Part shown: piece after piece, positions 1-34,947 of the stretch | How positions within the stretch are numbered: position 1 is the first letter of the stretch | How the letters are laid out: the number at the start of each line of letters is the position of its first letter | NCBI GenBank assembly: GCA_022710975.1 | Contig: JAKLGA010000027.1 | Span: 1-34,947 of the forward strand | DNA: 34,947 bases | From: Myxococcota bacterium | GTDB taxonomy: Bacteria; Myxococcota; B64-G9 | Direction: 5' to 3' | Notes under the pieces: model-generated | Told to the model about the DNA's origin: nothing | The model's input: only the letters and a program-made list of their open reading frames with translations | The model's database searches: none | Program-made: the position numbers and the translations under genes

Positions 1-1
1 C

Positions 2-247
2 TCGTACGGGGCCATCACGGTCATGGTGCTGCCCGAGGAGGCGGAGATCGTGGTGCTGGCGGCCCAGCTCGGGACGCTGCACCTGACGCTGCGCAACCCC
101 GAGGACATCGGCGGCGAGGAGGAGCGGATGCGGGCCACCATCGAGACGCTGCTGACCGGCGAGCGCATCAAGGCCCTCGGGGACAAGCGCAAGCAGCTCC
201 TGGTCGTGCTGAAGGGCTCGGCCGGCTCCGGCGGCAGCGCGCGCTAG
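2..247 (+). CDS. cpaB: CpaB-like Flp pilus assembly protein, C-terminal fragment
   Basis: This is the last 81 residues of a protein that begins left of the window; the frame is open from base 2. The segment 'PEEAEIVVLAAQLGTLHLTL' followed by 'RNPED' resembles the end of CpaB/RcpC proteins, where an E-A-x-x-L-x-L-A-x-x-L-G-x-L-x-L-x-L-R-N-P stretch follows the SAF and RcpC domains. CpaB proteins act in the periplasm in assembly of Flp/Tad type IV pili. The tail after that (about 40 residues) is charged and ends in a Gly/Ser-rich stretch. The next gene to the right is a metabolic enzyme on the same strand, so no cpaC/secretin gene follows directly. The assignment rests on a short segment; a different SAF-domain protein is possible. 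Confidence 0.6.
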   Translation, partial: SYGAITVMVLPEEAEIVVLAAQLGTLHLTLRNPEDIGGEEERMRATIETLLTGERIKALGDKRKQLLVVLKGSAGSGGSAR

Positions 248-311
248 CATCCACCCCCGGCCTGCGTTACGCTGCCCCCCGGCGGGGCGCGTGCCCGCCG
301 GAGGGGAGCCG

Positions 312-2189
312 ATGAGCGAAGCCAAGCCTTCCCAGACCCTGGTCCTGCCGGCCCTGCGGGCCGACCGGGCCATGCGCGTCCTGGCGCTGAACTGCGGCAG
401 CCTGTCGCTGCGCTGGGACCTGTTCGACACCGAGCGCCTGGACCAGCGCTGGTCGGGCCGGGTGGACGGCCTGGGGCAGCCCCGCGCGCGCCACCGGGCG
501 CGCGGCCCCGGCCTGGAGCACGAGGCGGAGGTCAGCGCGCCCGATCCGCGCACGGCCGTGGATCAAGTGCTCGATCTGCTCGCCCAGGCGCCCGGCCCGG
601 GCCGCGGGCTCGCGGGCATCTCGGCCGTGGGCCACCGCGTGCTCTTCGGCGGGGACGGCCAGACCAGCGCCGAGCCGGTCACCCCCACGCTGCTGGCCTC
701 GCTCGCCCAGGCCGGGCTCGACCCCTGGCGCCAGGCCGAGCGCGTGCAGGCCCTGGCGCGCTGCCTGGAGCGCCTGCCCGGCATCTCCCAGGTGGCCGTC
801 TTCGACAGCGCCTTCTTCCGCACGCTGCCGGAGGAGGCCCGCGCCTACGCCCTGCCGCGGGAGCTTGAGGCGCGCCACGCGCTCAGGCGCCAGGGGTTCC
901 AGGGCCTGAGCCACAAGCACGCGGCGCTGCGGGCGGCCGAGCTGCTCGAGCGGCCGCTCCAGCACCTCAAGCTGGTCAGCGTGCACCTGGGTCACGGCGC
1001 CTCCGCCTGCGCCATCGACCACGGCCGCGCGGTGGACACCACCATGGGCGCCACGCCGCTCGAGGGCCTGCCAGGCGGGCTGCGCTCGGGCGACGTGGAC
1101 CCGGGCCTGGTGCTCCACCTGATGAAGGCGGAGGGGCTGAGCCCGGAGCGCATGGTCACGCTGCTGGAGCGCGAGGGCGGGCTCCGGGGGCTCTCGGGCC
1201 TGTCCCCCGAGCTCGTGGCCATCGAGGCGGCCGCGTCCGCCGGCGAGGCCCGGGCCCAGCAGGCCATCCAGGTGTACTGCCACCGGGTGCGCAAGGCCGT
1301 CGGCGCCATGGCCGCGGTGCTGGACGGCCTGGACGCGCTGGTGTTCACCGGCGGCATCGGCGAGGGCTCGAGCGGGGTGCGCGCGCGCGTCTGCCAGAGC
1401 CTGGGCCACCTCGGCCTGGTGCTGGACGAGGCGCGCAACCGCGAGGGTCTGCCGGCGGGGTCGGACGCCGCCAGCCTGGCCCACCCCGCCTCGCGCGTGG
1501 CCGTGCTGGCGGTGCGCTCGGACGAGGCCCGCATGATCGCCCGCGAGACGCTGCGGGCGCTGGGCCGCGAGGCCGCCAACCAGGAGCTGCGCGCCCAGCA
1601 CGACCAGCCGGTCTACATCGGCGTCTCGGCCCACCACGTGCACCTCTGCCAGGCCCACGTGGAGGCGCTCTTCGGCCCCGGCCGGCAGCTCACCCCGAAG
1701 ACCCCGCTCAGGCAGCCGGGCCAGTTCGCGGCCGAGGAGCGCGTCAACCTGATCGGCCCGCGCGGGCGCGTGGACCGCGTGCGCGTGCTCGGGCCCACCC
1801 GGCCGCGCACCCAGGTGGAGATCTCGCGCACGGAGGAGTTCGAGCTGGGCATCGACGCGCCCATCCGCGACTCGGGCGATCTCGACGGCTCGCCCGGCCT
1901 GACCCTGGAGGGACGGGCCGGGACGGTCGTGCTGCAGGAGGGGGTCATCTGCGCCCACCGGCACGTGCACATGAGCCCCCAGGACGCGGTCGCCTTCGGG
2001 GTGCGCGACAAGGACGTGGTCCAGGTCGAGGTGCAGGGCGAGCGCCCTCTCGTCTTCGGCGACGTGCTGGTGCGGGTCAAGCCCGACTACCTGCTCGAGA
2101 TGCACGTGGACACCGACGAGGCCAACGCCGCCGAGCTCTCCACGGGCGCCCTGGGACGCCTGATCGGCCTCCAGTCGCGGCCCGCCTGA
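312..2189 (+). CDS. Acetate kinase-like domain fused to PduL-type phosphate acyltransferase
   Basis: A 625-residue bifunctional-looking protein. Residues about 22-415 are an acetate kinase-family (ASKHA) domain: 'VLALNCGSLSLRW' (phosphate 1 loop), 'GHRVLFGG' with R109, 'FDSAFF' with D165, 'HLGHGAS', 'TPLEGL', 'GLRSGD' with R258, and 'FTGGIGEG' with E351. Residues about 432-620 are a PduL-type phosphotransacylase with the metal-binding histidine motifs 'SAHHVHL', 'CAHRHVHM' and 'EMHVDTDEAN'. PduL converts acyl-CoA and phosphate to acyl phosphate; acetate kinase then makes ATP and the acid, so a fusion would channel acyl phosphate. By my alignment the catalytic His of acetate kinase (GFHGTSH) is Gln here (GFQGLSH, Q197) and the Asn of HLGNG is His (H228), so kinase activity is uncertain. 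The ATG at 312 was chosen because GGAGGGG precedes it; an in-frame GTG at 291 lacks this. Confidence 0.9.
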   Translation: MSEAKPSQTLVLPALRADRAMRVLALNCGSLSLRWDLFDTERLDQRWSGRVDGLGQPRARHRARGPGLEHEAEVSAPDPRTAVDQVLDLLAQAPGPGRGLAGISAVGHRVLFGGDGQTSAEPVTPTLLASLAQAGLDPWRQAERVQALARCLERLPGISQVAVFDSAFFRTLPEEARAYALPRELEARHALRRQGFQGLSHKHAALRAAELLERPLQHLKLVSVHLGHGASACAIDHGRAVDTTMGATPLEGLPGGLRSGDVDPGLVLHLMKAEGLSPERMVTLLEREGGLRGLSGLSPELVAIEAAASAGEARAQQAIQVYCHRVRKAVGAMAAVLDGLDALVFTGGIGEGSSGVRARVCQSLGHLGLVLDEARNREGLPAGSDAASLAHPASRVAVLAVRSDEARMIARETLRALGREAANQELRAQHDQPVYIGVSAHHVHLCQAHVEALFGPGRQLTPKTPLRQPGQFAAEERVNLIGPRGRVDRVRVLGPTRPRTQVEISRTEEFELGIDAPIRDSGDLDGSPGLTLEGRAGTVVLQEGVICAHRHVHMSPQDAVAFGVRDKDVVQVEVQGERPLVFGDVLVRVKPDYLLEMHVDTDEANAAELSTGALGRLIGLQSRPA

Positions 2190-2213
2190 GCCCGGCTCCC
2201 GGGGTAGAAACGG

Positions 2214-2242
2214 TTGACAGGGCCGTCGAATCGGGTTGAACT
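2214..2242 (+). promoter_or_regulatory. Candidate sigma-70-like promoter for the acyl-CoA dehydrogenase gene
   Basis: A perfect -35 hexamer TTGACA (2214-2219) is followed after 17 bases by a weak -10, TGAACT. The bases before it, AAACGG, match the AAACGT that precedes the TTGACA at 3463, so both may be read by the same holoenzyme or share an upstream element. The start codon lies about 34 bases downstream with a good ribosome binding site. Confidence 0.4.
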
Positions 2243-2275
2243 CCGCAGCGATCCCAACCCTCCCGAGGAGGACCC

Positions 2276-3430
2276 ATGGCGCTCGACTACGACCTGAACG
2301 AGGAGCAGCAGATCCTGCGCGAGAGCGTGCGCAAGTTCGCCGAGGCCGAGATCAAGCCGGTGGCCCGCGAGCTGGACGAGAAGGAGCAGTTCTCCGTCCC
2401 GCTGACCCGCAAGATGGCCGAGATGGGCCTGTTCGGCATGTTCGTCAGCCCGGACCACGAGGGCCAGGGGCTGGACTACGTCTCCTACATCATCGCGGTC
2501 GAGGAGATCGCCCGCGTGGACGGCTCGCAGGCCGCCACCGTCGCGGCCGGCAACTCGCTGGGCATCGGGCCGCTGCACTACTACGGCAGCGAGGCCCAGA
2601 AGCGCCGCTACCTGCCCAAGCTGTGCCGGGGCGAGGGGCTGTGGGGCTTCGGGCTGACGGAGCCGAACGCGGGCTCGGACGCCGGCGGCTCCAAGACCAA
2701 GGCCGTGCTGGACGGCAACGAGTGGGTCATCAACGGCTCGAAGATCTTCATCACCAACGCGGCCAACCCCCTGAGCCTGGGCGTCACCGTGCAGGCCATC
2801 ACCGGCAAGCGCGACGACGGCCGCCCGGAGTACTCCTGCATCCTGGTCGAGCACGGCACGCGCGGCTTCCAGGCCAAGGAGATGCACGGCAAGTACATGT
2901 GGCGCGCGTCCAACACGGCCGAGCTGTACTTCGAGGACTGCCGCGTGCCCAAGGACAACCTGCTGGGCAAGCGCGGGGACGGTTTCCACCAGATGCTGGC
3001 GACCCTCGACGGCGGCCGGTTGAGCATCGGCGCCATGGGCCTGGGCTGCGCCCAGGGGGCGTTCGAGGCCGGGCTGCGCTACGCCCAGGAGCGGGTGCAG
3101 TTCGGCAAGCCGCTGTGCAAGTTTCAGGCGAACGCCTTCAAGCTGGCCGACATGGCGACCGAGATCGAGCTCGCCCGCAACCTCATGTACAAGGCCTGCT
3201 GGCTGCGCGACCGGAAGCGGCCCTTCGGCCGCGAGGCCGCCATGGCCAAGCTGTACTGCTCCGAGGTGGCCCACCGGGTGTCCAACCACGCGGTCCAGCT
3301 CCACGGCGGCTACGGGCTGATGAAGGAGTACGACGTGGAGCGCTACCTCCGCGACGCGAAGCTGCTGGAGATCGGCGAGGGCACCAGCGAGGTGCAGCGC
3401 ATCGTCATCTCCCGCCACATCGGCTGCTGA
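2276..3430 (+). CDS. Acyl-CoA dehydrogenase
   Basis: A 384-residue flavoenzyme of the short/medium-chain acyl-CoA dehydrogenase type, normal in length. It removes two hydrogens from the alpha-beta bond of an acyl-CoA using FAD and passes electrons to ETF. Visible signatures are 'GLTEPNAGSDAGG' and 'WVINGSKIFITNA' in the middle beta domain, 'ERVQFGKPL' and 'QLHGGYGLMKEYDVER' in the C-terminal helical domain, and 'LEIGEGTSEVQR', whose Glu in GEGT is the usual catalytic base. GAGGAGG (2266-2272) is a strong ribosome binding site for the ATG. It has its own candidate promoter and is not overlapped by neighbours. Chain-length or branched-chain preference cannot be read from the sequence; the upstream acyl phosphate enzyme fits general acyl-CoA metabolism. 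Confidence 0.95.
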   Translation: MALDYDLNEEQQILRESVRKFAEAEIKPVARELDEKEQFSVPLTRKMAEMGLFGMFVSPDHEGQGLDYVSYIIAVEEIARVDGSQAATVAAGNSLGIGPLHYYGSEAQKRRYLPKLCRGEGLWGFGLTEPNAGSDAGGSKTKAVLDGNEWVINGSKIFITNAANPLSLGVTVQAITGKRDDGRPEYSCILVEHGTRGFQAKEMHGKYMWRASNTAELYFEDCRVPKDNLLGKRGDGFHQMLATLDGGRLSIGAMGLGCAQGAFEAGLRYAQERVQFGKPLCKFQANAFKLADMATEIELARNLMYKACWLRDRKRPFGREAAMAKLYCSEVAHRVSNHAVQLHGGYGLMKEYDVERYLRDAKLLEIGEGTSEVQRIVISRHIGC

Positions 3431-3462
3431 GCCCCGGGGGTCCGCCACCCGAGCAAAAACGT

Positions 3463-3492
3463 TTGACAATCCGCGGACGGCGTGGGTATCGT
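3463..3492 (+). promoter_or_regulatory. Candidate promoter for the small membrane protein gene at 3544
   Basis: TTGACA at 3463-3468, an 18-base spacer and TATCGT at 3487-3492. It is preceded by AAAAACGT, similar to the AAACGG before the -35 at 2214. It lies between the acyl-CoA dehydrogenase stop and the next start codon. Confidence 0.5.
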
Positions 3493-3543
3493 CCGCTTGC
3501 CCGGGGTCCCTCGCGAGGGACCCGGAAACCCACGGGAGCGTCG

Positions 3544-4089
3544 ATGAACAAGATCGTGGCGACCGCGTTGCTGCTGACCTTCTCCCTGGCCGGGTTGCCT
3601 GCGCTGGCGGAGGAGCCCGCGTCCGACAGCGCCCCCACCCCCACCCTCGTGCGCCTGCCCGACAGCGAGCTGGCCGAGGCGCCGGCCGGGGACAAGGACC
3701 CGGGCGGTCCCCACCGCGTGGTGACCGACTTCCCGCGCCGCAGCCCCTGGCTGGCCGGCGCCATGTCGCTGGTGGCGCCCGGCACCGGGCAGATCTACAA
3801 CGAGCACTACGTGCTCGGCAGCCTGTGGCTGGCGGCCGAGGTGGGCCTGTACGTGGGCGCGTTCGCCTACTCGGGCGCCTTCAGCTCGACCGAGCGGTTC
3901 CAGTTCGACCAGATGAAGGTCGAGTCGGTGTTCATGCTGGTGCTGGCCGTCGGCCTGCACGTGTTCTCGGTCTACGACGCGGTCAACGAGGCGGCGCACA
4001 CCAACCAGGCCATCGACCGCTGGAACGTGGCCTACGACCCCAAGGACGACACGGTGACGGTCGGCTACTCGATCCCCTGGTCCTGGTGA
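3544..4089 (+). CDS. Exported small membrane protein, DUF5683-like
   Basis: A 181-residue protein with a clear signal peptide (KIVATALLLTFSLAGLPALA, cleavage near residue 20), then a Pro/Asp-rich stretch of about 45 residues. Residues 60-150 form a membrane domain. 'SLVAPGTGQIYNEHY' is the P-G-x-G-Q-x-Y motif seen in DUF5683 and TM2-like envelope proteins, and it is followed by two hydrophobic helices (LGSLWLAAEVGLYVGAFAY and VFMLVLAVGLHVFSVYDAV). The C-terminal 'DAVNEAAHTNQ' also fits that family. The function of the family is not known; an envelope location is expected. GGGAG lies about 7 bases before the ATG. It converges with the DUF362 gene, with a 28-base gap and no clear terminator hairpin. 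Confidence 0.75.
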   Translation: MNKIVATALLLTFSLAGLPALAEEPASDSAPTPTLVRLPDSELAEAPAGDKDPGGPHRVVTDFPRRSPWLAGAMSLVAPGTGQIYNEHYVLGSLWLAAEVGLYVGAFAYSGAFSSTERFQFDQMKVESVFMLVLAVGLHVFSVYDAVNEAAHTNQAIDRWNVAYDPKDDTVTVGYSIPWSW

Positions 4090-4117
4090 GGCCGGCTCGC
4101 CAGCCAGCCCCGCTCCC

Positions 4118-5308
4118 TCAAGACCTCTTCCTCCCGAGCAGGCCGCGCCGCAGGCGGATGGCTGACTCCGGGCAGATCTCCTGGCAGCAGTAGCAGCGGA
4201 CGCAGGCCTCGCGGTCGAGGGCGACCCGCTTGCCCGAGGGGTGACCTCCGTCCCTGCCCCAGGACAGCGCGCGGGAGTGGCACAGCTCCAGGCACTGGCC
4301 GCAGCGGGTGCAGCGGCGCCGGTCGAAGCGCGGCGCGGGCGAGGCCCCCGCCCGCAGGAGGTCGAAGAAGAACCGGCCCAGCCTGCCCCGCGGCCCGGTG
4401 GCCGCCTGGGCGCCCGCGCGTCGCGGCAGCCGCCTGGGGAGCTCCCAGCCCTCGGGCCGGAAGCTCGCCAGGGGCTCGCCCCGCACCTCCAGGTCCGCCA
4501 GGTCCGGATCCCCGTCCGGCCCGAAGGTCAGCACCTGATCCTCCGCCACCCCCAGCAGCCTGGCCAGGGCCCGGTCCAGCAAGAACGGATCGGCCCCGGC
4601 GGCTAGAAAGCCGAGCGCCCTCGCCCGTCCACCGCTCGGCCCGTTGCCGTCCATGCCGATCACCCCGTCGACCAGGGACAGAGCCGGTCGCACCACCCGG
4701 CAGACCTCGACCAGCATGCCGGCGAAGGCGGCCGCGTCCCGGCCCGTCCGGGCGTGCCAGGCGGCCTTGTCCGTCCCCACCACCGCCCCGAAGCAGTTCT
4801 TGACCGCCAGGGTCAGCCCGCACAGGCCGTGGGTCTTGCACTTGGCCAGGTTGAGCACGACCTCGGCCTCGAGCACCTTGCGCGACAGGGACAGGGCCGG
4901 GTAGCGGCTCCCGGGCCGTCGGACCTCGACCGGGTCGTCCAGCTCCTCCACCTCCACCCCGAGCGGCGCGAGCAGCGCGGTCAACCCGAGCTTCCCGGCC
5001 ACCCTCCGGCCCGGCCCGAACGAGGGGGAATCCGCCACCACCAGCCTGCGCGCACCCGCCGCCAGGGCGGCCACGGCCACGGCCCGGATCACCTGGGGGT
5101 GGGTGTTCACCGCCCGCTCGGCCGCGCGTGGCACCAGGAAGTTCGGCTTCAGCAACACGGCCTTGCCCGCCACCAGGGCAGCCAGCCCCCCCAGGTGCCC
5201 GACCAGCTCTCCCACCGCCCGCTCCACCTCGGCCTGCCCGTACCCTTGGCAGCGGACCAGGGCGATCGCTGGACCTCTTCGAAAATCCTGGCGTTGGCCC
5301 ATGTGCAT
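4118..5308 (-). CDS. DUF362 protein with C-terminal 2x[4Fe-4S] ferredoxin domain
   Basis: A 396-residue protein. Residues about 15-290 are a DUF362 domain ('VLLKPNFLVPRAAERAVNTHPQV' region, 'KCKTHGLCGLTLAVKNCFG', 'LVDGVIGMDGNGPSGG'). Residues about 325-385 hold two complete C-x2-C-x2-C-x3-C motifs ('CTRCGQCLELC' and 'CVRCYCCQEIC'), so it should bind two [4Fe-4S] clusters and act in cytoplasmic electron transfer. The physiological role of DUF362-ferredoxin proteins is not established. The ATG at 5308 and another at 5302 are both possible; neither has a good ribosome binding site. A TATAGA box 7 bases before 5302 would fit a leaderless mRNA starting there. The gene is divergent from the HDIG gene, and their start regions nearly touch. 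Confidence 0.9.
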   Translation of the reverse strand: MHMGQRQDFRRGPAIALVRCQGYGQAEVERAVGELVGHLGGLAALVAGKAVLLKPNFLVPRAAERAVNTHPQVIRAVAVAALAAGARRLVVADSPSFGPGRRVAGKLGLTALLAPLGVEVEELDDPVEVRRPGSRYPALSLSRKVLEAEVVLNLAKCKTHGLCGLTLAVKNCFGAVVGTDKAAWHARTGRDAAAFAGMLVEVCRVVRPALSLVDGVIGMDGNGPSGGRARALGFLAAGADPFLLDRALARLLGVAEDQVLTFGPDGDPDLADLEVRGEPLASFRPEGWELPRRLPRRAGAQAATGPRGRLGRFFFDLLRAGASPAPRFDRRRCTRCGQCLELCHSRALSWGRDGGHPSGKRVALDREACVRCYCCQEICPESAIRLRRGLLGRKRS

Positions 5309-5309
5309 C

Positions 5310-5317
5310 TCTATAAT
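5310..5317. promoter_or_regulatory. Back-to-back -10 boxes between DUF362 and HDIG genes
   Basis: On the + strand TATAAT (5312-5317) is a consensus -10 ending 6 bases before the GTG at 5324. On the - strand the overlapping bases 5310-5315 read TATAGA, 7 bases before an ATG at 5302. No good -35 is visible for either. The geometry puts each transcription start at or next to a start codon, suggesting leaderless mRNAs, and the two promoters could not be occupied at the same time. Confidence 0.5.
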
Positions 5318-5323
5318 CCGCGC

Positions 5324-7132
5324 GTGCCGACGAGGGCAACAGCGCCGTTCTTCGCCCGCCTCGGGCCTGCCAGCGTGGTCAACCTGGTCATGGCCACGGC
5401 GCTGACCGCCATCGGACTGATGGACGTCCTGACCCAGCCCTTCAGCACCTGGAAGGCAGGCGAGGTGGCTCCGGTCACCTACCGCGTACCCGCCGGGAAA
5501 CGATGCGCTTTCGACACGCTACTGAGCGTCGGCAACCAGGCCAACGGGGAGGAGCGCTTCCTTTCGCGCAAGGGCCATCCCGTCAGCCAGGAGGTGCTCG
5601 AGGACCTCCACCAGCAGATCCCGGAGCGGGCCCAACTCGACCCGGTCCGGGCCCTCGGCGCGCTGGCCTTCTACTTCCTGGCGCTGACCTTCTTCACCCT
5701 GCTGCTGATGCGCTCGGGCCAGCACCTGCTGCTGCGCCTGCGGGCGGTGGCCAGCCTGTACCTGGTGCTGCTGCTCGGCACCCTGGCCGCCAAGCTGCTG
5801 TTCGACCAGACCTCCCTCAGCGTGTACGCCGCCCCTGCCGCCCTGGCCGTGTTGCTGTTCGCCCCCCTGGTCAACCAGGCCGTCGCCCTCTCGCTGCACC
5901 TGCTGGCGGTGGCGCTGCTGGCCCCGATGATGGGTTTCTCCCCGGGCATGGTGCTGCTGCCGCTGGTGACCGGCTGGTCGGCGGTGATCCTGCTCCGCCA
6001 GGGCGCGGGCGTGGCGCGGGTGCTGCTCGCCGCGCTGCTCGGGGCGCTGCTCGGGTCGGTCTCCATGCTGGGCCTCGACCTCTTCGCCCCGCACCGCTTC
6101 GACTACAGCCTGCGGCTCGAGGGCGACCTGGTCGGTCTGGTCCTGGGCACGCTGGGCACCGGGCTCCTGGCCGCCCTGCTGGCCTCCCCCGCCGCCCGGC
6201 TGTTCGGGGCCGTGCCGCGCGCCCGGCTGGGCAGGCTGCAGAACCTGGATCACCCGGTGCTGCGCGACCTGGCGGAGAAGGCGCCTGGCACCTTCCAGCA
6301 CACGTTGGCCGTGGCCAACATGGCCGAGAAGGTGGCCGACGACATCGGGGCGGACGCGACGCTGACCCGGGTGGGGGCGTACTTCCACGACATCGGCAAG
6401 ATGAGCGGCCCGGAGTTCTTCTCGGAGAACCAGCAGGGCGACAACCCCCACGAGCGCCTCAGCCCGGACGCCAGCGCCGAGCGGCTGCGCGTCCACATCC
6501 AGGCCGGGCTGACCATCGCCGGGGGGGCCGACCTGCCCAGCCGGGTGGAGGACTTCATCGTCGAGCACCACGGCTCGTCGGTCATGGAGTACTTCCTGGA
6601 CAAGGCCAGCCGGCTCGAGGGGCGGCAGCCCGATCCGGTGCGCTTCTCCTACCAGGGCCGGAACCCCACCAGCCGGGAGACGGCCGTGCTCATGCTGGTG
6701 GACTCCGTCGAGGCCGCCTCCCGCACCCTGCAGCAGCCCGACCGGGAGAAGATCGAGGATCTGGTCCGGCGCATCATCTTCGGCAAGCTGCTCAAGGGCT
6801 ACCTGGACGACTCCGGTCTCACCTCCCGGGATCTCAAGAAGATCGGCATGAGCCTGATGCGGATCCTGGAGTCCCAGTTCCACGTGCGGGTGGAGTACCC
6901 CTGGCAGCGCCGGGACACCCCGCCGCCTGCCGTGGCCGTCGAGCCGCCCCGACGGCCGCTGACCGATCCCGCCATGCGGGTGGTGCAGGCCGTGCCGCCG
7001 GGCGAACCCGGCCCGGAGTCGCCGGCCGGGCCGGAGCCGCCCGCAGCCCAGCCGACCGCCGAGCCCAACGCGGGGCCGGGCGGGCCTCCCGCCACGCCCA
7101 CCCCGGGGAGCGCGAACGACCATGACCGATGA
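5324..7132 (+). CDS. 7TM HDIG-domain phosphohydrolase, PgpH-like
   Basis: A 602-residue inner-membrane protein from the GTG at 5324. One N-terminal membrane segment (about 18-36) is followed by a short outside region (about 40-105), a bundle of six to seven helices (about 108-290) and a cytoplasmic HD domain. Key HD residues are H326 ('TFQHTLAV'), H355-D356 ('GAYFHDIGKM'), 'EHHGSS' and 'LVDSVEAASR'. The architecture matches the 7TMR-HD family, whose member PgpH hydrolyses cyclic di-AMP. The outside domain is far shorter than the roughly 250 residues usual for PgpH. The last 60 residues are Pro/Ala/Glu-rich and probably disordered. Earlier in-frame starts would run into the divergent DUF362 gene, and a consensus -10 sits 6 bases before this GTG; an alternative ATG at 5390 would cut into the first membrane helix. 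It overlaps gatD by 11 bases. The substrate is inferred from family only. Confidence 0.85.
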   Translation: MPTRATAPFFARLGPASVVNLVMATALTAIGLMDVLTQPFSTWKAGEVAPVTYRVPAGKRCAFDTLLSVGNQANGEERFLSRKGHPVSQEVLEDLHQQIPERAQLDPVRALGALAFYFLALTFFTLLLMRSGQHLLLRLRAVASLYLVLLLGTLAAKLLFDQTSLSVYAAPAALAVLLFAPLVNQAVALSLHLLAVALLAPMMGFSPGMVLLPLVTGWSAVILLRQGAGVARVLLAALLGALLGSVSMLGLDLFAPHRFDYSLRLEGDLVGLVLGTLGTGLLAALLASPAARLFGAVPRARLGRLQNLDHPVLRDLAEKAPGTFQHTLAVANMAEKVADDIGADATLTRVGAYFHDIGKMSGPEFFSENQQGDNPHERLSPDASAERLRVHIQAGLTIAGGADLPSRVEDFIVEHHGSSVMEYFLDKASRLEGRQPDPVRFSYQGRNPTSRETAVLMLVDSVEAASRTLQQPDREKIEDLVRRIIFGKLLKGYLDDSGLTSRDLKKIGMSLMRILESQFHVRVEYPWQRRDTPPPAVAVEPPRRPLTDPAMRVVQAVPPGEPGPESPAGPEPPAAQPTAEPNAGPGGPPATPTPGSANDHDR

Positions 7133-8510
7133 AGATCCTCTCAAGGGGTACCGGGGCAAGGCGCGCGCGCGCCTCATCGATCTCGGCCTGCGGGTGTGGG
7201 ACGACCTCGAGCTGAAGACCTCCCGTGGCGCCTTCGTCGGCATCCTGCTGCCTCGCTCGGAGCAGGCCGACGACCAGCACCTGGTGCTCAAGCTCCGCAA
7301 CGGCTACAACGTCGGCGTCCTGGTGGACGTGGTCGAGAGCGCGGTCGTGCACGACCACAAGGAGGCGCACTACAAGATCCCCGAGGGGACCTTCCCGATG
7401 GATCCTGCCAAGCCGAACGTGACGCTGCTCGGCACCGGCGGCACCATCGCCAGCCGGCTGGACTACCGCACCGGCGCGGTCATCCCCGCCTTCACCCCCG
7501 GGGAGCTGTACGGGGCGGTGCCGGATCTCGCCGACGTCTGCAACCTGACCACCAAGAAGCTGTTCGGCATCTTCTCCGAGAACATGGGCCGGGAGCAGTG
7601 GCTGACGCTGGCCCGCGAGGCGGCCGCGGCCATCGAGGGCGGGGCCGACGGCATCGTGGTGGGCCACGGCACCGACACCATGCACCACACCGCGGCGGTG
7701 ATGACCTTCATGCTGCAGGACCTGCCGGTGCCGGTGGTGATCGTCGGCAGCCAGCGCTCCAGCGATCGCCCCTCCTCCGACGCGGCGCTCAACCTCATCC
7801 ACGCCTGCACCAGCGCCGGGCTGGGGCCCGTGGCCGAGGTGCTGGTGTGCATGTTCGGGCCGACCTCCGACGTGTTCGGGCTGCTGCACAGCGGGACCCG
7901 GGTGCGCAAGATGCACTCCTCCTACCGCAGCACCTTCCGCACCATCGGCGAGACCCCGGTCGCCATGGTCAGCCGCGACGGGGTCAAGCCCATCCGGCAG
8001 AAGTTCCGCGCGCGCGACCGCTCGCGCAAGGTCAAGCTGGTGGACACCTGGGACGATCGCGTCTCCATCGTCTACTACTACCCGAACATGAAGGGCGACG
8101 TGATCGACAGCCTGGTCGAGCGGGGCTACAAGGGCGTCGTCATCGCCGGCACCGGGCTGGGGCACGTGAACCGGCCGCTGTACGAGCCGCTGCGCAGGGC
8201 GGTCGCGGCCGGGCTGCACGTCTACATGACCGTGCAGACCCTGTGGGGCTTCGCCCAGATGTACGTGTACGACACCGGGCGCGACCTGCTGGAGATCGGC
8301 GTGGTGCCGCTGTCGAACATGCTGCCGGAGGTGGCCTACATGAAGCTCGGCTGGGCGCTCGGCCAGAGCCAGGAGCGCGAGGAGGTGAAGCGCATCATGC
8401 TCACCCCGATCGCGGACGAGATCACCGAGCGCGAGCCGCCCAACGGCTACGTCGTGCTGCAGGGCGGCATCCCCGAGGTGGACGAGTTCCTGGCCCGCGG
8501 CTACCGCTGA
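7122..8510 (+). CDS. gatD: GatD-like Glu-tRNA(Gln) amidotransferase subunit D (asparaginase family)
   Basis: A 462-residue protein, the usual length for GatD. Residues 1-95 form the N-terminal small beta domain of GatD; residues 97-440 are an L-asparaginase-type domain. Catalytic positions are present: T105/T108 in 'LLGTGGTIAS', T184 and D185 in 'GHGTDTMHHTA', and K263 in 'TRVRKMHSSYRSTFR'. The stretch 'SQRSSDRPSSDAALNL' is close to a GatD signature and unlike plain asparaginases. In archaea GatD releases ammonia from glutamine for GatE, which amidates Glu-tRNA(Gln). No gatE is in this window, and bacteria normally use GatCAB, so either gatE lies elsewhere or this copy acts as a stand-alone amidohydrolase. 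The start overlaps the HDIG gene, suggesting coupled translation. The 3' end overlaps the converging lipoprotein gene by 10 bases. Confidence 0.88.
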   Translation: MTDEDPLKGYRGKARARLIDLGLRVWDDLELKTSRGAFVGILLPRSEQADDQHLVLKLRNGYNVGVLVDVVESAVVHDHKEAHYKIPEGTFPMDPAKPNVTLLGTGGTIASRLDYRTGAVIPAFTPGELYGAVPDLADVCNLTTKKLFGIFSENMGREQWLTLAREAAAAIEGGADGIVVGHGTDTMHHTAAVMTFMLQDLPVPVVIVGSQRSSDRPSSDAALNLIHACTSAGLGPVAEVLVCMFGPTSDVFGLLHSGTRVRKMHSSYRSTFRTIGETPVAMVSRDGVKPIRQKFRARDRSRKVKLVDTWDDRVSIVYYYPNMKGDVIDSLVERGYKGVVIAGTGLGHVNRPLYEPLRRAVAAGLHVYMTVQTLWGFAQMYVYDTGRDLLEIGVVPLSNMLPEVAYMKLGWALGQSQEREEVKRIMLTPIADEITEREPPNGYVVLQGGIPEVDEFLARGYR

Positions 8511-9076
8511 GCCTCGGCCGCTGCCTCGAGCCTGGTCTGCGCCGCCTGGAGGGCCTCCGTGGCCACCGGCGCCAGGCGGTCCCGGATCTCGGGCTCCAGC
8601 CACGCCACCTCCTGCAACGCCCGCACCAGCGCCTCGAGATCGAGGAACAGCAGGACCACCTGGGACCTGTCCGCCGGATCCTCCCAGGACTCCACGAGAC
8701 GGGCGTGCTCTTCCAGGGGGAACTGGGCCGAGGACTGGAGGTCCGCCAGGATGACGGCGCGACGCCCAGGGCCGACCCCGGGCGCGGCGCGCGCGATCAG
8801 CTCCTCGAGGAAAGGCGCGAGGAGCCGGACCAGCTCCTTCCGGGCGCGCTGCTCGGAGAGGGCCTTGGCCCGGGTCCGGTCCGAGAGTCCGCCCTGCGAG
8901 TAGACGCCATAGAATCCGGCGCCTGCGTCCCCCTGGTAACCCGTCCCCCGCTGCATCCAGGGAGGGAACCACCGGGTGCCTGTCGCGTTGGGCCTGGGCT
9001 CCGAGGAGCCCGCGCAGGCCGGAAGCCACAGGGCGCAGACCAGGGCGATCCGCGCGCCGAGGGCTCGTCGGCTCAT
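8501..9076 (-). CDS. Putative lipoprotein, LPP20-like
   Basis: A 191-residue protein with an N-terminal signal and lipobox 'LPAC' (Cys at about residue 21), so probably lipid-anchored in the envelope. After a Pro/Trp-rich segment ('RWFPPWMQRGTGYQG'), 'FYGVYSQGG' followed by 'TRAKALSEQRARKELVRLL' resembles the LPP20/FlgO-like pattern, in which an A..A..RAR.EL helix follows a G-x-G strand. The rest is charged and helical, ending in an Ala/Glu-rich helix. The function of this group is unclear. The ATG overlaps the stop of the upstream ExbD-like gene (ATGA), so the two are probably co-expressed. Its 3' end overlaps that of gatD, which runs the other way. Confidence 0.7.
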   Translation of the reverse strand: MSRRALGARIALVCALWLPACAGSSEPRPNATGTRWFPPWMQRGTGYQGDAGAGFYGVYSQGGLSDRTRAKALSEQRARKELVRLLAPFLEELIARAAPGVGPGRRAVILADLQSSAQFPLEEHARLVESWEDPADRSQVVLLFLDLEALVRALQEVAWLEPEIRDRLAPVATEALQAAQTRLEAAAEAQR

Positions 9077-9882
9077 TCCGCACCTCCTGGACCGGCCTCG
9101 TCGGTGGACAGCACCAAGTCAGTGAAGCCCGCCTCGCGCAGCGAGTCCATCAGCTCCACCACGCGGGCGTAGGGCAGTTCCGGGGCCACGCTCAGGACCG
9201 CCTGGCCGGGCTCCCCGCCCGCGGCGCGCACCGCCTCGCGCGCCCGGGCCAGGTCCGCAGCGCCAGGCCGGGCAGGCAACTCCAGATTGCGCACCACCGC
9301 CTCGTCCCGCACCACGCTGACCAGGATCCGCTCCGGCCCCACCCTCACAAGCAGGCGTGGGCCCTCCGGAAGCTGCACCCGCGCCTCCGGCAGGCGCACC
9401 GAGTACACCTCGTAGGCACTGGACAGGAGCGCCATGCCGACCTGCAGACGCGCGGCCCGCTGCGCGCCGAGATCGCGCTGCAGGATGGCCGAGAGCAGCT
9501 CGCGCCAGACCTCCGCCCGCGCCTCGACCGCGTCCGGCACCGCCTGCGCGGTGCACAGGCCCGGCCGCGGCTCGGACAGCAGGGGGCAGTAAGCCTGGCG
9601 ACAGGCCTCGACAAGCGAGGTCGCCCGCGCCTCGGGGCTCACCTGTCCCAGCCGCGCCCAGGCCTGGCGGCAGCCAGGCTCGCGGAACACGCCCTGGCAG
9701 GCGGCCGCCAGGAACGTCGAGCGCTCCTCTGGCGGCTGGGCGCTCACCGCTGCCAGCCCGGCCAGGCAGCCGGCCACGGCCTGCTCCTGGACCTCGACCG
9801 GCACCTCCCGCTGGGCGCAAGCCCAAGGCCCGGCCGCCAGGCACAGCCCCACCCCGAGAATGGCGCCGATCGCGGGTCGCAC
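9073..9882 (-). CDS. Exported Cys-rich protein with ExbD/TolR-like C-terminal domain
   Basis: About 269 residues from the GTG at 9882, which has an excellent ribosome binding site (GGAGGGGAGGG). A GTG at 9918 (281 residues, GTGA overlap with the PilZ stop) is the alternative. It starts with a signal sequence ending 'AGPWACAQ'. Residues about 20-125 contain many cysteines in an unrecognised helical region ('AACQGVF', 'GCRQAWARL', 'ACRQAYCPLL'). The last 80 residues ('LARAREAVRAAGGEPGQAVL', then 'SVAPELPYARVVELMDSLREAG') resemble the periplasmic fold of ExbD/TolR, where V-x-I-x-A-D-x-x-V-Y-x-x-V-x-x-x-M is typical. No exbB/tolQ partner is nearby and the usual ExbD transmembrane Asp is not evident, so a role in a proton-driven motor is doubtful. 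Confidence 0.6.
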   Translation of the reverse strand: MRPAIGAILGVGLCLAAGPWACAQREVPVEVQEQAVAGCLAGLAAVSAQPPEERSTFLAAACQGVFREPGCRQAWARLGQVSPEARATSLVEACRQAYCPLLSEPRPGLCTAQAVPDAVEARAEVWRELLSAILQRDLGAQRAARLQVGMALLSSAYEVYSVRLPEARVQLPEGPRLLVRVGPERILVSVVRDEAVVRNLELPARPGAADLARAREAVRAAGGEPGQAVLSVAPELPYARVVELMDSLREAGFTDLVLSTDEAGPGGAE

Positions 9883-9914
9883 ACTCCCTCCCCTCCGGCC
9901 CCGACGGGCGTGGC

Positions 9915-10301
9915 TCACTCCGGCTCGCGCTCGGGATCCACGAGCGCCACCAGGCCCTGCATGAGCAGGTGGATGGTGTCGAGATCGGTGCAGCTCAGGG
10001 ACACGAAGTGCACGCCCATGCCGTTCTTGCGCGGGTCGGGGCCGTTCTCCACCCGGGCCACCTTGCCGCGCAGCACCACCCGGTGGCGGCCCTGCTCGCG
10101 GGGGATCTCCAGCACCAGATCGAGCTCGGTGCCCACCGGCGGGGGCATGAAGGTGCGCAGGAAGATGCCGTGGGGCGAGACATCGGCCGCCAGGTTGCCG
10201 TACTCCTGCCCCCCCATGCGGTAGGTGATCATGGCCTGCAGGGGCACGCGGTCGCTCGAACGCCGAAAGTCGCCATCGCCCATCTTCTTGTCACTCGCCA
10301 T
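9915..10301 (-). CDS. PilZ domain protein
   Basis: A 128-residue single-domain protein. 'RRSSDRVP' (R-x3-R, about residues 13-20) and 'ADVSPHGIFLRT' (D-x-S-x-x-G) are the two cyclic di-GMP binding motifs of PilZ domains. The rest ('VGTELDLVLEIP', 'GKVARVENGPDP', 'GMGVHFVSLS') follows the PilZ beta-barrel. It is predicted to be a cytoplasmic cyclic di-GMP receptor; single-domain PilZ proteins of this kind are common in Myxococcota. It is 47 bases downstream of the EndoQ-helicase gene. A candidate promoter (TTGCCA, 18 bases, TACCAT) ends 6 bases before the ATG, and there is no ribosome binding site, so it may be expressed from a leaderless mRNA. Confidence 0.9.
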   Translation of the reverse strand: MASDKKMGDGDFRRSSDRVPLQAMITYRMGGQEYGNLAADVSPHGIFLRTFMPPPVGTELDLVLEIPREQGRHRVVLRGKVARVENGPDPRKNGMGVHFVSLSCTDLDTIHLLMQGLVALVDPEREPE

Positions 10302-10307
10302 GCGCCG

Positions 10308-10337
10308 ATGGTACCCACGCCGGCCCGGGTCTGGCAA
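10308..10337 (-). promoter_or_regulatory. Candidate leaderless promoter of the PilZ gene
   Basis: On the - strand TTGCCA (10337-10332), an 18-base spacer and TACCAT (10313-10308), ending 6 bases before the ATG at 10301. The same arrangement TTGCCA-N18-TACCCT precedes the dedA-like gene. A start point 7 bases below the -10 would fall on the ATG. Confidence 0.45.
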
Positions 10338-10348
10338 GGGCCGCTCGC

Positions 10349-13266
10349 TCAGAGCAGCGGGAGCTGGCGATCCCGCCTGCGGCGGGCCGGCAGGCGCGCG
10401 TCGCTCGCCTCGGTCAGCGCCCGGTCGATGGGCGCCAGGAACGGCGAAGGCCTCATGGCGCGCGGCTTGCCGCGCAGCGCCCGGCGCTCGGCCCGGCACA
10501 GGATCAGGCGCTCCGCCGCCCGGGTCATGCCCACGTAGAACAGCCGCCGCTCCTCCTCGAGCTCGGCCGCGCCCAGGGGACCGAAGCGCAGCGGCAGCAA
10601 CCCGTCCTCGCAGCCCACCACGAACACCACCCGGAACTCCAGCCCCTTGGCCGCGTGCAGGGTGAGCAGGTGCACCCGGTCCGCGCGCTCGTCGAACTCG
10701 TCCCCGCCCAGCGCGTCGGCCAGCCGCGCGTGGCTGCGGCGCCGGAAGGGGATCCCGGAGCGCGCCAGGGCCTCGACCAGCGGCTCGGCCAGCGCGTCCA
10801 GGCGGTAGAGCACGGCAACGTCCGAGTAGGCCAGCCCCTCGAGGGCCGGCCCGGCCTGTCCCCGGCCGCTGTCCAGCGAGAAGAAGCTGTGCCCGCCGAA
10901 GAGCGCCTCGAGGGAGGCCACCACGAACTCGGCCTCGGCCCGCTCGGTGGGCGCCCGGTGGAGCGTCACCCGCGCCCGCCCCGGCCCCAGGGCCTGCACC
11001 CCCGCGCGGCCCGCCCCGCGCGCCAGGGCCTGCCCGGCCGCGTCGGCGATCACCTGGTTCGAGCGGTAGTTGCGGCCCAGGCGCACCCAGCGCGCGCCCG
11101 GGTGGGCGGCCGCGAAGCGCTCGAAGGCCCCGGCGGTCGCCCCGCGGAAGCCGTAGATGGACTGGTCCGGATCGCCGACCAGCGAGAGCTCGCCGTCCTC
11201 GGGCGCGAGCAGCTCGACCAGGCGCGCCTGGAGCGCGTCCACGTCCTGGTACTCGTCGACCAGCAGCGCCCGCGCGCGCACGCGCTCCTCCGCCGCCAGC
11301 GCGGGCGAGGCCTCGAGCAGCGCCACGGCCAGGGACACGAGCTGCTCGAAGTCCACCCGGCCCGCCTCGTGGAGCAGCCGCCGGTAGGTGCGCTCGTCCT
11401 GCTCCAGCCCGGCCGGCCAGTCCGTGCGCGGGGCGTGCGCCCAGCGGCTCAGGCGCCCCAGCAGGCGGCGCGCCCGGGTCTCGCTGAGCCCGGCCTGCTC
11501 CCGCAGGAGCGCCACCCGCTCCTCCTCCTCGGCCAGCGCGAAGCCGGGCGCGAGTCCGACCAGGCGCTCGGCCTCGCCGGGGTGGCGCTGGAGCAGCGCC
11601 AGGCACAGGGCGTGGAAGGTGGACACCTGCGCCCGCTCCCCCTGGCCGGGCAGCAGCGCGCACACCCGGGCGCGCAGCTCGTCCGCGGCCCGGCGGGTGA
11701 AGGTGAGCACCAGGCAGGCCTCGGGCGCGAACCCGCGGGCCGTCACCAGGTGCGCGAGCCGCTCGGTCAGGGTCCGGGTCTTGCCCGAGCCCGGCCCGGC
11801 CACCACCAGCAGCGGGCCGCCGCTGTGCAGGATGGCGGCCTGCTGATCGGGATCCGGGGGGAGGGGCCCTGGGGACGGCTGGGACGCAGATCGCGGCCGC
11901 TCGTCCCTGTCGTCCCTTTCGTCCTTCACGTCCTTGTCGTCCTCGTCGTCCTCGACCTCCTCCTCCAGGAAGAGCGCCCTCTGGCTCTTCCGCAGCCCCG
12001 GCTCCAGCTCCCCCGGGGCGAACAGCCGGATGCGGCCGTACTCGCCGTCGTAGCCGGCCTCCCGGAGCACCTGCCCCCGCCGCAGACGCGCCAGCCCCTC
12101 CCCCAGCGGGCCAGGGGCCACGCGGGCCACCTCCTCCAGCGGCGCGCGGGCCAGCAGCTCGAGCTCGGGCCCCAGCCTCGCCAGCAGGACCGCCAGGGCG
12201 GCCTGGACCGCGTGGCTCTTCGGCCCCACGCCCAGCACCTCGCCCAGGATCTCCTCGAGCGGCACCAGGCTCTCGACCTGGCCCGCGCCCGGCGGTCGGT
12301 AGCCCTCCGGGCGATCGGCCAGCTCCTCCACCCGGTGCATCACCCCCACGGTGATGGCCTCGCCGCAGGTCGGGCAGCGCCCGCCCACGGCGCGGGTCTC
12401 GGCCGGCGTCAGGCGCGCGCCGCACTTGCGGTGGCCGTCCAGGTGGTACTTGCCCTCCTCGGGGAAGAACTCCACCGTGCCCACGTAGCCCAGCCCGGTC
12501 CGGAGCGCCGCGAGCAGCGCCGGGTAGGAGCGCTCGCCCGAGAGGCACACGGCCTCGCGGCCCAGCCGGGACGGGGAGTGGGCGTCGGAGGAGGAGATCA
12601 GCCGGAAGCGGTCCAGCCCCGAGACGCGCCAGTTCATAGGCGGATCGGACGACAGGCCGGTCTCCACGGCGAACAGCTCGCCGGCCAGATCGGCGTAGCA
12701 CGCGTCCACCGAGTCGAAGCCCGACCTGGAGCCCAGGGCCGAGAACCACGGGGTCCACACGTGGGCCGGGATCAGGCAGCAGCCGGGCCCAGACTCCAGC
12801 ACCAGCTCGAGCAGGTCGCGCGAGCCGAGCCCCAGGATGGGCCGCCCGTCCGCGCACAGGTTCCCCACCCGCCCCAGGCGGGCGGACAGGCGCTCGGCGG
12901 CCTCGAGCCCCGGGGCCAGCACCACGTGGTGCACCTTGCGGGTGCGCTCGGCCTGCTTGTAGATGGTGGCGATCTCCGCGCTCAGCAGGAAACGCGGCTC
13001 GCGCTCCTCCGCCGCGCAGGCCCGCGGCACCCGTCCACGCAGCCCGGCCGCCAGCGCGGGGCGCAGCCGGTAGAGCCCCTCCTCGGCCGGCTCGAGCTGG
13101 GCGGCCAGCTCGGCGCGCCAGGCGGGGTGGGTGAAGTCGCCCGTGCCGAGCAGCGCGAGCCCCTTCTGGCGGGCGGACAGCCACAGGTGGGGCAGATCAC
13201 AGTCCCGCGAGGTGGCCCGCGAGAAGCGGGAGTGCAGGTGCAGGTCGGCGTACCAGCGGGGGCTCA

Positions 13267-13267
<1 letters not shown>
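10349..13267 (-). CDS. Endonuclease Q (PHP) fused to UvrD/Rep-type DNA helicase
   Basis: A 972-residue two-part protein. Residues 1-430 match the EndoQ/TIGR00375 family: PHP metal motifs 'ADLHLHSRFS' (7-16), 'GTGDFTHP', 'SAEI', 'KVHHVVLAPG', 'PAHVWTPWFS' and 'SSDAHSPS' (226-233), and a Cys/His zinc-finger-like element ('HRKCG' to 'CPTCG', 279-302). EndoQ nicks DNA 5' of deaminated bases such as uracil and hypoxanthine. Residues 434-470 are a very acidic Asp/Glu/Arg linker. Residues 471-972 are a full SF1A helicase: 'AGPGSGKT' (490-497), 'LTFTRRAADELRAR', 'LVDEYQDV', 'GDPDQSIYGFRGA', 'LGRNYRSN', 'LLTLHAAKGLEF' and 'FYVGMTRAAERL'. Nicking and unwinding on one chain would suit lesion removal followed by repair synthesis; this is inference. 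The ATG at 13267 shares a base with the amidase stop (TGATG). Any longer N terminus is antisense-like filler inside the amidase gene. Confidence 0.9.
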
Positions 13268-14589
<1,322 letters not shown>

Positions 14590-14597
14590 GCCCGACC

Positions 14598-15284
14598 TCA
14601 GGCGCCGGCCCGCGGGCCCGCGCCGGCCGCCGCGCGCCGCGACTCCCGCCGCGCGCGCCAGAACTCCACGGCGATGGGGATCATGGAGATGAGGATGATC
14701 ACCGCGATGACGATGTGGAACTGATCCTTGACCACCGGCAGGTCGGCGAAGAAGAAGCCGGCCAGCAGGAAGGCGAGCACCCAGGCCACCCCGCCGGTCA
14801 CGTTGAAGCTGGCGAAGCGCAGGTAGCGCATCCGGCCGATGCCAGCCACGAAGGGCGCGAAGGTGCGGATGATGGGCACGAAGCGGGCCAGGATGATGGT
14901 CTTGCCGCCGTGGCGCTCGTAGAAGCGCTGCGCGCGCTCGAGGTGCTTCCTGTTCAACCAGCGCGACCTCTCCTTGCTGAAGACCTTCGGCCCCACCCAC
15001 TTGCCGATGCTGTAGTTGACCGCGTCGCCGCCCACGGCCGCCGCGCACAGCAGCACCGCCATCAGCCACAGCTCGATCGGCGAACCGGACCGGGTGGACA
15101 GGGCGCCGATGGCGAACAGCAGCGAGTCGCCGGGCAGGAAGGGGGTCACCACCAGGCCGGTCTCGCAGAAGATGATGGCGAACAGCAGCACGTACAGCCA
15201 CGGCCCCATGGCCCCGGCCCACGCGTTCAGGTGCACGTCGATGTGCACGAAGATGTCCCAGACGGTCTGGATGAGCTCGAGCAT
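14598..15284 (-). CDS. DedA family membrane protein
   Basis: A 228-residue inner-membrane protein of the DedA/VTT family, usual length. Signature pieces are 'FCETGLVVTPFLPGDSLLF' (re-entrant region with the acidic residue), 'GDAVNYSIGKWVG', 'FYERHGGKTIILARFVPIIR' and 'FAPFVAGIGRMRYLRF'. Several members flip undecaprenyl phosphate or phospholipids between membrane leaflets. About five hydrophobic segments are visible, and the last 20 residues are Arg/Ala-rich and cytoplasmic. A GAGGTG ribosome binding site lies 5 bases before the ATG. It is the first gene of the run dedA, amidase, endoQ-helicase, pilZ. Confidence 0.92.
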   Translation of the reverse strand: MLELIQTVWDIFVHIDVHLNAWAGAMGPWLYVLLFAIIFCETGLVVTPFLPGDSLLFAIGALSTRSGSPIELWLMAVLLCAAAVGGDAVNYSIGKWVGPKVFSKERSRWLNRKHLERAQRFYERHGGKTIILARFVPIIRTFAPFVAGIGRMRYLRFASFNVTGGVAWVLAFLLAGFFFADLPVVKDQFHIVIAVIILISMIPIAVEFWRARRESRRAAAGAGPRAGA

Positions 15285-15306
15285 GCTGCACCTCGCGATT
15301 CGGCCG

Positions 15307-15336
15307 AGGGTAAGGGCCAGGCGCCCAGCGTGGCAA
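15307..15336 (-). promoter_or_regulatory. Candidate promoter of the dedA-led operon
   Basis: On the - strand TTGCCA (15336-15331), an 18-base spacer and TACCCT (15312-15307). The -10 is weak alone, but the pair repeats the arrangement found before the PilZ gene. The leader is about 15 to 20 bases and contains the GAGGTG ribosome binding site. Confidence 0.35.
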
Positions 15337-15347
15337 GAGTTTTCGCC

Positions 15348-17210
15348 CTACTGGCAGTCAGGTCGCGGGCAGCCCTGCGCCGCCTCGCAGGCCGGCGAGG
15401 TGCACTCGAAGGCGCCGATGTCGGGCCCGCAGCCCGTGCTGGTCCCGTCGGCCACCCCGTTCACGTCCAGCCCGAGCTCCAGGCCGCAGTCGACCATGGG
15501 GCAGTCGGGGCTCACGGGGATGAGGGAGTTCCCGTGGAAGGCGCAGCTCACCTCCGCGAGCGGCATGACGCGGTTGCCGGCGGCGTCGGGCGGGCAGACG
15601 CCCTCGCACAGGGCGGCGAAGTTGATGATCAGGTTCGAGGAGAGCTCGAGCAGCTCCGCGGTGGTTCCCGAGACCAGCGCGGGGGTCGCCTTGGGCGGAT
15701 CGAAGTCCGCGACCAGGCAGTTCTCGAGCCTCAGCCCGGCGCCCGGGCCGACCTGGATCCAGCCCTGGCCGAACGCCCCCAGCAGGCTGAGCTGCACCAG
15801 CTCGACCTGGCTGTCGCCACCCGCGATCTCGATCCCGAAGGGGGGCGGGGCCTCCTGCGGGTAGACCCGCTGGAGCTGGGCCCCGCGGACCCACACCCCG
15901 GCCCGGGCGTTCCGCACCACCAGGGCCGGCGCGCCGTCGGTGTGGATCAGGTTCAGCGAGGAGGCCCCGAACCCGGCGGCCCCGGCCGGCGGGCCGTAGG
16001 AGACCGGCGCGCTGTTGCCCTCCACCCGCAGCCCGAAGCCGCGGTTCTCGTCCCACGGGGTCATGACCGGGGTGTCCCCGATCTGCGTGCACTCCAGGGC
16101 GATGTCACCGCCGCCCTGGATGGAGACGCCGCCCTGGGCGTTGCGGCCCACGGCCACGCAGCCGGGCCGGAAGTCCTGGTCCCCGCCGGCCTCGCCGGGC
16201 CTGAGGTGCCTGGGCCCCACGCTCGCGCCGAGGACGTTCTCGAGCCGGATGCCGACCCCTCCGTTGCCGAGCTGCCAGTTGCCCTGCCCGAGGTCGCCCA
16301 GGGTGTCGAAGCCGATCCAGGTCCCCTCGATCCACAGGTCGTGCACTCCGCTCGCCTCGATCCCGTGGCCGCTGTTGGCGGTGATCACGTTGACGTCCCA
16401 GTCCGGGACCGCGCTGGGTGGATCCTCCATGGGCCACTGCATCCAGGCGCCGCACTCGAGCTCCCGGCCGCGGCCGAGCGTCACCCCACGCGCGCCGGGC
16501 TCGATGCCCAGCCCCACGCCGTTGGGGGCGCCGGGCTCGCCCAGGCGCAGGCCGTAGAGGTGCACGTCCGCGCTGTTGCCCTCGATCAGGACGCCGTGCC
16601 CGGGGAAGCCCACCAGGCGAAGGTTGGAGAGGATCACCCCGGTGCCGGCCACCGTCAGCCCGCGGACGGCGCCGTCTCCCCGCAGGGTGAAGCCGGCGTC
16701 GCCGCCGTCGATGAAGGTCAGCGAGGTCACCGCGGGCAGGTCCTCGGTGAGCTGCAGCTCGCCGCCCAGGGCCGGATCGAAGATGACGCCGTGCGGGCCG
16801 ATCGTGCCGGAGAACATCGTCAGCACGTCCCGGAGCTCGGTGGCGTCGTGCACCGTCCAGGTCGGCCCGAGGCACGACAGGTCCTGCAGCTCGTCGTTGC
16901 AGTAGGCCACGTTGGGATCGCTGTCGGGCGGCACGCACACCCGGCCCTGGCAGGCGCAGCCGATCGGGCACACCGTGCCGGCCTCGCAGCTCGGCGGGGG
17001 CTCCCCGCAGCTCCCGTCCAGGCAGCAGGCCGGCGAGAGGGAAGTGTCCACGGGCACGCAGATCTCCTCGGCCAGGCACACGCAGGCCGCCGGGCATCCG
17101 GCCGCGCACGGCAGGTAGCCCTCGAAGCCGGGCGCGAAGTCGCAGCCCGCGGGCAGGCCCAGGCAGGCGAGCGAGGTGGCCAGCAGGCGCTGGAGCGCGG
17201 GGGTTCGCAT
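15348..17210 (-). CDS. Secreted protein with Cys-rich N terminus and right-handed beta-helix
   Basis: A 620-residue exported protein. The signal 'LLATSLACLGLPAGC' ends at a Cys near residue 23, possibly a lipidation site although the lipobox is not canonical. Residues about 23-110 are rich in cysteines ('CAAGCPAACVC', 'CCLDGSCGEPPPSC', 'CPIGCACQGRVC'), a pattern common in deltaproteobacterial surface proteins. Residues about 120-560 carry many short beta-strand turns with Gly/Asn ('GVLIEGNSADVHLYGLRLG', 'GVGIRLENVLGASVG', 'GGVSIQGGGDIALEC'), typical of parallel beta-helix (pectate-lyase-like) repeats. The end ('GCGPDIGAFECTSPAC') resembles the choice-of-anchor 'DIGAFE' tail of polymorphic outer-membrane-like beta-helix proteins. 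No catalytic residues are recognisable. A TTAGCAT -10-like box lies 9 bases before the ATG. Confidence 0.75.
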   Translation of the reverse strand: MRTPALQRLLATSLACLGLPAGCDFAPGFEGYLPCAAGCPAACVCLAEEICVPVDTSLSPACCLDGSCGEPPPSCEAGTVCPIGCACQGRVCVPPDSDPNVAYCNDELQDLSCLGPTWTVHDATELRDVLTMFSGTIGPHGVIFDPALGGELQLTEDLPAVTSLTFIDGGDAGFTLRGDGAVRGLTVAGTGVILSNLRLVGFPGHGVLIEGNSADVHLYGLRLGEPGAPNGVGLGIEPGARGVTLGRGRELECGAWMQWPMEDPPSAVPDWDVNVITANSGHGIEASGVHDLWIEGTWIGFDTLGDLGQGNWQLGNGGVGIRLENVLGASVGPRHLRPGEAGGDQDFRPGCVAVGRNAQGGVSIQGGGDIALECTQIGDTPVMTPWDENRGFGLRVEGNSAPVSYGPPAGAAGFGASSLNLIHTDGAPALVVRNARAGVWVRGAQLQRVYPQEAPPPFGIEIAGGDSQVELVQLSLLGAFGQGWIQVGPGAGLRLENCLVADFDPPKATPALVSGTTAELLELSSNLIINFAALCEGVCPPDAAGNRVMPLAEVSCAFHGNSLIPVSPDCPMVDCGLELGLDVNGVADGTSTGCGPDIGAFECTSPACEAAQGCPRPDCQ

Positions 17211-17334
17211 GGCTCCCCGATGCTAACACAGCCGGCCCCCACCTCCGCCGCTGCCTGGTTTCGCCTGCCCAACCCTGCCCTTCCCTCGGCTCCTGGCTTT
17301 TGCTAGCCTGGTTGCTCTCGAGTGGAGGCAGCCC

Positions 17335-18198
17335 ATGCTGAGACGATTCGAGTACACCCAGGCCCGCAGCGTGGAGGAGGCCCTGGCCCTGTGGCAGGGC
17401 AGCCCGGACAGCCGCTACCTGGCCGGCGGCACGGACCTCATCCCGCGGGCCCGCGCCACGGGCCGCGCGCCGGCCCGCCTGGTGGACGTGAAGGCCGTCC
17501 CGGAGCTCGACCAGGTGCGGGCGCTGCCCGACGGCGGCCTGTCCATCGGCGCCGCCGCCAGCGTGGCGCGCGTGGCGACCGCGCCCGAGGTGCGGCAGCG
17601 CTTCCCGGTGCTGGCCACCTGCTGCCAGGCGCTGGGCTCCTACCCGCTCCGGCAGCGGGCCACGGTGGCCGGCAACATCTGCAACGCCTCGCCCTGCGCG
17701 GACACGGCCGCGGCGCTGCTCGATCTGGACGCCGTGGTGGTGGCCTCCGGGCCGAGGGGAGTGCGGCGTGTGTCCATCCACGAGCTGTTCGTGGGCCCGG
17801 GCCAGACCAGCCTGGAGCGGGGCGAGCTGGTGACCGCCATCGAGCTGCCGGCCGCGAGCGCCGGCGCCCGCGGGCAGCTCGGCCGGCTCACCCGCAGGCA
17901 GGGCGTGGACATCGCCACGGTGGCGGTCCTGGTGACCGTCCTGCCCGCGGGCTCGCTGCGCCACCGGGTGGCGCTGCTGAGCGTCTCCCCCACCCCCATG
18001 CGGGTGGCGGAGGCCGAGAACCTGCTGGACCAGAAGGGCCCGGACGGCGCGGCCGAGGCGGCGGCCATCGCCCGGGCCGCCTGCCGGCCGATCGACGACG
18101 TGCGCGGCTCGGCCAGCTACCGCCGCGACATGGTCGGGGTGCTGCTGGAGCGCGCGGTGCACGCGCTGGCCGCGGAGCGAGGAGGTCGAGGCGCATGA
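17335..18198 (+). CDS. Molybdenum hydroxylase, FAD-binding subunit (CoxM/XdhB-like)
   Basis: A 287-residue protein of usual length for the flavin subunit of xanthine dehydrogenase family enzymes. '[14 protein letters not shown]' (about 28-41) and '[21 protein letters not shown]' (106-126 region) are the two FAD pyrophosphate-binding segments. The C-terminal CO_deh_flav_C-like part runs from about residue 175 ('[20 protein letters not shown]'). It passes electrons from the 2Fe-2S subunit to NAD or another acceptor. GGAGG lies 6 bases before the ATG. It is the first gene of a seven-gene operon, and its stop overlaps the next start (ATGA). Confidence 0.93.
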
Positions 18199-18689
18199 CC
18201 ATCGCCATCCAGGTCACGGTCAACGGCCAGCTCGAGGCCCTGGAGGTCGAGCCGCACGAGAGTCTGCTCGGCATGCTGCGCGAGCGGCTGGACCTCACCG
18301 GCGCCAAGGAGGGCTGCAACGAGGGCGAGTGCGGCGCCTGCGTGGTGCTGCTCGACGGCCGGGCGGTCAACAGCTGCCTGGTGCTGGCGGTCGAGGCGAA
18401 CGGGCGGGCGGTGACCACCATCGAGGGGCTGGGCCACGCGGGCGCGCTGCACCCGCTGCAGCAGGCCTTCCTCGAGCACAGCGCGGTGCAGTGCGGCTTC
18501 TGCTCCCCGGGCATGATCATGACCGCGCTCGGCCTGCTCAACGAGAACCCGACCCCCAGCGAGGCCGACATCCGCCAGGCCCTCAGCGGCAACCTGTGCC
18601 GCTGCACGGGCTACCGGCAGATCATCGACGCGGTGCAGGCGGCGGCCGCCGCGCTGGGCGCCGCCGGCCAGGCCGGGAGGAGACCATGA
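18195..18689 (+). CDS. Molybdenum hydroxylase, 2Fe-2S subunit (CoxS/XdhC-like)
   Basis: A 164-residue iron-sulfur subunit. C41, C46, C49 and C61 ('[15 protein letters not shown]', then 'NSC') bind the plant-type 2Fe-2S cluster. C100, C103, C135 and C137 ('CGFCSPGM', 'NLCRCTGY') bind the second cluster next to the molybdopterin. It moves electrons from Mo to FAD. It overlaps the genes on both sides by 4 bases (ATGA), so the three subunits should be made in fixed ratio. The first residues lack a signal peptide, so the enzyme is cytoplasmic. Confidence 0.95.
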
Positions 18690-21013
18690 ACGCGCGCTGG
18701 GTGGGCCAGGACGTGCCCCGCGTGGACGGGCTGGAGAAGGTGACCGGCGCCGCGCGCTACACGGCCGACGTGAAGCTGCCGCGCATGCTGCACGCCAAGG
18801 TGGTGCGCTCACCCCACCCCCACGCCAGGGTGCGGGCGGTCGATCTCGGCAAGGCCGCGCGGGCCCCCGGGGTGCGCGCGGTGGCCAGCGGGCAGGACTT
18901 CCCCTTCCACGTGGGCATCTACCTGAAGGACCAGACCGTGTTCGCCACCGACCGGGTGCGCTTCGTGGGCGACGCGGTGGCGGCGGTGGCGGCCGAGACG
19001 CCCGAGGCGGCCGAGGAGGCCGCGGCGCTGGTGGAGGTGGAGTACGAGCCGTTGCCCGCGCTGCTCGACGTGCGCCAGGGCATCCTGCCTGGCGCCGTGC
19101 TGGTGCACCCCCAGCTGGGCAGCTACCAGAAGGTGCCCTGGATCACCCCCGAGGCCGGGACGAACATCTGCAACCACCTCAAGGTGCGCAAGGGCGACTA
19201 CGAGGCGGCCCTGCGCGGCGCCGCCCACGTCAGCGAGAACACCTTCGTCGTGCCCCAGGTGCAGCACGTGCCCATGGAGGTGCACGTCAGCGCCGCGCGC
19301 GTCGACCTGGCCGGCAAGCTCGAGGTGCTCACCTCGGCCCAGAGCCCGTTCACCGTGCGGCACCTGCTGTGCGCCTGCTTCAACCTGTCCCACGGCGACG
19401 TGCGGGTCAGCGTGCCCCAGGTGGGGGGCGGCTTCGGCGGCAAGGCCGGCATCAACCTGGAGCCCATCGCCACGGCGCTGGCGCTCAAGATCCCTGGCCG
19501 CTGGGTGCGGCTGCTGATCGATCGGGCCGAGGAGTTCTACGCGGCCGTGGTGCGCCAGGGGCTGGTGGCCACGCTGGTCACCGGCGTGGATCGGCAGGGC
19601 AAGGTGGTGGCGCAGAAGATGCACTACCTGTGGGACTGCGGGGCCTACGGCGGCTACGGGGTGAACGTGGTGCGGGCCGCCGGCTACACCTGCGGCGGGG
19701 CCTACGAGTTCCCCAACGTGTGTGGCGACTCCATCGGGGTGTACACCAACCGCCCGGTCGGCAGCGCCTACCGCGGCTTCGGCATGCAGGAGATCCACTG
19801 GGCCCTCGAGCAGCAAATGGACATGGTGGCCCACGAGCTCGGCCAGGACCCGGTGGAGTTCAGGCTGCGCAACTGCCTCGGCCCGGGCAAGCGGACGGTC
19901 ACCGGCCAGGTGCTGGACGAGCACGCCGGCAGGGTGGACAAGTGCATCCACAAGGTGGCCGAGGCCTTCAGGCGGCCCCTGGAGGAGAAGCCCGGCCTGC
20001 TGCGCGGGCGCGGCCTGGCCTGCGCGGTCAAGGCCCCGGCCATGCCCAACGACGCCGCCTCCTCCGTGCTGCTCAAGTTCTGCGAGGACGGCGTGCTCGA
20101 GGTGCTGGTCTCGGGCATCGACTACGGCCAGGGCCTGCGCACCGTGGCCGCCCAGTTCGCGGCCGAGGCGCTCGGCCTGCCGCTGCACCAGATCCGGGTG
20201 CGCAACCTGCCCGACACCGACCTCTCGCCCTACGACTGGCAGACGGTGGCCTCGCGCCAGACCTGGGCCACCGGCAACGCCGTCCTCAAGGCGGCCGAGA
20301 AGTGCAAGGCCCAGTTCTTCGAGATGGCCAGCCAGGTGCTGCATGCGCCGGTCGAGCGCCTGGCGCTCGAGGGCGGCCAGGTGGTGGACCGCGGCGGCCA
20401 GGGCAGCGTGCCGCTCACCCGCATGGTCATGGGCTACCAGTTCCCGGACGGGCACACCATCGGCGGTCCGGTCGCGGCCGCGGCCCACCACGTGCCGGAG
20501 GGGCTCCTGTTCCTCGACCCGGACACCAGCCAGAGCGCGAAGCCGGTGGCCAAGTGGACCTTCGGCGCCCAGGGGCTGGAGATCAGCGTGGATCCGGGCA
20601 CGGGGCAGATCCAGGTGGACCGGGTGGTGGCCTGCTACGACGTGGGCAAGGTGGTCAACCCGGGGCTCATCCGCGGCCAGACCTTCGGCGGGGTGGTGCA
20701 AGGCCTGGGCACCGGGCTGATGGAGGAGCTGAAGGTCGATGCTCTGACCGGCCGGGTGCGGAACGCCAGCCTGGTCGACTACAAGATCCCCACCAGCGAG
20801 GATCTGCCGGGCGAGCTCGAGGCCCACTTCGTGGAGACGCCCCAGGCCGATGGCCCCCTGGGGGCGCGCGGCATCGGCGAGCACACCATGATCCCTACCC
20901 CGGCGGCGCTGGCCAACGCGCTCTTCGACGCCTGCGGCGTGCGCATCCTGGACATGCCGCTGACCGCGGAGAAGGTGCTCCGCGCGCTCCAGGCCAAGCG
21001 CGCCAAGGAGTGA
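18686..21013 (+). CDS. Molybdenum hydroxylase, molybdopterin-binding catalytic subunit
   Basis: A 775-residue large subunit, usual length. Mo-site signatures are 'VPQVGGGFGGKAG' (about 242-254), 'GSAYRGFGMQE' (about 357-367), 'DYGQGLRTVAAQFAAEALGL' (about 474-493) and 'GARGIGEHTMIPTPAAL' near residue 726, whose Glu in GIGE is the expected catalytic base. It has AYRGFG rather than the AYxCxFR loop of CO dehydrogenase, so it belongs to the xanthine dehydrogenase/N-heterocycle hydroxylase side of the family. It hydroxylates a carbon of an aldehyde or aromatic nitrogen ring using water. The substrate cannot be read from sequence; the neighbours point to a compound that later yields a carbamoyl group. 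Its last codons carry the AAGGAG ribosome binding site of allH. Confidence 0.93.
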   Translation: MNARWVGQDVPRVDGLEKVTGAARYTADVKLPRMLHAKVVRSPHPHARVRAVDLGKAARAPGVRAVASGQDFPFHVGIYLKDQTVFATDRVRFVGDAVAAVAAETPEAAEEAAALVEVEYEPLPALLDVRQGILPGAVLVHPQLGSYQKVPWITPEAGTNICNHLKVRKGDYEAALRGAAHVSENTFVVPQVQHVPMEVHVSAARVDLAGKLEVLTSAQSPFTVRHLLCACFNLSHGDVRVSVPQVGGGFGGKAGINLEPIATALALKIPGRWVRLLIDRAEEFYAAVVRQGLVATLVTGVDRQGKVVAQKMHYLWDCGAYGGYGVNVVRAAGYTCGGAYEFPNVCGDSIGVYTNRPVGSAYRGFGMQEIHWALEQQMDMVAHELGQDPVEFRLRNCLGPGKRTVTGQVLDEHAGRVDKCIHKVAEAFRRPLEEKPGLLRGRGLACAVKAPAMPNDAASSVLLKFCEDGVLEVLVSGIDYGQGLRTVAAQFAAEALGLPLHQIRVRNLPDTDLSPYDWQTVASRQTWATGNAVLKAAEKCKAQFFEMASQVLHAPVERLALEGGQVVDRGGQGSVPLTRMVMGYQFPDGHTIGGPVAAAAHHVPEGLLFLDPDTSQSAKPVAKWTFGAQGLEISVDPGTGQIQVDRVVACYDVGKVVNPGLIRGQTFGGVVQGLGTGLMEELKVDALTGRVRNASLVDYKIPTSEDLPGELEAHFVETPQADGPLGARGIGEHTMIPTPAALANALFDACGVRILDMPLTAEKVLRALQAKRAKE

Positions 21014-21019
21014 GCCGGG

Positions 21020-21919
21020 TTGCCCGCCTCGCCGATCCGCCTGGCGAGCTTCGACGCCCGCCTTCGCTCCCTGCCCTGGCCGGCCCGCGGCCGGGTCGAG
21101 GAGGCGCACGCCCACAGCGCGGTGGTCGTCCTCGCGGACGGCGGCGGCCTGGTGCTGCTCGCCGCCGGCCGGCCGCTCGTGCCCTGGGGAGTGCGCCTGC
21201 CTGCGGAGGCGCGCCTGCCCGGGCCGGGCAGCGCCGTGCTCCTCGAGGACGGGCGCCTGCGCATCCTCGAGCCAGGCAGAGAACAGGAGCCCTTCTTCTT
21301 CGAGGGTGAAGGCCAGGAACTGCACGTGCCCTGCCGCGTGGAGAGGGCCAAGCCCGGGCGCGTGGCCGCCAGCGTGTGGGCCGAGTTGCCGGATCGAACG
21401 AGGGCGCTGCTCCGCGGAAGCGCTCCGCCGACCGATCCGACGGATCGGACCGATCGGTCGGATCGGTCCGAGCGTTCGCAGCCCGGCTTCGACCAACTCG
21501 AGATTCACCTCCTGACTTTCACCCTCAAAGAAATCCTCTCTTGTGTTCTCCGTCCTGCGGGCCAGCCAGCCATGGCCACCGTCGTGCGCCGGCTGGCCGG
21601 CCTGGGGCGGGGCTCGACCCCGGCCGGAGACGACCTGCTCGCCGGCGCAGCGGCCGCGGCGCGGGCCCTGGGCCTACCGGGCGCGCGGGCGCTGTGCGGC
21701 TGCCTGGCCGAGCTGCCCGCGGGGCACACCACCCCGGCGGGCGGCGCCATGCTACGGGAGGCGGCGCGCGGGTACTACCCCGCGCCGCTGGCGACGGCCG
21801 CCCGGTCGCTGCCCAGGCTCGACCCGGCCCCCTTGCGGGACCTGGCCGGGCTGGGCGCGACGAGCGGCGCGGACATGCTGGCCGGCTTCCTGGCCATGCT
21901 GGAGGAACCCCATGCCTGA
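21020..21919 (+). CDS. allH: AllH/DUF2877, oxamate carbamoyltransferase subunit homologue
   Basis: A 299-residue DUF2877 protein. In E. coli AllF (FdrA), AllG (YlbE) and AllH (YlbF) together form oxamate carbamoyltransferase, which transfers a carbamoyl group between oxamate and phosphate in anaerobic allantoin breakdown. The C-terminal half has the family blocks 'LAGLGRGSTPAGDDLLAGA', 'LPAGHTTPAGGAML' and 'LAGLGATSGADMLAGFLAML'. The start is a TTG at 21020; it is favoured because AAGGAG lies 9 bases before it and no ATG or GTG is suitably placed. Residues 137-155 are an odd low-complexity insert ('TDPTDRTDRSDRSERS') encoded by a palindromic GATCGG-type DNA repeat. The gene overlaps fdrA by 8 bases. 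Confidence 0.85.
   Translation: MPASPIRLASFDARLRSLPWPARGRVEEAHAHSAVVVLADGGGLVLLAAGRPLVPWGVRLPAEARLPGPGSAVLLEDGRLRILEPGREQEPFFFEGEGQELHVPCRVERAKPGRVAASVWAELPDRTRALLRGSAPPTDPTDRTDRSDRSERSQPGFDQLEIHLLTFTLKEILSCVLRPAGQPAMATVVRRLAGLGRGSTPAGDDLLAGAAAAARALGLPGARALCGCLAELPAGHTTPAGGAMLREAARGYYPAPLATAARSLPRLDPAPLRDLAGLGATSGADMLAGFLAMLEEPHA
21431..21467. repeat. In-frame GATCGG palindromic repeat inside allH
   Basis: ACCGATCCGAC (21431-21441) and its exact reverse complement (21457-21467) are separated by 15 bases, which themselves contain GGATCGG and CCGATCG. The block can form a hairpin and reads as repeated Thr/Ser-Asp-Arg in allH. It keeps the frame, so it is either a tolerated surface loop or a recently inserted small repeat. 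Confidence 0.7.
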
Positions 21920-23453
21920 GAGCGTGCTGGTGCACCGTGGCCGTTACCACGACTCGGCCTTCCTCATGCGCCTGTCGCGCGAGCTCAGCGCGCGCCCCGG
22001 TGTCCAGGAGGCCGTGGTGGTGATGGGCACCGAGATGAACCGCGAGCTGCTGCGCGGGGCCGGTTTCCACGCCCCGGCGCTGGACACGGCCGGTCCCATG
22101 GACCTCGTGGTGGCCGTGCGGGCCAGCGACGGCAAGGCCATCGAGGGGGCCAGCCGGGAGCTCGAGCGCCTGCTGCAGGCCGCCCCCACGGCCGCCCCCG
22201 GCGCCGCGGCCCGGCCCGGCTCGCTGGTGGAGGCCCTGCGGGCCCAGCCGGACGCCGATCTCGTCAGCGTAGCCGTGCCCGGCGAGTACGCCGGCCACGT
22301 GGCGCTGGCCGCGCTGCGGGCCGGCCGGCACGTGTTCCTGTTCTCCAACAACGTGCCCCTGGAGGACGAGCTGCGCCTCAAGCGCCTGGCCCGCGAGCGC
22401 GGGCTGCTGGTGATGGGCCCGGACTGCGGCACGGCCATCCTGGGTGGGGTGGGGCTGGGTTTCGCCAACCGCGTGCGGCGCGGCCCGGTGGGCCTGGTGG
22501 GCGCCTCGGGCACGGGCCTGCAGGAGGTCTCCAGCCTGCTGCACCAGCTCGGCTCGGGGGTGAGCCACGTCCTCGGCACCGGCAGCCGCGACCTCGGCGC
22601 CGAGGTGGGTGGGTTGATGACCGAGGCCGGCCTCGAGCTCCTGGCCGGGGACGAGGGCACCCGGGTGATCGGCCTGGTGGCCAAGCACCCCGCGGCGGAG
22701 GTGGCCGAGCGGCTGCACCGCGTGCTGGCCCGGCTGGGGAAGCCGGTGGTCGTGCGCTACCTGGGCCAGCCGGCCCGGTCCTCGGCCGACGGGGTGACCT
22801 ACACGGGCTCGCTGGAGGAGGCGGCCTGCGCCGCGGCAGCGCTGGTGGGGCCGGCGACCGCGCCGGCGCTGGCCACCTGCCCGCTGGAGGACGACGTGCG
22901 CGAGCTGCTGAGCCTGCGCCCGCGGGTGGAAGGGCGGCTGGTGGCCCTGTTCGGCGGCGGCTCGCTGGCGGCCGAGGCGGCGCTCGTGCTCCGTGGCCAG
23001 GGCCTGGAGGTGGAGGAGCCCGACCGGCCGCTCGGGGCAGGCGCGCCGCTGCCGGGACGGGCCCACCTGGTGGTGGACACGGGCGAGGACTTCTACACCC
23101 GCGGCAAGCCCCACCCCATGGTGGACCAGACCGTGCGCTGCGGCCTGGTCCGTGCTCTCGGCGCGGAGCCCGGCGTCGGCCTGCTGCTGCTCGATCTCGT
23201 CCTGGGCGACGGCGCCCACCCGGACCCGGCGGCCGAGCTCGGGGCGGCGGTGCGCTCGGCGCGCGCGGCCCGTGAGGCGCGCGGCGCCCCACCGCTCCTG
23301 GTGCTGGCCTCGGTGACCGGCACCGAGCTCGATCCCCAGGACGCGAACCGCCAGCGCGGCCTGCTCACCGCCGCGGGAGTGCACTGTCAGGCCTCGGCCT
23401 GGCGCGCGGCCGTGGTGGCCAGCGCCCTGCTGACCGGCCCGGGAGGGAAGTGA
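21912..23453 (+). CDS. fdrA: FdrA/AllF, oxamate carbamoyltransferase subunit homologue
   Basis: A 513-residue FdrA-family protein, related to the alpha subunit of succinyl-CoA ligase. N-terminal 'GRYHDSAFLMRLSREL', 'EAVVVMGTEMNRELL', 'LVSVAVPGEYAG' and 'LFSNNVPLEDELRLKRLA' are typical of FdrA. The central part has 'VMGPDCGTAILGGVGLGFAN' and 'GLVGASGTGLQEVSSLLHQL', a Rossmann-type CoA-ligase fold with the glycine loop. A second ligase-like domain begins near residue 330 ('VALFGGGSLAAEA'). With AllG and AllH it should form the carbamoyl (or similar) transferase complex in the cytoplasm. The ATG at 21912 has GGAGGA 5 bases before it and lies within the end of allH; allG begins 3 bases after its stop. 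Confidence 0.9.
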   Translation: MPESVLVHRGRYHDSAFLMRLSRELSARPGVQEAVVVMGTEMNRELLRGAGFHAPALDTAGPMDLVVAVRASDGKAIEGASRELERLLQAAPTAAPGAAARPGSLVEALRAQPDADLVSVAVPGEYAGHVALAALRAGRHVFLFSNNVPLEDELRLKRLARERGLLVMGPDCGTAILGGVGLGFANRVRRGPVGLVGASGTGLQEVSSLLHQLGSGVSHVLGTGSRDLGAEVGGLMTEAGLELLAGDEGTRVIGLVAKHPAAEVAERLHRVLARLGKPVVVRYLGQPARSSADGVTYTGSLEEAACAAAALVGPATAPALATCPLEDDVRELLSLRPRVEGRLVALFGGGSLAAEAALVLRGQGLEVEEPDRPLGAGAPLPGRAHLVVDTGEDFYTRGKPHPMVDQTVRCGLVRALGAEPGVGLLLLDLVLGDGAHPDPAAELGAAVRSARAAREARGAPPLLVLASVTGTELDPQDANRQRGLLTAAGVHCQASAWRAAVVASALLTGPGGK

Positions 23454-23456
23454 GCC

Positions 23457-24899
23457 ATGGGAACCACGACTCCTCGTAGCCCGCTCGAGACCCCCCGCGC
23501 CGTGGTGCACCTGGGGCTGCGCGAGGTCGCCGACGGCGCGCGCGCGGCCCGGGTGCCGGTCACCGAGGTGGACTTCCAGCCGCCGGCCGGGGGCGACCCG
23601 CGCCGCCTCCGCCAGCTCGCCGAGCTCGGCGAGCCGGCCCGCGCGGAGGCCATCGAGGCGGCCAACCGCCTGGCCCTCGAGCGCTTCATGCAGTCGCAGC
23701 CGCACCTGGTCGGCGTGGGTCTGGCCCGCGAGGTCGTCCCGGGCATGGCCGACGATCTCTTCCTGCACGCCGGACCGCCCATCGCCTGGGAGCGCATGTC
23801 CGGACCGCTGCGCGGCGCGGTGCTGGGAGGGATGCTGCTCGAGGGCAAGGCGCGCGACCCCGAGGAGGCCGCCCGGCTGGCGGCCGGCGGCGCGGTGCGC
23901 TTCGAGCCCTGCCACCACCACCAGGCGGTGGGTCCCATGGCCGGGCTGATCACGCCCTCCATGCCAGTGTGGATCCTGGAGGATCGCTCCCCGGCCGGAG
24001 GCGGCCGACGCACCTTCTGCACGCTGAACGAGGGGCTGGGCAAGGTGTTGCGCTACGGCGCCTACGGCCCCGAGGTGCTCGAGCGCCTGCGCTTCATGGC
24101 CGCCGTGCTGGCCCCGGCGCTCGCGGCCGCGCTCCAGGCCCGCGGGCCGGTCGATCTCAAGATGCTCATGGCCCAGGCCCTGCAGATGGGCGACGAGGGT
24201 CACAACCGCAACCGGGCGGGCACCTCGCTGCTCTTCCGCGAGCTCGCCCCGGCCCTGTGCCGCACCGGCCGGAGCCCCGAGGCGACCGCCAGCGTGCTCG
24301 AGTTCATCCACAGGAACGATCACTTCTTCCTGAACCTGAGCATGCCCATGGCCAAGATGATGCTCATGGCCACCGAGGGCATCCCGCGCGCCTCGAGCCT
24401 GTCGGTCATGGCGCGCAACGGCACCGACTTCGGGATCCAGCTCGCCTGCATGCCCGGGCGCTGGTTCGTCGGCCCGGCCATGCCCGTGCGCGGGCTGTAC
24501 TTCCCCGGGTTCAAGGAGGCCGACGCCAACCCCGACATCGGCGACAGCGCCATCACCGAGACCTCCGGCATCGGCGGCTTCTGCATGGCCGCGGCGCCGG
24601 CCATCGTGCAGTTCGTGGGCGGCAGCCCGGAGGACGCGCTCGAGACCTCCCGGCGCATGGGCGCGATCACCGTCGGGCGCAACCCGGCCTTCGCCATCCC
24701 GGCGCTCGGGTTCGCCGGGGCGCCCACGCTCATCGACGTGCAGAAAGTCATCGAGCTCTCCCGGCTGCCCACCATCAACACCGGCATCGCCCACCGCGAG
24801 CCGGGCGTGGGTCAGGTGGGCGCCGGGCTGGTCAGCCCGCCCTGGGAGTGTTTCCACCAGGCCTTCGAGGCCTTCGTCGAGCACGCGCGCGGCGCGTGA
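23457..24899 (+). CDS. allG: AllG/YlbE, DUF1116 oxamate carbamoyltransferase subunit homologue
   Basis: A 480-residue DUF1116 protein, normal length. Conserved blocks are 'FEPCHHHQAVGPMAGLITPS', 'CTLNEGLGKVLRYGA', 'MGDEGHNRNRAGTSLLFRE', 'NDHFFLNLSMPMAKMM', 'MARNGTDFGIQLACMPG' and 'IGDSAITETSGIGGFCMAAA'. In E. coli AllG is one of the three proteins required for oxamate carbamoyltransferase activity. Lying directly next to FdrA and AllH here makes a full complex likely. GGGAGG precedes the ATG. The acceptor or donor molecule may differ from oxamate, since the accompanying genes differ from the E. coli allantoin cluster. Confidence 0.9.
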   Translation: MGTTTPRSPLETPRAVVHLGLREVADGARAARVPVTEVDFQPPAGGDPRRLRQLAELGEPARAEAIEAANRLALERFMQSQPHLVGVGLAREVVPGMADDLFLHAGPPIAWERMSGPLRGAVLGGMLLEGKARDPEEAARLAAGGAVRFEPCHHHQAVGPMAGLITPSMPVWILEDRSPAGGGRRTFCTLNEGLGKVLRYGAYGPEVLERLRFMAAVLAPALAAALQARGPVDLKMLMAQALQMGDEGHNRNRAGTSLLFRELAPALCRTGRSPEATASVLEFIHRNDHFFLNLSMPMAKMMLMATEGIPRASSLSVMARNGTDFGIQLACMPGRWFVGPAMPVRGLYFPGFKEADANPDIGDSAITETSGIGGFCMAAAPAIVQFVGGSPEDALETSRRMGAITVGRNPAFAIPALGFAGAPTLIDVQKVIELSRLPTINTGIAHREPGVGQVGAGLVSPPWECFHQAFEAFVEHARGA

Positions 24900-24912
24900 C
24901 AAGGAGGATCCC

Positions 24913-25821
24913 ATGCTACCGGTCGAGTTGAGCATCCCGCTGGGCATCGGCACGCCGGCCTGGCCGACCTACGAGCCGCTGCAGATGAAGTACTTCAAGC
25001 GCCTGGCGCCCAACGGGGCCAACGGCCAGCTGCTGACGCACTCGAACCACGTGGGCACCCACCTGGACGGCGAGATCCACTTCTACACCCCGGGCCGCGA
25101 CATCGCCCAGCTCCCGCTGGACTACCTGATGCACGCCGGCGTGGTCGTGGACCTGTCCGACGCGGTCGGGCAGTACGACGTGTACACCTCCAGGATGGTC
25201 GAGGACCGGGTGGAGGTGCGAGAGGGTGACATCCTGATCATCCACACCGGCTTCCACCACCACGGCTGGGACCAGCCCACGGCCCAGGAGGTCACCTACA
25301 TGGTGAAGCACCCGGGGCCGGACCGGGAGTTCGCCCGCTGGGCCAAGCGCAAGAAGCTGCGCTGGATCGGGGTCGACTGCGGCAGCGCCGATCACCCCAT
25401 GAACACGATCATCCGCAACTGGATGCCGCGCGAGGCCAAGCAGGCCCAGGCCCACTTCCGCAAGAAGTACAAGCAGCCACTGGAGAAGTTCTTCGACGAC
25501 TCCAAGTACCAGCTCATGCACATCGAGATGTTCGACCACGGCATCATCCACGCTGAGTGCCTGGGCGGCGACATCGACCTGCTGCTCAACAAGCGCGCGG
25601 TCATCGGCGCCTTCCCCTGGCGCCTGGTGGATGGCGAGAGCTGCATCTGCCGCATCCTGGCCTTCGTGCCGGAAGACGAGCACGCCCGGCTGATGAAGAA
25701 GAAGGCCAAGGCCGAGCTGACGAAGTTCGGCGACATCGCCGGCGCCCGGAACGAGTGGCTGCACGCCGAGGGCCGCGCCCGGGCGGCAGCCCACCGCAAG
25801 CGCCGGTCCACCCGCAGGTAG
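24913..25821 (+). CDS. Cyclase-family metal-dependent hydrolase (kynurenine formamidase-like)
   Basis: A 302-residue PF04199-type hydrolase. The metal motif H-x-G-T-H-x-D-x3-H is present as H46, H50, D52 and H56 ('NHVGTHLDGEIHF'), with Glu replacing the usual Pro of the motif. The C-terminal 'IIHAECLGGDIDLLLNKRAV' carries the second metal/catalytic His-Glu region, and 'PWRLVDGESCICRILAFV' closes the fold. Relatives open amide rings or cleave formamides (kynurenine formamidase, isatin hydrolase). It has an unusually long basic C-terminal tail (about 270-302). AAGGAGG gives a strong start 13 bases after allG, so it is the seventh and last gene of the operon. Inferred role: ring opening of the hydroxylated heterocycle. 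Confidence 0.88.
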   Translation: MLPVELSIPLGIGTPAWPTYEPLQMKYFKRLAPNGANGQLLTHSNHVGTHLDGEIHFYTPGRDIAQLPLDYLMHAGVVVDLSDAVGQYDVYTSRMVEDRVEVREGDILIIHTGFHHHGWDQPTAQEVTYMVKHPGPDREFARWAKRKKLRWIGVDCGSADHPMNTIIRNWMPREAKQAQAHFRKKYKQPLEKFFDDSKYQLMHIEMFDHGIIHAECLGGDIDLLLNKRAVIGAFPWRLVDGESCICRILAFVPEDEHARLMKKKAKAELTKFGDIAGARNEWLHAEGRARAAAHRKRRSTRR

Positions 25822-25827
25822 TCCGCT

Positions 25828-25878
25828 CAGGGACAGACCCCGTCTTCGGCCGCTCAGGCAGGGACAGACCCCGTCTTC
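25828..25878 (+). repeat. Paired REP-like elements (GGGACAGACCCC), left of the transposase
   Basis: Two direct copies of CAGGGACAGACCCCGTCTTC (25828-25847 and 25859-25878), each preceded by CCGCTCAG. The core GGGGACAGACCCC is an imperfect palindrome. The remaining stretch to 26117 has no gene I can support and no clear terminator; a small CCGGAC/GTCCGG hairpin lies near 25956. Confidence 0.8.
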
Positions 25879-26117
25879 AGCGCTGACGGTGGGTTGGCTG
25901 GCCTGCGCCGCGACGCATCGAGTTCCAGATGGCCTCATGAGGCGTGGACATCGCCCGGACGAGGTCCGGGGTTCACTCGACGGGCGTGGCGACGCATTCC
26001 TCACGCCCACCCGAATCCTCATCGCCCGGTTCGGGCAGAAAGCCACCAAGCAGCGCTGAGGGCTGCAAACTGTCGAGCATCGCGCGAGTTGCCGGGGCAC
26101 CAGGTCTCGACCGCGGC

Positions 26118-26789
26118 TCAAGGCGGGTGGCGCTTGGAGAGGAATCCTCGCCTGCGGAGCATGTCCCGCACCCAGCCGATCTCTCCCACGAAGTACCTGC
26201 TGGTCATCTCTGGCAGCTTCCGGGCGCCTCGGCCAGGGATCTCCGCGACGAGCTCCTGGTACATCTTCCTCCGCGTCGCAGCCACACCCGACAACCCGAG
26301 GTACTCCTGGGCATCATCGATCAAGGGGTCGGGCTCGCCGAACGCATAATGCCGGTAACCGCTCCACCGGTACTCGTGCGCGCTCGCGGTCATGCCTGCC
26401 CTCACTGGATTCAGCGACAGATACCGCATGGTCACCAGCAGCCGACGCCCATCCTGCAACACCGGCGTGCGCGCACGCTCCCCAAAGACACGGCCGGACC
26501 TCCCATGCAGCTTGTTGACGAAACACGCCAGCGCGCTGAAGGTCCGCTGCATGAACCTCGAAAGCGCCTCGGTGGATGGGACCCACAAGATCAGGTGGAT
26601 GTGGTTGTCCATGAGCACATAGTCGAAGACGAGAATGCCGAAGATGCTCTTGAGTGACAACAGCAAAGCATAGATGAAACTCTTGACCACCTCCGGGCGA
26701 AAGAGAAAGTCGCCATTGTGTGCCCGAATGGACAGATGCACACAGCAGCTCCCATCCCCGAGAACATCTCTGCGTGCTGGTCTTGGCAT
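26118..26789 (-). mobile_element. REP-associated tyrosine transposase (RAYT, Y1/IS200-like)
   Basis: An apparently intact gene for a 223-residue single-domain HUH transposase. 'VLMDNHIHLILWVP' holds the His-x-His metal motif and 'MRYLSLNPVRAGM' holds the catalytic Tyr in the Y-L-x-x-N-P-V-R-A-G motif of RAYT proteins. The ATG at 26789 gives the 'MPRPARRD' N terminus typical of RAYTs; an earlier in-frame ATG would add only atypical sequence. RAYTs cut and join single-stranded DNA at REP palindromes and are usually flanked by them, as here: forward copies at 25828-25878 and inverted copies at 26876-27000. The gene is visibly richer in A and T than its neighbours, a sign of transfer. It sits between the two converging catabolic and transport operons. 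Confidence 0.88.
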
Positions 26790-26875
26790 CCAGCTGGAGT
26801 ACAGCAAAGCTCGGGCCACCATCGACCACCTGCCGGAACCCACTGAAACTCAAAGGCCCCACCTGCCACTGAGCA

Positions 26876-27000
26876 GGTCTGTCCCTCTCGGGTTCGCGGT
26901 AAGGTGACTGAAAACCGGTCACCCCTCCGGCACCCTCCGGACAACCTTCGAAGACCTTGCAGGCTTGGGTTGGGCTCGCTCGGCCTGGGGTCTGTCCCCG
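26876..27000 (-). repeat. Paired REP-like elements in inverted orientation, right of the transposase
   Basis: GGTCTGTCCCTCTC at 26876-26889 and GGGGTCTGTCCCCG at 26987-27000 are reverse-strand copies of the GGGGACAGACCCC element. With the forward pair at 25828-25878 they frame the RAYT gene. A run of ten C (27007-27016) follows. I see no gene or clear terminator in 26844-27055. Confidence 0.7.
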
Positions 27001-27055
27001 TGCCCGCCCCCCCCCCGCGACCCCGGTACCCGGTGTTCCCGCGCGCGTGGGAAGG

Positions 27056-27940
27056 CTAGACGTCCTCGGGGACACCCAGGGCGGCTGGCGCGCGTGAGCG
27101 GCCGATGAACCCGGCCAGGGCCACCATGGTCAACAGGTAGGGCAGGCTGCGGATCACCTCGGTCGGCAATCCGAGGTCGGCGGCCTGCAGGTGGAGCTGA
27201 CAGGTTTCGGCGAATCCGAACAGGAGGCACGCCAGCGCCGCCGCCGCAGGCCGCCACTTGCCCATGATGACCGCCGCCAGCGCGATGTAGCCGCGCCCGC
27301 CGCTCATCTCCGCCGTGAAACCGTGGTTGTCGAGCGCCAGCCAGGCCCCGCCCAGGCCGGCCAGCACCCCAGACAGGGTCACCGCCGCCCAGCGCACCCG
27401 GCCGACCACCACGCCCACGCTCGCGGCCGCTTGGGGGTGCTCACCCGCGGCCCGCAGCCTCAGGCCAAAGCGGGTGCGTGAGAACAGCGGCTGCCACACC
27501 ACCACCAGTGCCGCGCACGCCCAGAACAGCGGGTTGCCCGCCAGGCCACCCTCGAAGCCCGGGGTGGGCGGAGAGCTGGAGGTCGAGCCGTAGGCCAACT
27601 TGAGCAGGTAGCGGGTGAGCCCGAACGCCAGCAAGTTGATGGCCACGCCGACCACGATCTGGTTCGCCCGCCAGCGCAGGACCAGCAGCCCGTACAAGAG
27701 CGCCACCAGCGCGCCCGCGGCGGCGCCTGCCAGCGCCCCGAGCCAAGGGCTCTGAGACAGATCGGCCACCCAGGCCGTGGCGAACGCCCCCACCAGCAGC
27801 TTGCCCTCGAGCGCCAGGTCGATCACACCGGAACGCTCGGATGTCGCGCCGCCCAACGCGGCCAGGACGTAGGGCACGCTGATACGCAGCACCTGCACCC
27901 AGAAAGCGAACCCCACCAGGCTCTCGAGGAAGCCACTCAC
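27056..27940 (-). CDS. ABC transporter permease, BMP/nucleoside type (second permease)
   Basis: A 294-residue integral membrane protein of the branched-chain/ribose permease group, of the kind paired with BMP binding proteins (NupQ/YufQ-like). 'LGGATSERSGVIDLALEGKLLVGAF' is the hallmark segment, with about eight to nine hydrophobic helices and the cytoplasmic loop 'RTRFGLRLRAAGEHPQAAASVGV', which contacts the ATPase. It forms the channel with the permease encoded just upstream, whose stop it overlaps by 4 bases (ATGA). It is the last gene of the operon. Transport of nucleosides or nucleobases is inferred from characterised relatives. Confidence 0.9.
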   Translation of the reverse strand: MSGFLESLVGFAFWVQVLRISVPYVLAALGGATSERSGVIDLALEGKLLVGAFATAWVADLSQSPWLGALAGAAAGALVALLYGLLVLRWRANQIVVGVAINLLAFGLTRYLLKLAYGSTSSSPPTPGFEGGLAGNPLFWACAALVVVWQPLFSRTRFGLRLRAAGEHPQAAASVGVVVGRVRWAAVTLSGVLAGLGGAWLALDNHGFTAEMSGGRGYIALAAVIMGKWRPAAAALACLLFGFAETCQLHLQAADLGLPTEVIRSLPYLLTMVALAGFIGRSRAPAALGVPEDV

Positions 27941-28965
27941 TGCCCCGCCCTCCCCGCGCCGCGGTCCAGAGCCGCCGAGCTGGCCGCCACCGCCAGGATG
28001 ATGACCGCCTGGAGCACGTCCACCAGCTCCTTGGGCACCAGCGCGTTGACGGCCATGCCACCGTGAGACAGGGTGCCTAGCAGGAGGGCCGCCAGCACCA
28101 CGCCCAGCGGGTGGCCCCGGCCGAGCAGCGCCACGGCGATGCCCATGAAACCGGCCCCGCGGCCCATGCCCTCCTCGAAGTAGTGCTTATAGCCCAGCAC
28201 GAAGTTGCAGCCAACCAGCCCGGCCAGCGCACCCGCGGTCGCCATGGCGGCCACCCAGGTGGCCCGCACGCGCACCCCGGCGTTCTCCGCGGCCCCTGGG
28301 CTCAGGCCCACGGCGCGCAGCTCGAAGCCGCGCCTGGCCCGGGCCAGGTAGAACCACACCGCGGCTGCCGCGACGAGCGCCAGGATGAAGCTCAGGTTGG
28401 CCGCGCTGCCCGCCAAGCCCAGGGCCGGCAGGCGGGCGCCTTCCACGACCAGCGCCGTGTGGGTGGTCTCGGGCAAGAAGACCTCGTGGCCCAGGCCCAA
28501 CACGAGGGCGGCGGCCAGGAAGTTGAGCATGATGGTGTTGATCACCTCATGAGCGCCGAAACAGGCTCGCAGCACCCCGGGGATAGCGCCCCACACGGCC
28601 CCGGCCAGGGCCGCTGCCAGGACGACCAGAGGCAAGGCCAGGGCCGCCGGGGCACCGGCAGGCAGGCTGGCCCCCACCAGGGCCGCGGCCAGTCCGCCCA
28701 GCATGAGCTGGCCCTCGGCCCCGATGTTGAACAGCCCCGCCCGGAAGGCCAGCGCCACCGACAGCCCGGTGAAGATGAGCGGTGTGGACTTGAACAGCAC
28801 CTGCCCCACCCCGTAGGAGTCGCCCCAGGTGGACCGGAGCAGCAGGCCGTACACGTGGGCCGGGGACTCCCCCAGGGCCAGGATGAGCAGGCTGCCCGCG
28901 GCCATGGCGGAGAGCAGCGAGATGCCGAGGACGAGCGCCTCGCGCATGACGGGTGCCCGGGTCAC
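27937..28965 (-). CDS. ABC transporter permease, BMP/nucleoside type (first permease)
   Basis: A 342-residue permease (NupP/YufP-like). 'FKSTPLIFTGLSVALAFRAGLFNIGAEGQLMLGG' is the family signature (positions about 56-90), and 'GFELRAVGLSPGAAENAGV' is the coupling loop. About nine hydrophobic segments are visible. The start is taken as the GTG at 28965, overlapping the ATPase stop (GTGA) with GGGAGG before it; an ATG six codons later is the alternative. It works with the second permease as a heterodimeric channel in the inner membrane. Confidence 0.9.
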   Translation of the reverse strand: MTRAPVMREALVLGISLLSAMAAGSLLILALGESPAHVYGLLLRSTWGDSYGVGQVLFKSTPLIFTGLSVALAFRAGLFNIGAEGQLMLGGLAAALVGASLPAGAPAALALPLVVLAAALAGAVWGAIPGVLRACFGAHEVINTIMLNFLAAALVLGLGHEVFLPETTHTALVVEGARLPALGLAGSAANLSFILALVAAAAVWFYLARARRGFELRAVGLSPGAAENAGVRVRATWVAAMATAGALAGLVGCNFVLGYKHYFEEGMGRGAGFMGIAVALLGRGHPLGVVLAALLLGTLSHGGMAVNALVPKELVDVLQAVIILAVAASSAALDRGAGRAGQ

Positions 28966-30512
28966 GTCGCGCCTCCCGCACCGGTCATCAGCTCGCCCAG
29001 GCGCTCCGCGGCCCCCGGGGCGTCCAGCTCTGCGCCGGCGAGCTGGCCGGCCACCCGCCCCTTGAACATCACCAGGACCCGATCCGACAACGCCAGCAAC
29101 TCCGGTAAATCGGCAGAGGCGAGCAGCACGCCCACGCCTCGCCCCCGAGCGGCCAGGATGCCGCGGTGGATATGCTCGATCGCCCCGATGTCCACCCCGC
29201 GCGTGGGTTGGGCGCACAGCAGCACCCTGGCTGCGGGCCGGGAGAGCTCGCGCGCCATCACCACCTTCTGCTGGTTGCCGCCCGAGAGCGCCCGGGCGCA
29301 CGCCAGGGGCTCGGCCGGCCGCACATCACCCTCGGCCAGGAGGCGTATGGCCTCGACCCGCAGCCGGCGGCGATCGAGCCCGAACCACCCGCAGAACTCA
29401 CCCTGCCGACCCAGCGCTAGGTTCTCCTCCAGGCTGAAGTCAAGCACCAGCCCCCGCGCCAGCCTGTCCTCGGGCACATGCCCGAGCCCCGCCGCCAGGC
29501 GCTCCCCCACCCCGAGCCGGGAGAGCTCCCGCCCGGCCAGCGAGATGCTGCCCGCGGCCTGCGGCCGCAGCCCGACCAGGGCCTCCACCAGCTCGCGTTG
29601 TCCGTTGCCCTCCACGCCGGCGAGGCCGACGATTTCACCAGCCTTCACCACCAGCGAGAGGTCCGAGACGGCGTCTGTCCCCTCGCCGCGTGTCACCCGC
29701 AGCCCGTCCACGCGCAGGAGCGTCGCGGCGCCGGGCGGGGCGCCGCGCGGTCCCCGCTCGACCCGCAGCAGCACCTCGCGGCCCACCATGGCGCGCGCGA
29801 TGGTGGCGGCCGAGACGACGCGTCCGTCCAGCTCATCGACCACCCGGCCCTGGCGCATCACGGTCACCCGCTCGGCCAGCGCGCATACCTCGTCCAGCTT
29901 GTGGGTAATCAGCACCACGGCCAGACCGCTGGCGGCCATGTCCGCCAGCACCCCGAACAGGCGGCGCACCTCGGCCGGGGCCAGGACCGCGGTCGGCTCG
30001 TCTAGGATGAGCACGTCGCAGCCCTGCCACAGCACCCTGAGGATCTCTACCCGCTGCCGCTCCCCGACCGACAACTCCTCGACACGTGCGCGGGGCTCGA
30101 CCTCCAGCCCGAAGCGTCGACTCAACTCCCGGAGCGCGCCGGCTGGGCCCGCAAGATCGAGCAGCCCGCGTCGCAGGGGCTCGCGACCTAGCACCACGTT
30201 CTCGACCACGCTCAGGGTCGGGACCAGCATGAAGTGCTGGTGCACCATGCCGACCCCGCGGCGGATGGCCTCCCGGGGCGAGTGGCGCTCCCGCGGGATG
30301 AGCTCGCCCTTCAGGCGGATCTCGCCCCCGTCGGCCCGCAGCTCGCCGTAGGCCACACGCATGAGGGTGGACTTGCCCGCGCCGTTCTCGCCGACCAGCG
30401 CGTGCACATGGCCGCGGGTCACGCGCAGATCGACCCGGTCGTTGGCCAGCACAGCACCGAAGGCCCGGCTCACGCCGCTGAGCGCGAGCACCGCGTCGTC
30501 CGTAGTGCTCAT
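28962..30512 (-). CDS. ABC transporter ATP-binding protein with two ATPase domains (nucleoside type)
   Basis: A 516-residue protein with two fused ATPase domains, as in NupO/YufO, MglA and RbsA. The first domain is complete: Walker A 'GENGAGKST', signature 'LSVGERQRVEI' and Walker B 'VLILDEPTAVLAP'. In the second the Walker A is degenerate ('GVEGNGQRE'), the signature is 'LSGGNQQKV' and the Walker B is altered ('VLLCAQPTRGVD'), lacking the usual Asp-Glu; a weak second domain is common in this family. It powers uptake through the two permeases. The ATG overlaps the stop of the binding-protein gene (ATGA). Confidence 0.93.
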   Translation of the reverse strand: MSTTDDAVLALSGVSRAFGAVLANDRVDLRVTRGHVHALVGENGAGKSTLMRVAYGELRADGGEIRLKGELIPRERHSPREAIRRGVGMVHQHFMLVPTLSVVENVVLGREPLRRGLLDLAGPAGALRELSRRFGLEVEPRARVEELSVGERQRVEILRVLWQGCDVLILDEPTAVLAPAEVRRLFGVLADMAASGLAVVLITHKLDEVCALAERVTVMRQGRVVDELDGRVVSAATIARAMVGREVLLRVERGPRGAPPGAATLLRVDGLRVTRGEGTDAVSDLSLVVKAGEIVGLAGVEGNGQRELVEALVGLRPQAAGSISLAGRELSRLGVGERLAAGLGHVPEDRLARGLVLDFSLEENLALGRQGEFCGWFGLDRRRLRVEAIRLLAEGDVRPAEPLACARALSGGNQQKVVMARELSRPAARVLLCAQPTRGVDIGAIEHIHRGILAARGRGVGVLLASADLPELLALSDRVLVMFKGRVAGQLAGAELDAPGAAERLGELMTGAGGAT

Positions 30513-31528
30513 GTGCCTGGCACCCGGATGATGCCCTGGATGATCTGCCGCTCGAGCTCACCCACCCGCGAGAGCACGGGCGCGCTCAGCCGCTCCCGGT
30601 TGTTGTCGTCCAGCACAAAACCGACCTGGCCCTCGGCCAGGCCGGCCTCCCGCACCCCGCCCTGGAAGCGTCCCGCGGCCTGCGCCCGTACCGTCTCCAG
30701 CACCGCCAGGTCCACGCGCTTGACCATGCTGGTCAGCACGCAGCAGGGCGCCTCTCTGTACTGATCGCTGTCCACGCCGATGGCCCAGCGGTTGACAGAC
30801 CGAGCTGCGTTGAACACCCCGCCGCCGGTCTTGCCCGCGGCGTGGTAGATGACGTCTGCGCCGCGGCCGTACTGGGTCAACGCCAGCTCCTTGCCGGTCA
30901 CCGGGTCGGAGAACGCCCGGGGGTCCGTGCCCGCATAGGCAGACAGCACCTGGCAGTCTGGACAGACGTGCTTGACCCCGGCCGCATAGCCCGCCTCGAA
31001 CTTCCGTATGAGCGGGATCTGCATGCCGCCCACGAAGCCCACGACGCGGCTCCTGGTCACCAGCCCGGCGATGGCCCCGACCAGGAAGGAGCCCTCCTGC
31101 TCGCGGAAGCGCAAGCCTGCCAGGTTGGGCGGGGTGGGCTCGCCTGGCGCGCCCGAGAAGTCGATGCCGGCGAAGTGCGTGCCGGGGAATTCCGCCGCCA
31201 GCTTGCGCAGATCATCGCTGTAGATGAAACCCACCCCGAACACGAGCTGGTAGCCCTGCGAGGCCAGCTCCCGCAGTGCGCTCTCCCTGTCGCTGCCGTC
31301 GCCGGGCTCGATGAAACGCACCACGGCGCCGAGCTCCCGCTGGGCGCGCATCAGGCCCAGGTAGGCCGCGTCATTGAACGACTTGTCTCCCAGGCCCCCC
31401 ACGTCAAACACCAGGCCCACGCACAGCTTCTGCAGGCAGCGGCTGTCCGGCTCCACCCCGCTCCCCACCAGGAGCAAGCCGACATTGAGCGCCGCCAGGC
31501 CGGCCAGCCAGATCAGGTACTTGCGCAC
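30509..31528 (-). CDS. BMP family (PnrA/BmpA-like) substrate-binding protein
   Basis: About 339 residues from the GTG at 31528. The N terminus 'RKYLIWLAGLAALNVGLLLV' is a signal or anchor. The BMP fold follows from residue 38: 'VGLVFDVGGLGDKSFNDAAYLG', 'GYQLVFGVGFIYSDDLRKLA', 'AGLRFREQEGSFLVGAIAG', 'VVGFVGGMQIPLIRKFEAGYAAG' and 'GADVIYHAAGKTGGGVFNAA'. Known members bind purine nucleosides, occasionally other ligands. No canonical lipobox is seen, so it may be periplasmic rather than a lipoprotein. The ribosome binding site is weak and a TTG at 31537 is an alternative start. An AT-rich patch (31536-31560), unusual for this genome, probably carries the operon promoter. Confidence 0.9.
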   Translation of the reverse strand: MRKYLIWLAGLAALNVGLLLVGSGVEPDSRCLQKLCVGLVFDVGGLGDKSFNDAAYLGLMRAQRELGAVVRFIEPGDGSDRESALRELASQGYQLVFGVGFIYSDDLRKLAAEFPGTHFAGIDFSGAPGEPTPPNLAGLRFREQEGSFLVGAIAGLVTRSRVVGFVGGMQIPLIRKFEAGYAAGVKHVCPDCQVLSAYAGTDPRAFSDPVTGKELALTQYGRGADVIYHAAGKTGGGVFNAARSVNRWAIGVDSDQYREAPCCVLTSMVKRVDLAVLETVRAQAAGRFQGGVREAGLAEGQVGFVLDDNNRERLSAPVLSRVGELERQIIQGIIRVPGT

Positions 31529-31570
31529 GGCCCACAAGTAATAAATCCGGAACAAAAATACAAGGTTGCT

Positions 31571-31616
31571 ATGGGGACAGACCCGTGGTCGGCGATGGGG
31601 ACAGACCCGTGGTCGG
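31571..31616 (+). repeat. Two tandem REP-like copies, 24-base period
   Basis: ATGGGGACAGACCCGTGGTC occurs at 31571 and again at 31595, a 24-base direct repeat carrying the same GGGGACAGACCC core as the elements around the RAYT gene. They lie in the gap between the BMP gene and the protease gene; nothing else is recognised in 31529-31692. Confidence 0.8.
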
Positions 31617-31692
31617 ACCCCGGGTTGGCGGTGCCAGGGAACGGACGTGAGCCCCCGTCGAGCGAGAATGCCGGGCGAACCGGGGAACGGAC

Positions 31693-34236
31693 CTACCGGC
31701 GCCGGAGCCGGGCCAGGGCCACCAGGCCCAGTGCGAGCCCGAGCAGGCTCAGCTCGCTGCCCTGGAAGGAGGCCGAAGCCGCGCACCCGCAGCCGCCGCC
31801 GTCTTCCTCGACACAGTACTCGCTCCCCAGGCAGTCGGGATCCGAGCAGTCCACCGTGGCGTCCCCGTCGTCGTCCAGGCCGTTGTAGCAGTTCTCGGGA
31901 TGCACCTGGCAGATGGACAGCGCCGTGCACTCCGTGTCATCGCAGTCCACCTGGCCATCGCTGTCATCGTCCAGGCCGTTGTTGCAGATCTCCGCAGGCA
32001 CCAGGCAGTTGTGCGCTTGGGCGCAGTCCGCGTCGTCGCAGTCGACCTGACCGTCGCCGTCGTCGTCCAGGCCGTTGGCGCACTGCTCGACGCCTGCCTG
32101 GCAGGCGGGCGCGCTCGAACAGTCCGCGTCCAGGCAGTCCACCTGCCCGTCCCCGTCATCATCCAGGCCGTTGTTGCACTGCTCGACGCCAGGCTGGCAA
32201 CCCGGGTCGTTCGCGCAGTCCGAGTCCAGGCAATCCAGGTGGCCGTCGCCGTCGTCGTCCTGGTTGTTGTCGCAGATCTCGGCCACCGGCTGGCAGCTGG
32301 CCGCGTTGGCGCAGTCGCTGTCGTCGCAGTCCGCCTGCCCGTCCCCGTCGTCGTCCACGCCGTTGTCGCAGCTCTCCGCCACCGGCTGGCAGTTCGGCGC
32401 CGCCTCGCAGTCCGTGTCGTCGCAGTCCGCCTGCCCGTCCCCGTCGTCGTCCTGGTTGTTGTCGCAGATCTCGGCCACCGGCTGGCAGTTGGCCGCGTCT
32501 GCGCAGTCGCTGTCGTCGCAGTCCGCCTGCCCGTCCCCGTCGTCGTCCGCGCCGTTGTCGCAGATCTCCGCCACCGGCTGGCAGTTGGCCGCGTCTGCGC
32601 AGTCGCTGTCGTCGCAGTCCGCCTGCCCGTCCCCGTCGTCGTCCGCGCCGTTGTCGCAGATCTCCGCCACCGGCTGGCAGTTGGCCGCGTCTGCGCAGTC
32701 GCTGTCGTCGCAGTCCGCCTGCCCGTCCCCGTCGTCGTCCGCGACGTTGTCGCAGATCTCCGCCACCGGCTGGCAGTTGGCCGCGTCGGTGCAGTCGCTG
32801 TCGTCGCAGTCCGCCTGCCCGTCCCCGTCGTCGTCCGCGACGTTGTCGCAGATCTCCGCCACGGGGCTGCAGCCAGGCTCGCCCGCGCAGTCCAGGTCGT
32901 CGCAGTCGACGTCACCGTCGCCGTCGTCGTCGAAGGTGTTGTCGCAGTCCTCGCTGGCGTTCTGGCAGGTCACGCTGAAGGTGAAGTTGCTGGTGTTATC
33001 CCAGGTCTCGACCACGGCGTAGGCGCCGCCCGCGGGCATGGTGAACACGATCTGCTCGGCGCTCGACTGCGACCCGGCGCTCACGTCGAGGCAGGCGTCC
33101 GGATCACAGGCCCCTCCGAGCAGGAACAGGTCCAGGTCGTTCTGCCCTGTGGTCGGGTCCATGGTCACCGTGACTCGTGCGCCCACCGGCACATCGATGA
33201 AGTACGCCCTCTCCGGCCCCGTCCAGGTGGACTGGTTGTCGCAGGAGAAGCTGGTGAACACATCGCTGCCACCCGAGGTGGTGGAGGACAGGCTCGACCC
33301 GCACCCGACCGTGACCGCCGCATTGCAGGCGTTGGGCACGCAGGTCCAGTGACTCGCACAACCCGAGTCGTCACAGTCGACGGCGCCGTCCCCGTCGTCA
33401 TCGACCCCGTTGGTGCAGTTCTCCTCGTCGAGGTAGTCGGCGATGAACGCCTCGAAGGCCGAGACCGTGGTGCTCACCCCGTAGTCCGTGCACTGCTGGT
33501 CCCCGTACGAGGTCACGCCAGCCACGTACTCGACCCCGTCGCGCACGACGAAGGCCGGGCCGCCCGAGTCACCCGAACAGGGCCCGCCGATCGAGCCGGC
33601 CTGGCTGTAGGCGAAGGACATGGCCACGACGTCGTTGCCCGAGTAGGTGCAGTCGGCCGGGCCGGCGCACACCAGGGCGATGGTCCCGTCCACGTGCAGT
33701 TTCACCCCGTCGGTGTCGTTCTCGGTCAGGCCGAACCCGGAGAAGTCCACCGTGGTGGTGTTGTTGTCGGCGCTGGTCAGGCCGAGGGCCTCGGGCAGGG
33801 CCAGAATGGGGGCGATGCCGGCGGGCGCCGCGCTGCTCATGCGGATGAGCGCGATGTCGTTCAGCCAGCCATCGTACTGGGGGTGGGGCTCGAGGTCGCT
33901 CACCGACCGGTACTGGCCGCCGGCGGGCTGGTAGGCGTTGGCGCCGAAGAAGATGTCCGTGCCCGCGGCGGTCTCGCCCTGGAGGCAGTGGGCCGCGGTC
34001 AGCACGACGTCAGGCGCGATCAGGGTGCCCGAGCAGTAGTAGCCAGTGCCGGAGCCGTTGGTGATCGCCACCACCGCGGTGTGGGAAGCCACGTTGTCCG
34101 TCGTCCCGTAGAAGATGGGGCGCCCTTGGGTCCCATAGTCGCTGGGGACGCGCTCGTCAGAACACGCTGTCCCGAGTGCCAACAGCAGCAACCCAGTCCA
34201 CACCGAAGATCGCCCGATTCTCGCCTGCGTTACCAT
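31693..34236 (-). CDS. Secreted trypsin-fold serine protease with PPC domain, Asp/Cys repeats and MYXO-CTERM tail
   Basis: An 847-residue surface or secreted protease. Signal residues 1-25 end in 'LGTAC', a possible but non-canonical lipidation site. The trypsin-fold domain (about 38-268) has H83 ('LTAAHC'), D127 ('NDIALIRM') and S224 ('GDSGGP'). The residue at the base of the S1 pocket appears to be Gly rather than Asp, so cleavage after small or hydrophobic residues is more likely than after Arg/Lys. An Asp-rich unit (274-298) precedes a PPC-like beta domain (about 300-425). About twelve 32-residue units of the form 'CDNGADDDGDGQADCDDSDC' follow, with EF-hand-like metal loops. The C terminus 'GGGCGCAAS', a hydrophobic helix and RLRRR form a MYXO-CTERM sorting signal. 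GAGGAGAGG precedes the ATG. Confidence 0.92.
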   Translation of the reverse strand: MVTQARIGRSSVWTGLLLLALGTACSDERVPSDYGTQGRPIFYGTTDNVASHTAVVAITNGSGTGYYCSGTLIAPDVVLTAAHCLQGETAAGTDIFFGANAYQPAGGQYRSVSDLEPHPQYDGWLNDIALIRMSSAAPAGIAPILALPEALGLTSADNNTTTVDFSGFGLTENDTDGVKLHVDGTIALVCAGPADCTYSGNDVVAMSFAYSQAGSIGGPCSGDSGGPAFVVRDGVEYVAGVTSYGDQQCTDYGVSTTVSAFEAFIADYLDEENCTNGVDDDGDGAVDCDDSGCASHWTCVPNACNAAVTVGCGSSLSSTTSGGSDVFTSFSCDNQSTWTGPERAYFIDVPVGARVTVTMDPTTGQNDLDLFLLGGACDPDACLDVSAGSQSSAEQIVFTMPAGGAYAVVETWDNTSNFTFSVTCQNASEDCDNTFDDDGDGDVDCDDLDCAGEPGCSPVAEICDNVADDDGDGQADCDDSDCTDAANCQPVAEICDNVADDDGDGQADCDDSDCADAANCQPVAEICDNGADDDGDGQADCDDSDCADAANCQPVAEICDNGADDDGDGQADCDDSDCADAANCQPVAEICDNNQDDDGDGQADCDDTDCEAAPNCQPVAESCDNGVDDDGDGQADCDDSDCANAASCQPVAEICDNNQDDDGDGHLDCLDSDCANDPGCQPGVEQCNNGLDDDGDGQVDCLDADCSSAPACQAGVEQCANGLDDDGDGQVDCDDADCAQAHNCLVPAEICNNGLDDDSDGQVDCDDTECTALSICQVHPENCYNGLDDDGDATVDCSDPDCLGSEYCVEEDGGGCGCAASASFQGSELSLLGLALGLVALARLRRR
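31810..32965 (-). repeat. 96-bp coding tandem repeat, about 12 units in perfect register
   Basis: The anchor following CCGTT recurs at 31885, 31981, 32077, 32173, 32269, 32365, 32461, 32557, 32653, 32749, 32845 and 32941, always exactly 96 bases apart. Units between 32461 and 32844 are almost identical in DNA; outer units have diverged. This points to recent expansion in the middle of the array. It encodes the 32-residue Asp/Cys repeat of the protease. Confidence 0.92.
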
Positions 34237-34271
34237 GGGAACCTCTCCTCTTTCGCCCCTCTGGATCCACC

Positions 34272-34292
34272 CTGACCAGATTCATGGGTCAG
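34272..34292. promoter_or_regulatory. Inverted repeat overlapping the protease promoter region
   Basis: CTGACC (34272-34277) and GGTCAG (34287-34292) are separated by 9 bases, 36 to 56 bases before the protease ATG. On the - strand a -35-like TTGACT (34309-34304) and a weak -10 CATGAA (34286-34281) place the -10 between the arms, so the repeat could be an operator. Confidence 0.35.
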
Positions 34293-34430
34293 CACCCTCC
34301 AGGAGTCAACCTCTCCCGGAGCACTCCCCTTCAACCCGCTGGCGTGCCGCCCGGGCAAATCCCGAGCAATTCCGAAGAAGTGGATGTAAGGCAAAAGGAG
34401 CCAAGGTGGGATGACTAGGTCCTCGAGACA

Positions 34431-34478
34431 GGGGACAGACCCTCATGGCTGGACCAGGGTGGCCTGGGGACAGACCCC
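34431..34478 (+). repeat. Two REP-like copies upstream of the protease gene
   Basis: GGGGACAGACCCTCATGG at 34431 and GGGGACAGACCCC at 34466-34478, 35 bases apart. This is the fourth locus in the window where the element comes in a pair. The rest of the gap 34237-34516 holds the protease promoter region and no gene I can support. Confidence 0.8.
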
Positions 34479-34516
34479 ATCCATCCACCCGAGTCGTCAA
34501 CAGAAAAGCGAAGGGC

Positions 34517-34947
34517 TCAGCGACGGCGGCGGATGAGGATCAGCAGGCCCAGACCCAGGGCAGCCAGGCCAAGCTCGCCAGCCTGGCCTGCGCCGGAGGC
34601 AGAGCAACCGCAACCCGCGCCCGAGGCGGTCGAACAGATCTCGCTCGCCGCGCAGTCCGCGTCGTCGCAGTCCGCCTGCCCGTCCCCGTCGTCGTCCGCG
34701 CCGTTGTCGCAGATCTCCGCCACCGGCTGGCAGTTCGGCGCCGCCGCGCAGTCCGCGTCGTCGCAGTCCGCCTGCCCGTCCCCGTCGTCGTCCGCGCCGT
34801 TGTCGCAGATCTCCGCCACCGGCTGGCAGTTCGGCGCCGCCGCGCAGTCCGTGTCGTCGCAGTCCGCCTGCCCGTCCCCGTCGTCGTCCGCGCCGTTGTC
34901 GCAGATCTCCGCCACCGGCTGGCAGTTCGGCGCCGCCGCGCAGTCCG
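34517..34947 (-). CDS. C-terminal part of a second Asp/Cys-repeat protein with MYXO-CTERM tail
   Basis: The last 142 residues of a protein whose start lies beyond the right edge. It consists of at least three to four copies of the same 32-residue unit as the protease ('EICDNGADDDGDGQADCDDA'), then 'SGAGCGCSASGAGQAGELG', a hydrophobic helix and a final RRRR. This is a MYXO-CTERM type tail for processing and surface anchoring at the Cys. The DNA of the units is nearly identical to that of the central protease units (96-base period; anchors at 34706, 34802 and 34898), suggesting exchange between the two adjacent genes. The N-terminal domain, and so the function, is not visible. Confidence 0.85.
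   Translation of the reverse strand, partial: DCAAAPNCQPVAEICDNGADDDGDGQADCDDTDCAAAPNCQPVAEICDNGADDDGDGQADCDDADCAAAPNCQPVAEICDNGADDDGDGQADCDDADCAASEICSTASGAGCGCSASGAGQAGELGLAALGLGLLILIRRRR
34640..34947 (-). repeat. 96-bp coding tandem repeat shared with the neighbouring protease gene
   Basis: Three in-register anchors 96 bases apart (34706, 34802, 34898) and nearly identical units; the array continues past the window edge. The unit differs from the protease units mainly in coding for 'AAPNCQ' in place of 'DAANCQ'. Confidence 0.88.

Follow-up and report, generated by a model that had tools for sequence, protein, structure and literature searches.

An EndoQ-like nuclease fused to a stripped-down SF1A helicase in a myxococcotal genome, with relatives across bacterial phyla

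The window analyzed here, a 34,947-nucleotide stretch of a Myxococcota genome (contig JAKLGA010000027.1), contains a long open reading frame that a preliminary description, made from the sequence alone, took to join an endonuclease Q (EndoQ)-like nuclease to a full UvrD-type helicase. This raises the question of whether the joining is genuine and, if so, what a helicase on the same chain could contribute once the nuclease has cut. EndoQ as treated in published papers is archaeal, with a small number of bacterial cases, and to our knowledge the pathway downstream of it is unproven. No description of an EndoQ-helicase fusion was found in the open-access literature searched; subscription papers lay largely outside this coverage, and we use "undescribed" provisionally.

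Architecture of the fusion and its nuclease domain

The gene is a single open reading frame on the minus strand (window 13267-10349), with its ATG at 13267 and its stop ending at 10349; it encodes 972 residues and is single-copy in its genome. Its features are as follows:

10349..13267, minus strand: whole EndoQ-helicase fusion gene, with an ATG start and a TGATG overlap with the stop of the upstream amidase gene
12008..13267, minus strand: EndoQ-like PHP nuclease domain, aa 1-420, from profile, PfuEndoQ and structure matches
12365..12433, minus strand: zinc element H279-x2-C282 ... C298-x2-C301, by comparison with PfuEndoQ C249/C252/C268/C271
11969..11983, minus strand: QRALF, aa 429-433, a degenerate xxLF motif inside the chain, where the EndoQ domain ends
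11867..12001, minus strand: disordered (low-confidence) linker, aa 423-467, from model confidence and sequence
10394..11866, minus strand: SF1A helicase core (1A, 1B, 2A), aa 468-958, with all motifs intact
10862..10897, minus strand: family motif GGHSFFSLDSGR (GGxSFFSxDSGR), aa 791-802, an insertion ahead of helicase motif IV
10670..10747, minus strand: 26-aa loop, aa 841-866, replacing the 2B subdomain, from spacer lengths and the model
10352..10366, minus strand: C-terminal QLPLL, aa 968-972, a motif of the beta-clamp-binding type, from tail comparison

The fusion is real, as the recurrence of the same architecture in at least 80 species excludes a chance joining. In an AlphaFold2 model of the window protein both domains are confident (mean pLDDT 86), their mutual placement is not predicted (pTM 0.54), and residues 423-467 fall below pLDDT 50. 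An acidic linker joins the domains, in keeping with the preliminary description, and is a feature of the window protein only rather than of the fusion family. An amidase gene lies directly upstream, and the overlap of its stop with the start of the fusion in TGATG suggests translational coupling at this locus; this neighbor is not conserved in relatives.

The identification of the N-terminal half as an EndoQ-like PHP nuclease is upheld by profile, sequence and structural comparisons. It matches TIGR00375, an NCBIfam hypothetical equivalog, at 7.4e-43 (147.4 bits), below the curated cut-off of 326.6 bits, which is also missed by one of the three matching control genomes. Further, residues 1-427 match PfuEndoQ in phmmer (2e-43), and a structural match to PfuEndoQ (7k30_A; Z 47.4, rmsd 2.7, 386 of 395 residues, 30% identity) covers the whole three-part EndoQ fold. 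The metal and catalytic residues of the window domain are H10, H12, D44, E98, H113, H169, D228 and H230, with H169, G204 and S206 lining the pocket. In the correspondence with PfuEndoQ, H8/H10 map to H10/H12, H84 to H113, H139 to H169, G169 to G204, S171 to S206, and the catalytic D193, which the alignment shows as Asn in chain 7k31, to D228. PfuEndoQ E76 sits in a hairpin left unaligned by HMMER; the invariant E98 is its natural candidate counterpart, judged by hairpin position rather than by a scored alignment. The mapped metal, catalytic and pocket residues are present in 35 of 35 fused proteins, except H10, which is present in 34. In PfuEndoQ, E76, H84 and H139 are essential metal ligands, while H139, G169 and S171 form a steric filter keeping out T and A (PMC8307549). 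A loss of lesion-binding residues, named in the preliminary description as an outcome that would speak against it, was looked for, and H113, H169, G204, S206 and D228 all proved invariant.

While the metal motifs are intact as first described, the zinc element is of the form His-x2-Cys...Cys-x2-Cys rather than four cysteines: three of the four are kept, and the first position is His in 34 of the 35 fused proteins. Histidine is able to bind zinc, and a first-position His is common in standalone bacterial EndoQ. Nicking on the 5' side is established for the archaeal and B. pumilus enzymes. The cut falls immediately 5' of the lesion and leaves a 3'-OH and a 5'-P (PMC4357722), and AP sites are cleaved well by PfuEndoQ (PMC11354406, PMC4357722). 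On the strength of the fold and residues, the window domain is predicted to nick beside deaminated bases or AP sites. In our EndoQ tree the deep branches are weak and speak neither for nor against monophyly of the fused domains.

The helicase domain and repeated reduction of 2B

The helicase half is homologous to UvrD-type helicases, as had been proposed (Pfam UvrD-helicase, 3.4e-58), and residues 468-958 match the structures of UvrD, PcrA and Rep with Z 38-39, 450-458 of about 640 residues being aligned at 32-38% identity. It scores 253-292 bits against the equivalogs TIGR01073, TIGR01074 and TIGR01075, below their curated cut-offs of 911-1144 bits. The earlier reading of a complete SF1A helicase is correct as regards the motifs: motifs I-VI and the 1A/1B/2A core are present, and the checked motif residues are invariant in 35 proteins. 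It does not hold for the 2B subdomain. The stretch between motifs IV and V that forms 2B comprises 26 residues in the window protein versus 179, 183 and 174 in the three paralogues of UvrD type that this genome encodes, and the AlphaFold2 model has a loop in place of 2B. Given this spacer length despite the intact motifs, the window protein carries a stripped-down helicase rather than a full UvrD.

In relatives the spacer measures 80-123 residues, except in L105 (19), L064 and L068 (23) and L060 (34). In the model of one relative, L003, the half-size spacer folds into a small bundle of four helices (residues 887-947, pLDDT 82-90). None of the 78 family spacers read among the matches listed contains R-G-[IVLF]-G, the motif through which 2B binds duplex DNA; two of the three UvrD-type paralogues of the window genome have it. 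In a tree built on the helicase core with the spacer left out, the fused helicases form one clade separate from these paralogues (support 100/98), within which the window helicase groups with L003, which retains half of 2B (94/94). The absence of 2B requires four changes on this tree, three of them forced by well-supported branches; the fusion family shows at least three events of 2B reduction or loss. A further family feature is the GGxSFFSxDSGR insertion, in which the GG is found in 35 of 35 proteins and the D in 33 of 35, and which is absent at the corresponding place in UvrD.

These reductions may be set beside work on Rep. Deleting 2B turns Rep into a hyperactive helicase that works as a monomer (PMC6158625, PMC13238157); this form can still sustain phiX174 replication once CisA has nicked, and is inefficient in protein displacement (PMC6158625). 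The 2B subdomain is considered autoinhibitory (PMC13238157). With 2B lost repeatedly in nature, evolution provides a test of whether the subdomain is an autoinhibitory switch that can be dispensed with when a fused nuclease delivers the helicase to a nick.

The C-terminal tail, distribution and genomic context

The window protein ends in RDRQLPLL, a clamp-type C-terminus which the preliminary description missed. Among the matches listed, QLxL[FLIW] occurs within the last nine residues in 66 of 83 fused proteins, against 0.075 expected from shuffling of the last 40 residues, and a relaxed clamp-type form is found at the C-terminus in 74 of 83; the exceptions are mostly contig-truncated proteins or near-matches (QMSFDF, QQRLF). 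Further, Q968 and L971 are at least 90% conserved within an otherwise variable tail. Bacterial clamp-binding peptides follow the consensus QL[S/D]LF or QxxLF (PMC12309361, PMC4549789), of which QLPLL is a relaxed form and not the strongest. In archaea, EndoQ attaches to PCNA by means of a PIP box at its C-terminus, and PCNA stimulates it; the C-termini of bacterial EndoQ have also been noted to carry clamp motifs (PMC4858679). By its sequence, QLPLL looks like a hook to the beta sliding clamp, and the tail of the fusion parallels the PCNA tether of the archaeal enzymes. Some standalone bacterial EndoQ proteins (L108, L122) end in a clamp-type motif where QRALF lies in the fusion; QRALF may be a remnant of such an end or a second clamp site. 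In an Omnitrophota genome (L060), EndoQ and helicase are encoded by separate adjoining genes in the same order, ending in QLTLF and QMTLF.

The survey of species genomes recovered the fusion in at least 80 species from about a dozen phyla, with a patchy distribution; the matches listed include the split pair of L060 and a few genes that are interrupted or run off contigs, and the phylum samples contain more fused genes. Relatives are found in Myxococcota, Pseudomonadota, Actinomycetota, Planctomycetota, Verrucomicrobiota and Acidobacteriota, as well as Elusimicrobiota, Melainabacteria, Thermodesulfobacteriota, Binatota, Poribacteria and others. With fused and standalone forms assigned by open-frame length, a subset being checked in detail, the myxococcotal sample has an EndoQ gene in 9 of 195 genomes, none of them shown to be standalone. 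The corresponding figures are 5 fused, 1 standalone and 1 cut among 296 actinomycetotal genomes, 10 fused and about 8 standalone among 299 pseudomonadotal genomes, and 10 fused and about 13 standalone among 199 planctomycetotal genomes, the weak matches G415, G339 and G847 in the actinomycetotal and planctomycetotal samples being left out of the EndoQ counts. At the genes examined, no helicase of the fused family lies beside a standalone EndoQ except in the split pair of L060; hence, the helicase is not obligatory for bacterial EndoQ. In one relative (L110, G184; 1912-5171) the EndoQ part of the fused gene contains a change of frame that disrupts the gene, and a second, UvrD-type helicase reading frame adjoins it on the opposite strand.

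The preliminary description invoked a high-GC burden of cytosine deamination. This rationale fails: relatives' loci range from 30 to 75% GC, with 25 of 80 among the matches listed lying below 45%, and high GC is ruled out as a driver. Likewise, UDG is kept alongside the fusion in 23 of 24 genomes tested, which rules out replacement of UDG and points to a parallel route. Replacement of EndoV is not supported either, EndoV being present in 18 of 50 fusion genomes and absent from the window genome. There is no conserved partner gene across phyla, shared synteny being confined to the Micromonosporaceae, so the fusion looks self-contained. Four scattered LexA-like matches in 80 upstream regions, among the matches listed, form no pattern of SOS control, and searches of plasmid and phage collections gave no match to the fusion at the limits used.

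Several other features of the window may be recorded. A 658-aa reading frame at 213-2189 (plus strand) combines acetate kinase and phosphate propanoyltransferase (PTAC) domains, and a GatD-like asparaginase lies near the fusion gene at 7122-8510 (plus strand); in L003, the gene upstream of the fusion resembles, by eye, a GatE/GatB-type amidotransferase subunit. A purine/ureide catabolism cluster at 17335-30512, 4 kb from the EndoQ gene, comprises xanthine dehydrogenase subunits, AllG, AllH, a cyclase and an ABC importer of the BPD_transp_2 type. EndoQ lesions also include hypoxanthine and xanthine, and the closeness of this cluster is probably a coincidence.

Proposed mechanism, rival explanations and known systems

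From the observed architecture, conserved residues, 2B loss, clamp-type peptide and distribution we infer each activity and their coupling as follows. The fusion would act as a self-contained, clamp-tethered, single-polypeptide starter of glycosylase-independent repair of deaminated bases or AP sites, in parallel to UDG, an account to which we lend slightly more belief than doubt. The QLPLL peptide, to go by the motif, would dock the protein on the beta sliding clamp. The EndoQ pocket would then take a flipped deaminated base (U, Hx, Xan) or an AP site and, as fold and residues predict, cut immediately 5' of it to leave a 3'-OH and a 5'-P. The flexible linker would pass the nick to the helicase domain, which, by analogy with Rep lacking 2B, should need neither dimerization nor an activator. 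Moving 3' to 5' on the intact strand, the helicase would peel off the lesion-bearing 5'-ended strand; synthesis from the 3'-OH could then fall to a clamp-bound polymerase, removal of the flap to a 5' nuclease of the Pol I type and sealing to ligase, the clamp-type tail placing the protein where 3'-OH ends get extended. A 3'-to-5' helicase might also start on the nicked strand, in which case unwinding would proceed away from the lesion; the sequence is compatible with both loadings, and we favor loading on the intact strand solely because a repair pathway is then completed. Of the earlier nick-and-peel reading, the kept lesion pocket stands and the full UvrD helicase does not, with nick-then-unwind still the most economical reading.

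Other functions may be weighed against this proposal. The main role of the protein might be that of an AP endonuclease, following UDG and other glycosylases, with the helicase opening long-patch synthesis and deaminated bases as minor substrates. The presence of UDG in 23 of 24 fusion genomes tested and the efficient cleavage of AP sites by PfuEndoQ (PMC11354406, PMC4357722) agree with this; however, the T- and A-excluding pocket H169/G204/S206 is invariant, a selectivity needless for AP sites alone, and we consider such a role unlikely, if the most serious of the rivals. Alternatively, the helicase could be a single-stranded DNA translocase, or a remover of roadblocks or recombinase, that carries the nuclease to stalled forks, nick unwinding not being its job. 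SF1A monomers do translocate on single-stranded DNA (PMC13238157) and the clamp-type motif puts the protein near forks, but the poor protein displacement by Rep without 2B (PMC6158625) makes a 2B-less helicase ill suited to the task, and this reading seems to us distinctly improbable.

An anti-phage nuclease-helicase directed against uracil-containing or otherwise altered phage DNA may be envisaged from the scores of the helicase half against GajB and other PADLOC helicase profiles, and from a review that raised antiviral roles for bacterial EndoQ (PMC8307549). Yet the GajB matches are generic for UvrD helicases, the fusion has no defense genes around it within the window, no conserved partner and no plasmid or phage match at the limits used, and the clamp-type tag speaks for housekeeping DNA work; such a function is very improbable. 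Least credible, with hardly any weight in our judgement, is an evolutionary passenger, in which EndoQ and a degenerating helicase were joined by chance and the loss of 2B is decay. While the patchy distribution (9 of 195 genomes in the phylum) and the repeated loss of 2B might be read in this way, the checked helicase motif residues show no variation among 35 proteins from many phyla, and in the tree the fused helicases group as a single clade, separate from the UvrD paralogues of the window genome (100/98).

Carried by at least 80 bacterial species of about a dozen phyla, the fusion would unite recognition, nicking and unwinding in a single polypeptide, and it makes the step after EndoQ nicking directly testable. 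More tentatively, and with doubt somewhat outweighing confidence, it could constitute a widespread, undescribed entry to bacterial excision repair, in which one clamp-tethered chain recognizes a deaminated base, makes the 5' nick with no glycosylase involved and unwinds the lesion strand with a naturally 2B-less, monomer-active SF1A helicase. On this reading, the 2B deletion engineered in Rep has been arrived at repeatedly in nature.

Among known systems, the PfuEndoQ and TkoEndoQ proteins of Pyrococcus and Thermococcus share with the fusion the fold, metal ligands, catalytic Asp and steric pocket, have a zinc-binding element to which its putative one corresponds, and likewise carry a C-terminal clamp-type tag, which in the archaeal proteins is a PIP box. 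Unlike the window protein, they are standalone enzymes of about 400-424 residues; the window EndoQ is joined to a helicase, has an HCCC zinc element and bears its clamp-type motif at the helicase end. Standalone bacterial EndoQ (B. pumilus, B. subtilis, many Pseudomonadota and Planctomycetota) has the same nuclease domain, an HCCC zinc element in most aligned cases and in some, as in the fusion, a clamp-type end, but no helicase. The helicase half has in common with UvrD, PcrA and Rep the 1A, 1B and 2A core and all motifs, whereas it lacks 2B and R-G-I-G and belongs to a clade separate from the UvrD paralogues of its genome. Engineered Rep without 2B, paired with the phiX174 nickase CisA, is, as proposed for the fusion, a nickase with a 2B-less SF1A helicase unwinding from a nick; there, two proteins, a laboratory-made deletion and an origin nick are involved, whereas a single chain and a lesion nick are proposed here. 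Finally, FacAGT-EndoV of Ferroplasma, an AGT fused to EndoV (PMC4357722), similarly joins a deaminated-base nuclease to a second repair domain, but EndoV cuts 3' of the lesion and its partner is an alkyltransferase rather than a helicase.
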